A stretch of DNA of 64,000 nucleotides from Cephalotus follicularis (Eukaryota > Streptophyta > Magnoliopsida > Oxalidales > Cephalotaceae): positions 658,793-722,792 of the forward strand of contig BDDD01000125.1 in assembly GCA_001972305.1 (NCBI GenBank). Direction: 5' to 3'. Both the position numbers and the translations under genes were made by a program. Below are positions 1 to 64,000 of the stretch, in pieces; within the stretch, counting starts at the first letter, position 1; each line of letters begins with the position of its first letter. The notes beneath the pieces were generated by a model. The model had not been told where the DNA came from, made no database searches, and worked only from the letters and a program-made list of their open reading frames with translations.

Positions 1-1084
1 GATAAAGGAAGGAGATGTTCTACTCACAATATCAAAGCCGATACTTCCACGAACTAACCCCTCGAAGCTTTGAATCGACCATCGGGTTCTCGTCATCATT
101 TCGTAACTCTATCAACCGTCACTCTGCATAAACAACACATATCTGTTACCTCTTACACACACGTAACTAACAATGTGGGTCACCAGAGCTTTGGCCAATT
201 TCCGATCAACCTGCCAAAGTTTCGACGACACCCAAAACAGCCCCTAAAACAACTGGTCAACTCATATTATAGATCAAAATTCACTGTGACTCGCCCGGAA
301 TTAGGCAGCCACCGCCGGCAGTGAGTTTGACTAATTGAGTCAACTCGGCGCTCATCCAATAATTATGGTCACTTCACAAAAAAGTGTCCACGAGGTCCAT
401 ACTACACGTCTCCGTCCGTAATTCGCCGAGAATCGGCGGCTGCCGCCGCGCCAGAGCTCTGGCCGAGATGCAATTGCTCCGGTCTCACCACCGCTGGCCT
501 CCACAAGGTCTGGTCTACGCGTTGGTGTCCGAGACTCGCCGGGAATCACGGCCAAAAGTGGCGGCAGAGGCGACAGCGAGTCAACTCGTTAGTTAACTTA
601 ACCGCTAGAATCTGGCCGATTCCGGCCAAATGACGCCTCAGCCATGGTCAAAATAGGGTGAGCTGGTCTTCTAGACCAAGACCGGCCTAAACCGCGATGG
701 CAATAGCGGCAGGGAAGCAACGGCAGTGGCTGTTTGGCGCGGAAGGGAAGAAAAAAGAAGAGAGAAGGAAGAGGAAGGAGAAGAGGAAGGGTTACCTGGC
801 AGTGGAAGCTCACCGTCCGTGGTCCTTCCTGGCCTCCAGCTCCTTGCCCGACGTCTCTCTGGTCGTCTCTCCCCCAATCTCTCTAGCGCCTCTCTCTGTC
901 TCAACTCTCTCCCTCTCTGTTCTCACACGGGCGCTTTGCCCGTTTCTTTTAATTGGTCTGGCGCGTCTAGCGCCTTCTAGACGCGCCTGACTTCCCTTTT
1001 TTTTTACATAAAATATTAATAATACTAATATTCTACTCACGTGTTTTGCAAATTAGCCTCGTAAATGTGACACGGGGTGTCACA
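1..1084 (-). repeat. Terminal part of a chromovirus-type LTR, cut by the window edge
   Basis: Read on the minus strand this stretch starts TGTGACACCCCGTGTCACA, close to the TGTGACGACCC start of the gypsy element at 18487-25735. It then passes through a GC-rich, CpG-rich, purine/pyrimidine-biased tract (about 400-960) of the kind seen in plant LTR leaders. The open frames on both strands here are low-complexity (Arg/Ser/Pro-rich), overlap each other and match no family I recognise, so I do not call them genes. The outer boundary near 1084 is inferred from the TG...CA convention only. It could equally be a solo LTR. Confidence 0.4.
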
Positions 1085-1392
1085 CTACACGCTACCATGA
1101 TCCCAAAGACACCTTCTTTGCTCAATTTCACCCACTTTCTCTCTCTAGCTCACTCACTCTCTAAAATGGAAATGAGAATGAAATCAGTTGAGCCGCCTAT
1201 ATATAGAAATATGATCCATTTAGGCGAAAATCATATAAGCTATGATATGGTTCTATTGAACCTCCACTACCCATAAACAGAAATAAAAGTGGAAAATAGT
1301 ACATATCATATACAATCCATAACATCCATCAATACGATATTGTACAATACCATATATAAACACATACAATTTCGTACATATAAAAGATTACA
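1085..1392. other. Non-coding gap, nothing recognised
   Basis: CT-rich then AT-rich sequence. A TATA-like word (CTATATATAG) lies near 1196, but no gene follows it on either strand. Confidence 0.5.
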
Positions 1393-2125
1393 ATTTTAGT
1401 ATAATACCTCACATGTTGTATGGGATCAAAGGACCTATCATATTCTTTGAATATGGGAAGTCTGAACCCTCTCGGCATGCGCTCCCTCAGTATCTTTGAA
1501 GCGAAGGAAGTGAAATTTAAATTCCTCACCTCTGATAGGTATCCCCTAGTCTGCTTAGCTCCTTTGAGCCATCTCTCCATCTTTGCAAACCTCTTGTTCA
1601 TGGTCTGCTCAATGTCTTCCAGGTTTCTAGTCTTGCTAGAGACCTGAGATGGCCCTGGTCTGACCGAGTAGTCCGACCTGCTCCTTACTCATGACTCAGT
1701 CCTACGTGAAGTGTAGGAACGATTGGGAGGCTCCTCTGCTTCTGTTGAGTAGTCCAAGTAGTCCTCCTCCATTGGATCTTGCTCGGGTAGGTCCTGCTGG
1801 GGACCATAGTTATAGCCCCTAGCACTGGAGGACTCTACTCACAGAGATGTATCAATCTCTGACCTCCTTGGAGGGCACGTGGCCCTCCTTTGCGGGTTCC
1901 GCCTAGCCTCTTGAGGCTGTTAAAGTTCTGTGGCTGGTCTGCTCGGTCCAGCCTGATCCTGGAGGGCTAATCGGCTTGGTCCAGCCTGATTTTGGCTGGA
2001 CAAGCTATTTGCCAGCAAGGTTGTGAGCCTCCCCATCTCTTGAACGAGCTGGTTAAACTACTCTCCAGTGAGAGGAGCTTGACCGGGAGCGACCGTGAAA
2101 CTGGTGGTTCTTCTCGGAGGCATTG
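1393..2125 (-). pseudogene. gag fragment, Tat lineage
   Basis: Minus-strand gag start MPPRRTTSFT near 2125, then after stops and frameshifts a capsid-region piece (about 1393-1601) with RGFRLPIFKEYD and DPIQHVRYYTK. The same blocks lie in the same order in the plus-strand gag at 29981-31180. Gag would form the structural particle of the retrotransposon. This copy is broken at several points and ends abruptly after the RYYTK block, where the similarity stops. Confidence 0.7.
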
Positions 2126-2159
2126 TTGAATTAATTGGAACAACTAACGTCGTTTCCCA

Positions 2160-2173
2160 CTGACGATGCCAAC
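2160..2173 (-). other. Primer-binding site remnant
   Basis: Directly after the LTR end on the minus strand reads GTTGGCATCGTCAG. The better-preserved element at 29937 reads GTTGGCGCCGTCTATGG. The GGCGCCG to GGCATCG differences are those expected from methyl-CpG decay, which I infer rather than prove. Confidence 0.6.
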
Positions 2174-2643
2174 TGTTGATGCTAAAATCAACTATACAAC
2201 AGTTTCCACGTATGAAGGTTTGATTTGTTGGAGGAAACGCGTTGGATGCTCTGAGGATAATGTTGGGTTTGGTGTTCTTTAGTGTTCCCTGCACAAAGAA
2301 AAAGCAATATATCGAAAGTTCATGAGGTTTTCCTCTCAGGGACACATCGATGCTTAAGTTAGTTAAATGCAGAGAAAATAGTATGAGTGTATGGCAAATT
2401 GCTTGACCCTACCTCAGTTTTTTTTAGAGTATTTATAGACATATTTGGTTGTAACGTCTGCTAGCATCGTGGATGAGTTATTGGTCCCTTGATAATGGCC
2501 GGGATTCTAGGCCATTTCTTCATTATGGGTGGAGGCGTTTTCTCCCCCATTATGACCACGTACTTGACCGTTTTTACCCGTAATTATGGGTGGTAATGGA
2601 CACGTGTCAGTACCTTAATAAGAGATGGATTTTTCCCATATCA
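2174..2643 (-). repeat. 5' LTR of the Tat fragment
   Basis: On the minus strand the LTR opens TGATATGGGAAAAATCC and closes CATCAACA, the same ends as the LTRs at 29428-29936 and 56387-56947. It is about 470 bp long. Near 2340 is the family's conserved block (minus-strand sense: 'TTAAGCATCGATGTGTCCC'), which corresponds to 'TTAAGCATCGGAGAGTCCC' in the other copies. A TATA-like TATAAATAC lies near 2430-2440. The other LTR is absent, so no target duplication can be checked. Confidence 0.75.
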
Positions 2644-2976
2644 AATACGATAAACTAATAATGCATAATGTAATGCTACAAAGTAATTTTAGTTATTAAT
2701 ATCTAAAATTTATAAAATTACATAGTTTCAGTTTTTAAAATATAGTTGGCAAAACAACAATTTCAGTTATTAAAAACTTAGGACGATGTGTCAATCTATA
2801 ATGAATTTAGATGTTGCGACGCATAAGTTGTTTATTGTTTTTAATATATATTATTTATTAGTTGGGTTAGCACGTGCAAACCACATGAAAATTTAAAAAT
2901 ATATAGATATCACAATATGTTACACTATAATATATATATTACGGAGTGATACTGCACCTAACTTATGTTACCATAC
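2644..2976. other. AT-rich non-coding sequence
   Basis: Plain AT-rich sequence with no open frame of note and no repeat I can assign. Confidence 0.5.
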
Positions 2977-3252
2977 TTGTGAATAGTATTTTTCAAATTA
3001 AACCATTAGATTTGATAGCCTATTAATATAGATTACTCATGCAAATTTTTAAATTAATCGGAAATATGTAGATATTATTATATTGAATAGAATAATATTT
3101 TATTGTTTATGAATAAATTATATAACGGTTAAATTTTTCAACTGAAAATGAAATAGATAAAGATATTTAATTGACTTAAAAATTTGTATGAATAATCTAT
3201 TTTGATTGAGTATCAAATCCGATTGTTGGATTTAAAAAATATTAATCACAAA
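2977..3252. mobile_element. MITE-like foldback
   Basis: Two diverged arms face each other. The left arm (about 2977-3060, with TTGTGAATAGTATTTTT, GATTTGATAG, ATAGATTACTCATGCAAATT) matches the reverse complement of the right arm (about 3164-3252). The centre is AT-rich, about 100 bp, and has no ORF. The arms are longer than a simple TIR, so this resembles a foldback or long-TIR MITE. I cannot define exact ends or a target duplication. Confidence 0.55.
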
Positions 3253-3589
3253 TTATCTAATTAAAATAATTATATACCTAAACTAGATACATCGATATTG
3301 TATATAGGTTAAACCCTACGTAATAATTATAGATGGATATTCATTGTTCACTAATCATTACCATATAACTATATCTTATCCCTGACAATATTCAACTTAG
3401 GAATCCTATAATTATTTTACATGAAATCATTACGAAATATTTAATTTACGGTTGTACGTTTGTCTTATTTTGGTTCATTTATTATATTTACTTCAAATTA
3501 TTCATGTTGCACGCCATTCTCTGTCAAATTCACTCACTTAATCCAATGATTGTGTACTAGTTAAGTCTAATAATTTGCGAAACAATTAT
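3253..3589. other. AT-rich non-coding sequence
   Basis: No coding potential or repeat structure recognised. Confidence 0.5.
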
Positions 3590-4250
3590 AAACTTTAAAA
3601 AAAGTTATACAATAATTCATTCAGCATCTTAAAGGAACAAATGCTATCAAACTATTATTACAATCCACAATGCAGTACATTCTTATACACAATTTAGATA
3701 CAATATCCACAATCCTTGCTAATCTTTCAATACAAACAGCTATAGCACATCAACTCACAAATCACTGCTCTCTGTTGCCCGTCCTATACACAATGTCAAT
3801 ACCCCATCCCGAAGGATGAGTTAGCCAAACGGTCAAGAAGAAGAGTTCTCATGCATAAATGGAATGAACAGTTTATACACTGATAATGCATGTCAGGGTA
3901 TATGCATGAATGCTAATTATGATATGACTATTCATATACAACTGTTCCATACTAGTGTATATAAACAGGATCTAATCAATCAATCATATTCAATAATCTA
4001 TCATACAATCCACTATAAGTGTACGAAGACACTCCATCAACTTATAGAGCTCAATGGCCTTCGGTATCGGTATCAGTACAGTGTATCTATGTACCCAAAC
4101 CCTATATACTGTATTTTATAACATATGCATTTCATATTTTACTGCATTGTATTGATTGGATTGGGATATTTTATACCCACTGTTGTATTATTGGTGTATG
4201 CATACGTATTCTATTATTGTTCGGAATCATTTAACCCGAGTTTCGGTAAG
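3590..4250 (-). repeat. Fragment resembling the chromovirus LTR 3' part
   Basis: The word CCCCATCCCGAAGGATGAGTT followed by 'agccaaacgg' (near 3803) corresponds to CCCCGAAGGATGGGGTT followed by 'agccacactgg' in the LTR at 24492-25735. The surrounding layout is also similar: 'tatgcatgaatg' blocks, short CAATATC-type words and scattered 'aatcaatcaatc'. No ends are preserved. The right side abuts the Angela-like LTR. Confidence 0.4.
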
Positions 4251-4316
4251 TAGGGCCACTATGTTATTGTGAACCACATGACTTAAAGTCATTATAGACC
4301 ACATAATTCCCCTTAA

Positions 4317-4334
4317 AAACCGCCCTCTACACCA
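4317..4334 (-). other. Degenerate initiator-Met-type primer-binding site
   Basis: Minus-strand TGGTGTAGAGGGCGG, directly inside the LTR end at 4335, is a decayed form of TGGTATCAGAGCGG. The second copy of this LTR has the intact form at 61679. Confidence 0.5.
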
Positions 4335-4632
4335 TGTTGGTTTCATTATAAAGCAGCTAGATTAACACTTAATCTAACCCAAAACTAACAAATCTTAAAA
4401 CGGAATGGATTTACCACAAATAAAGCCTATTACCAAGATCACTTTAATCAACACTTTAACATACCAAAACAAAAGGAAAGATGAGAAAACAAATATGAAA
4501 ATAAGACTTACTTCAACTTTTCTTTACTCCACCAAGTCTTTTCAAATCCTATTTCACTTTAAGACACTTTGAATAGCAAAGGTGATGCTATGTTTAAGAT
4601 GATCCACACCAAGAGAGAATCAAGAGTGAGTG

Positions 4633-4634
<2 letters not shown>

Positions 4635-4682
<48 letters not shown>
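4635..4682. repeat. (AG)n microsatellite
   Basis: About 23 uninterrupted GA repeats inside the Angela-like LTR. They lie where the other copy has a short 'cttctctcttttctctctc' tract, so the expansion is specific to this copy. Confidence 0.95.
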
Positions 4683-4687
<5 letters not shown>

Positions 4688-5995
4688 TTTCAAAACAAAG
4701 GGAAAAGGAACAAAGGAGGAGATGCTAGTCTCTAATGCCTTAGTCTCCTTTTTTCTTATGATGAAATGAACTATTAAGTCTTAACTCATAATACATTTCC
4801 TTTATATAGTAACTGATGGTCAAAGTTTACTATCTTATGACTTGACCAAGTCAAATGTAAATAAGTCATGAGAATAGACAACATGATTAATCTCATTAAT
4901 CATGTAGCTAATCTCATAAGCTAATTCAATTAAACTAATTGCATTAAAATAATTAATTAATTCTTTAATCAGTTATCTCTCTCAAATTCTCTTGTATTCT
5001 CACACTTATATTGCGCGTGACTCTATGGGTTCATAATTACGTTGGACATAGGATTACTTATAATACTTATGATTGTCCAATTAGTCATTCCTAATCACAT
5101 TAGAAATTTATAATCGAAATAAAAGAATTAAACCCTGATTTTAATTATTTGTTACATGTGATTAATAATCAATTAATCTTGGTTATCCTAATGATTAACA
5201 TTGACATCTAGCAATGCATATTGACCCCCAGGTAATATGAATATAACCATGAATCTTGAACTATAGTTACGTGTATGTATAATCCCTCTACCGAAAATAC
5301 TCGAATTAAACCTACGACAAAGAACATGACAAGCCCTAACAGTTAATTCATTAAAATGATATAGTAGGTAATTAGTTACCAGAATAAAATTAGAAACTCT
5401 TTCTAATTAACTGATCTCTGATATTGGAATCAACATTCCAATACCTTTTCATCATGGCTAGGAAATCTTATAGCTAATAACCCTAAGCATAAACTCCCTT
5501 TACTGGGAGCAGTAGATTCCATATTGCTCACTCACATATCTCCATGCAAAATCTATTACACCCAACTAATACCTGTATACTCCTCATGCTTAGAAGATGT
5601 ACTTAAGTATCATCAAAGTATGATATTTTATACGCAAGACATCTAGTGGTGGTTCAGGTCTAAGGACCACTTACACTACTACAATACAAGAAGCCTGTCT
5701 GACATGTAAGTAAAACTCCATACAGGTTTTCTTACAATGAGCCACTTCAGTGAACTCATAAAATAATGAGTACCCACGTGTATGCCATATAGTAATTATA
5801 TGATGACCTGTGAGAACAGTCAACCTCTTCAATGAGCTGGCATACAAATCGCTAGTCTATCTGGATAACATATGTCCAAGTATGTTATCCTACGACTAGG
5901 AAGGTTCTAAAATAAAACTTACCGATGTGCTAAGTCTCACATCATGATCTCATCATGGTCTTAGTCATCAAACTTTATTCCATGGATATTCATTG

Positions 5996-5997
<2 letters not shown>

Positions 5998-6057
<60 letters not shown>
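5998..6057. repeat. (AC)n-(AT)n compound microsatellite
   Basis: About 22 AC units followed by 7 AT units inside the Angela-like LTR. They are absent from the other copy. Confidence 0.95.
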
Positions 6058-6179
6058 AACATATATTAATGAACAGTTGGCATGGATAATAATAAAGAAC
6101 ATCATTTATTGAACTATAATGTTTATTACAAACTATTGTTATTACAAGAGAACATAGCTTGCAGGACTTATCCCTAACA

Positions 6180-6640
6180 CACAGATCTCTCCACACTCTC
6201 TACACATCTCTCATTCTTTCTGTTTATCCTTCATTTGAGAGCCAAGAATTCAACCTATTTTTCCCTCCTTGTTGTCGCCTTTAACGACCATTGTAGGAGT
6301 GAAGATTGGCCCTTAATATTGCATCAATAACATCCAAAGAATTTTGCAAAATAGTTGGATCCTTGGACTTGAGTCCAATCTCCAATTTCTATTGATTATT
6401 CAACCTACAAGCTGTTAGAGTAGGGGTGTCCCTGCATGCCACGAGGTGGCTCTGCACAAATATATATGTATGTATGAGATACACTCCTTAACTGGAGATA
6501 TCTTTTTAAGCCGAAGAGCGGCTGCATGTGTATATATTACACTCTCTATTTATACAATATGAATTCCTTTTCGTGTTTTATAGTGCATATTCAATCAACA
6601 ATGGCAACCCGCTATATGTATATCCCAAACCATCTTAAAT
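6180..6640. other. Non-coding sequence, nothing assigned
   Basis: Mixed composition with no gene on either strand. A TATA-like 'ctatttatacaatatg' occurs near 6550, with no recognisable gene behind it. Confidence 0.4.
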
Positions 6641-8639
6641 GGATCGGGTGATCACTTTCATCCACGGTAAGCCTCTCTCCCTTTCTCTCCCGTTTTCTCC
6701 CTCTCTCTCTCTGGTTTGGACCCGACGCTTTGTGCGTCACCCGCTGCCGGCCTTCTCTTCCGCCGCCGGTGGTCTCGGTAGGTGGAGCCGCCTCGGCTCT
6801 ACCTAGTTTGGCCTTAGATTAGGCGTTTCATGGCGTTGTTTCGCCGGGATTGTGCGCACTGAGTCGACGACCCTGTCGACTCAGTGCGCTTTGCGCCGTG
6901 ACTCAGCGTTCCGCGCCGATTCACGGCGGGTCTTCTGCACGGCTGTGTAGATCGCAAGATTTGGAGTCTAAGCATGGCGGTCCGATGTCACGCCGACGTC
7001 GTTGTCGTCGGGTCGGGTCGACCCGCCGGCTTCGCCCGCCATGTTCGCCATGTTCCAGGCCGAGTCTCGGCCACTAGTGGCTTTATCGGGTGTTTGTTGT
7101 CCACATATGTCGCCGTCGGTCAATGACCCGTTGACCGAGTCTCACTGAGTCCGAACTCAGTGAGTCGCCGCCTCTGTTCACCGCCGTCCGAGGCGCTTCC
7201 GGCTGTGTCTCCGCCACCAGTGACCTGAGCAGATTTTTTGGAGTCCGTTGGTGTCTTGGTTGAAGTTTTCGTGGACTGGCCGGAAACCGGCAGTGGAGCC
7301 GGTAACCGGCAGTTGCTTCCGCATGCGCGTAGCGGCAAAGTGATGGAGCCGCCAACGTTGGTATGATTACTAATCATTTGTTTCCGCTGTGTTTATTGTT
7401 TACCGAATTGATTTCGGTTATAGTGGATGTATGCTTGGCAGTGATATTTGTTCGATTGAATGTTAAACGGAGATCCTAGGCTAATAGATTTTGGTAGTAA
7501 GATGTAATTGTGAACCTAGACTTGCGAGTCTTGGTGGTTTTTGAAAAATTAAAGTTATACACACTTGCATCCTAGACCCAAAATCGACCGGGACCCCTCC
7601 CAGGAATCAACACAAGCTTCAAAGTATTTGGTAGATATTGTCTACCTAAAATTCATTAATTATGTCCATATATACCTTGTATAAATTGAATAATTGGCTG
7701 AATATTAATTGAATTGAATTGAGTTTTAGGGTTTCATTGGGGGATTTTGACCTAGATTGAATCTAGAGTTAAATCAATTAATCAAATTAAACCCTAAAGA
7801 ATCTTTACAAACCTTTGGTTGAAAAGAAATTGATTAAAACTGAAATTGGATTGAAAAATGGCAAGTTTGCATTTGCAAATTTTGCCCCTAGGCTGTCTAA
7901 GTGCCGACGCTTTGCCATAGGCATCGACGCTTAGAGCACTTTACATTGAAAAGTGGCTTGACTGCCAGACTAAGCGCTGACGGTTAAGTCCTGGGCTTCA
8001 CCACTTAAGCTGTGTTCTTCCCAGTCTTGACTGATGATGCTAAGCACTAAGGCTTGGCTAAGCACTAGCGCTTAAGCCAAAACGTTGTCGTTTAGTACTC
8101 ATTTTCTTAAATCAAAGCCACTAGGATGCTTAAGTGCTAACACTTTAACCTAAGTGTCGCCGGTTAAAATAGGTTGTTAGCCTAAGTGTCAACACTTAAC
8201 TCAGTTCACTGAGCTAAGAGCTGACTCTTGGAGCCTAATCCTCACTGCTTTGGGCCCTGCTTAACACATGGTTACTATTTTTAAACAGTTTTCAAATCCT
8301 TTTTAAACCATTGCTTGTGCAGCCTCACTTGCGGTTAGACAAACCCTTTTCAACAATTTTCTACATTGATTAGATAGATTATGATCCATCTACCAACCGA
8401 CCGATTGCATCAAAGATCGAATAGTCACATTGATTGATTGATTGAGTGTGACCATAGGCAGATTATCGATATCTAATCAGGTATGTCAGACGATGGTAAA
8501 ATGTCAATATGTTCCCTTTGGTTAGACACTCGTTTCCTATTGGCTATTTATTGATTGTATTGTTCCTATTAGAGTGACATCGTGACTCTAGTCAGACATA
8601 CTAAGCGACGATTAAAGGCCCATCTGTTCTATCTGATTA

Positions 8640-8815
8640 GATCATCACCGCCTTCAGGCTATTGATTTAGCCATCTACGGGTAGAGCCAATTTGTATTGA
8701 GCCACATGCAGGCAGAGCTATTGATTGAGCCACCGATGGGCAGAGCTATTGATTGGGCCTTCGACAGGTAGAGCCATATTGTATTGAGACACCTTTGGAC
8801 AGAGCTATTTCTTGG
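8640..8815 (+). repeat. About 33-bp degenerate tandem repeat
   Basis: Four to five units of the form 'attgattgagccaccgatggg' plus 'cagagct' follow one another with substitutions (gccatctacgggtagagcc, gccacatgcaggcagagct, gccaccgatgggcagagct, gccttcgacaggtagagcc). Confidence 0.75.
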
Positions 8816-9179
8816 TCTAGTTGATCGTGATTTTGGCCGATTCGAGACAATTAGACCTGTCTACCTACCATTTTCAAAGGACTACCTTCCGTGGGTTAGA
8901 CTATCGATATTGATATTGATAATTACATTGACATTGATTGAGGTCACACGCTCTATAGGATTGATGGTGTGTATATATACACTATCTATTGATTGTCAGA
9001 TAGATAATTGATGGAATTGATTGATTAAATCCTATTCCTATACGCCGGTATGGGATGATGGTATACGAATAGTAAATCATAACTGTCATTTATGCATTTA
9101 CCATGACATGCATTGATTATTGTATATAATGCTCATTGATATTGCATAATTGTTGTTGATACCTCAATTTGTAAAGCTC

Positions 9180-9960
9180 ACTCAGTCACTTGTAAAGGCA
9201 TACATACTTTGCTAAGGAGGACATTGCACTCTGTTCATCTTATTTACATGTTGGGTAATGGTTTCGACCCTCCATATCTTATTACTAGTTGGGTGTAACT
9301 TCGCGTTCCCCACACTTCTCACATACATAAGTCGGGTGTAACTCCGCGTTCCCTACAGTTTTTACATACACAAGCCTAGAGAGTGTCTCTCACAGTCTCT
9401 ACATAAGCTGGGTATGACTTCGTGTCCCCACGTTCTTTATATAAGTCGAGAGTGTGTCTATTGAAATCTCTACATAAGCCGGGTGCGACTTCTTGTCTCC
9501 ACAATCTTTACATATCTAAGCCGGGAGTGATTCCGTGTCCCTTGCATTCTATATATAAACCAAGGTAAAAGGTCATTCGCATTCTTTACATAAGTCGGGC
9601 ATGACTTCGAGTCCCCTGCATTCTATGACATAAGCTGAGGTAAAAGGTCTCTCACAGCCTTTACACATGACATAAGCTGAGGTAAAAGGTCTCTCGTACT
9701 CTTTACATAAGTCGTGTGGTTTCGAGTCTTCTGCAATCTATATATAAGACATAAGCCGAGGTAAAAGGTCCCTCGCAGTCTTTACGTAAGTCGAGTGGAT
9801 TCGAATTTCCTACATTCTATACAGATGAAATAAGCTAAGGTAAAAAGTCCCTCGCAGTCTCTACGTAAGCTGGGTGTGATTCCGTTTCCCCTGCAGTCTT
9901 TACATATCTAAGCCTGGTGTGATTCCGTGTCCCTTACAATATTTATAAATCAAGCGTACA
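9180..9960 (+). repeat. Degenerate tandem array, units of about 55-65 bp
   Basis: Repeated blocks of the type 'cataagtcgggtgtaactccg' plus 'cgttccctacagtttttacat', alternating with 'cataagctgaggtaaaaggtc' plus 'tctcgcagtctttaca'. About a dozen diverged units can be counted by eye. There is no ORF across the array, so it is non-coding LTR-internal repetition. Confidence 0.7.
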
Positions 9961-10055
9961 AGGTATGCGATGATATTCTTATTTACATCATTATTATTGT
10001 GATTATGTTAATGATGCCTGTTAACCTATGCTTGTCACACATTGCATCACTTGCA

Positions 10056-12178
10056 TCTCATATGTGGGCCCAAGCCACGTCTTAATAAGGAATATCATAG
10101 GGGGAGTGGTTTGGTTGTCATGGAAATTTCAATATGGTGGTCTTGTGGTCCTTGCTCAAATCATTGTAAAGTAATTTGGGCTTCCTACACTTCAAATGAT
10201 TTGGATTTGGCACCTATGGACCTACGGCAGTACACATCAAGAGCCATGGCATATAAGGTTTCAACACTTTGAAGGCCATGGCAATGTTTATGATTTGAAG
10301 GCTTATGGCAGTTTCACATTTTAAACTTTCCCAGATTGGATATTTTAAGAGACAATGGAAAATTTTCATACTCTAAGCTCAACAACAGTTATTATGCTTC
10401 AGAGGTTTATGGCAGTTTTTTGTATCTCAAAGGCTATGGCAGTTTCTGATGAACTGCCATGAAATTCAACCTTAACAGCTTATACATTAGGTTTCAGAGG
10501 CTACGGAAATTTCTGAAGAACTACCATGAAATTCAATCTTAACAACTTGTATATTGTGTTTCAGAGCCTATGGTAGTTTCTGACGAACTGCTACGGAGTT
10601 TAGTCTTAACAGTTTATACATTTTGTATTCCAGAACCTACGACAGTTTATGATGAACTACTATGGACTTCAGCCTTATTAACCTGCATCAGCACCATAGG
10701 GACTTGTACACAAGCTTTAGTTAAGTGCAAAACATGTGGAAGCTAGATGTGGCAATTCTTCCACCAGCACAATACATTTGACATCATTTCACACATGGTT
10801 GGCACCAAAAATGCCACTTGGCAAGCATATCGGAGTGCTAATTGACATGTGGCATGACCAGAAACATCCTCCTCTCCTTACTCTTCCACATAGCATATTT
10901 AAATATTATTTTCTTCATCAAAGACACCAGGGACTGCCACCTGTTGTTAGCAAACCGCTGGACACTACTCGGAACTACTTAGTGGCAGACTTGTCATTTT
11001 CACTTGATGACTCACTTGCTTACATTCAAGAAGGGAGAGGGTCATTCCAGCACAAATGAGAAGCTATAAATACTAGAAGAAAAAACATTTAAAGGAATTT
11101 TTGACACTCTTTGATCATTATATACAAGCAAAAACACTAGAAAATCCTCTGCACTTCCACCGCAGTTTCTTTACTGCACTTTCACTGAAATGTTCTTCAC
11201 ATCCTTACAAAAATTATCTATACATTATATCAAGTGATATGAAGTCAACAAAAGCAACACACAACAAGGGATTTTGATCATTTAGAAAGACAATAAATAC
11301 AGGAGATTCTCTACTCTTCTACAATAGTTTCTTTACTGTACTGCTACAATAGTTTATCCACTACACTTCTATCACAGTTTCTCTACAGCAGTTTTCGCGC
11401 TTCAATTTATCTACTGTTGTTCTTACAATAACTTCTCCTTACAGAAAAAGGAATTTTGAGCATTTTACAAAAATAAACAAGCAAAAGATTCACTACGTTG
11501 ATATAACAGTTTATTTACTGCACTTCCACCACAGTACACTTCTATCGCAGTTTCTCTACTGCACTTCTACCGCAGTTCTTCCACTACAGTTTATGCACTG
11601 TACTACAACTTATCTACAACAGTTTCTTCAACACTCTTCAATATGTTGCTATCGTGGCCATATTGAATATTCCTCTCACCTCCTTCAACGATATATTCTC
11701 ATCTTTATATTGAAAACAAAGGCATGCATATTTCATCATCATAGTTTGCATCTATTTTGTTTTGGGGCCTTTGTTTCTATTTTTTGAAAGGTGTCATTGA
11801 TAGTGAAGGAATTCGAGTTAAAGGTGGAACGATTGGAAAACATATCAAAGCCTAATTCAGTGCCTGACTCCCTTTTATGAACTCACAGAGGAAGGTTATC
11901 GAAGACAATTCAAAGAGCACATCATATTCATGTAGTTTAATCAAAGTGTGGATTCCTTTCTTTACCTTGAGGATAAAACATTATTGTGATATATTGAAGT
12001 GCACTATTGCAGTATATTGTATTCTTATCATAGTAGTGTACATTGAATCAATGGTTGTAACAAAAAGAAAAATGTAAAGTCACTTTGTTATTATAGAACT
12101 ACAGTTATCTTAGTTTCTTAGATCTTTTTGTGTTCTCTTTGGAATAACAAAAATCGCCCTCAACAACTGCACCTGGCA
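10056..12178. repeat. Insertion in the LTR-like block, rich in tandem repeats, unclassified
   Basis: The sequence between 10056 and 12178 interrupts the chromovirus-like LTR pattern. It holds about 72-bp repeats (10400-10690), a promoter-like stretch (TATAAATAC at 11064) and an array of 'ctgcacttccaccacagttt'-type units (11140-11630). No gag, pol or transposase is visible. The order (repeats, TATA box, repeats) looks like a solo LTR, but I find neither convincing TG...CA ends nor a target duplication. Confidence 0.35.
10400..10690 (+). repeat. About 72-bp tandem repeat, 4-5 units
   Basis: The unit runs 'ttcagaggctatggcagttt', 'ctgatgaactgccatgaa', 'attcaaccttaacagctt', 'atacattaggt', and recurs with substitutions. 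Within each unit 'tggcagtttctgatgaactg' and 'cca' form a short inverted repeat (TGGCAGTTT / GAACTGCCA). Confidence 0.8.
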
Positions 12179-12553
12179 TAGTTTATGTATAGGGAATTAT
12201 TTGCCTGGCCTTTTGGCTAACCTATCCTTCGGGATTGGGCATCTATTTTGGTACAAGTAATACAGTGGGGACCAGCAATAGAGAAGACTACTAGCTGTAA
12301 CAGTAGGTATTGAAGATTGAAGTGAATAAGACCTTTACTACTTTATGTTCTAGCATGTATTATATTTGAATTGAACTTGTAATAATTAGTACTGATTACT
12401 ATTATTACTCTTTAAGGGCTTAATGCATGCTTATAATAGAAGTTTCAAATTATCTTACATTTTGATACATTACCTAGTCCCAGCTATTGTATTGATTGAC
12501 TGTATTGTACCGATAGTAATACCTTGGGTTCGTCCTCCGGACGTGGGGTGTTA
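12179..12553 (+). repeat. LTR 3' terminus, chromovirus type
   Basis: Contains 'ggctaacctatccttcggga', matching in order the reverse complement of the LTR at 24492-24660, and ends CGTGGGGTGTTACA as that LTR does. Immediately downstream there is no primer-binding site, so this is a solo LTR end or a 3' LTR. Confidence 0.6.
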
Positions 12554-14439
12554 CAATCTAACCTACAGAAGGAAGTCCTTCAAAAAGGGTAGGTTAGATG
12601 ATCTAGTTGTCTAAGGATCAACCCAATAGATACTCGATTAGACGGTGTCTAACTGTCTTGGATCAGCCTAAGGAACACACAGTTAGATCTGACTTAGTTG
12701 TCTTAGATTATCCCAAGGAATGCGTAACTAAGTCTCCTAACTGTTTATGGATAATCCCAATAGATACACAGTTAAGTATAGATGTCTATGGATCGACCCA
12801 ATAGATACGTAGGTATATACTGAGCTAACTTGTCAGTAAAAGCCATTAAGGCTGGTGGCTATCTAATGAGAGGAAACAGTTGAACGAAGTTCAACACCTA
12901 AGTTGCCTTGCTAGAAGTCATTAATGTTGCTCTATTAGGTTCAGTCAGTCAATCGGTCAATCAATCGGACAGTCAGTAAAAAAATTGGTTCAATCGATTG
13001 TAAAAAAGTTCAGTTCGGTCGATCAGTGTATAAAACAATTTAGAGTTTCAACGAAGATCAATCTATGATCAATTTGCTTTAAAACAATGTTAAAACAATA
13101 TACACGTGCTTTGGAAAGGTCCAAAGATATGTCCAATTAAAAATGTTTAATTAAAAGCCATGAAAAAAGTTCACTTGAAAGGAACAGGGGAAATGCATCG
13201 ATGCACTTTGAAGAAGTGAGTCAATGTCTTCCCTTGTTGTTTCAAGCTTGGTGCCTAGAGACAAAAATGCATCGATGCACTTTAAGCAAAGCATCGATGC
13301 CTTTTAAGCAAGGCATCGATGCCTTTCTGTCTTCAAAGCTCCAGTGACTTTGCCAAGAAGAATTGATGCCTTTCTAAGTGGGAAGCATCGATTCCTTTGG
13401 TTACAATGGTGTCGATGCTCAAGGAATGAGCATCGATGCCTTTTCATTTTCTCATACAGTTTAATAATAAGGGAATTGTGTAGATGCTTAAAGATGAGCA
13501 TCGATGCATTTATTAGAGTCAGTCGAGGAAAACTAAGTTTTGACGAGGTGAGTTGATGCCCATGGGAAAAAGGCATTGACGCAGTTCATCATGAAACCCA
13601 GAAACGCAATGTATAGTAAAGGCGTAGAAGCGTTTTTGGAAACACGTCGACCCATTTCTGCCTGTAACGCCAAAAACTTTGATCCTTTAGCTCAATTAGT
13701 TTACAAATCCAATTTTAAAGTATTAGAGGTGTATAGGCAAGTTCAGAATTACTTAAAAAAATACCTATAAACCATTTTTAGGACTTTGAATCCTTAAATT
13801 TAAGAATTAGGTAAAAAATCCCTAATTTTAACCTAAAAGTCAATCATTCCAATTCAGTTCAATCCCAATAAATTTTTAAGCATTAAAACAGTTCATATAC
13901 AGTTTAAACCATGTATCCATGGTGCATTTGAGTTAGAGAAACTATTCCAAGTGTTTGAAGCTTGAACTTTGTATAAAAAAAAAAAAAAAGGAGGTTGAAC
14001 TCAAGTACAAAGCTTCAATGCAATCTTCCTACCATTTTTAATGGCAAGAAATCAGTAGCCGAAGTGACAAAACTCTTCCCCTTTGGATCTAGTAGAAACG
14101 GAAGTAGGAGGAGAAGGAGAAGAGTGCTTGGTGTTTGGTTTGGGGTGAGGAGTAGTGGGAGAGAAAGAAAGAATGAGATGGAATGAGGTATTTGAGTTGA
14201 GGGTTTATAAAGACATTTGTGTGGTGGGTGTGAGTGGTTTGAGTCTTACTCATCGAAAGTCAGTGTTAAACCCCTATCCAATTAATTAAAGCAGTAAGCA
14301 TACACGAAATATGAAAATGGACATTTAATACTGCAATCTAGTCAATCGGTTTATTATACAGTCAATTACAGTTTAGTAAAACAGTGAACGTGAATGCTAA
14401 CAGTACAATAAATAGATCTGATGGATCCGTGGCCTTACA
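12554..14439 (-). repeat. LTR-derived non-coding block with hairpin repeats and a palindromic word array
   Basis: Starts with the perfect stem ATCTAACCTAC / GTAGGTTAGAT (12554-12600), whose loop carries 'gaaggaagtccttcaaaaag'. The same core occurs in the LTR at 24985. About five units around 'ggatcaacccaatagatac' follow (12605-12810), then the GCATCGATGC array (13190-13575), an A run and a purine-rich tract. It ends '...gtggccttaca' (14439), which reads TGTAAGGCCAC from the other strand, a possible LTR start. No coding sequence is recognised. Confidence 0.4.
13190..13575. repeat. Array of the palindrome GCATCGATGC
   Basis: About a dozen exact or one-to-two-mismatch copies of the self-complementary word GCATCGATGC, spaced roughly 20-70 bp apart. 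The clearest are near 13195, 13268, 13291, 13312, 13428 and 13498. The spacer sequences are unrelated to each other. Confidence 0.85.
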
Positions 14440-14559
14440 CAAGCACATATGAATTGGCTTGATGGTTAGACAAACATGTTATATTTCTTTCATGCAGTTG
14501 ATTTTTGTTTTTGAATTGTTTTACTGGGTTATATTATCCGTTTGATTTGTATTAAATAA

Positions 14560-15260
14560 GTGTAAGTCATATATTGTACGATCTTAATCAGATTGAAATT
14601 AGAGATAATAAGATTTTGGCTAAGAGATTCATGATAGAAAGCTTATGTGGAGCTTACGTGGTAATTATTTGAGATGTAAGTGTCAGTTTCTTGAGATATT
14701 AGGTGTCAACTAAGTAACGAAGCCTTAACCCTATAATTCTATGTAAACTATCAACATCAATGGGAACAAATGTCTTAATTCTTTTATTCAAATAAACATA
14801 GAATTTTTTTTTATTATGTTAATTAGATTGATAGTAAACAAAAATTATAAACATATTACTGCTTCGAATCAATTTTGAGTTAATGCATTCACAAAAAAAA
14901 AAAAAAAAATTCTTGTTAAACTTGTCAATATAAGATTGATCAAATCCGTTTAGATAAAACCAAACCTATTAATTTTGTGTCCTTTTCAAACACCCAAATT
15001 AATACCTCTTAATTAAATGGTTGTCTCTAAAAATCGATACGAAAAACAATGGTATAAGTACAACAAAAATTTATGGATTATTTGATTATCTAATAGTATC
15101 TAGAAACTAACACGAAGTATCTCAAGAACTTACACCTACATTTTTAATAATTGTTACACTGGTCCCACGTAAGCTTTTTATCATAAATCTCCTAACCAAA
15201 ATATTTTTCTTTTTTAATTTCAATTCAATTAGGAATGTACAATATATGACTAACACTCAT
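14560..15260. repeat. Long inverted repeat, MITE-like or foldback
   Basis: The left arm (14560-14715) matches the reverse complement of the right arm (about 15100-15260). Matching words in order are GTCATATATTGTAC, GAAATTA, ATTTTGG, GAGATT-ATGAT, AAGCTTA, ACGTGG, GTAAGT and TTGAGATA. A spacer of about 385 bp includes an 18-A run. The Tork copia has inserted about 50 bp outside the right arm. Confidence 0.65.
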
Positions 15261-15310
15261 TGAACTCTAAATTTATTCGCAACAATAATATGTTTATAAT
15301 TGTTGTTTAC

Positions 15311-15970
15311 TGTTATGACAAACAGCGGAAACAAAGATAACAACCAAACAAATAAAATGAAGAACGACACAAAACAAAACAAAGATTTACGTGATTCGAT
15401 CAATGTGATCTACGTCCACGGGCGAGAGAGAGGAATTCCACTAATAACAAATGAAAGAGTTAGGGGTTACAAAGATTGAAGAATCGATCACCAAAGAACA
15501 AAACTTGTTTCTCTCTCTACAAAAGCTTACAGCAGCTCAAAGACTTAATCTTAAACTAAACTCTTTTTTTTAACGTACTTTACAAGTGAGAACATAACAT
15601 ATATATACTCTCACAAAACCCTAATCCGACTAGAAAGAGGAGTCCAATTCTGACTCGACTTAGGAGTCTTACTTCGACTTGACTAAGGAGTCCTACTTCG
15701 AATATGTTTAATATAGACAGAGCGGTAGTACTCTGATTACTTCCCGAGAAGTCTTCTAGGGAGACAAGAGCTCAGACTACTACCTCTCAGATGGTCTACC
15801 AAAGCGTTGAGTGCTCGACCTATGTCTTCTCAGGTCTACCAAGGTCTTCTCTGGTCTGCTAAAGAGCCGAGTGCTCTGACTTCTATTCTCTGGTAGTCTG
15901 CTTGATAGTCTGAGTGCTCAGACTTCCTTCTCTAGATCGGGTCGGATCAAAATTCAAGACATACTTAACA
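15311..15970 (-). repeat. 3' LTR of the Tork copia
   Basis: 660 bp with ends TGTTATGACA and ACTTAACA. It is preceded on the left by TTTAC. The adjoining inner sequence, read on the minus strand, is GCCAATGTGGAGATTTG, a normal copia polypurine tract. Confidence 0.9.
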
Positions 15971-16158
15971 AATCTCCACATTGGCTTGAATTTCTAACTA
16001 TCAAGAGGTCGAACACATTCTCCCAACAACTCTAAGCTTACGTGAGCGAACTCGGTGTAAGAAACAAGAGGTGTAACAAAAGAATGACGTTCACTTCAAC
16101 AAACTGAACTGAAAAATACCTTTGCACATCGCCACCAAAGCCCCTGGAGGGGCACAAA

Positions 16159-16800
16159 TCAAACAAGCATGCCAATCAAGTTCAAGAAATGCTTGAACTT
16201 GTTGGCAGGGACTGGCTTAGTCAACATATCAGCAGGATTGATAGCAGTACCAACTTTCTTCACTGTAATATTTCTATCAGTGATTGCTTCTAGGATGGAA
16301 TGGTACCTGACATCAATGTGTTTGGTTCTTTCATGATATACTTGGTTTTTGGTCAAGTATATAGCACTTTGATTGTCACAAAAGACAGTAGAGCTTGCTT
16401 CCTGCTGAAGTCCAAGCTCGAGAACAAGATTTCTCAACAAAATAGCTTCCTTCACTGCTTCTGCTGCTGTCATGTACTCTGCCTCAGTAGTAGACAAGGC
16501 AACTGTCGACTGTAAGGTTGATCTCCAACTTATAGCTGAACCTGACATGGTGAAGATGTACCCAGTTAATGATCTCCTTTTATCTAGGTCACCAGCGTAG
16601 TCAGAATCTATAAAGCCCACAACTGTGGTTCCGTTCAAAGCTTCTCTGTCAAAGACTAAACCCAAATCCACGGAGCCTCTAAGATACCTAAGTATCCACT
16701 TCACTGCCTGCCAATGAACCTTTCCTGGATTCGCCATATATCTGCTCACCACGCTAACTGCCTGAGCAATGTCGGGGTGAGTGCAAACCATCGCATACAT
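16159..16800 (-). pseudogene. RNase H of the Tork copia
   Basis: An open frame of 213 codons, the longest clean part of this element. It opens in the RT thumb (HPDIAQAVSVVSRYM). The RNase H motifs are GFIDSDYAGD (Asp), STTEAEYMTAAEA (Glu), FCDNQSAIYL (Asp) and RTKHIDVRYH. It stops after LTKPVPANKFKHF, as copia polyproteins normally do. All catalytic residues appear present. It is coded downstream of many stops, so I infer it is not expressed. Confidence 0.85.
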
Positions 16801-16926
16801 AATGCTTCATACTGCACTGGAATATGGGACATGCGACATAGCAGACTCCTCGGCCTCTGATTGAGGTGAGTGCAGAGCTGAGAATTTGAAATGGGATGGT
16901 AACGGTGTACTGAAAGACTTAGCGTT

Positions 16927-17786
16927 CTACATGCCAAACCTCTCAAGTCCTTTTTCAATATACTTCCTTTGCGAGAGATATAGCTTCCCTTCCTTCCTGT
17001 CGCTCTGAATTTCCATGCCTAAGATCTTCTTGGCAGGGCTGAGATCTTTCATCTCAAACTCCTCACTGAGCAGTTTCTTCAAAACCAATATCTCTGACAT
17101 GTTCTTCGCAACAATGAGCATGTCATCCACGTATAAAAGGAGATAGACAAAGGAACCATTATCAAGATGTCTGAAGTAGACGCAACTGGCGTAGGTGCTC
17201 CTCTGATAACCATGCACAATCATAAAACAGTCAAATCTCTTGAACCATTGTCTTGGGGACTATTTCAAACCATACAAAGATTTCTTTAATCTAAAGACGT
17301 GGTCTTCTCAACCTTCAACAGAATACCCTTATGCCAGAACCATGTAAATAGTCTCCTCAAGCTCGCCATGAAGAAATGCAGTCTTGACATCAAGCTACTC
17401 AATCTATAAATCATATAGAGCAACCATGGCCAACAACACACGAATGGATGTGTGTTTTACCACCGGAGAGAATACTTCACATAGTCAATTCCCTCCTTCT
17501 GACTATATCTTTTAGCTACAAGTCGTGCCAATTATCTAACATCTTCAACCTCCGATTTCCCTTCCTTCTTCTTAAAGACCCATTTGCATCCAATGGCTCT
17601 TTTCCCTATAGGCAGTTCCACCAAATCCAAAGTTTGATTATTATCTAGAGATTCCAGTTCTTCAACCATTGCAATAGACCACTTCTCTGACTCTGGGCAA
17701 GTGAAAACCTCTGTATAGGTAGAGGGTTCATGAATTCCCATATCTTCTGCTGTCATCAGAGCATAAGCCACCAAGTCAGAATACAC
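16927..17786 (-). pseudogene. Reverse transcriptase of the Tork copia
   Basis: The RT starts with the 'W..AM.EE...L' helix and GCKWVFKKKEG (about 17540), is broken by stops between 17530 and 17230, and resumes with the active site LLLYVDDMLIVA near 17120. KILGMEI and KYIEKGLERFGM follow. The YVDD box is intact, but the palm is split over several frames. Confidence 0.85.
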
Positions 17787-17918
17787 ATATCTCTGAGGGA
17801 GCCGAATCCGTCTCCTTTCTCTGCCAGTAGCTATCGAGTAAGGTTGCTAAATCTCCTCTGCAGCTTCTTCCTCTGAACTTGAATCATTATTAAAAGTGGT
17901 CTGACTCGAAGATACCTT

Positions 17919-18486
17919 CTAAGTGGTATCGTCTGGAAGCTCCACTTGAAGCTCCACCTCATCCTCCTTATTCTGTTGTTTACCTGTAGACTCAACAACA
18001 ACCTTCCTCTGATCAAGCATAAGCAATTCATTAAAAGTAACATCCCTACTAATAATGAACTTGGGTGAACCAGGTTCCCGACGCCATAGATGGTAACCCT
18101 TCACCCCATCAGCATAGCCCACAAATAAGCACTTCTTTGCCCTAGGTTCAAGCTTACCATCTTTAACGTGATAATAAGTAAGGCATCCAAAAACTTTTAA
18201 AGTTGAATAGTCAAAAGGCTTACCTGACCAAACCTCAAACGGAGTCTTGCATTCAATTACTGATGAAGGAGAGAGATTCACCAAATAACACGCTTTGTTA
18301 ACAACTTCTGCCTAGAAATCCTTTTCCATGTCGGCATTAGAGAGCATACATCTTGCTCTTTCCAGAAGAGTTCTACATGCGCTCTGCCACCCCATTTTGC
18401 TGAGGATTGTGCCTAACTATACAGTACCGTATTATGCCTGAATCTAAGCAAAACTGATTGAACTCAGCACCACAGAACTCTAGCCT
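17919..18486 (-). pseudogene. Integrase C-terminal half of the Tork copia
   Basis: Resumes exactly where the N half stops: just left of the gypsy, the minus strand reads LEFCGAEFNQFC, the part that follows TDNG. After degenerate codons, 17919-18284 carries KTPFEVWSGKPFDYS and LKVFGCLTYYHV, the conserved copia integrase tail. The catalytic Glu region is disrupted by stops and frameshifts. Confidence 0.8.
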
Positions 18487-19876
18487 TGTAACACCCAGTG
18501 CCCGCAGGGCGGACACGTGGCATTACTCTCAATCCAATACACAAAACAATGGTCGGGATTAGCAATATAAAATGCAAAAAACTTTAAAACTTTGCAATAT
18601 GTATCAGTTGCGGAAGATACAACACAAATCCATCCGTACAAAGCAATATAAAACTTTTACAATACTAGTCTTTTCGATACATCAACAATCCCTTAAACAG
18701 TATTACAATGCACAAAATAATAAATCAATCTTTTCGCTACAAGGTCTCAATCAGCTCTGCGATGCCCAAGCAGTCTTACAATCAACGGATCTTCAGTCCT
18801 TCTGTCCACTGCTACCAGATGCCCTACCTATGCCACACACAAAGGTACAACACAGCCCCACCCAAAAGGATGGGATTAGCCACAATGGCTAAGCAGAAAC
18901 CCCATGCAGCATGTATGCATGTACAATGTGCAATATCGGTGACAATATATACAATATCAATGTGCGGTGTCAATGCATGACATGGCAAATGCATGTGTAC
19001 AGTTGGCGATCAAACTACCCGTATGACAATGGCCCATCAGAGCATACAGATAGGATCTATAACAATCAATCAACCCATCATTCAATCAATCAATCAATAG
19101 CAGACATTCAATGGTGGTGTATAAAACACCCAATCAATCAATCAATATCCTATAGAGCATGAAGGTTGATGTCTTTTCCGGGCAAAGTCGATTTTATGCA
19201 GAAAATAGGGCCAATCTCAAGTCAAAATCCAATTTAAAGCCATTCTTTGAAAACCAAAGTTCACAATCAATCATTTAAGGTTAGTAAGACTAGTTACAAC
19301 CTTCTAAATTCAATTTCAATCCTTTAATCAACAATTAGGTCAAGGGTTTGCTATAAACCCTAAAAACCCCAATTCACTAAATTCAATCATTAAATCAGTC
19401 ATTCAATCAATAAAATCAATCATTCAATCAATACAAGAGGAAGACAATTCAAGTAAGAAGTCCTACCTATCACAGAAGCTTCAAAAGTCAAGCTTCCAAT
19501 CACTCAAACCGCTGCTATGACGTTCAATCACCAATCCACTACTTGCAATCGCTGTCCTTGTCGATGGAGATGCAATCTGGGGCTGCAATGGTGGAAGATG
19601 GAGGCTGGTCAGCTAGAGAGAGAGAGAGGGAGAAGGATAGAGAGAGAAGAAGGATGAGAAAAATGAAAGAAAGGAGAGAACGAATTGATTTATATAGTCG
19701 ATTCGATCAACTCTTTGAAACTCGGCCAAAAATCCCGACCATACATGCATATAACCAATACAATCACAATAGGTATAGAAATACCTCATTTCAAAACAAT
19801 ACAGTACGGTCCAATATGGTAAAATACGGTACGATGTATGCATGAATAGTACAAAAAGGGAATTCGGGTCGTCACA
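18487..19876 (-). repeat. 3' LTR of the nested gypsy
   Basis: 1390 bp with the same ends as the 5' LTR. A minus-strand TATA box (CTATATAAATC) lies near 19690, preceded in the transcript sense by CT/AG-rich sequence. Segment 19158-19265 has no counterpart in the 5' LTR, and the two LTRs are therefore mosaic relative to each other. Confidence 0.9.
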
Positions 19877-19892
19877 TTCTCCCCTCCTTAAA
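19877..19892 (-). other. Polypurine tract of the nested gypsy
   Basis: Minus strand AAGGAGGGGAGAA directly precedes the 3' LTR start TGTGACGACC. This is the expected plus-strand primer site. Confidence 0.85.
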
Positions 19893-19929
19893 AGAATCTG
19901 GTTCCCAGATTCATCGGTCAAACGATCAA

Positions 19930-20472
19930 TCAATCAAAAAGGAAAGGATATGTCTCTCTCATATCGTCCTCGCGCTCCTGGGTGCGCTTCATAGAACCAT
20001 GATACTGCCATAGAACACTGACCAAAGGGATGGTCTTGTTCCTCAATACTCTGATCTGTCGGTCAATAATCTGTATAGGAGTCTCTGTAAACGATAAGTC
20101 AGGTTCCAGCTGAATCTGACCATACTCAATGATGTGTGAAAGATCTCGAACATATCTCCTCAACTGAGAAACATGGAACACATCATGCACTCCCGAAAAT
20201 GCTGGGGGCAAGGCAAGCCTGTAAACAAGTCGGCCAATCTGATCCAATACCTCGAAAGGTCCAATAAAACGAGGAGAAAGCTTTCCTTTCTTTCCGAATC
20301 TCAAGACTCCTTTAGTGAGCGACACTTTGAGGAAAACATAATCACCAACACTAAACTCCAAGCCTCTGCGATGAACATCAGAATAGATTTTATGTATACT
20401 CTGTGCAACAAACAATCGGTCACTAATCAATTTCACTTTCTCTGCGATAATCTGTACAATCTCTGGTTCCAA
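19930..20472 (-). pseudogene. Integrase C-terminus and chromodomain-like tail
   Basis: Contains the GPY-type module GKLSPRFIGPFEVLDQIG, then LPPAFSGVHDVFHVSQLRRY. The tail PIQIIDRQIRVLRNKTIPL with WQYHGSMKRTQEREDDMR has the layout of a chromovirus chromodomain, which targets integration by reading histone marks. One aromatic position is kept (W of VLWQYH). The family form 'EEATWE' is altered to MKRTQERE, so histone binding is doubtful. Confidence 0.8.
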
Positions 20473-20481
20473 AATACTCTT

Positions 20482-21165
20482 TTAACCGACCTGATCCCAA
20501 CAAACTGACAATCGACACTTCCTACCATATAGGGCTTCATAGGGAGCCATCTGTATGCTCTCGTGATAACTATTGTTGTAAGAGAACTCAATCAAATGCA
20601 AGTAGTCATCCCAACTACCTCCAAAGTCGAGAACGCATGCTCGAAACATGTCCTCCAACGTCTGAATGGTCCTTTCAGACAAACCATATGTTTGGGGATG
20701 AAAAGCAGTGATGAAACTCAATTCTGTACCCATAGCTACTTGTAACTTTCTCCAAAACCCGGAAGTGAAGCGAGAGTCTCGATCTGAAACAATGCTGTCA
20801 GGAGCTCCATGTGCTTTAACAATCTCTTTCAACTCTGCGATTTCTCTCTTCATGTCAGTCCACCAATAGCTAAGTTTTAGGTCACGATACATCTTCGTAC
20901 TCCCTGGATGAACAGAGAGACGAGATTTATGAGCTTGAGAAAGAAGCTCTTCCTTCAACTCGCTATCGGCTGGAATGCAAATTCTGTTACTGTATCTCAA
21001 TAACCCATCTGTAGATAGAGAGAAATCGGGTTTCAATCCTTCATCAATAGCAGTAGCCACTTTCTGTAGTTCAATATCCACTATCTGTGCATCTCTAATC
21101 CAGTCAAGCAATGCAGGTTGCACCTGTATATGTGAAAGAGTCATACAAGATAGCTTGCGACTCAA
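20482..21165 (-). pseudogene. Integrase of the nested gypsy with a large in-frame deletion
   Basis: The zinc finger starts normally (HKSRLSVHPGSTKMYRDLK, YWWTDMKREIAE), but the next residues are EIVKAHGAPDSIVSDRDSRF. The Cys pair of the HHCC finger and the first catalytic Asp region, roughly 80 residues in related elements, are missing without breaking the frame. The second Asp (SDRD) and the Glu region (LSERTIQTLEDM) remain. DNA strand transfer by this protein would be impossible. Family comparison is from general knowledge; the deletion itself is visible as the direct junction near 20830. Confidence 0.8.
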
Positions 21166-21201
21166 TGCATCTGCAACGACGTTGGCTTTTTCAAGATGAT
21201 A

Positions 21202-21627
21202 TTAAATGTCACAATCATAATCATTAAGAAGCTCAAACCACCTTCTCTGTCTCATGTTCAACTCCTTCTGTGAAAAGAGATATCTCAAACTCTTATGATC
21301 AGTGAAAACTGTGAACTTGGTCCCATAAAGGTAGTAGCGCCATTTTCCAATAGCAAAGACAATGGCCGCCAACTCCAAGTCATGCACTGGGTAGTTTTCT
21401 TCATGTGGTTTGATCTTTCTCGATGCATATGTGATCACTTTACCGTATTGCATGAGAACACAACCAAGCCCCTTTCCAGAAGCATCGGTGTATACAACAA
21501 AGTCTTCGTTCCCGTCTGGTAAGGCTAGGACAGGAGCGGAAATCAATCTGTCTTTCAACTCTTGAAAACTTCTTTCATAATCACTATCCCATACAAAGGC
21601 AACATTCTTTTGTGTCAATCTGGTCAA
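21202..21627 (-). pseudogene. RNase H of the nested gypsy
   Basis: Motifs in order: [18 protein letters not shown] (first Asp), [14 protein letters not shown] (Glu) and [13 protein letters not shown] (Asp), then [16 protein letters not shown]. This is the ordinary Ty3-type RNase H joined to RT. It starts after frame disruptions at 21630-21670 and ends at a stop near 21202. Confidence 0.85.
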
Positions 21628-21669
21628 CGGTGTTGCAATACGGGAAAATCCCTCAACAATCCAACGATA

Positions 21670-22608
21670 TTACCCTGCTAAACCCAAGAAGCTGTGAACT
21701 TTGAAAGCATTCGTCGGTCGTTTCCAATCTTTCACTACCTCTACTTTCGATGGATCCAATGATAAACCGTCACCATAAACAATATGCCCAAGAAAAGCAA
21801 CACCCGATAACCAAAACTCGCACTTGTCGAATTTGGCATACAATCGATGATCCCTCAAAGTTTGCAATACAATGTAGAGATGCTGGACATGCTCCTCATC
21901 GGTCCTAGAATAGACCAAGAGGTCATCAATGAACACTACAATGAACTGATCCAAATACTATCTGAACACTCGGTTCATCAGGTCCATGAAAGCCGCATGA
22001 GCATTAGTCACACCAAAAGGCATAACTAAAAACTCATAATGGCCATATCTCGATCTGAAAGCCATCTTCGGAATATCGTCCGGTCTGACTTTCAACTGGT
22101 GGTAGCCCGATCTCAAGTCGAGCTTAGAAAACACTGTTACTCCTCTAAGCTGATCGAACAGCTCATCAATATGCGGTAGAGGGTACTTATTCTTCACTCT
22201 AACTTTGTTGTGCTGTCGGTAGTCAATACACATACGAAGCGATCCATCTTTCTTCTTGACAAAAAGGATAGGTGCTCCCCAGGGTGAAGCACTAGGTCTT
22301 ATAAAACCTTTATCCAGAAGATTCTGTAACTGTATCTTTAACTCTTTCAATTCTATTGGTGCCATTCGGTACGGTGCTCGAGAAATCGGTGCAGTTCCTG
22401 GTATCAAATCAATCACAAACTCTATCTCTCTGTCTGGCGGCAACGACGCCAAATCCCAAGGAAAAACATCTCTAAACTCGCAAACCACTGGAATATCCTC
22501 CAGTTCTGGCCGCCATCTGTCTGTATCGAGCACATATGCCAGAAACCCCTGGCATCCATGTCGTAACAACCTGTCGGCATGTAAAGCCGAAATCATCAGA
22601 ACAAACAA
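21670..22608 (-). pseudogene. Reverse transcriptase of the nested gypsy
   Basis: Fingers and palm blocks are clear: [63 protein letters not shown] and [20 protein letters not shown]. The YxDD box reads [10 protein letters not shown]. An in-frame stop at about 21955 falls between the [10 protein letters not shown] block and the FIDD box. The thumb ([19 protein letters not shown]) follows. Apart from the stop, the catalytic Asp pair is preserved. Confidence 0.9.
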
Positions 22609-22641
22609 TGGCTCTAAGGTACCAAGAAACTGAAAAGGTGG

Positions 22642-23574
22642 TCATCCCAGAGGACTGAAAACCACTACTTTTCGATGATAATCCACCTGAGCAAAGCTAG
22701 CAGACAACCAATCCATACCAAGAATCACATATAGGCAATTCATCGGTAAAACAATAAGATCGGCTAACAAGCAACGATCATCAATCTCAACAATACAATC
22801 TCTACACACTCGATCGGTGGTCGCTGACTCACTGAGAGGTGTGGATACCTCCATCAAGAAAGGAAGGTACTCAGGCCTCAAACCAACATGGGAGACAAAA
22901 TACAATGCAATGAATTAATGGGATGAACCCGGATCAATAAGAACCCGTGATGGAAGCTGAAAGAGTCGAATGGTACCTCCAATCACAACATCAGACCCTG
23001 CTGCAGCAGTCGGTTCCATAGCAAACACTCTAGCCTGGACTGTCAGAGCAGAACTCATAGGCTGCTTCCCCCTAAACTGCGAAGTCCCACGAGAAGAAGA
23101 CGGTACACTAGCTGTCGGTCCCTGTGGCAGCGGTGCCCGTTGTGTCTGATCAAATCCTCTAGGACAAGAACTCCGAGGACAATCTCTAGCAATGTGGTCG
23201 GAACCCCCACAAACCAAGCAATGGCCCAAGAACCATCTACAATTACAAGAAGTATGGTTGGTCTTCTGACAATGCACACAAGGAACCGTGGCACTCTGAT
23301 TACCGCTCCCAGAAAGTCTGGAGGGTGTACCCTGACTAGGTACTGAAGATCGGTCTCTTCAGCGTGCGTTCCTTGATCTGCCTCTCCTCCGAGAACGGGA
23401 CGGGTTCCCGCTATCCTGATTGCTACCCTGAGAACCAGGTGAGGGGCTACTATCAGTCTTCTGTGATTTAGCACTGCCACTGTCAGTACCACTCTGCCAA
23501 GAAGAAGGATTAGGCCTGGTAAGGGCTATATTTCTCATATGTTTAGCCTCAGCTGAAATATCCTCAAGCTGCAT
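22642..23574 (-). pseudogene. Zinc knuckle and protease of the nested gypsy
   Basis: After a Ser/Arg-rich linker (about 23360-23570) the zinc knuckle CLVCGGSDHIARDCP is intact, preceded by a second Cys-rich piece. The protease region starts with SRVLIDPGSSH, where the family has D-(T/S)-G, so the catalytic triad reads DPG. A stop at about 22915 splits the protease. The part at 22642-22905 keeps the conserved VILGMDWLS block that ends the domain. Proteolysis is unlikely. Confidence 0.8.
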
Positions 23575-23577
23575 AGC

Positions 23578-24309
23578 TCAGGAAGAAATATCCGATATGG
23601 AGGTCAACCCGAAGGGGGTCAGTTGCCTCCTCAAATCCAATCTCAGTCCTCGAAGGAACTTCTTTGCTCTATGCTCTTGGCTTTCCACTAAGTACGGGGC
23701 AGATCGGGATAGCTGCGTGAACCTCGCCTCATACTCAACAACTGTCATGCTCCCTTGTACCAAGTTAGCAAATTCAATCTCTCTTCTGTCTATCTCCACC
23801 TGAGGGTAGTACCTTGCATAGAATTCTCTTTTGAAGGCATCCCAAGAGCGGACTGTGCCATTCCTTGTCCAATCTGTATTAACCATAGCCCACCAATGCT
23901 CGGCTTCTCCTTGGAGCATATACACTGCCAATACAAATTTATGTTTATCATCACATCCCACGACTTCAAAGATCTTTAACAGATGGGCTAGCCAAGACTC
24001 AGCAAGAGTAGGATTAGGGAGCCGTAAGAATGCTGGAGGTTGAAACTTTAAGAAGCGACTCAACATGTATTCCCTCCTTGGTCTACGTTCAACTCTAGCC
24101 TGTTGGAGTCCCATCAGAGTATGCATCTGTGCCATGGTAGCACACAATTGTCTCCAAACCTCAGGGTCAGCACCCGCTGGTAATGCATTTGGATCATACT
24201 CTGGAAAAACGTTACCATGAGCCGATTCATCATCAACAGGAGCAGGGGCAAGAACAAGGGCATGAGCATTCCTTCCATCCCGTCGGCCACGCCTTCCTCT
24301 GTTTTCCAT
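23578..24309 (-). pseudogene. gag: gag of the nested gypsy
   Basis: I place the start at the Met of MENRGRRGRRDG (24309), because the upstream codons are leader-like. After an acidic Pro-rich segment come the capsid blocks FLKFQPPAF, AEHWWAMV, WDAFKREFYARYYP and LVQGSMTVVEYEARFTQL, the standard plant chromovirus gag pattern. A stop at 23578 separates it from the next frame, which continues with a Ser/Arg-rich linker. Confidence 0.85.
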
Positions 24310-24476
24310 TTCTATAAAGACAACAAAGGGATGATCATATGCAATAACTTTCAATTACAATATCGATCTCTTTCCTAATAACATTAGCATGAATAAGCCA
24401 AAACATATATCATGCAAATCCATTCAGTCAATCTCAATCATCGTATTAATATACTTAGCTAGCAGGTCGACCAATG

Positions 24477-24488
24477 TCTCTGATACCA
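24477..24488 (-). other. Primer-binding site (initiator Met tRNA)
   Basis: Minus strand TGGTATCAGAGA, three bases inside the 5' LTR. Confidence 0.9.
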
Positions 24489-24491
24489 TAC

Positions 24492-25735
24492 TGTAACACC
24501 CCACGCCCGTAGGGCGGACACGTGGCATTACTCTCAATCCAATACCCAAGCAGTCATGCGATCAATCGAGTCTTCAATCCTTCTGTCCGCTGCTACCTGC
24601 TGCCCAACCTATGCCGCACACAAAGGTACAACACAGCCCCACCCCGAAGGATGGGGTTAGCCACACTGGCTAAGCAGAAACCCTATGCAGCATGTATGCA
24701 TGTACAATGTGCAATATCGGTGACAATCTATACAATATCAATGTGCGGTGTCAATGCATGACATGGCAAATGCATGTGTACAGTTGGCGATCAAACTACC
24801 CTATGACAATGGCCCATCAGAGCATACGGATAGGATCTATAATAATCAATCAACCTATCATTCAATCAATCAATCAATAGTAGACATTCAATGGTGGTGT
24901 ATAAAACACCCAACCAATCAATCAATATCCTATAGGGCATGCGACCGGTGTCAATAGAATGTCAATAAGTTAGCAATGATCAATCCCACGGAAGGTAGTC
25001 CTTCAAAAAGGGTGGAAGATCTATCTACGGTTCTCAGACTGATCAGGTCTGGAACTCATAGATCTTCCAGCCTATGGCTGGGTCAATACAATCTCGATGA
25101 GCTACAGCTGAGGGAGCTACTGATGCCATTAGGGAGCTACGGCCCTCAACTTAAGGTTAGTAAGACTAGTTACAACCTTCTAAATTCAATTTCAATCCTT
25201 TAATCAACAATTAGGTCAAGGAACCTTAAAAACCCCAATTCACTCAATTCAATCATTCAATCAGTCATTCAATCAATACAATCAATCATTCAATCAATAC
25301 AAGAGGCAGGGAATTCAAATAAGAAGTCCTACCTATCACAGAAGCTTCAAAAGTCGAGCTTCCAATCACTCAAACCGCTGATATGCCGTTCAATCACCAA
25401 TCCACTACTTGTAATCGCTGTCCTTGTCGATGGAGATGCAATATGGGGCTGCAATGGTGGAAGATGGAGGCTGCTTAGCTAGAGAGAGAGAGAGAGATAG
25501 AGAAGGATAGAGAGAGAAGAAGGATGAGAAAAATGAGAGAAAAGAGAGAAAGAATTGACTTATATAGTCAATTCGATCAACTCTCCGAAACTCAGTCCAA
25601 AATCCCGACCATACATGCATATAACCAATACAATCACAATAGGTATAGAAATACCTCATTTCAAAACAATACAGCACGGTCCAATACGGTACGATGTATG
25701 CATGAATAGTACAAAAGGGAATTCGGGTCGTCACA
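24492..25735 (-). repeat. 5' LTR of the nested gypsy
   Basis: Minus strand TGTGACGACCCGAATT to GGGTGTTACA, 1244 bp. A minus-strand TATA box (CTATATAAG) lies near 25560. It lacks about 190 bp present in the other LTR (18535-18720), and it has a private segment (about 24950-25155) that contains the 11-bp stem GGAAGATCTAT / ATAGATCTTCC. Confidence 0.9.
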
Positions 25736-26178
25736 AAACCATTGTCGGTCCTGAGATGCTTTATCTTCTTCCCAGTCTGATTCTTTACCAGGGCTTTCCA
25801 CTTCTTAAAGGTTTCAAACACATCACTTTTTCTCTTCAAAAAATAAACCCAGACCTTCTTGGAATAGTCATCGATAAACGTCACAAAGTAACGAGCACAA
25901 CCTTTTGATAGAACCTGTGCTGATCCCCATAAATCAGATTGGATATAGTCGAGTGTGCCCTTTGTTGAATGTGTACCAGTACTGAATCTTACTCTGGTCT
26001 GCTTGCCGACTACACAATGTTCACAAAATTCAAGTGGGGTGTTCTGCTCCCCACACAGTAGACCACGTTTACTCAAAGTTGACAAGCCACACTCACTCTT
26101 GTGACCCAAACGCATATGCCATAGTTTCGTTATATCATCTTCAGAAACTGAGTTGGATGCGACATAGACAGATCCCAT
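25736..26178 (-). pseudogene. Integrase N-terminal half of the Tork copia
   Basis: Contains the GAG-pre-integrase block LWHMRLGHKSECG, the zinc-binding C-x2-C (FCEHCVVGKQTRV), the first catalytic Asp in SDLWG, and the second in RTDNG. The frame then runs directly into the gypsy LTR at 25735, and its apparent C-terminal 90 codons are LTR sequence. The other half of the enzyme continues at 18486 and below. Confidence 0.85.
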
Positions 26179-26789
26179 TATTATACTGCCCTACAAGTGA
26201 TAAAGAGTGATTTACCTTGGTACCTTTCATCACAACAAGATTGCCTTTGGAGACTGTAAGTACTCCACCTCCACCGGTGTACACACACCCTATGGAATCC
26301 AAGCTGCCCAATGAGATCAAATTTTTCTTCAGGTCTGGAATATGCCTTACTTCTGTCAAAGTTCTCACTGCTATGTCGTGACACTTGATTACCCATCAAA
26401 ACTGATCCTTCACTCACTGGTTCGTATGTCGCGAACCAGGCTCTATTTGGGCACATGTGGTATGATGCTCTCGAATCCATAACCCAAATATCCTCTGAAA
26501 AACTACCGACAAAGCACGTTGTAAGAACGTTGTCTGACACATCAAACGTATTACCATTTGAAACATTCAATGAATCAGACTTCTCACTATGTTGCTTCCC
26601 TTTTCTCTTGAGCAAAGGACAATCAGATTTATAATGCCCTCTCTTGTGGAAATAGTAACACTCAACATTGCTCTTCTCCACTGCTGGTCTATCCTCTGCA
26701 GGCCTAGATTTAGAGCGACTACCAGATTTGCCTCGAGCAGCCTTATCCCTATTCTTGGTCCTTCTCCTGACCATCTGCCTTATCATCAA
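26141..26789 (-). pseudogene. Zinc knuckle and protease of the Tork copia
   Basis: A basic linker (SRSKSRPAEDRP) is followed by CYYFHKRGHYKSDC, a CCHC knuckle whose second Cys has become Phe. The protease motif is WVMDSRASYHMCP, where the usual DSGAS reads DSRAS: the catalytic Asp is kept and the next Gly is lost. A frameshift near 26390 moves the frame. The sequence then continues with RHIPDLKKNLISLG, a block typical of the protease-to-integrase linker. Both metal binding and proteolysis would be impaired. Confidence 0.8.
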
Positions 26790-27363
26790 TAGCTTTACTC
26801 TTCAGCTTCATCCTGAGCTCGACAGAGTTCAAAGAGGCCTTAACATCTTCTAAAGTTATGGACTTCCGTCCATAAAGCATCGAATTCACAAAGTTTTCAT
26901 AAGAAGTAGGCAGTGAACAGAACACAAGCAAAGCTTGATCTTCATCATCGAGCTTAAAATCTAGATTTTTCATATCTAGAACAACCTTATTAAACTCATC
27001 TAAGTGTTTTTGAATAGAAGTACCCTCACGCATATTTAAGGTATAAAGACGTTGCTTTAAATATAGTCTCGATGTAAGAGATTTCTTCATGTAGAAACTT
27101 TCGAGTTTCTTCCAGAGACCAGCCGTCGATTCTTCATCGACGACTTCTCGCAGTACCTTGTCATCAAGGGACAATTGAATGGCGCAATACGCCCTCTCAT
27201 CCATCTCTGCTATTTCAGCCGGGGTCATATCGTCTAGATAATTCCCATCCAGCGCTCTGAACGCACCCTCTCGCCTTAATAAAGCCTTCATATTTATTCT
27301 CCATAATCCAAATTTGTTTTGTCTATCAAAAGAAGTAATCTGAAACTTGAAGGATGCCATCAC
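26749..27363 (-). pseudogene. gag: gag of the Tork copia (UBN2-type capsid)
   Basis: An open frame of about 204 codons starts at the first Met after the primer site (MMASFKFQITSFD). It carries the copia gag pattern: FGLWRINMKALL near residue 20, the WKKLESFYMKKSLTSRLYLK block around 80-100, and ILxxLPTSYE-like VFCSLPTSYENF near 150. This region builds the virus-like particle. The frame shifts into the next segment at about 26780 before the zinc knuckle, so a full gag is not made as it stands. Confidence 0.85.
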
Positions 27364-27388
27364 GAAGAACCTTAGAATCGAATCTATC

Positions 27389-27400
27389 TCTCTGATACCA
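27389..27400 (-). other. Primer-binding site (initiator Met tRNA)
   Basis: Minus strand TGGTATCAGAGA, three bases inside the 5' LTR, complementary to the 3' end of plant initiator methionine tRNA. Confidence 0.9.
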
Positions 27401-27403
27401 ATA

Positions 27404-28067
27404 TGTTATGACAAACAATGGAAACAAAGATAGAAACCAAACAAATAAAATGAAGAACGACACAAAACAAAACACAGATTTACGTGGTTCGATCAATGTG
27501 ATCTACGTCCACGGGCGAGGGAGAGGAATTCCACTAATAACAAAGGAAAGAGTTACAAGGTACGAAGATCGAAGAATCGATCACCAAAGAACAAAACTTG
27601 TTTCTCTCTCTAACAAAAACTTACAGCCACTCAAAGACTTAATCTTAAACTAAATTATCTTTTTTTTAACTTACTTTACAAGTGAGAACATAACATATAT
27701 ATACTCTCACAAAACCCTAATCCGACTAGAAAGAGGAGTCCAATTCTGACTCGACTAAGGAGTCCTACTTCGACTTGACTAAGGAGTCCTACTTCAAATA
27801 GGTTTAATATAGACAGAGCGGTAGTGCTCTGACTACTTCCTGAGAAGTCTTCTAGGGAGCCGAAAGCTCGGACTATTACTTCTCGGATGGTCTGCCAAAG
27901 CGTTGAGTGCTCGGACCTATGTCTTCTCTGGTATGCCAAGGTCTTCTCTAGTGTGTCAAAGAGCCGAATGCTCTGACTTTTCTTCTCTGGTAGTCTGTTT
28001 GATAATCTGAATGTTCAAACTTATTTTTCTAAATCGGATCGGATCAAAATTCAAGACATACGTAACG
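27404..28067 (-). repeat. 5' LTR of the Tork copia
   Basis: Reads TGTTA... to ...TAACA inward from both sides, with the outermost base at 28067 changed to G (TAACG). It aligns throughout with 15311-15970. It contains a TATATATA box near 27695 (minus-strand promoter) and several 'aggagtcctacttcgactt' units. Confidence 0.9.
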
Positions 28068-29427
28068 TTTACCAACAAACAAACAACAATTATGAACAAG
28101 TTTTGCTAAGTATGTGAACTTGGACCTTTTTTTAGTTTTGATTAGAAGACTGTTATGCCTAGTAGGCTTGTTGTATTCAACATTTATTACTTGACGGTAT
28201 TTCGTAGGTTTCAGCTGGCGGGCCGCACGATAGTTGAATGTCATGATTAATCTGTATATCGTTTCTGAATGATACTAGAGATTTAACAAGAAAAGTCTAT
28301 ATCATCTCATTTAATTCGAGCCCACACATTCAAGTCACTTATATTTCTTGTCAATTAAGTGATGACAGCTAACTGCTCTGCTCTTTATATAAGCACACAC
28401 CTACTTATTACACTACCAATTAATGTATGATACGAGTCACAAAATTTACATCTACAAATTTTTTTAAAGTCTTATTAGGACATCTTTATATTTCTAGATA
28501 AGATACTTTTGTAATTACTAAGGTTTCTATCAGTAATAATTGAAGTTGTATAACCAGGGATCATAATTAGGATAACAAAATATCATTAATAATTTAATAT
28601 ACAAGAAATACGGACAATAACGACGACTATATCGAACGCATTGATTCTCGTTTTTTTTTAAAAACAATATGATATGACGACACTTATAACTCTCACCACC
28701 GTCGTCTCTTCTAACCTTAAAACACTTACATCCTTCTTTTTTATCTTTCTCTTCTCTTCTCTTCTCTTTTATCGTTCTCTCTTGCGCCGTGCTCTGCAAA
28801 ACCCCCACATCACCGACAGCGCACCACGCACCACGCACCACGCACCAGACCACCCACCACCCTTCCATGTCCTCAAATCCGGGCTGCGTCGCACTTGATG
28901 CCGCCGCCATCCTCTCATTTCCTCTAACTTTGTCATCACCTCCTCCTAAAGGTATATTTATTGTTATCTGTTTTTGTTTAATATTTGATTTGATTTTTGT
29001 ATTATATGGGTTAATTAGTTTAGATTATTTATTGTTTTAGTTAATTTTGTAATTTTATATATGTTGTATTATTTAAATCTTAAATTTTAGTTTTATTTTT
29101 TAATCATCATAATATATGTTTTAGCTTTGATTAATTTTTTTTTAATTTATTAATTTACTTAGTTTATTAAATTAATTTTTAATTAAATTATAATAATTTA
29201 AGTTTTATTTGGTAATTTAAATTAAAAATAAACTAAGTTAAAATTATAATTAAGTTAGGGTAAAATGTGTGATATAAATTAATAAATTAGAACTAGAATT
29301 AGAATTAGACATTTAATTAAAATAGGATTATAAATAGAGTTCTATTTATGGTTTAACTAAATTAGTTATCTTGATTAATTTCAATTAATTTGATGTAAAT
29401 ACACAAATGTAGTTTGATGTAATTAGT
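28068..29427. other. AT-rich spacer with a possible first-exon-like stretch
   Basis: Mostly AT-rich. Around 28730-28870 is a CT-rich tract followed by CACCACG repeats. A plus-strand ATG at 28867 begins MSSNPGCVALDAAAILSF, and the frame reaches 'cctaaaggtatat', which would be a reasonable 5' splice site. Only AT-rich intron-like sequence follows until the Tat element. It could be the start of a host gene cut off by the insertion, or chance. I know of no family match. Confidence 0.25.
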
Positions 29428-29936
29428 TGATATGAGAAAATTTCTACCCAAATAAAATGCCACGTGTCATTTGGAAATTCAGCCATGTGTTATCTGGAGC
29501 TACAGACACGTGGTCAGGTCATATATCATTTACAATGATAACGCACAACATAACGTTCCGGCGCCAAATAATGAAATTACTAGATACTCGGCCGTTTCCT
29601 AGGGATACAATAATCATCTCCGTAATGCAAGCAGATGGTAGGGAGGCAGTTATAACCAAGTGATCATATAAATACTACAAAGCAATATTTTAAACAGGTC
29701 GATCAATTTTATACTTAAAGAACCTTACTATATCTTCTATGTCACTATCTGACTTAAGCATCGGAGAGTCCCCAGGACTAAAGCCTCCTGAACCTTCATT
29801 TAGTTTACTTTTTGTATGCAAGGCGGACCTCGAAACACATATCTTATATCATCCTCGGAGCGTTCAGTACGTTTTCCTCTACAAATCAAACTTATACACG
29901 TATGAGAATGTTGTGGTGTTGATTTCGACATCAACA
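29428..29936 (+). repeat. 5' LTR of the Tat element
   Basis: 509 bp, TGATATGAG ... CATCAACA. TATAAATA box at 29667-29674. It contains the family block TTAAGCATCGGAGAGTCCCC. Similarity to 38986-39370 runs from the first base. Confidence 0.9.
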
Positions 29937-29953
29937 GTTGGCGCCGTCTATGG
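29937..29953 (+). other. Primer-binding site
   Basis: GTTGGCGCCGTCTATGG directly follows the LTR. TGGCGCC is the usual primer-site start of Tat/Athila-type elements; I do not assign the tRNA. Confidence 0.75.
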
Positions 29954-29980
29954 AAAACGCCAACAAAAAGTTATTGAACC

Positions 29981-31585
29981 ATGCCTCCGAGAAGAATCAC
30001 CAACTCCACGGCTTTCGGCAGCCAAGCCGCTACTGACAGTCAAGCTCCTGCCACTGGACAAGCTCCAGAGCAAGCTCCCATCACCGATGAGCAATTCAAC
30101 CAGCTTCTCCAGGAAATGGGGAGGATTACAACATTGCTGGCGAATAACTTGGCCAGCCAAAGTCAGGCTAGTCCAAGCAGACTAGCCCTCCAAGATCAGG
30201 CTGGGTCGAGCAGACCAGCCACAGAAGTACAACCCCAAAGGGTCAGGAGAAACCCGCTGAAGAGGGCCATGCGTCCTCCCAGGAGGTCAAAGATTAATAC
30301 ATCTCTGATGGCGGAGTCATCGAGTGCCAAGGATTATAGCTATAATCCCCAACAAGACCTTCCAGTGCAAGATCCGATGGAATAGGATTACATAATGGAG
30401 GAGGAGGAGACTCGAGCAAGATCCTATGCTTCGCGGAGGACTGAGACCCCACCAAAGAGTAGGTTGGACTACTCGGTCACACTAGCAGGGCAGTCACAGG
30501 TTTCTAGCAAGACTAGGAACATAGAGGATATCGAGTAGACCATGAACAGAAGGTTTGCCGAGATGGAAAGGAGGCTCAGGGGATCCAAACACTCGAAGGG
30601 ATACCTGTAAGAGTTACGAAATATTAATTGCGAGCCCTTCACAGCTGAGATAATGAGGGTACGTATCCCAAAAGGATTCCAATTCTCGAATCTCAAGGAG
30701 TACGACGGGTTCAAGGACCCAATCCAGCATGTGCGCTACTATACCCAAATCATGCTGGTTCATCAGGCTTTGGATATTGTGCATTTTCAAGGATTCCCGA
30801 AAACTCTGACCGGTGCAGCCCAAACGTGGTATTCCACACTTCCCCTGAACTCAGTGGAAAATTTTGAGCAGTTCACGGAGATGTTCATCACCAAGTTCAT
30901 CAACAGCACTACCCAGAGGAAGAACTCGAACCACCTGATCAACGTGGTACAGGGGAAGAATGAGTCCCTCAGAGACTACCTTACTAGATTTAACAATGAG
31001 TCTCTGATGGTGAAAGACTCGGAGCCATCCTTTGCTATGGAAGCTCTAAACAGTGGGTTGAAAGAACCCTCACTCTTTACCTTTTCCCTCATGAAGAAAC
31101 CTGCTCTGGATATGGCAGATCTCCTGAGAAGAGCAGATAAGTATGTCAATGTAGAGGAGGCTATGGCGGCTAGGAACTAAAAAACTTCATGGTCGGATCA
31201 ATAGGTGGAGAAAGAGCAGCACTCAAGAAGTGCTCCTGGGAAAAAGTAGAAGAGGAATGGGAGGTTGGAGCTGACCAAAGATGCCCTTAGGCATAAACTC
31301 TCTAGGAGAGAGGAGTAACCAAAAAGGGGAACACCAATCTCCAATTACAAAAACTTTTTCCCTCTCTTGGAGACATGGACCAGGATACTGGCAGTGGAGA
31401 AAGACAAGGTCCCTATCCAATGGCCAGCCCCATTGAGATCCCCAGAAGAGAAGGGGGAATCAAATAAGTACTGCCGGTACCACCGTGATCACGGGCACAA
31501 CACGGAATAGTGCAGCCACTTGAAGAACCAAATAGAGGATTTGATCCGCAAAGGTCATCTAAGAAAATACGTTAACAGAGATGCT
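29981..31585 (+). pseudogene. gag: gag of the Tat element
   Basis: Starts MPPRRITNSTAFGSQ at 29981, with a Gln/Pro/Ala-rich N-terminal part. After a stop near 30383 and a second break, the capsid region (30653-31180) has EYDGFKDPIQHVRYYTQ, AAQTWYSTLPLNSVENFEQF, RDYLTRFNNE and MADLLRRADKYVNVEEA. The retroviral-type zinc knuckle YCRYHRDHGHNTE-C near 31470-31515 has a stop just before its last Cys. Gag would assemble the particle and bind RNA; this copy cannot do so. Confidence 0.85.
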
Positions 31586-31798
31586 CACCGGGGAAGAAGG
31601 GAGAGTAGAGAAGAAGCTTTGCAGTAGAAAGACGAGCAGCAGCCCAAAGGTGAGATTCACACCATCTTTAGAGGGGTCGCATCTGATGGCGACCATAGTA
31701 GGGCTAGAAAAGCATATGCTAGACAAACCTTTGCCATGCAACAATACACTCATAGCAAAATGTTGAAAAATGGTGGAGAATAGGAGGTAATATCCTTC

Positions 31799-32338
31799 TC
31801 AGAAGTGGACTATGAGGGCGTATGTCTCTCTCAAGATGATCATTTGGTAGTGACTTTTCAAGTAGAATTATTCACTATGAAGAGAATCCTCATTGACAGT
31901 GGGAGATCGGTGGATATCCTCTACAAACATGCTTTTGATCAGTTGAGGATTCTGGCCAACCAGCTGAGGCTAGTGAAGACTTCTCTGGTAGGTTTTGCGA
32001 GAGAGATGGTCCATCCTCTGGGGTCCATCTATTTGTCGGTCGTTGCAGGCATCGCCCCACTCCATACCCAAGTACAGATGACGTTCCTGGTGGTTGACAC
32101 ACCAAGCCCGTACAATGCTATAATTGGGCAACCAGGATTGAACTCGATGGAGGCAATAGTGTCAACAAGGCACTTATTGGTGAAATTTCCTACCAGGTTT
32201 GGTGTGGGGGAAGTCCAAGGAGACCAACAGGTTGCCAGGCAATGCTACCAGACTACCATAAAGGATAAGGGGAAGGGAAAAGCCCTTCCCATAACTAACA
32301 TGGAGCTTAGAGGAGAAGTGGAGCCTGAGTGCTCATAG
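31799..32338 (+). pseudogene. Protease of the Tat element
   Basis: An open frame of about 177 codons. The active site reads RILIDSGRSVDILY, where the family has DSGSSADIL, so the catalytic Asp-Ser-Gly is kept. Later PYNAIIGQPGLNSMEA marks the end of the domain. It would process gag-pol. Relatively clean, but isolated from gag and RT by stops. Confidence 0.8.
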
Positions 32339-32341
32339 CTC

Positions 32342-33711
32342 GTGGAGGAGGTCATGCAGGTGCCTTTGGAGGAAGGCAATGCAAAGAGAGTTTTTCAAGT
32401 CGGATCCAAACATGGAGAGGTGGAGAAAGAGGAACTAATAACGTTCCTAAAAAACAACAGAGATATATTTTCCTGGTTGGCAGAGAAGGTCCCTTGGATT
32501 AGCCCAGAGGTAATGGTGCACGGGCTAAGTGTGGATGCTATACGGCCTCCGACCAAGAAAAAGAAGAGAAACTTCACCATCGAAAGGAAACAGGTGATAG
32601 CAGATGAAGTGAATAAGCTATTGCAAGCAGGGTTTATAAGGGAAGTGCAATACTCTGACTGGCTGAAAAACCCAGTCCTAGTCAAGAAGGCTAACGGCAA
32701 GTGGAGGATGTGCATAGACTTCACAAACCTCAACCAAGCTTGTCCGAAAGATCACTTCTCCCTCCCAAAGATTGATCAACTAGTGGATGCAACCTCCGGT
32801 TACAGAATTTTGAGCTTCTTGTATACTTACTTTGGCTACAATCAAACCCCTATGTACGTACTAGATGAGAACAAGACAACATTCATCACTGATAAGGGTA
32901 TGTATATCTACAAAGTCATGCCTTTCAGACTAAAACATGCTGGAGCGACCTACCAAAGGTGGTCAACAAGATTTTTGAACCTAAAATCGGGAGGAATATG
33001 GAGGTTTATATTGATGACATGCTCATCAAGAAACTAGCAAGGAGTCCTCACATCAAGGACTTGGAGGAGACCTTTGAGGTACTGAGAAGATACAAGATGC
33101 ACCTTAACCCTTCCAAGTGGACTTTTGGGGTCACTTCTGGTAAGTTTCTTGGGTTAATGGTCTCCAGTAAGGGAATAGAGGCCAACCCAGAGAAGATATC
33201 CGCGATTCAAAGCATGAAGCCTCCTCAGTCTATTAGGGATGTGAAAAGATTGAATGGTAAAATTGCAGCCCTGGGTAGATTTGTCTCCAAATCAGCAAAG
33301 AAATATCTTCCCTTATTCAAGGTGATAAGGGACCCCAAGGGGTTTCTCTGGTAAGAAGAATGTCAAGTAGCCTTTGAGAAATTGAAGGAATACCTAGCTT
33401 CCCCTCATATGATATCAAAACCAAGATATGAGGAAGACTTGTATTTGTACCTTACGATGACACAAGGCCCAGTGAGTGCAGTGCTAGTCAGAGAAGAGAA
33501 CAAAATTCAGATGCCAGTGTATTATGTGAGTAAGACCTTAAATGATGCTGAGGGGAGATATCCAGAGGTAGAGAGGTATGCCTATGCTCTGATCATAGCG
33601 GCGAGGAAGCTAAGGCTGTATTTTAAAGCCCATACTATCAAAGTTTTAACCGACAAGCCACTTAGACAAGTATTAACAAAGCCAGACATGTCAGACATAT
33701 TGGTCAAATAG
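32342..33711 (+). pseudogene. Reverse transcriptase and first RNase H of the Tat element
   Basis: Fingers: LLQAGFIREVQYSDWLKNPVL, VKKANGKWRMCIDFTNLNQ, ACPKDHFSLPKIDQL. Palm: FGYNQTPMYVLDENKTTFIT and YKVMPFRLKHAGATYQR. A frameshift near 32960 follows, then the active site VYIDDMLIKK. The thumb and connection (LNPSKWTFGVTSGKFLG) end at a stop near 33354. RNase H follows (33382-33711): TQGPVSAVLVREE, YYVSKTLNDAEGRYPEVER, VLTDKPLRQVL. In this RNase H the usual first Asp region is weak, as is common in Tat elements that rely on the second RNase H. Confidence 0.85.
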
Positions 33712-34212
33712 TCTGTCGAATTGGGTGAATACGACGTTAAGTATGAAGCTAGACCAACAATAAAATCACAGGTCTTGGCCAATTTTGTGGGAGATAATAC
33801 GCCTACAGAGTGTATGGAAGAGGACTCTTTAGAAAATGAGAATAGGATATGGAAGCTATCAGTTGATGGGTCATCCTGTATATCCAAAAATTGAGCATGA
33901 TTGGTGCTGACTAGTCTAGATGGGTGGACCTTGGAGTATGCTCTGAGATTTGGATTCAAAGTGACAAACAATGAAGCGGAATGGGAAGCTCTAATTGTCG
34001 AATTAACAATTGAGAAGCACTTAGAGGTTCAAAAAATAGAAGCCTCTAGTGATTCTCAGCTGGTGATTGGTCTGGTGATTGTAGAGTATGAAGTTAGAGA
34101 AGAGTCCATGGCTAAATATTTAGCCCGTGTTCAGAGATTGAAGTCGCCTTTCCAAGTGTTCCGAGTTTTGAAAGTTCCTAGAGCAGAGAATGCAAAAGCA
34201 GACCAGTTGTAG
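33712..34212 (+). pseudogene. Second (archaeal-like) RNase H of the Tat element
   Basis: Between the Ty3-type RNase H and the integrase lies a separate RNase H. The four catalytic positions can be seen: Asp in WKLSVDGSS, Glu in TNNEAEWEAL, Asp in ASSDSQLV and Asp in RAENAKADQL. Two stop codons interrupt the strand after SSCISKN. An additional RNase H of this type is a known mark of the Tat lineage. It would degrade the RNA strand during reverse transcription. Confidence 0.8.
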
Positions 34213-34300
34213 AAATTAGCTACAGCGGGGGAATTAGAAAAAAAATCAAACCGTTCTTGTAGACTATCTAGACAGGACCAACATCTCGGAGGCAGATGTT

Positions 34301-35572
34301 ATGGACATCGACATCAAACAGGAGCAAAATTGGATGACTCCTTTCATTGATTGGTTAAGGGATGGTATTTTTCCAGAGGACCCAGAGGAGGTGAGAAGAT
34401 TGGTGTATAGATCTAACAGATACCAATTCAGAGAAAGGATTCTTTACAAAAGGTCATTCTCTTCCCTTTGTGAGGAAATGTGATGTCTAACTCCCTCAGA
34501 AGCCGACTACGCTCTGATGGAGGTCCATGAAGGAGTGTGTGGAAATCACACGGGGGGCAGAACCTTATCCAATAAATTGTTGAACCAAGGCTATTTCTGG
34601 CTGATCATGCACCAAGATGCCATCGAATTTGTGAGGAAATGTGATAAATGTCAGAGGAATGCCAACATAAGCAGAAGACCATCAGAGCCTTTGACATTGA
34701 TCACTGCCCCTTAGCCCTTTGCACAATGGGGAATGGACTTCGTCGGACCATTACTAGTGGCAACAAGGCAGAGAAAGTACCTCATTGTGATAGTGGACTA
34801 CTTCACCAAATGGGTAGAAGCAAAGCCCATGGTCATAATAAAGGAGAGCAAGAAGGAGAGCAAGACAAAGAGATTTGTGTGGAAGTCAATCATTTGTAGA
34901 TTTAAGGTCCCCAGAGTAATTGTCTCTGATAATGGGAAGCAGTTTGATTGTGAAGCTTTTCGAAATTTTTGCAAGGAGTGGGGAATTGAGCATAGGCTTG
35001 CCACCCAGAGCAATGGCCAAGCAAAGGTCATTAACAGAGAAATCGTCTTAGGGTTGAAGAAACACCTTGAAGCTAGCAAGGTAAGATGGACAGAGGAACT
35101 ACCCAGTGTATTGTGGGCTTATAGAACCACTCCTCGTACCACAACTGATGAGTCCTCATTTAGCCTTTGTTTTGGATAAGAAGCTATGATACTGGTGGAG
35201 ATTGAAGTCCATTCTCCTCGAGTTGTGCACTTTAATGAAGCTAATAATGAAGAAGGTTTGAGTACTCTCCTCGACTTAGTGAAAGAGCTTAGAGATAAAG
35301 CGGCCATCAGAGTAGCAACCTATCAACAGAGGGTGAGCCGCTATTACAATAAAAGGGTAAACCCCAGACCACTAAGGGAAGGAGACTTTGTCCTCCGCAA
35401 TGCGGCAATTGCTGATCCTACTGGCACCAGAGAAAAATTAGCTCCTAATTGGGAGGGACCTTACAAGGTGAAGAAAGTATTCCGACCTAGAACATTCAAA
35501 CTTGAAACTCTTTGGGGTAGGGAGATTCCTAAAGCTTGGAAAGCCGAGCATCTAAGGAAGTATTACCAATGA
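34301..35572 (+). pseudogene. Integrase of the Tat element
   Basis: HHCC finger: H and H in VHEGVCGNHTGGR, then CDKCQRNAN. The core carries WGMDFVGP (first Asp), IVSDNGKQFDCEAFRNFC (second Asp) and NGQAKVINREIV. The position that is the catalytic Glu in relatives (QxEVTNR) is Lys here. The C-terminal part (35186-35572) has YYNKRVNPRPLREGDFVL and LAPNWEGPYKV, the SH3-like module. Stops at about 34483, 34714 and 35179 split it into pieces. Confidence 0.85.
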
Positions 35573-35914
35573 AGATTGTAAAAATGTAAAAATGTTCAAG
35601 AACATAAATAAAGAGAAGTTTGTCTTCAAAAAGAGCAGTTCCAACATAGTAGTTCCCAGTTTGCAAGGGACAGAAGATCCAATGTTCATGTCCTTAAACC
35701 TCTAAATAGCCTCCAACAAATTCCCTCGACAAAAACTTTAATACAAGCTTGTCAGACCACGCTCTTAAGGGAGTAGTCAGAGAAGGCTCCCAAGAGAGTG
35801 ATCGGAACAGGCCTTAATACAGGACCAGAGCTCTCCCAGTCTCAAGCAGAAAAAGCACCTAAGTAGACTAATGTCTCAAAAAGACTAAAATCTCCAAACC
35901 GATAAGACTCCCGT
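35573..35914 (+). other. 3' untranslated sequence after pol
   Basis: No ORF. Contains paired words of the 'agaccacgctcttaaggg' and 'agtagtc' kind that introduce the repeat array. Confidence 0.5.
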
Positions 35915-36170
35915 TAGAGGAGCATCTAAGACTCCCGTTCGAGGAGCACCTAAAGCTTTAATACAAGCTCATTATAAAAGACTCCTAAGGGAGTAATCTT
36001 AAAAGACCCCTAAGAGGGAAATCAGAGAAGACTCCTAAGGGAGCAACCATAAATGACTCCCACAGAAGCAAATCTAAAAGACTCCTAAGGGAGCAATGTT
36101 AAAAGAATCCTAAGGGAACAACTAAAGGACTTCTAAGGAAGCAATAAATAAAGACTTCCAAGGGAGCAAA
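35915..36170 (+). repeat. Array of about 25-bp palindromic units
   Basis: About ten units of the form GACTCCTAAGGGAGCAA plus a short A-rich spacer. The core is self-complementary. Where the arm changes, the partner often changes too: CTCC-GGAG in most units, CTTC-GAAG in another (CTTCTAAGGAAG). The element at 52053 has an equivalent array with a different core (CCCCCCAGGGGGG). Confidence 0.8.
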
Positions 36171-36172
36171 TG

Positions 36173-36490
36173 CTGGTCGGCAAATCCATAAGAACTTGTA
36201 AGACCAGAATTATATCGTAACTTGAGAAGAGAACACATAAGAACCAGCAACAATCAAGGTTGTTAGACTGAGCGCTTTGATACAAGTGTGCCTAAGGGGA
36301 CTAGAAAGCTCATACTACCTGGTATGAAAAATATCATACCAAACGAGATCCTGGTCTGCAAATCCATAAAAACTTGTTAGACCAGACCTAAAATCTTGGT
36401 CTGTGAACACTAAAGAACTCGCAAAGACCAAGTCTCTTTGCCTAAGCACTTTGATACAAAGTGCCCTACGTGGGCTAAAAAACTTAGGAA
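36173..36490 (+). other. Series of stem-loops (possible structured RNA)
   Basis: Successive inverted repeats: CTGGTC/GACCAG (36173, 36202), TGGTATGA/TCATACCA (36320, 36334), CTGGTCT/AGACCAG (36351, 36379), CTTGGTCT/AGACCAAG (36395, 36425) and GCACTTTG/CAAAGTGC near 36446-36464. Loops of two of them share 'caaatccataagaacttgt'-like sequence. The second Tat copy (52388-52712) keeps the same order of stems with paired base changes. There is no ORF. The region lies between the 3' ends of integrase and the antisense gene. Confidence 0.7.
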
Positions 36491-36858
36491 ACCAAGTCTG
36501 AAAAATATCCAACTATTATAAGAGAAGTCTACAAATAAGATAGAGTAAGTAAAATTTCCTAAGGGAAATGTAAAGCTCAGATGAGGCAAAAAATTAAATT
36601 TTATTACTTAAATGAAAATTCCCAAGGGAATGAAAAAGCTCAAAAGAAGCAGAAGTCAAATTTTATTGCTCGAAAAGAAGAGATTACATTGCAAGAGTAA
36701 ATTGCTACAAAAAAAGGAAAAATTTTCTAGCCTAAACATCATCCCCCGAGGGAATGTTATATACAGGAGGAGAAGTAGGAACTTGAGAGTCCTCGGGTAA
36801 ATGGGAAAAGTTAGGATCCACAGCAGTTTCATATCATTAGATAGGCGTCGTTTAGATC

Positions 36859-36934
36859 CTGGCATAGAAAGACCAAAGTCAGAAGAAGTGCAGAAAGCAT
36901 TCTTCACAAGAAAAAGAAGAAAAAGTTGCATACC
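36859..36934 (-). other. Putative intron 2 of the antisense gene
   Basis: 76 bp, GTATGC ... TATGCCAG, T-rich, phase 0 after an Arg codon. The counterpart in the second copy is 74 bp, also phase 0 after an Arg codon. Confidence 0.6.
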
Positions 36935-37437
36935 CTATTGTTGCTCTGAAGACAGTGGTTGAAGAGTTGGTTAATCGTCAAATCCTTCCTCGCATTCACC
37001 TCAATGGGAAGAAGGAACAACCTGTCGAGCTCAAACGGCACCTTTGGAGTGTTCAAGTCAACACCCGAGTTTCAGAGTGCTTCGAGCCCCTCCTTAACCT
37101 GGTCGGCATCCACAGGAACACCAAGGAGGGCAGAGTCCCAAGGACCCACCTAGCGAGCACCCTCCCTAGAAGAGCCTTCCCCATCTCTTCTTCTCTTGTT
37201 TTGATTTTTGGATGGAAAGGGTGGTTGGTCCTTGGAAATTCGCTTGCCACGGGCAGACCTTGCCCTAGCAGCCTCAGCCTCAACAGCAGCAGCAACCTCA
37301 TTTGATACTCTCTTCTCTGTCACCGCAATGACTTTCTTCAGAGCTCTATGCCTCTCCTCCTCGATAGCAACCTTTACTTTCTCTATGGAAGCTTTCAAGA
37401 CGTCAACTATGGATTGCCTAGAAGCCACTGCTGAAGA

Positions 37438-37527
37438 GAACCACAAGAACAGAGTCAAAAGCATAAAAAATAAATTTCAAGCAAAGTGAAGATATCAGAA
37501 AAAAAGGAGGTGAGGAAGGCTTAATAC
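37438..37527 (-). other. Putative intron 1 of the antisense gene
   Basis: 90 bp, GTATTA ... CTTCAGCAG, T-rich, phase 1. Splicing joins GEI to ASRQS in the exon frames. The other copy has an 87-bp intron with the same GTATTA donor and CAG|TG acceptor at the homologous position. Confidence 0.65.
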
Positions 37528-38685
37528 ATATTTCTCCCTCGTTAACAGGTGAAGCCATGGGTCCTTCTCCGCTATCTTGAGCCCCCTCTCTCTTTATCCC
37601 CACTGGGATCTTCTCTTCCTAATCCAAGGTGTATCGCCGACCAGGGGACATGCTCAGCCCATCACGGCGCAGACGATCTTCGAAGATGGTAGAGTTCACC
37701 TCCTCTAGCTCCACAGCAGAGAGCTTCTCTAGGTCTACCTTCTTCACTACAATCAAAATTGCCCTATGATTGAGACGTTGGGTATCCAACGAGTCACACC
37801 AGTTGCAGGGAGTGAAGCAGGGGAGATTCCTAATAAGGAAGTACCTCCCCCTCCAACCTTTGATAGATTTGGTAAAGTCCACCAACAACTTCTTGGTCTG
37901 ACAAATGCGCGACTTGAAATAATAACCGCGCTTGCCAGGAGATGCATTGAGGGAGTGAAATTCTTTGAATAGCCCCACCGTAGCTATCACCCCGTCTCCA
38001 AACACTTCACCAAGAAGCCTATGATGAAGCCCCAGGATTGCGCTTGAAGTAGCGAAGGGTGAATTTGAAAGTGCCTCAAAATTGCAATGGTAAAGGCTGG
38101 TATGGGGAGTTGCAGGCCATGCGACAGAGCATCTTCAAACACCACAAAGAGACTAAGTTTGCTCTCAGTGGTCTCCTTGGGATCTCGGGGAAGGGAGAAC
38201 TCCAAGCTCCTCGAAAAGCAGTATTTTCTGGATAATTTGAGCACTTTTTCACGGCAGAGCACCCTTATCAATGCGAGTCCTGAAGACTTAGACCACAACA
38301 TCGGTAGAGGTGACATCAAGAGCGAATGCATCGGCGACGTCCATGGACTCCTCTGCACCAAGAGGACGCTCGATGACATTCACCTCTCCTACCATATGAC
38401 GCACCTCTGCAGGGGTAGTGATTTGTCTGGAAGTTTGTTTAACTCTAGCCATCTAGAGATTCACGAAGAGGAGAGTGAGAGTGAGAGGATGAGAAGCCAA
38501 GAGAAATTCCAAAGTGATGCCCTAGTCAATTTGTAAAACAAACAGCAAGGAATGACGCACCTGAGATCTTTGCAAAAGAAAATTTGAAGAAATTGATTGA
38601 AAGTTTGAGAGTTCGCAAGAAGTGGGAGAGCAAAAGTTTTCAAATCTGAAGAAGCGTAAAGAAACTTCTCTAAGAAGAAGGAGCA

Positions 38686-38693
38686 ATTTAAAG
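38686..38693 (-). promoter_or_regulatory. TATA-like box of the antisense gene
   Basis: Minus strand CTTTAAAT about 235 bp upstream of the antisense ATG, followed by a pyrimidine-rich leader (CTCTCACTCTCACTCTCC before the ATG). The second copy has GTCTTTAAATATC about 215 bp upstream, in the same arrangement. Confidence 0.45.
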
Positions 38694-38969
38694 GACTCTA
38701 AACGGATTTCAGACCATGAAATATTTGCAAGATTAAACAGTTGAGAACATCCCATCAAATCAGGTGCGAGAAACAAAGAGGTTGTATGCGGAAAGTGAAA
38801 AGACACAAACGGAAAAAAAGCTTGCTCTGCCGCACCATAGTTAATGCCAGAGTTGGGCCAAATTGTAAGGCTTAAAAGATAAAGCAGTCCACATTATACA
38901 TTACAGGCCCGCTTAAAGCAAAGTATACTTCACAAATGGTCTTCCTCCTCTGCCAAGCCCAGAAAATGA

Positions 38970-38985
38970 AGATCATGGGGGTATA
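38970..38985 (+). other. Polypurine tract of the Tat element
   Basis: AGATCATGGGGGTATA lies immediately before the 3' LTR start TGATATGAG. Confidence 0.75.
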
Positions 38986-39370
38986 TGATATGAGAAAATT
39001 TCTACCCAAATAAAATACCACGTGTTCTCTGCAAATTCAGCCATGAGTCCTCTGGAGCTACAGACACGTGGTTGGGCCATATATCATTTACAATGATAAC
39101 GCACAACATAACGCTCCATCGCCAGATAAGGAAATGGCGAGATACTCGACCATTTTCTAGGAGTACAATAATCATCTTCGTAATGCAAGCAGATGGTGGG
39201 GAGACAGTTACAAACAGGTGATCATATAAATACCACAAAGCAACATTTTAAACAGGTCAGTCAATTTTAGACTTAAAGAACCTTACTATATATTCTCTGT
39301 CACTATCTGACTTAAGCATCAGAGAGTCCCCGGGAGTAGAACCTCCTGGACCTTTGTTCAGTTAATTTTT
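38986..39370 (+). repeat. 3' LTR of the Tat element, truncated
   Basis: Follows the 5' LTR from its first base, including TATAAATA (39225-39232) and the block 'ttaagcatcagagagtcccc'. It ends abruptly at about 39370, where the 5' LTR would continue for another 120 bp or so. From there the sequence is an A-rich tract. Confidence 0.85.
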
Positions 39371-39556
39371 AAAAAAAAGGAAAAACAAAAAAAAAAAAAA
39401 ATAAAAAAAACAAAAAAAAATAAGAAAAATTTACAAAAAAAAAAAAAACATAAAAAAAAAGGGAAAAATAAAGAAATAAATTAAAAAAAAAAAATAAAAT
39501 TTTAAATTAAATAAAAAAAATAAAATAAAATAAAAAAAAAAAATAAAAAAAAAAAA

Positions 39557-39595
<39 letters not shown>
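39371..39595. repeat. A-rich low-complexity tract
   Basis: About 225 bp that is overwhelmingly A with scattered T, C and G, ending in an uninterrupted A run of about 35. The Phe-rich frame on the other strand is an artefact of this composition. It may be real simple sequence, a poly(A)-derived tract or poorly resolved assembly. Confidence 0.8.
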
Positions 39596-39598
<3 letters not shown>

Positions 39599-40005
39599 AT
39601 CTTTAATAAAAACTCCAAAACTACGCAAATAATTAAGGTGATTATTTTCATTAATTAAGATAATTATAGCCAATATTTATACTATTAAAAGTACTCGTAC
39701 AATACTAAACATACTTAATTTTGAGAAAGAATAAAAAATTCCCTTTGAACTTTTGTAAGCACATCAACTTTAACGAAGGGACAAAATAAAAGTGCCTTAT
39801 AAAGTTTTAAGGGAAATTACACATTATAAGGGGCAAAATGACCACAATGTATAAAGTCAGTTGCGATCCTCATTTGTAAATTAATTATGGTATTGCCAAT
39901 GTCTGTTTAAAAATTATAGAAGTTCATTAATATATATATATATGATCGGAATGTTCATTAAATATTTGAAACTATTATGTTTTGATCAAATATAATTAAA
40001 GAACT
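39596..40005. other. AT-rich spacer
   Basis: No ORF or repeat recognised. It separates the Tat element from the copia LTR. Confidence 0.5.
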
Positions 40006-40226
40006 TGTTATATATTGTAAGATTAGGTAAAATTAGTCAAAATTAGGCAAAAATTAGGTATGAATTACTATTCAAACAACCATGATTATTATTCTAACAA
40101 CCCCCTAAACTCCTATAAATAAGAATGTAAATTTAAGAAGAAATGAAGGAATTCATAATAAATCTCTTATTCTCTCTTACTTTCTCTCTCAATTTCTTTA
40201 TAAGTTAATCTCATAAGTTTATAACA
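40006..40226 (+). repeat. 5' LTR of the copia element
   Basis: 221 bp with 7-bp inverted ends TGTTATA ... TATAACA, TATA box TATAAAT at 40114-40120 and a CT-rich stretch after it. The following CGTTATCAGCACGAG is the likely primer-binding site. Confidence 0.8.
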
Positions 40227-40240
40227 CGTTATCAGCACGA
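40227..40240 (+). other. Primer-binding site of the copia element
   Basis: CGTTATCAGCACGA immediately follows the LTR. The TATCAG core is typical of copia primer sites. Confidence 0.6.
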
Positions 40241-40283
40241 GACTCTACCAAACTGAGATTTGAGGTAATTTAAATTATTTTTT

Positions 40284-40315
<32 letters not shown>

Positions 40316-40329
40316 ATAACAAAGATTAA

Positions 40330-40445
40330 AGGTTTCATCGATTGGTCGGAGTACCGCCTATGTATGGAAACGTATATTATATATATATAATAAAATTTCG
40401 TGGTTTCATCGTTTGTACGGAGTACCGACGGCGTATGAAAACGTA
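40330..40445 (+). repeat. Tandem duplication in the leader
   Basis: 'ggtttcatcgattggtcgga' + 'gtaccgcctatgtatggaaa' recurs as 'ggtttcatcgtttgtacgga' + 'gtaccgacggcgtatgaaaa' about 70 bp later, each following an AT microsatellite-like run. Confidence 0.8.
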
Positions 40446-40773
40446 TGTCTCTATTATTACTTTAGCATATTACTTATATGTGCTGATCACCATATACGTT
40501 GTGTGAAATATTATTGTGATTTACTATTCTTGAGGTACCATTTGTCTACTGAAATTACCCGAGACTTAGTGGGAACTTATATGTTTAATATATAATGGTA
40601 TCACCTTACGATGTATAGGAGAGAACCCGTTTACTGTTTTATATATTTACATAATTTGCTTTATGATTAATTTTATTTATTATAATTATCTGATATTTTG
40701 TCCAAATAATAATCTAAGTAAGGATACTATCATATATCTATATATATTTATTATTGCAAACCATTATCATCAC

Positions 40774-40945
40774 TTGAGGTGGTGACTTAGTGGTAAAAAG
40801 CCGCTCGTTCATACTTAAGGTCCGACGTTCGAGTCCCGACAAGCCCCATTTTGCTCAAGTGCTCTCATGCCCTGATTAAATCGGGGGAAAGTGAGCGTGG
40901 CCTATAATTGCACCAATGAAGCCCCATTTATTTTATCTTTTGATT
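40774..40945 (+). mobile_element. tRNA-derived SINE in the copia leader
   Basis: Pol III-type internal promoter: A box GGTGACTTAGTGGTAA (about 40781) and B box CGTTCGAGTCC (40826-40836), about 40 bp apart. A tRNA-unrelated body follows, ending near 'gaagccccatttattttatc'. It cannot be a functional tRNA gene because the 3' half does not fold back into a cloverleaf. It sits between the primer site and the gag ATG. No clear target duplication was found. Confidence 0.6.
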
Positions 40946-40955
40946 CAGTGTAAAA

Positions 40956-41860
40956 ATGGCAAACATTGAAAATCAGAAATTCATTGCCCTTGATATTTCT
41001 GGAAAGAATTATCTATCTTGGGTACTTGATGTGAAACTACATTTGAGTGCTAAGAAATTAAGGCACACAATTGAGGAAGAAAATGCAGCAACAAATGAGG
41101 AATGCATCGCTGCATTGATTTTCTTAAGGCATCATATTGATGATGGCCTGAAATATGAATATCTAACTGTTGAAAATCCTCTTGAACTGTGGCAAAACCT
41201 AAATGATAGGTTTGAGCACTTGAAAGCTGTTGTACTATCAAAGGCGTTGAATGATTGGTCACAACTATGATTTCAGGATTTTAAAACAGTTTAGGAATAT
41301 AATTCCACGTTGTTTAAAATCCTATCACAACTAAAGATGTGTGGTGAAGTTATCACCGATGATATGTTGCTGGAGAAAACATATCGAACATTTGATGCAT
41401 CCAATGTGTTACTGCAACAACAATATAGGCTGCATGGGTTCAAGAAATATCATGAACTAATTGGATCTCTTCTTATTGCGGAGCAAAATAATGAATTACT
41501 CATGCAAAATCATAGCAGTCGTCCGACTGGTTCAGCCCCTTTACAAGAGGTAAACGCAAATTCATCCAATTTTGGAGGACGAAGACGAGGGCGTGGACAA
41601 GGACGTGGAAGAGGACGTGGTGATGGAAGAAAACAAAACTTCTTGGGACAACATAATAACAATAACATGAAATGACAGAATCCTGATACAAAATAACGTC
41701 AAAAGTGGTGTAATCTTGGACAATCCAGCAATGTTGGACAAGCCCAAAGTAAAAAGGGTAATTACAATCGATGTGGAATGGAAGGTCATTGGAATCGTGC
41801 TTGTTGCACAGCGAAGCATTTGGTAGACTTGTACCAAGATTCTCTAAAAGAGAAAGGCAA
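40956..41860 (+). pseudogene. gag: gag of the copia element
   Basis: MANIENQKFIALDISG starts at 40956. Capsid blocks are NYLSWVLDVKLHL, ENPLELWQNLNDRFEH, a stop at about 41268, then LEKTYRTFDASNVLLQQQYR, LIGSLLIAEQNNELLM and an Arg/Gly-rich RGQGRGRGRGDGRK tail. The zinc knuckle near 41770 reads NRCGMEGHWNRAC, with its first Cys changed to Asn. The strong Arg-Gly repeat is an RNA-binding feature common in this gag family. Confidence 0.85.
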
Positions 41861-42137
41861 ACAAATTGACACAAATTTTATCGGTCATTGTAATCCATGG
41901 TAACTACGCAGTCAGACTATGTTTCAATGGGTACAACTCATTTGGACATTGCTGATTTCTTAGCTGATCCAAATGAGAAAATGGATCAAGAGATTGCCGA
42001 TGAAGACTTCAATCTCGGTTGATATTGTATGCCATTGTTTTAATGTTTATCACTTTTGAATAAAGTGATTATAAAGTAATAAATATAACATAGTTATATT
42101 TATTAATAACATGTGTGTTTTTATGTATAGATCATCA

Positions 42138-42591
42138 TACAATGGATATTGAAGATATATACATAGCAGACAGTGCAACAACACACAAAATACTCTAGAG
42201 TGAAAAATATTTTTCACATTTAACAATAGCAAAGGCTATTGTCGGAATAATTTCTGGTACATCAGACCTAATTGAAGGTTATGGGATGGCCAGCTTTGTG
42301 TTATCAAATGGAACACAAATGCGCATCATAGATGCTTTATATTAGACAAAGTCTAGAAGAAACTTACTTAGTTTCAAAGATATTAGCCTTAATGGTTATT
42401 ATATTGAAACCACAAATGAAAATGACAAAGAATATTTTTATATCACTGGTAATGCTTCCGGCCGAAAGCAAATATTGGAGAAACTCCTTGGGATTTCTTC
42501 TGGATTATACATTATGAAAATTAGAACAATTGAATCTCATAATGTTGTGGATTCAAAAGTCATAGACTTAAAAGGGTTCATGATTTGGCAT
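42138..42591 (+). pseudogene. Protease and start of the pre-integrase region
   Basis: The protease active site is YIADSATTHKI; the Asp is kept and the usual Gly/Ser position is Ala. The frame continues through FVLSNGTQMRI and YFYITGNASGRKQILEKL to FMIWH, where the nested SIRE element interrupts at 42592. The next residues (ERLGHPG) resume at 49585. Two stops are present. Confidence 0.8.
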
Positions 42592-43870
42592 TGATAGTCC
42601 GCAAAAGCAACCAAGAGGGGGGTGAATTGATTATGCGGAAAATAACCACTTTTTTTTTTTAAACTTAACAAATGTAAACAAATATTTAATCAAGTTATTT
42701 TAAACAAATATAAGCAACAAAATAACTTGCAAATAATTAAAAGATTAAGGGATAGAAAGTTGCAAACAAGTTTTTATAGTGATTCAGCAAACCGTGCCTA
42801 CGTCCACTATCCCAAGCCGTACTTGAGGTTCCCCTAGAATGTAATCCCCCAATCACAAACAGTAACTCTGGATTTTTACAAGCTAAATCCAAACTTGAAT
42901 TTTTGCGAGCAAAATTCTAACTCGGATTTTGAAGCTAAATCCTAACTTTGAGTAAGGTACTAATGACCTTGGGTATACAACAAGAATATGAAGTGTTTAT
43001 TGTTTATATGTAACCTCTATAAAGGCTGATATAACAGTTTTAAGTATCAAAAATAAAGACTTGAAGATAGCTCAAGAACTCTTTGAAAAATATGAAGACT
43101 AGAATGTGTTTCTTTATTATTTGGCTTGCTCTTTCTTGCTTGATTATTTCTTCATGGATTAAGCCTCTTTTTATAGCCTTCAGAAGATTGTTACCGTTGC
43201 TAGAGTCCAGGAATCGTCAGAGAGCCGTTTGGATAAAGTATGGAAAGGATCACACCATTTCAGCACCTTCAAATTTTACAGATTTTGAGTTTAGCTGTCA
43301 TTGGCGTTAACGTGTACGCATGGCGTTGACGTCTATCCCCTTATGCGTTGACTCATGTGGTTCTTTGCATTAACTCTTCAAGTTTTTCTTCAGATTTACT
43401 TCTATTCACGTTGACGCGCATCCATAGCATTGACACGAATATCATTTGTGTTGACTCCATAACATCTTCACGTTAACATCCAAACTCACAGTCTAAAATG
43501 TGCACCATTTACGTTGACGTCTTGATATGACGTTGACATCTATAGACAAGGTGTTGACTCCACTTGTTTTCTGCGTTGACGTCCAAGTCACTGACGTTGA
43601 CGAAAAGCATAAATTTCCCAGCACGTTGATGAGAATAGAGATGGCGTTGACGAGAATCATCTTGTAAACCCATATCAGGTACTTAAAACTAGCACGTTGA
43701 CGCCTATAACATAATCGTTGACGCCAATAGTCCTGATTTGCAAGTTTAAGCTTTCTTACAATACAAGTAAGCTTAGTTAAAGATTCCTTCACATCAAACA
43801 CCCAGATCATGTGTTTTGTAATCATCAAAACAAAGGATTAAAAAAGGATTGTAACATATAAATGTCAACA
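42592..43870 (-). repeat. 3' LTR of the SIRE-type copia
   Basis: 1279 bp; on the minus strand TGTTGACATTTATATG to GGACTATCA. A minus-strand TATA box (CTATAAAAAG) lies near 43170. It contains the CGTTGACG word array (43305-43735). The inner flank on the minus strand, AAAAAATGGGAGAT, is the polypurine tract. Confidence 0.9.
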
Positions 43871-44370
43871 ATCTCCCATTTTTTGATGATGACAAAACAT
43901 TCACAATAAGAAGGTATAAAACATATAATAAGTTAACTTGACAAAACATTCACAATAGGAAGGTATAAAACATATAATAAGTTAACTTGTGCAAGAAGTA
44001 ACTCATAAGTAACTCATAAAGGTCAAACTATGCATACATACATTATCACAAATACTAACTCAAATACCAACTCCCCCTTAATATGAGGATATCACAATTT
44101 AAATTTAAAAAATAATGCATATCAAAAGATACATATCACATAAACAATTTAACATACTCTCCCCCTTAATAAGCAATCTCATCCCTTTTCGAAATCATCA
44201 AAAGGGAACCATAAATTAAATTCTCCCCGTAAAATAATAACACAAATGCATATGTAACTATTCTATTTCACATAAACTTAGTTCTCTCCTAAGATGTGAG
44301 AATGTACTTTCATCAAGTGGTTTGGTGAAAATATCAGCAATCTGTTCTTGTGTGGGAATGTATGTGAGAG
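43871..44370 (-). other. Internal 3' region of the SIRE-type copia, with duplications
   Basis: A block of about 46 bp (GACAAAACATTCACAATA followed by 'gaaggtataaaacatataat') is repeated in tandem at about 43890-43990. 44280-44370 is an almost exact copy of 44932-45018, the end of RNase H. No env-like ORF. Confidence 0.75.
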
Positions 44371-44642
44371 NNNNNNNNNNNNNNNNNNNNNNNNNNNNNN
44401 NNNNNNNNNNNNNNNNNNNNNNNNNNNNNNNNNNNNNNNNNNNNNNNNNNNNNNNNNNNNNNNNNNNNNNNNNNNNNNNNNNNNNNNNNNNNNNNNNNNN
44501 NNNNNNNNNNNNNNNNNNNNNNNNNNNNNNNNNNNNNNNNNNNNNNNNNNNNNNNNNNNNNNNNNNNNNNNNNNNNNNNNNNNNNNNNNNNNNNNNNNNN
44601 NNNNNNNNNNNNNNNNNNNNNNNNNNNNNNNNNNNNNNNNNN
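44371..44642. other. Assembly gap
   Basis: 272 N bases within the SIRE-type copia. The left edge cuts a duplicated segment. Confidence 1.
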
Positions 44643-44913
44643 AACTTTTTTTTACCAAAGATTCAAACATATTCATATTCTCATAAATTATTATAAGCAT
44701 ACCAAATTAAACTTTTCTTCCTTCTAACATATAAGTAAAACATATATAACCTCGTTTATAAGTCTCCCCCTTTAAAATATCTTAATAAACACATGTAAAT
44801 TCTCCCACATGCACATAAAACATGTGCAAGATATCATAAAGAACATATTAATATATATAGACCACTCCCCCTTTTTGGAAATCATTAAAAAGAATCATAT
44901 GAAACTATTCTAT

Positions 44914-45186
44914 TTAACATAAACCTAGTTCTCTCCTAAGATGTGAGAATGTACTTTCATCAAGTGGTTTGGTGAAAATATCAGCAATCTGTTCTTGTGT
45001 GGGAATGTATGTGAGAGCGACATCTTCTTTTTCTATGTGATCTCTAATAAAATGATGTCTAATGTCTATATGCTTTGTTCTAGAATGATGAACATAATTC
45101 TTAGACAAACAAATGCTACTAGTGTTATCACATTTAATAGGAATTTTACAAAAGCTATAACCATAGTCCACTAGTTGTTGTTTCAT
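44914..45186 (-). pseudogene. RNase H of the SIRE-type copia
   Basis: KCDNTSSICLSKNYVHHSR and TKHIDIRHHFIRDHIEK, then the polyprotein end QIADIFTKPLDESTF with LRRELGLC. The upstream part with the first Asp and Glu is degenerate (45190-45300). Confidence 0.8.
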
Positions 45187-45404
45187 CCAAAGTGCTTGGG
45201 CACAACAACTTCTGACCGTAATGTAATCAGCCTCAATAGTGGAAAGTGCAACAGAGTTATATTTTTTACTAAATCATGACACTAACATGCTACCTAAGAA
45301 TTGACAAGAGCCTTTTGTGCTCTTTCTATCAACCTTGTACACACTGAAGACGGCATCAGAATAGGTATGCAATTCAAAATTAGAATCCCTAGGATACCAT
45401 AAGC

Positions 45405-46738
45405 CTAGTGTAGGTGTATATGCAAGATCTTTAAAGATGCGTTTACAGTAAATAAATGTGACTCTTTAGGATCAGACTGAAAACGAGCACACAGACACAC
45501 AACAAACAATATGTCAGGTCTACTTGCAGTAAGATACAATAAAGAACCTATCATACTTCTATAAAGATTTTGATCAACAGATTTACCTTTCTCATCTTTA
45601 TCAAGCTTTGTCGAAGTACTCATCGGTGTCTTGCTTTTTTTTGCATTCTCCAATCCAAAGCGTTTGAGTAGATCCCTCACATATTTGGATTGACTGATGA
45701 AGATTCCGTCTTTAAGTTGTCTAATTTGAAGTCCAAGAAAGAAACAGAGTTCTCCCATCATACTCATTTCGAACTCATCTTGCATCAACTTAGCAAAATT
45801 CTTAAACATCGATTCGTTAGTAGAAAAAAACACAATGTCATCCACATAAATTTGAACAATTAAAATATCATCATTATTTTTCTTTGTAAACAAAGTAATA
45901 TCAACGAAACCACGTTTAAAATCATTTAAAATCAAAAACTTGCTCAATCTTTCATACCAAGCTTGTGGAGCTTGTTTTAAACCGTACAAAGCTTTTTACA
46001 ATTAAAAAACATGATCAGATAAAAATGATCAATAAAACCAAGGGGTTGTTCAACAAAAACTTCTTCTTTTATAAATCCATTTAAAAATGCACTTTTAACA
46101 TCCATTTGATACAAAGTAAAATTTTTATGAGATGCAAAAGCAAGTAACATGCGAATGGATTCAAGTCTAGCTACGAGAGCATATGTTTCATCAAAATCTA
46201 TCCATTCTTCTTAGGAATAGACCTTAGTAACAAGTCTAGTCTTGTTCCTACCTTGATCATCACTTTTATTTCTAAAAACCCATTTTGTTCCAATAACAGA
46301 ATGATCATCAAGTCTAGCTACAAGTTCCCATACATTGTTATGTTTAAACTGATTTAGCTCTTCTTGAATATCTATAATCCAGAATTCATCAATTTAGGCC
46401 TCATTTATATTTTTAGGCTCGATTTATGAAAGAAAAGCTAAATAGTTACACGTATTGTATGAGGACCTCGTAGTTACACCTCCAGAAGGGTTACCTATGA
46501 TATCATCAATAGGATGGTCTCTAACAAGATTTCTATTTCTAACATGGGGAATATCTAAAGGTTGTGAAGATGTTCCAACTACATCATCTAAATATTGACT
46601 ATCACTCAAAGAAAAATCATTAGCTTTTTCTTGAAGTAAATCAACATCATCATCATCAATATGATTAGAAATAAAAACATTCGATTCATCAAATATAACA
46701 TGCACAGATTCTTCAACAACTAATCTTTTCTTATTCAA
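45405..46738 (-). pseudogene. Reverse transcriptase of the SIRE-type copia
   Basis: 46424-46738 is the integrase-RT linker (RLVVEESVHVIFDESN, then an acidic stretch). The degenerate fingers follow, then a clean 194-codon frame (45405-45989) with MYGLKQAPQAWYERLSKFL, the active site VQIYVDDIVFFSTNE, FEMSMMGELCFFLGLQI and RSMIGSLLYLTASRPDI. The YVDD box is intact. Confidence 0.85.
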
Positions 46739-46749
46739 AATTGTATAAG

Positions 46750-47977
46750 CCTTACTAGAGTTGGAGTATCCAAGAAAAATACATTCATCGGCTTTTGCGT
46801 CGAACTTACCGAGGTTGTCCTTGCCGTTGTTATATACGAAACACTTGCATCCGAATGCTCAGAAGTAACTAATTTTAGGCTTTCTCTGCCTCCATAATTC
46901 ATATGAAGTCTTTTTGAGAATCGGCCTTATTGTTATTCGATTCAACACATAACATGCAGTGTTTACGGCCTCAGCCCAAAAGTATTTTGGTAAACCATTT
47001 TCACATAACATACTTCTAGCCATTTCTTGTAAAGTATGATTTTTTCTTTCTACAACTCCATTTTGTTGAGGAGTTATAGGAGTTGAAAAATTATGACTAA
47101 AACCATTTTCATTACAAACATTTTCAAAATCAACATTTTCAAATTCTCTACCATGATCACTTCTAATAATTTTAATGGTAGAGTTCTTTTAATTTTGAAC
47201 CTTCTTAAAAAAATGTTAAACTCTTTAAATGCATCACTTTTATTTGTCAAAAATAAAGTCCAAGTAAATCTTGAAAAATCATCTACAATTACTAAAGCAA
47301 ATTATTTTCCACCAAGGCTTCTAGTTCTAGATGGTCCAAACAAGTCCATATGTAATAGTTCTAATTGCATAGTTGTGGAAATAACATTTTTACTTTTAAA
47401 AGATGATCTAGTTTGCTTCCCCATTTGACAAGCATCACAAATTTTATCTTTTTCAAAAAAAAATTTGAGAAGGCCTTTAACAAGATCAAATTTCAAAATT
47501 TTGGAGATAGTATTCATACTAGCATGTCCTAATCTCTTATGCCATAGCCAACTATTATCATTGTTCATAGAAACAAGACATTTAACATTTTGAAAAACAA
47601 GATCTTTTATATTAACAACATAAACATTGTCTTGCATATATCCAATGAACTTGATTGAATTATCTAAAACATTTACTACAATGCACTGTGTCTTTTCGAA
47701 TGTAACTCTATAACCTTTATCACACAATTGAGTTATGCTAAGAAGGTTATGTTTGAGTCCATTAACAAATAAGACATTGTCAATAGAGGTTGAGGAATTT
47801 TTACCTATGGTGCCAACTACTTCAATCTTCCCTTTTGCATTGTCTCCGAAAGTTACAAGTCCTCCGTCTTTTAGCTTTAATGAATTGATTCTTGTTACCC
47901 GTCATATGTTTGGAGTAGCCACTATCCATGTACCATTGATTGGTTTTGGCATTCAAGTGCTCCTACAAGGATCAAAA
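46750..47977 (-). pseudogene. Protease and integrase of the SIRE-type copia
   Basis: The protease motif WYMDSGYSKHMTG lies at about 47940-47900. The pre-integrase block NDNSWLWHKRLGHASM is within 47302-47727, followed by the CDACQMGKQTRSSF zinc region and the first catalytic Asp in HMDLFGPSRTRS. Past 47302 the core is split among frames; the minus strand around 47150-47180 still shows the SDHGREFEN-type block. Several stops. Confidence 0.75.
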
Positions 47978-48343
47978 TCATGGTGAAGCTTTTGGTACCC
48001 AAACAACCTTGGGTCCTTTTAGGTTAGTTGTAAAAGATCCTTTCGAAACCCAAATCCTTTTAACATTAACATTATAACTTTTATGCCAACATGTATATGA
48101 AGTATGTCCATACTTGCCACAAAAATTACAAGAGATAACATGCTTTCTATGCCAACATTTACTAGAAACGTGTCCAACTTTACCACAATAATTAAAAGAA
48201 ACAATATTATTAGTTTTCTTTGTAACAACATCATTATCTTTCTTTCTATCAACCAAATTATTAAAATGAACAATCTTGTTCATTTCATCAAAACCTTGGC
48301 CAGCCCTATCAAAGACACATCTTTGAACACCTAAATGCCTCTC
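47978..48343 (-). pseudogene. gag C-terminus with two zinc knuckles, SIRE-type copia
   Basis: FNYCGKVGHVSSKCW and CNFCGKYGHTSYTCW are CCHC knuckles (the first has Phe for its first Cys), followed by the SIRE-like tail KGPKVVWVPK. The open frame begins inside the LTR A run, so its apparent N-terminus is LTR sequence and the true start is gone. Confidence 0.85.
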
Positions 48344-48349
48344 AAAAAA

Positions 48350-49579
48350 AAACTTAACAAATGTAAACAAATATTTAATCAAGTTACTTTACACAAATAT
48401 AAGCAATAAAATAACTTGTAAATAATTAAAAGATTAAGGGATAGAAAGTTACAAACAAGTTTTTATAGTGCTTCGAAAAATCGTGCCTACGTCCACTCTC
48501 CCAAGCCGCACTTGAGATTCCACTAGAATGTAATCCCCCGATCACAAACAGTAACTTTGGATTTTTACAAGTTAAATCCAAACTTGAATTTTTGAGAGCT
48601 AAATTCTAACTCGGATTTTGAAGCTAAATCCTAACTTTGAGTAAGGTACTAATGACCTTGGGTATACAACAAGAATGTGAAGTGTTTGTTGTTTATATGT
48701 AACATCTACAAAGGCTGATTTAACAGTTTTAAGTATAAAAAAGAAAGACTTGAAGATAGCTCAAGAACTCTTTGAAAAATATGAAAACTAGAATGATGTT
48801 CTTTGTTATTTGGCTTGCTCTTTCTTGCTTGATTATTTCATCATGGATTAAGCCTCTTTTTATAGCCTTCAGAAGATTATTACCATTGCTAGAGTCCAGG
48901 AATCGTCAGAGAGCCGCTTGGATCAAGTATGGAAAGGATCACACCATTTCAGTACCTTCAAATTATGCAGATTTTGAGTTTAGCTGTCATTGGCGTTGAC
49001 GTGTATGCATGGCGTTGACGTCTATCCCCTTATACGTTGACTCCTGTGGTTCTTTACGTTAACTCTTCAAGCTTTTCTTCAGCTTTACTTCTATTCATGT
49101 TGATGCGCATCCATAGCGTTGAAGCGAATATCATTTGCATTGACTCCATAACGTCTTCACGTTAACGTCCAAACTCACTGTCCGAAATATGCAACATTTG
49201 CGTTGACGTCTCGATATGACGTTGACGTATATAGACAAGGAGTTGACTCCACTTGTTTTCTACATTGACGTACAAGTCATTGACATTGACATCTTCCTCA
49301 AGGCGTTGACGAAAAGCATAAATTTCTCAGCACGTTGACGAGAATAGAGATGGCGTTGACGAGAATTATCTTGTAAACCCAGATCAGGTACTTAAACCCA
49401 GCACGTTGACGCCTATAACATAATCATTGATGCCAATAGTTCTAATATCTAAATTTAAGCTTTCTTACAATACAAGTAAGCTTAGTTAAAGATTCATTCA
49501 TATCAAACACCCAGATAAGGTGTTTTGTAATCATCAAAACAAAGGATTAAACAAGGATTGTAACTTATAAATGTCAACA
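48350..49579 (-). repeat. 5' LTR of the SIRE-type copia, 3' end deleted
   Basis: Matches the other LTR from TGTTGACA (49579) to the A run at 48344-48352, but lacks the final stretch ending GGACTATCA. The gag end starts directly after the A run. By eye about one base in ten differs between the LTRs over 42700-42870 and its counterpart, mostly C/T and G/A changes. Confidence 0.9.
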
Positions 49580-50418
49580 GGCATGAACGGCTAGGCCACC
49601 CAGGTGTGACAATGATGCATAGAATCATTGAAAATTCACATGGTCATCCACTTAAGAACAAGAAAATGCTATTGAATAATGAGAACCATTGTGTTGCTTG
49701 TTCACAAGGAAAACTCATTATAAAACCATCTATAACAAAAGTGGTTGTAGAATCTCCAAAATTCTTAGAGAGAATTCAAGGAGATATTTGTGGACCGATT
49801 AATCCACAATCTGGACCATTTCGGTATTTCATGGTCTTAATAGATGCATCGACAAGATTGTCGCATATATGCTTGCTTTCAACTCGTAATGTTGCATTTA
49901 TGAGACTATTAGCTCAAATAAATAAATTACGAGCACAATTTCCAGATCATCCTATAAAATCTATTCGGCTAGATAATGCTGCTGAATTTTTTTCCAAAGC
50001 ATTTAATGAATATTGTATGGCAATAGGAATTGCCATTGAGCATCATGTTCCTTACGTACACACCCAAAATGTGTTAGCCGAATCTCTTATCATAAGACTT
50101 TAATTGATTGCTCGTCCTTTATTGATGAGGTCAAAGTTACCCATTTCAACTTGGGGACATGCGATATTGCATGTTGCGGCTCTTATACGTATAAGACCAA
50201 CTGCATATCATAAATATTCTCCATTGCAACTTGTTCTTGTTCAAGAACCAAACATATCCCACTTAAGAGTGTTTGGATGTGCAGTATATGTCCCTATTTC
50301 ACCTCCTCGGCGGAGTAAGATGGGACCACAACGCAGACTTGGTGTTTATATGGGATTTGATTCTCCATCAATTATAAGGTATCTTGAACCGTTAACATGT
50401 GACATGTTTATTGCATGA
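49580..50418 (+). pseudogene. Integrase of the copia element
   Basis: Continues the split motif as ERLGHPGVTMMHR, then NNENHCVACSQGK. The catalytic triad is in GDICGPINPQSG (Asp), IRLDNAAEFFSKAF (Asp) and NVLAESLIIRL (Glu), all retained. A stop after IIRL (50103) precedes the C-terminal region with HLRVFGCAVYVPI and MGFDSPSIIRYLEP. Apart from the stop this is the best preserved integrase in the window. Confidence 0.85.
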
Positions 50419-50823
50419 TATGCAGACTGTCATTTTGATGAATTGGTTTTTCCAGTGTTAGTGGAAGACAAGATTTTATTGAAAAATGAAAATGAAAATT
50501 CATGGAAAGCATTAAGAGTACATAATTTTGATCCACGTACAAATGAATGTGAACTACAAGTTCAAATGATCATTACTTTGTAAAATATTGCTAATCAAAT
50601 GCAAGACGCATTTAATGATGCTTAAAAAGTGGTAAAATCTTATATACTAGCTGCAAATGCTCCAACAAGAATTGATACTAGTGAAAACTCAATCGATATA
50701 TTAAAGTCTAAACCACAGTTGAAACATGGTAGACCAATTAGTGCTAAAAATATTGTGCCATGAAAACGAAAGGCAAATAAGGGTGGTGTACAAAACCCTG
50801 AAATAGCATTAACACAAGATAAT

Positions 50824-51990
50824 GTGTTATTTCCAGAACCCACATTGACTCCAGAGAAAGTACAAAGCCCTGAAGAGGCTGTGGGATTTCAAAATCAAGA
50901 AGTCTTGATTAATTATGCACATAATGAACAAATATGGAATCGAGATGAGATTATAGTTAACGACAAGTTTGCCTATGTTGTTGCAATGGATATTGCAAAT
51001 CCTGTTATGGATTATGAATCACAAATTATTGAACAATGTCAACAAAGAAATGATTGGCCAAAATGGAAAGATGCAATACAAGCAGAGTTGCAATCTGTGT
51101 CCAAAAGAGAAGTATTTGGACCAATAATTCAAACACCAAATGGTGTAACCCCTGTTGGATTCAGATGGATATTTGTTCGAAAACGAAATGAGAAAAGTGA
51201 AATTGTGAGATAACAAGAAAGGCTTGTAGCTCAAGGGTTCTCACAGAGACTAGGTATTGATTACCAGAAAACAAATTCTCCAATTATAGATGGAATCACT
51301 TTTCGATTCCTAATTAGTATGGCTGCTTCGAACGGACTTGAAACTCGTCTTATGGACGTAGTAACAACATACTTATATGGATCACTTGATAGTGACATAT
51401 ATATGGGAATTCCTGATGGATTTAAAGTTCCTGAATCGAACAAATCTCACCACATGTATTCAATTAAGCTAAAAAATTCATTGTATGGATTGAAACAATC
51501 TGGTCGAATGTGGTACAATCGACTAAGTGAATATTTAATCAAACAAGGGTATACAAATGATCAAATATGTCCATGTATTTTTATTAAAAAATATAACGAT
51601 AGATTTGCTATTATTGCAGTATATGTGGATGACTTAAATCTTATAGGTACTTCTAAAGAACTTACAAACATTGCGACCTATTTAAAAGGTGAGTTTGAAA
51701 TGAAAAACCTTGGAAAAACAAAATTATGTCTTGGTATACAGGTGGGGCACATATCATCTGGATCTTCATCCATCAATCAACATACACTAAAAAGGTTCTT
51801 AGTCGATTCAACATGGACAAAGTTTATCCTCTAAGCACTCCAATGGTCGTCCGATCTCTTGATGTCAAGAAGGATCCATTTCGTCCTCAAGAAGAAAGAG
51901 AAGAAATTCTCAAACCTGAAGTCCCTTATCTTAGTGCAATTGGAGCTCTATTGAATCTTGCAAATTGAACAAAACCTGATATTGAATTTT
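50824..51990 (+). pseudogene. Reverse transcriptase of the copia element, 3' truncated
   Basis: NDWPKWKDAIQAELQSVSKR and FRWIFVRKRNEKSEIVR open the RT. After a stop come LVAQGFSQRLGIDYQKTNSP, YLYGSLDSDIYMGIPDGFK, LYGLKQSGRMWYNRLSEYL, the active site AVYVDDLNLIG and KLCLGIQ. A frameshift near 51730 follows, then RPQEEREEILKPEVPYLSAIG. The frame ends at 'RRHWNEI' (about 52045), just before RNase H. Confidence 0.85.
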
Positions 51991-52164
51991 TCGTTAATTT
52001 TCTAGCAAGATATAGCTCTACACAAACAAGAAGGCACTGGAATGAGATTACTCTCCCTTAACGCCTGCGAGCATGCCCGGGGACAAACACCCGGGGATGC
52101 CACCAGACCTCAGCCTAGGGTCAACCAACTCGAGCTGCGAAGTCAACCTAAGGTTTAACTAACC

Positions 52165-52385
52165 ATGAAAAAAGCCTCCCCCAGGGGAGCACAAAAAGAC
52201 CCCCCAGGGGGCATACCAAAAGACCCCCTAGGGGGCACACCAAAAGACCCCCCAGGGGGCATTCCAAAAAGACTCCTCCAGGGGAGCACTCAACAAAGCC
52301 TCCTCCAGGGGAGCACGGAAAGACCCCCCAGGGGGGCAGTTCTAGAAAGACTTCAAATGAAGTAATAAGACTCCCCAGGGAGCAC
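52165..52385 (+). repeat. Array of about 30-bp palindromic units, second Tat copy
   Basis: About eight units around cores such as CCCCCCAGGGGGG, CCCCCTAGGGGG and CTCCTCCAGGGGAG, each followed by 'gcacaccaaaaaga'-like spacers. Both strands remain open through the array because of its unit structure; I do not consider either frame a gene. Confidence 0.85.
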
Positions 52386-52387
52386 AC

Positions 52388-52712
52388 TCTGGTCAGTAAC
52401 ACCATAGGAACTTATTCGACCAGACCTGAAATCTTGTCTTGAGAGGCGAATCCATGGGAACTTACAACGATCAAGTTCGTTGGACTGAGCACTTTAATAC
52501 AAGTGTCCCTACGAGGACTACAAGCTCAGACGACCTAGTTCACAACATGATGAACCAGACGATATCCTGCTCGGCAAACCCATAGGAACTTTCCCGAGCA
52601 GACCAAAAACTTAGTCTACGAACACAACAGAACTCGTAAAGACTAAGTTTCTTTGCCTAAGAGCCTTTGAAATAAGGTGTCCTAAGGGGACTACAAAGCT
52701 TAGGTGATTTGT
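52388..52712 (+). other. Series of stem-loops, second Tat copy
   Basis: Stems: TCTGGTC/GACCAGA (52388, 52418), CTTGA/TCAAG (52438, 52471), CTGAGC/GCTCAG (52485, 52524) enclosing CACTT/AAGTG, CTGCTCGG/CCGAGCAG (52567, 52594), ACTTAGTCT/AGACTAAGT (52609, 52640) and CCTAAG/CTTAGG (52656 to about 52702). The order and loops match 36173-36490, with stems changed on both sides. Confidence 0.7.
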
Positions 52713-53860
52713 CCTAAGGGAATGGCGAATGCCCAGGAAGAGCTCAAACACAGCGTACAACTCGAACAGAGCCCAGGGTAAAAAAAAATGGTATTTCATG
52801 AGTACTTGATGACATTTCAAAGCAAAGAAATAAAGCATACACAAGTGAGGTGCAAAGGTACTCCTTTTTCATTGATCAATATGAAATTTACATCGCTGAG
52901 AAGAAAGAAAAATACAAAAGGCAAGCAAAAATCTACTCTAAGTTCTCATCCCCGAAAGGAACGTCATACACGACTGGAGGAGGAGGAGGATCCAGAGGAG
53001 TTGGATAAGTAGGCAAGGGTAGATAACATTCAGCCAAGCTCCCCAAAGGAGCATCCTTGACCACGAGCACAAGTGAGGGTTCCACTGTCGAGGGATCCAT
53101 GGGAGGGTTCTCAGTGAGAATTGTGGAGAGGGGTTCCGCACCCCCAGGAACCACCCAGGAACATGACAACATCACGCCCCTCAGGAATCCACTCCGGGTC
53201 CCAGGCTGGGTCCTGACCCTCGTCAGTAGCTTGGAAGGCCCTCTCCTCGACTTCATCAACCCCATCAGGAATGAAATCATAATCATTCACCTGAGGCCTA
53301 CAGATGATAGACTCCAGGGGGAGCTCAGGGTGAAACTCCACCATGTTTTGACAGGAGTAAAACCCCCGATGAAAAAGGACTAAGGACATCTTGAAGACCT
53401 CTTTGGTGAAATCTTTTGAGGATCGGAAGTTGTCCACAGCCCTGGCCATGGCTTCTTCAAACCCCGTGGAAGCCCAAAAATTGTCCACGGCCCTGACCAT
53501 GGCGTCTTGGTACTCAGAGGAAGCCTTGAAGTCAAGAATGGCCCTCTCCATGCCAGCTTTGGTCCGGACCCCCTCAAGGTCTTTGTACTCCACAAGCCTC
53601 TCGCCGTAGGCCTTCACCTTTTCCTCAAGCAGGGCGATCCTCTCAACCGTAGCCATCCTTATCCTCCACTCCCTCTCCAGGTCTTCGAGGGCTCTGTCCT
53701 TCTCAGCAGTGAGGCCCTCCTGGGCACTAATCACATCCTCGAGTTGGGCATTTAGCATATTCTCCCTCCTCTTATACTCGGCATTCTCAGCCCCAATCTA
53801 CTCGAACAGGGACCTCTCCTGGTCAGTCCTCTCCATCGCAAGCTGGGCATCATTCATTAG

Positions 53861-53934
53861 CTGAAAAGAAGAATGTATAGTCAGGGGAGAGTAGAAGAGC
53901 CAATGATGTCAAGAGTTAGAGAAAATTCACTAAC
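53861..53934 (-). other. Putative intron 2 of the antisense gene, second copy
   Basis: 74 bp, GTTAGT ... CTTCTTTTCAG, phase 0 after AGA (Arg). Homologous to 36859-36934. Confidence 0.6.
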
Positions 53935-54678
53935 TCTGAAGCCGCTTTGGAAGAGGTGGATCCATAGGAGGGGAATGTCCCAGTCTTCCCTCAACCCCAC
54001 TTCATGGGGGAAAAGACCAGTCTTGCCCAGCTCAACAGCTACCCCATGCGTCTTCAAATTCACCCCGGTCCTGCCCAGCCTGGCAAGGATCCTGTTTATT
54101 TCATCCATCTCCTTGGTGGGGTATAGCATGGCAGGGTCCTTGGGGCCCTCCCCAAAGGGGTTCAGCCCTAGGAGAGTCTCCTCCATCGGTCCTCTGCCTC
54201 CTCGATGGGTGGTCGAGGTCATCAACGGCAGCCCGCTTCCCCCGGGCAATCTTAGCCCTCCTCGTCTCGGCCCCGGTATTCAAAGCCACAGTGGTCCCAA
54301 CAAACTCAACACCCCTTGCATGGGTATCAACGGTTGTACCGCCTCTGGCCCTGGCCTCCTCAGCCTGGGCCCCTGCCTCCTTAGTACTTTTGCGGGCTCT
54401 CTCCACTGCCCGGGCCCTTGCCTCCTTGACACCTTTGCGGGCTCTCTCCACAGCACGGGCCCTCGCCTCCTCGGTACCTTTCCGGGCACGCTCCTCTGCC
54501 CTGGCCCTGTCAGCGACCTCCCTGGAAGCTCCTCTTCCCGCTCCATCAGTGGATTTCATCCTCAGGAGGGCCTTTTTCTTCGATTTGGCCTCCCGCCTCA
54601 GCTGTTCAGGGTCCTGCGCCCTGACCTACTCTCGGGCAGACCTGACGGCATCCAGAGCTGATTGTCGATTAGCCATCA

Positions 54679-54765
54679 CTGCACAGAAGTATGGAAAAAA
54701 GGTTAGAAAAATATCTGAGAAGGAATAATAACAGAATAATAAAAATCCAAGGGAAAGAATAATAC
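54679..54765 (-). other. Putative intron 1 of the antisense gene, second copy
   Basis: 87 bp, GTATTA ... CTGTGCAG, phase 1, T-rich. Homologous in position and donor to 37438-37527. Confidence 0.65.
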
Positions 54766-55961
54766 AACTCTCTCATTGGCCAGTTGCCATGGACTCAGGT
54801 CCATCTCGGGCACCCGTGCTCCTCCCTCTCTCAACTCCCACAGTAGGGGATCCAGGTCTATCTTGGGCGTCTGAGCCCCCATCAATCCTAATTCCCGTAA
54901 GGACCTCCCCAGCCAGGTTCGGCCAAGCCCTGCAACCATAGGTCCTGCTAAGCCCATGGGTCTGCAGGTTGATCTCAAAAACCACTACCAGCACCTTCTC
55001 TGGGGCAAGCGCTAGAAGCTTGTCCAGGTCAACCCTCTCCTCCCTGGACAGAAACACCCTTTGGCTAAGGGCCACTGTATCCAAGGTGTCAGTCCACGGG
55101 CTCAGAGTGAAACCGGGAAGGTTCTTGACCATAAAATACTTCTCCCTCCAGTTCTTCACTGTCCTGGTGTTCTCCGTCAACAACCTGTGATGACCTACTT
55201 GCGACTTGAAGTAGAAGCCCCGCTTCTTTGGGGAGGAAACTATAGTATGGAACTCCTTAAATAACCCAACAGTGCCTGTCACCCCCGCCTCAAGGCACCA
55301 AACCAGGAAGCCAATAATGAATCCCCAGGACTGGGCCTAGAGCATCAGAGGATGAACCTGGTAATGTCTGAGGATGCTGATGGCGAAGGGGGCCAGGGGA
55401 AGTCTTAGCCCATGCACCAGGGTACTCTTGAAACACCATAAAATAACCCTGCCTGCTCTCTGTGGCCATCCTGGGATCATAGGGAATCTCCAAGTCCAAG
55501 CTACCAGGGATGGAGTATTCCTTGACTAGCTCCTCCAGTTTCTTCACACTCATCGTGGTCTGTTCGAAATCAACCCTAACAACTTGGACCCCAGCCTCTG
55601 GGGCTACCGTGTTGGGGTTCCCAGCGTTGGAAGCCTCCATCTTCACCTCCATGTTAAGGGGGCACTCAGTAATGGTGACCCCCTGGAGACAATCGGGCTA
55701 CCACCTCAGAACGCTTGACCAGCCTCCTGGTCTGTTTGGTCCTGGCCATGGTGTTTTGAGAGAGAAAGGAAGATGAAGACGAAGACGAAGACGAAGTGGT
55801 CATAACAATCAAGCGAAAGGTAAATGAAAACTAAAGTTCACCTGTATACTTGAGAAAAGAAGAAAACGAAGTTTGAAGATTGGAAGAACAAGGGATTCAA
55901 GAAATCTTTTGTTTTTAGGGACTGTGATTGCTTAAAGAACATCCCCAAAGGGCGAAGGGGA

Positions 55962-55970
55962 TATTTAAAG
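55962..55970 (-). promoter_or_regulatory. TATA-like box of the antisense gene, second copy
   Basis: Minus strand GTCTTTAAATATCC about 215 bp upstream of the ATG, with a CT-rich leader (TCGTCTTCGTCTTCATC) before the start. The first copy has GTCCTTTAAATTGC at a comparable distance. Confidence 0.45.
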
Positions 55971-56367
55971 ACCCTAGGAACGGATCTGGACCATAGATCC
56001 CAGTTACTTTCAATGGTGGAGATCCTCCTGTCAAATTAGGAGGGGCAAGCGAAGGGTTATGCGCGGGCACCGAAGCGTCAGGTATTCAAAATTCGTAATT
56101 TATGGCGCAATGATGGATATTAATTGAAGGGGGATGGCACGAAATGACATCTGTCACATCATATCTTATCAGCAATTGGTTTGGGCCATAAGGTTGGATC
56201 CACGTGTCTGTTGAATTGGGCGCATCTACGAACGATCAAGCCTGACCCGGGTCCATGCAAGCCTTTTTTACCTCTTCCCAGGTCAGTTTGAATCCAGCCC
56301 TGCTAGGGAGCTCTCCCCGAGTAAGAACAATCAACTCTGCTCCTCCTCCTTTGCTAAGGCCAGAGAA

Positions 56368-56386
56368 GAAGGACCAGGGGGGCATA
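56368..56386 (+). other. Polypurine tract of the second Tat element
   Basis: GAAGGACCAGGGGGGCATA directly precedes the LTR. Confidence 0.8.
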
Positions 56387-56947
56387 TGATGTGGGGAATT
56401 TTCTATTTAAAGCACAGTGCCACGTGCCCTCAGGAGAAGATGTCAGATGTCTTTCCCAGGCCTGGACACGTGGCCCAGCATTATAATTTGAATGGCATTA
56501 ATATGCCGTGATCATCGGGCGCTACCAGCCCAAGACCAAAGATGTGCGCATGCACAACACAATGTCTTACAAGGAAGGAGCACCAAATATGGCGGAGATC
56601 AGGGGGAATGCCTGAGCTCCTCGGGCATTTTCCTTAGGGGCAACCATCAATTCCTTTTTTCACGATCGACAGTTACATTGGAGGTCTATATATACAAAAT
56701 CAAAAGACTTCAACCAGGTCAGGCACTTTAGCACTCAAAAGAACCTAGTATTCTCTGTGCAATTACTAACTTGAGCATCGGAGTGTCCCCGGGAGAACAA
56801 CCTCCTGGACCTTCAACCTTTGTGCTCTTATTGTGCAGGGATCGTCAACCACGAAACGACCTTTTTCAAACAGATTCCAGCGTTTACCTAAACAAATCAA
56901 GCCCTTACACATGAGGTACTATTGAGGGAAGGATTTTTGCATCAACA
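56387..56947 (+). repeat. 3' LTR of the second Tat element
   Basis: 561 bp, TGATGTGGGGAATTTTC ... TTTTTGCATCAACA. TATATATA box at 56687-56694, family block TTGAGCATCGGAGTGTCCCC near 56770. No primer site follows, so it is the downstream LTR. Confidence 0.85.
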
Positions 56948-58204
56948 GAGCTCATTAACGAGCTCTTATTGAATAATTCAGTAAGTAAAGGGTTTTAAAT
57001 CGATTAAACAATTGGATTTTAGCAATTAAAATTTGTTACACAGTTTATTACTGAAACTCGTCTATTATTAAATCTTAATCGTATTATTGTTTTCATTTGG
57101 GGAGGTTAATTAAGGTCAATAGGTATTAAGAAGCAGGAAAAAAAAACTTGGTTTTGAGCTTAAATGTTAGTGTTTTACAGTTATTATGAGTTCTAATTAT
57201 GCTTATTCAAAATAAGAGTGAACATAAATTTGAACAACAATTAACATGACATATATACGAACGTATATATTATCACGAGATAAAACAATACCTTAAATAA
57301 GCTTAAAGTGTATATAAATAAGGTTATAAACTAGTATTTAACCAAGCCTATAATAAGTCGTTAACGAGTCTATTCACAACATTAACAAGCCAAGTTATCC
57401 GTGTTCGAGCTTTGTTCATTAACTACATGAGTCTCAAAATCATGTTGACTACGAGGAAGTCTCGCCCTTGTTCATATTCTATAAACTTAATAAACAAACA
57501 TAAACGAGTCATTAACGAGTCGAGTCACAAACTGTTGACAATCAGTTTGGTTCACTTACGCGTCCCTACTAAAATCAAAGTTACTTTTGTGACAAATCAA
57601 ATTGCATTAAAGATATAAAATTTAAACTTATTATTTTACCCTCTTACTAGATACTTTACCTTCCTTATCTAAAAGGGAGTTAAAGCACAAAGATTTGATT
57701 ATAGACGACAAATCGAATAAATACTCGTTTGAACCGATTTGCTCGAATCTAAATTAACGAGTATGAGTTTATGATATTACAACATTTTTAAATGTTATCC
57801 CTTAGACCTGAACCTATTGGACTTGAATCTATTAAACGTTAACAAATTTTAATTTTATGTGATTTTTAGGATGTGAATTAATTATGTTTCTTTCGAATAC
57901 TATATTTATTTTAAAATTTTATTTTAATAGTATAGTGTTATATTTTATTTTAATATGTTTATGATTTTTGAAGATTACACGTATAAATAAATAGATCAGA
58001 TATAAGTCTAAAAATTACACTTTGATTAAATATGAGCCTTTTTTACACATTATACAATAGATTCAAACTCTGGTACACTCATTTTGTGACCCAAGGATTA
58101 TAAAAGGAGGAATGCTATTCACCATCGTTATGATACCATAACAATTAAGGTGACAAAATATAGATTATGGTTTTTTAAAACACCATCAATAAAGTTTTGA
58201 CTTT
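56948..58204. other. AT-rich sequence, nothing recognised
   Basis: No coding, repeat or transposon signal I can support. Several 'aacgagtc' words recur between 57300 and 57800, but not as a clear array. Confidence 0.5.
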
Positions 58205-60205
58205 CACTACAGGAAAACAAGGTAACGACGGCGTCATTTCCCTCGCCATGCCCTCGTCGTAGCCTTCCTTTCCAAGGCAACGAAGAGGGCCTTGCCATAG
58301 CTTGGCGAAGGTTCTGAGTCCTCGCAGTTGAGGATTGTCGCCGTGTGCGGTGGCCTGGCGAGGGCACAACACCCTCGCCATGGCCAAGACTGGTGATAGT
58401 GTGGCGAGGGCAATGCCCTCGTTAGGCCGTCGCCATTATACAGAAATTCAAGATGGGATTTTCTATAGAATTCTAGTCCACCTTGTAAATAAAAATTGCA
58501 ATTCATATTTTAATAGCTATAAATATAGTTCATATTTCAATAGCCACATGAACGCAGTCCAGAAATGCCAAAACACAACTATATACAATAAAATAAAAAC
58601 AAAACAAATTTAACTTTGTATCAAAGTTATCAAAAAAGGAATAAGTTTACAAAAAAAATAATGTGTATCAAAGCTAACAAAAAGGTCATATACAGCTAAG
58701 AAAAACAAAGAGACTACAAGGGGGAATTGCCATCACGTGGAGAAGACTGGTCTGAGGGAGATACTGGTGTTGTGGCATCTTCTGGCTGGATCCAGACCGT
58801 CTTGACTGTGACACCATCTGAGTGACCATCGTTTGAGTCATCTGAGCCATATGAGTCACCATCCTTCTCATATGGTCTCGAAGCTCTCCGACCTCGTTGT
58901 GAAGGCCATCGTCTACCTCAAGGCCAACAAGTGGTGCCTATGAAGTAGAATGTGGGATCTGACTCCAATCAACAGGAACCGCAAGCACTTCATTGAGGTC
59001 ATATAGATCCATAAGCCGTGAATCTTTTCCTTCCGTGGTACTCTGGTTGCCTCCGTCCGTGCGACAATGTCGATGGGAACTACCATACGACCCTTGGGCC
59101 CATCCAGAATCTTTTTAGATGACCTCGTTAAGGTCCTATACTTTTCCTACACAAAATACAAGTATAATCGATTAACTAATTTGCATATATAGTAATTTGA
59201 AAATTTGAAAACTAAGCGATTAGTTGTAGTTTGTGACTCACAATCCTCTCCACTATCGAAGGAGGTGGATCAGCGTTCTCCTTCTTCTACCGATGTGTGT
59301 TGAAGTAGACCTTTCCCACATTTTCCCCCCGAGTCTCCTGCAAGTCAAACACTATTTAAGATAAGTTAGAAACACAAAACGTGTACACTATTAATAAAAG
59401 CTATAATATTAATTACCCTAATTACAAATTAAGTTCAGTTTTTATCCCAAGCTTAAACTGCCTCTCCATCGTGAAGCTACCACCAGTATAGAGGGTGTGG
59501 ACTTCGCTGGCCCTATTGCAGACATTCCTTCTTGACTTGTCATTGAAGTCCTGGGTCATGAAGATGTCCACTATCAACTTCCATACTGGCTGTGATATCT
59601 CTGGAGGAGTATACTCCTTACACTCAACAGACATCTGAGGCACACCAGCAAACCTCTGACCGCATTCTCCAATTGTGCATCCACTTACTGTAATTTTTTT
59701 GCATGTGAACGGAGAAAGCGGATTTGCCATGGGTCTCAAATGGCACAAAGCGGTGGTACTCTAACAAAATATCAATGTGAACCAACTGGTAAAATAAAAG
59801 TAACTCGATTACTGATACAATAATTAATACTAACAGTTAACTGAAACAATTTTACTCTCTAATAGCTTTTCCAATAGTTGATCATTTCTGAAGTGGGCCA
59901 ATCGGTCCACTTCGTTCAAGGCTACAGTAGTTAGCCTTGACTATGGCTACTATCATGGCCTTTACGTCGAGCTCTTCAAAACAACTACAGTTAAACATAT
60001 ATTAGCACAAATATGATAGGCGACTAACCATAATTTATATCAATACAAATGTTACACTTGTTCTACTATTTTCAGAAAATGTCATGCAAAATAAGAAGAT
60101 TAAAAATACTATTATAGACAACCTTTATTACATATAATACACTATTAACTTACACGTAAATCTATGTTATCAATATTCATGTCATCCTTATTATCATAAT
60201 CATAT
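58205..60205 (-). mobile_element. CACTA (En/Spm-type) transposon fragment
   Basis: The terminus CACTACAGGAAAACA at 58205 is the classic CACTA inverted-repeat end. It is followed by a subterminal region with many GGCGAGGGC / CCCTCGCC words in both orientations (58230-58435), where the transposase binds. Minus-strand ORFs inside resemble a plant CACTA-associated transposase. The opposite terminus is not found before the LTR at 60206, so the other end is lost or displaced; the right limit given here is only the start of that LTR. Confidence 0.75.
59422..59748 (-). pseudogene. Plant CACTA-associated transposase fragment
   Basis: Minus-strand frame with YTPPEISQPVWKLIVDIFMT, then FNDKSRRNVCNRASEVHTLY and GGSFTMERQF. 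The spacing W..L.D.F....F...S..N..NR......GG.SF is that of the plant transposase family linked to En/Spm (Ptta/En/Spm type). The frame starts and ends without family N- and C-termini. A second piece with MRRMVTHMAQMTQTMVTQM lies at 58686-58871, probably a later exon. Intron positions cannot be fixed. Confidence 0.6.
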
Positions 60206-61675
60206 TGTTAGAGATAAAGTACTACGAGCTAGTGTTGAGCTTGTATTTACTATATCTTGTATAAATGATTTATAAATTCAATAAAGATGTTTATGTTTTA
60301 TCAATGGCTGTGAGTTCGTTTCCATTAATACATGCTTAATTAATTGTAAATGAATGTCCTGGAATAAAGTTAGAAAACCAAGTTCATGATGAGATCGTGA
60401 TGTGAGAGTTGGAATCTCGGTATACTTTATTTCGAATCTTCCTGGTCATAGGATTGACACTCAGGGCATGATCAATCCGGATAGACCAGCACGTACAGTC
60501 AGATAGATAAGTAGAGGGTGACTGATCTCACACTCACTCGCATATCTGATGCTATGACAACTACGTAGGTGCTCATTTGATGAGTTCACTGAAGATGACT
60601 ATTCATAGAATATCTGTATGGAGTTTTACTTACATGTCAGACAGAATTCTAGTTTTACAGCAGTGCATGTGGTCCTTGGACATGAGCCGTCACTGGATGT
60701 TTTGTGCATAGGGTGCTGTGTTTTGATAATGCTTAAATACATATTCTATGAAGTGTATACAGACATTAGTTTGACATGGTACGCTTATGTATGGAGGCAT
60801 GTGAACTGTCAACAATGAATTCATTGCTTCTAGTAAAAGAAGATTATGTTCAGGATGATTTTTGTTAGCAATTAAGCGACTGGCCAGGCTAGCCACGATG
60901 TCAAGGGTGTGACATCATTGGTTGAATATTAGAAGGGCACCTCTAATATTATTTAGGCTAATGAAAGATAGTCACAAGACTAAAGATTAAATTATTGGGA
61001 TCTGACATAATCCGTACCCTAGATTTAATCAGAGCATTGTCAATGAAGGGACTATACATGCATGTACATGTAAATAGTGGTTCACAAATTATTCATATTA
61101 CCTGGGGGTCNNNNNNNNNNNNNNNNNNNNNNNNNGTACATGTAATATCCTCCCCCCACACGAGATATATATCAACGACGATCTGTTAGTATAATCTTGT
61201 GTTTGAGAAAACGAAGATCCTCTTCAGAAGAAAAGGAAAATCTTAAGATTAAATGGAATTAGAGTAATTCCTATTAATTAGAGTAATTAATATTAATCTT
61301 TTAATAATAGGATTAAAAAGAGAGTATTGGCACAACCTTTATAGTCGGGCATAACACACACTGGGATATTTTTGTGTTCTTTTGGAGTCTTCTCTCTTTT
61401 CTCTCTCAAGAACATAATCAAGAGTTGAAGGTTTGAGAAACCGTGTGTTGGAAATTGAAGCTTGGTGTGGATACCTTGGAGGCCTTCTACAATTGGAGGC
61501 TAGAACCGTTTCAAAGAAACAAAGGGACCTGTGCTTTTGGAAGCAAGAAGACTCAAAAGAAGAAGGAAGGAGCCGCTCAATTGGTGTGAGTAATTCCGCC
61601 TGCTCCTCCTTATTGTTATATATATATATATGCATCTAGATATTTTATTATTTAAATCGCCATAAGGTTCCAACA
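60206..61675 (+). repeat. Angela-like Ty1/copia LTR, copy 2
   Basis: TGTTAGAGATAAAGT ... GGTTCCAACA, followed by a primer site, so it is a 5' LTR on the plus strand. It aligns with 4335-6179 in opposite orientation. It contains a 25-base N gap. The coding part and the 3' LTR are not in the window. Confidence 0.75.
61111..61135. other. Assembly gap
   Basis: 25 N bases inside the Angela-like LTR. Confidence 1.
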
Positions 61676-61678
61676 AAT

Positions 61679-61690
61679 TGGTATCAGAGC
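61679..61690 (+). other. Primer-binding site (initiator Met tRNA)
   Basis: TGGTATCAGAGC three bases after the LTR end. Confidence 0.9.
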
Positions 61691-62843
61691 GGATTTGATG
61701 AATATATATAGTTAGAAACATGTTGTTAATGATATGTTTGAATTGTTTGGGTTAAATCCATGAGACGGAAGCATGTAATGCATTGCAGATACCACTATCG
61801 AACAATCGAACGAAGACGCATAAGCACTGGTGCTTTTAAGAAAAGCATCGATGCGCTAAAGCGCTCACACTTTAGAGAAAAGTGTCGACGCTTACATAGT
61901 TAAGCGTCGACGGTTTGGCATGAAAAGACGAAAAAGAGTTCTTCTATTATTACCCAATCGATTGTCTACATTTGTAGAAACATATCTATCAACATTATTA
62001 GTTAGTTCAATGAGATTGAATATGCATGATGGTATGGCTATGAACTTGACCTAGTTTGTCTTATTTAATTCAAGTGTTGAATGTATGTTTTTATTTTTCA
62101 TAATTTTCGGGTTGTAATAATTTTTGAGACTTGCATGTCTATCTTCTCTCTCTTAATTTGCATCTATAATTCTTATACACTTCCTTGTAACTCCCCTTGA
62201 TTCATTTTAAAGTTTATGTAGTTTATAGTTAGTTTATGTAATTGAAGAGCGAGAGTCACAACGGAAGCAAGATCGAGAAGAACAAAGATATTACAAGACC
62301 AATGCATATATATGAGCGAATGTATGATTGTAATAACATACCTAGGAATGAGACCAACAGCTTATTTGAGAGTCAAATAAGTCGTAGTAGGAAAGTACAT
62401 AACCTGCCATTAGTTTATAGTATGTATGTGATGCATGTCTAAATTATGCTGTTTAGCATAAAAATGTGTTATTTTTAATGATCTATTTGTTATATTTTTA
62501 TGCTTGGATCAGATTACTCGGGTATGTTTTGTTGTATTTTCAGGTTTTCGATATAATTCTGAGAAAGAGAAATAAACGGAGCTAAGAAGCTAATATCGGA
62601 GTCAAAATAAGAGAATGACATAATGGTAATTATGAAACCTTTGGAAGTTATCGGAACATATCAAATATTAGACTCATTGAGTTAATAAAATCATTTGGTG
62701 CACTTTTAATTCTTGGGTCGACATATTCCGAAGTTCAAGTGAAGAGATATAGTTAAAGGATACATTTGGATTGTATGGCATATTACCATTATGCTATTAG
62801 TTATCAATGCAAATTGAATGCATTCTCCAGCAAACAAGCCCAA
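61691..62843 (+). other. Leader-like non-coding region after the Angela-like LTR
   Basis: No gag start or zinc knuckle is recognisable. 61800-61920 carries a word array (AAGCATCGATGCGC, AAGTGTCGACGCTT, AAGCGTCGACGG). The short frames present match nothing I know. Confidence 0.4.
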
Positions 62844-63808
62844 TGTTGATACAGAAATCCTTCTCTCAACAGTATCCTACGTGGAGGACTTTGATTTGTT
62901 AAGAGAAACGCTTGCCACGAATGCCTGTGAGGAAGAAGTTGATCTCGGACGCCTGCACAAAGTAACAATAATGGTGAAGGCCCAGGAGGTTGTTCTACCG
63001 GGGACACTCCGACGCTCAAGTTAGTCAAGTGCAGATGAAATATTGTACTCTCTTTAATATAAAAATTACTGACCTTTGTTCTGTGTGTTGAACTTGTATT
63101 TATAGTGGAATTTGACAACTGATTGAGCGTATAAATCGGATGAGATCATGATCCCCTAGGAAATGCCGAGGATCTCGGACATTCCCTTATCTACGCCCAT
63201 AATCTTGCTATTTTCCTTTATCTCTTCCTTGATTATCTCCTCTTTCCTTTTGTTGTAGTTGATTAGGATTCTAACTCCTTGTTTGGATAGGTATGGATCC
63301 CGTGAAATCTGTTGAAGTTATTCCCCTTATCCTATCTTCCATATTTGTTGATAGTCATCCTTATCTACTATCCTTAGAAGATAAGAACCCCTAGAACTTA
63401 GGCTTACTTTGTGTCCTCATTCAGTAAATGAAGAGAGCTCCTGTCAATGATCTGCCGAAAAGAGGAGCTGTCATGAGGCTAATGTGATAGCCCTTGACTC
63501 CTAAGTCTTCTTCTTCCAAGGATATGTACTTGAAATAGATATCTTGTTATGTGGCCGAGGATGTCCTCGGCTAGGTTGCTTTAAATGGTCTTCTCAGACC
63601 TGGATCCGAGGAGTATAATTTTGTAGTGGGATCACTGAGTATGTCCTCGGCACTTGTGCCGAGGAAAGGTCCTCCTTATATCATTGCTCTGTTGATTAAC
63701 AGGCTTCCTCTGCCTTTAACTCATTAACTCTTATCTCTTTGGACATCTGGCAATGTAATCAAGAGGACACGTGTTGCTTTACATTTGACTTAATTTTTCC
63801 CCATATCA
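62844..63808 (-). repeat. Tat-type LTR in minus orientation
   Basis: On the minus strand TGATATGGGGAAAAATTA ... GTATCAACA, with TATA box CTATAAATAC (near 63100), the block CTTGAGCGTCGGAGTGTCCC (near 63010) and CGTGGAGGATAC. It is longer (965 bp) than the other Tat LTRs. No primer site or polypurine tract adjoins, and the flanking pentamers (CCCAA, CTGAT) differ, so it is a solo LTR whose duplication has decayed, or a fragment. Confidence 0.7.
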
Positions 63809-64000
63809 CTGATTAATAAAGGGTTGGCTAAATAATAATAATAATAAGAGTTATATTATTATTCCTCAATTATACCATGATATCAAGTTGAAGCGAAATG
63901 GGCACAAGAGAGTGTTCGGTCGTTGCCTTCTGCCATTGCAACTAATATAGATGCTCTTAGAAATTGTGAGTGTTTTGGCCCCCGTCAAGGCTTACCTTTT
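63809..64000. other. AT-rich end of window
   Basis: An (AAT)n-like run near 63835 and nothing else recognised. Confidence 0.5.

Follow-up and report, generated by a model that had tools for sequence, protein, structure and literature searches.

Two copies of one three-exon gene, B (55749-52933) and A (38452-36732), lie on the minus strand of a 64,000-nucleotide stretch of the Cephalotus follicularis genome (contig BDDD01000125.1), which is referred to here as the window. The gene is probably the TRP28-type accessory gene that Retand/Tat-type Ty3/gypsy elements carry in antisense, here with two conserved introns, a spliced antisense mRNA and a protein start that resembles the tail of histone H3. 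Its anatomy, the conservation of its introns and the selection acting on its exons and on the N-terminal ARTKQT can be read from the nucleotide sequences themselves. Relative to the known TRP28 antisense ORF, the conserved introns and the unexpected H3-tail start appear to be new.

Anatomy of the two copies in the window

Exon 1 of copy B (54766-55749, minus strand) begins with the ATG at 55749 and is broken by frame changes. Its first codons (55729-55749) spell MARTKQT, the histone H3-like start, and a match to Transposase_28 (PF04195) is located at 55244-55375 with 18.4 bits, under the Pfam cut-off of 26.2. Intron 1 (54679-54765; 87 nt, phase 1, GT...AG) is followed by exon 2 (53935-54678), which harbors one frame change, is Arg/Glu-rich and contains an NLS-like motif. 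Intron 2 (53861-53934; 74 nt, phase 0, GT...AG) separates it from exon 3 (52933-53860), which ends with the stop codon at 52935-52933. In copy A, also on the minus strand, the ATG lies at 38452 and the stop codon ends at 36732; it consists of a broken exon 1 (37528-38452), intron 1 (37431-37527; 97 nt, GT...AG), exon 2 (36934-37430), intron 2 (36859-36933; 75 nt, GT...AG, branch-like motif at -20) and a remnant of exon 3 (36732-36858). Both copies are broken, as exons 1 and 2 of B carry frame changes and stops, while exon 3 of A is mostly lost.

A preliminary description had proposed a three-exon antisense gene in both copies, with the exons split by two T-rich GT...AG segments each, and this structure was recovered together with the proposed intron phases of 1 and 0. 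The lengths given there (90/87 bp for intron 1, 76/74 bp for intron 2) agree with copy B, but intron 1 of copy A matches neither 90 nor 87, and its intron 2 was located at 75 nt. In each gene the two introns coincide with the two T-richest 75-nt windows, with T fractions of 0.59 and 0.44 in B (gene mean 0.23) and of 0.59 and 0.49 in A (gene mean 0.28). Such stretches might instead belong to a single long reading frame and encode hydrophobic segments, and the two window copies alone are insufficient against this reading because the 87 nt of intron 1 in B hold no in-frame stop. The question was decided by the genome copies and not by the window pair.

A donor-like AG/GT was observed in the 5' untranslated stretch, at about 55850-55835 in B. 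It is kept in 14 aligned copies (AAGT in one), among which no consistent acceptor partner was found; a further intron at this place is possible.

Intron conservation across genome copies

With the open part of B exon 1 as query, 12 proteins were obtained, all 12 from Cephalotus follicularis, and PF04195 is present in 10 of them; the piece of copy A gave no PF04195 match. No relatives were found among viral contigs. A first look at the 1.58-Gb Cephalotus follicularis assembly yielded 14,324 candidates for P0004, 14,404 for P0011 and 14,834 for P0009, of which 143, 125 and 131, respectively, were scored. The copy number is large, and no exact figure is attached to it since the rest of these candidates are unscored. 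For the comparisons, 59 further copies of two diverged families were used. The B family comprises 39 loci, which are all scored hits of a 401-nt probe from exon 2 except the window, taken without frame screening, and the P4 family comprises 20 of the 143 scored P0004 matches, mostly listed without stops and therefore a biased set. Short pieces were added, namely five starts of P0011-family copies as well as eight starts and five intron 1 stretches of A-like copies.

Intron 1 was compared in 38 B-family rows including B, in 20 P4 sequences and in A (L035 has no letters before the donor and L038 falls short). Of the 37 B-family rows that have letters at this position, 33 retain the GT, as do 18/20 P4 sequences; the AG is retained in 38/39 and 17/20. 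A branch-like CT[AG]A[CT] whose A precedes the intron end by 24 nt was found in 31/38 B-family and 14/20 P4 sequences and is absent in A. The intron length is 0 mod 3 in 33/38 B-family rows and 2 mod 3 in 17/20 P4 sequences, and stops in the frame of exon 1 occur in 4/38 and 18/20, respectively. In the five A-like copies both GT and AG are present (5/5) and stops occur in 4/5. The donor GTATTA is conserved across families, yet weak by consensus, with no AG before it and T at +5; an early idea for this intron, that a family donor GTGAGT had decayed in both window copies, was wrong. Column identity between the families averages 0.585 over intron 1, with 0.83 and 0.92 at the GT and 0.95 and 0.88 at the AG.

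For intron 2, the exon 3 start could be placed in 52 of 61 sequences (35 B-family including B, 16 P4, and A). Here the GT is kept in 51/52 and the AG in 44/52 (29/35 B-family, 14/16 P4, and A), and a branch-like motif ending at -20, searched with a permissive pattern, was detected in 32/35 B-family and 13/16 P4 sequences as well as in A. The donor has G at +5 in 35/35 B-family and 14/16 P4 sequences and in A, while +3 and +4 differ between the families. The length is 74 nt in 33/35 B-family sequences and 75 nt in 13/16 P4 sequences and in A, and in-frame stops are present in 50/52. Between-family identity is lower than in intron 1 (mean 0.444), with 0.97 and 1.0 at the GT and 0.97 and 0.76 at the AG; in both introns some other columns score equally high, and GT and AG belong to the best conserved positions without standing alone.

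These alignments bear on the idea that the T-rich stretches are coded. The B family speaks for it, as its intron 1 seldom contains a stop and usually has a length divisible by three (mostly 87 or 90 nt), and the annotated protein P0001 reads right through intron 1; moreover, the exons are joined in no annotated protein, which likewise counts against a spliced gene. However, intron 1 of the P4 family is out of frame and rich in stops, that of A measures 97 nt, and intron 2, interrupted by stops in nearly every sequence, differs between 74 and 75 nt by family with exon phases unchanged. As the exon phases of 1 and 0 stay constant while the intron lengths change class, the reading frame can be maintained only by removal of these segments. 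Coding stretches are thus scarcely credible overall and, judged from these sequences, already refuted for the P4 family and for intron 2 unless frame shifting is assumed. The properties of spliceosomal introns, GT...AG ends, a branch-like motif and a phase that is kept as the length changes, were found instead. In line with the preliminary description, which had postulated a separate two-intron antisense gene and proposed splice-site conservation across family copies as a check, splice sites, branch-like motif and phases are conserved in further copies, and GT and AG are mostly kept in the 59 examined.

It is unlikely that the exons represent two or three unspliced antisense ORFs that each start from an ATG of their own. 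In exons 2 and 3 a conserved ATG does stand directly behind the splice site, as would suit separate ORFs too: it lies 2 nt past the intron 1 acceptor and 3 nt past the intron 2 acceptor in nearly all B-family and P4 sequences. Antisense ORFs are also counted separately by Vicient 2025 (PMC11963269), who lists 104 in 63 clusters. On the other hand, GT, branch-like motif and AG are conserved and the phases match on both sides, the exon 1 frame enters the intron and meets stops at differing places, and copy A is without ATG at either exon start.

The introns had been proposed to persist since the RNA that is copied is the other strand, and the genome searches support this. A 24-base pattern of the unspliced intron 1 boundary gave 1,058 matches (backward control 2) and an unspliced intron 2 control pattern gave 166, whereas a 22-base pattern of the spliced intron 1 junction gave 7, all with 2 mismatches (backward control 0). 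Two of these 7 were examined as possible intron-less copies and both were unrelated, so that no copy with intron 1 cleanly removed was verified among the two. A further candidate, L009, was rejected as well, because two CTGT repeats bound its gap and a GCAG remains, which indicates deletion and not splicing. The lack of a verified spliced-out copy fits sense RNA as the only template.

Selection and the histone H3-like start

Between the B and P4 families, dN/dS (Nei-Gojobori, stop codons skipped, with pairs that are not independent and synonymous sites near saturation at pS 0.61-0.67) was 0.24 for exon 1 (738 pairs), 0.28 for the end of exon 2 (464 pairs) and 0.22 for exon 3 (634 pairs). Shifted frames of the gene strand gave values of 1.00-1.73. 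The opposite strand yielded 0.92-1.75, apart from the frame whose third positions coincide with those of the gene, where 0.32-0.36 was obtained and the true frame was lower in every case. Exon 1 of copy A gave 0.20 against the B family, and the comparison of A with P4 gave 0.18. Within P4 the ratio was 0.21-0.31; within the B family it reached 0.45-0.53, a point against the proposed gene. The variation within this family looks mostly like decay after insertion. Judged by the between-family ratios, the protein is kept by selection, as had been proposed. That the antisense RNA itself matters, as double-stranded RNA or siRNA, and the protein is dispensable has been raised as a possibility for such ORFs (PMC7264820). 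For the present gene this is very improbable, as both the between-family dN/dS and the constraint on ARTKQT act at the amino-acid level.

Most copies with a start begin with MARTKQT[RK]R, compared to ARTKQTAR in H3 chains; six residues (ARTKQT) are identical to the H3 tail at the very N-terminus, and R8 is shared in addition. Of the 40 B-family sequences, window B among them, 7 are without the start stretch; ARTKQT is exact in 26 of the remaining 33 and in 13/20 P4 sequences. Copy A starts with MARVKQT (38452-38432), and among eight A-like copies two have an exact MARTKQT, one has MARTK-stop-T and five show one or two residue differences. The H3-like start is not universal, as the P0011 family does without it: its five copies (L070-L074) read MASQEQT in three cases and MASQEHT and MASQEQS in one each, with ARTKQT in 0/5.

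Codons 2-7 showed a pS of 0.86 and a pN of 0.04 between B and P4, compared to 0.72 and 0.32 for codons 8-13 and 0.49 and 0.35 for codons 14-24, in a count restricted to sequences with no more than 3 changes from the motif (32 from the B family, 20 from P4), which omits L037 (MSKTKLT) and somewhat favours conservation. H3 residues that stand at the N-terminus and are constrained were thus found in the B and P4 families and not in the P0011 family. In the whole genome, the exact pattern MARTKQT followed by R or K gave 1,244 matches (backward control 2), a count that excludes true H3 genes (Ala comes next in these) and alone proves no constraint, as the pattern fixes the amino acids. Codons 2-7 occur in 38 spellings in the first 50 of 100 listed places, which is what a conserved peptide encoded by drifting DNA would give. 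Four listed places (C46, C64, C72 and C102) lie 108 nt before P0004 matches, and the assignment of such places to the gene covers those four only.

The antisense protein may act as an H3-tail mimic. That a spliced antisense retroelement protein imitates the K4 region of the H3 tail (ARTKQTxR) to titrate or recruit H3K4 readers or demethylases, leading to escape from silencing, is a tentative and rather doubtful proposal. The gene may well be as described with ARTKQT serving as a basic start or a localisation signal, or having arisen by chance. The resemblance to H3 ends at residue 8, L, F, I or Y stands in place of K9, the P0011 family dispenses with the motif, and a phmmer search with a 20-residue query from the start retrieved no PDB chain at all, not even H3. 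Against this non-mimic reading, six consecutive residues plus R8 match at the very N-terminus, as in H3, and constraint is no weaker on the uncharged T, Q and T than on R and K. The nearest parallel for the start is influenza NS1, a parasite protein with the H3-tail ARTK (PMC3510240). Unlike NS1, the protein described here belongs to a plant retroelement, shares six residues plus R8 and carries them at the true N-terminus.

A TATA-like TTTAAATA is present 193-260 nt before the ATG in 43/53 copies, in B at 55962-55969 on the minus strand (220 nt before the ATG). Its position fits a promoter of the gene's own, and it would presumably be used as one. The antisense gene would then be transcribed opposite gag-pol from its own upstream region and its mRNA would be spliced twice (phases 1 and 0). 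The predicted product of somewhat less than 900 residues would comprise the ARTKQT start, the TRP28 domain (AlphaFold pLDDT 38.8 in this region), an Arg/Glu-rich part with the NLS-like motif (KR...[KR]RQR in several copies) and a helical, coiled-coil-looking end. The introns would survive transposition because new copies come from sense RNA, where they stay unspliced, and the spliced antisense mRNA would not be copied back. The likeliest action of the free ARTKQT end would be to occupy host readers or erasers of H3-tail marks, and we take LDL1/2, SHH1 and PHD readers to be candidate targets; the rest of the protein would stay at the element and silencing would be blunted. Taken together, we infer a nuclear protein that is made from a spliced antisense mRNA and shows an H3-like tail to host chromatin factors, because of TTTAAATA, the published relatives (own promoter, nuclear gene23 product; see below), the DNA-binding prediction for TRP28 and the NLS-like motif. 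Transcription, splicing, nuclear location and binding are in each case predictions. Should the start function as a mimic of H3, a very abundant protein family would gain a concrete testable function, and plant retroelements would have a new way to handle silencing. It would be a histone mimic in a retrotransposon, and the introns of its gene would never be lost through reverse transcription.

Known antisense genes and the surrounding elements

Antisense TRP28 (PF04195) ORFs of Retand elements are known and very widespread, and TRP28 is predicted to bind DNA (Vicient 2025, PMC11963269); the domain was reported in 23% of Retand elements (Neumann 2019, PMC6317226). The ORFs of the 2025 survey, like the gene described here, are antisense, lie between pol and the 3' LTR and contain PF04195. 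The survey treats ORFs of at least 600 bp without introns; its main text does not contain the word 'intron', and no H3-like start was noted in it. Grande gene23 and the antisense ORFs of Silene Retand elements are likewise antisense accessory genes, relatives have a promoter of their own for antisense transcription, and the product of maize Grande gene23 is nuclear (Vicient and Casacuberta 2020, PMC7264820). The main text of this review is also free of the word 'intron', and introns in the Grande and Silene ORFs are unmentioned there, while it calls for looking for antisense and spliced transcripts. Ogre, of a related plant Ty3/gypsy lineage, shares the presence of a spliced intron, but that intron is located on the sense strand between gag-prot and RT and is partly spliced, whereas the introns described here are antisense (PMC6317226). 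Among the titles and abstract openings listed, none reported introns in such ORFs or an H3-like start; reports in Gomez-Orte 2013, Kejnovsky 2006 and Steinbauerova 2011 are possible. For TRP28 antisense ORFs, the fixed exon-intron map gives exact junctions for RNA-seq, and surveys restricted to ORFs would cut one TRP28 gene into pieces.

Copy A is held by a Ty3/gypsy element on the plus strand (29428-39370) with an LTR-like pair at 29428-29812 and 38986-39370 (87.5% identical). Its RT (32342-33037, plus strand) was identified by Pfam (RVT_1), and its gag and integrase pieces were named by look. The gene is antisense between pol, which extends to 35569 on the plus strand, and the LTR-like repeat from 38986. 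An antisense ORF between pol and the 3' LTR had been described as a known kind, which corresponds to the TRP28 ORF of Retand-type elements, and the position in A fits. The antisense TRP28 gene suggests that element A belongs to the Retand lineage.

Both copies had been placed in Tat elements. This agrees with the Ty3/gypsy element around A, but beside B no Tat gag-pol was recognisable in the window by tblastn with the gag, PR, RT, RH and INT pieces of A. The same search matched A itself, a 51-residue gag remnant (1532-1380), other elements and short weak stretches. Common to B and A are a spacer behind pol (52194-52704 in B) and an LTR-like stretch (56668-56813 in B). The ORFs adjoining B (49564-51831) are Ty1/copia (rve, RVT_2).

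Two different Ty1/copia bodies adjoin B, one on the minus strand (42661-49579) between 91%-identical repeats and the one with the adjoining ORFs on the plus strand directly beyond. Elsewhere in the window, nested elements were observed at 15311-28066, with outer repeats (15311-15969 and 27404-28066, 91%) that enclose a gypsy-like gag-pol (19930-24354, named by look) flanked by repeats at 18762-19876 and 24542-25735. A reversed remnant at 1393-2365 shows about 69% similarity to the 5' portion of element A (30750-29746), and a 79-bp repeat is present in three tandem copies at 9659-9895.
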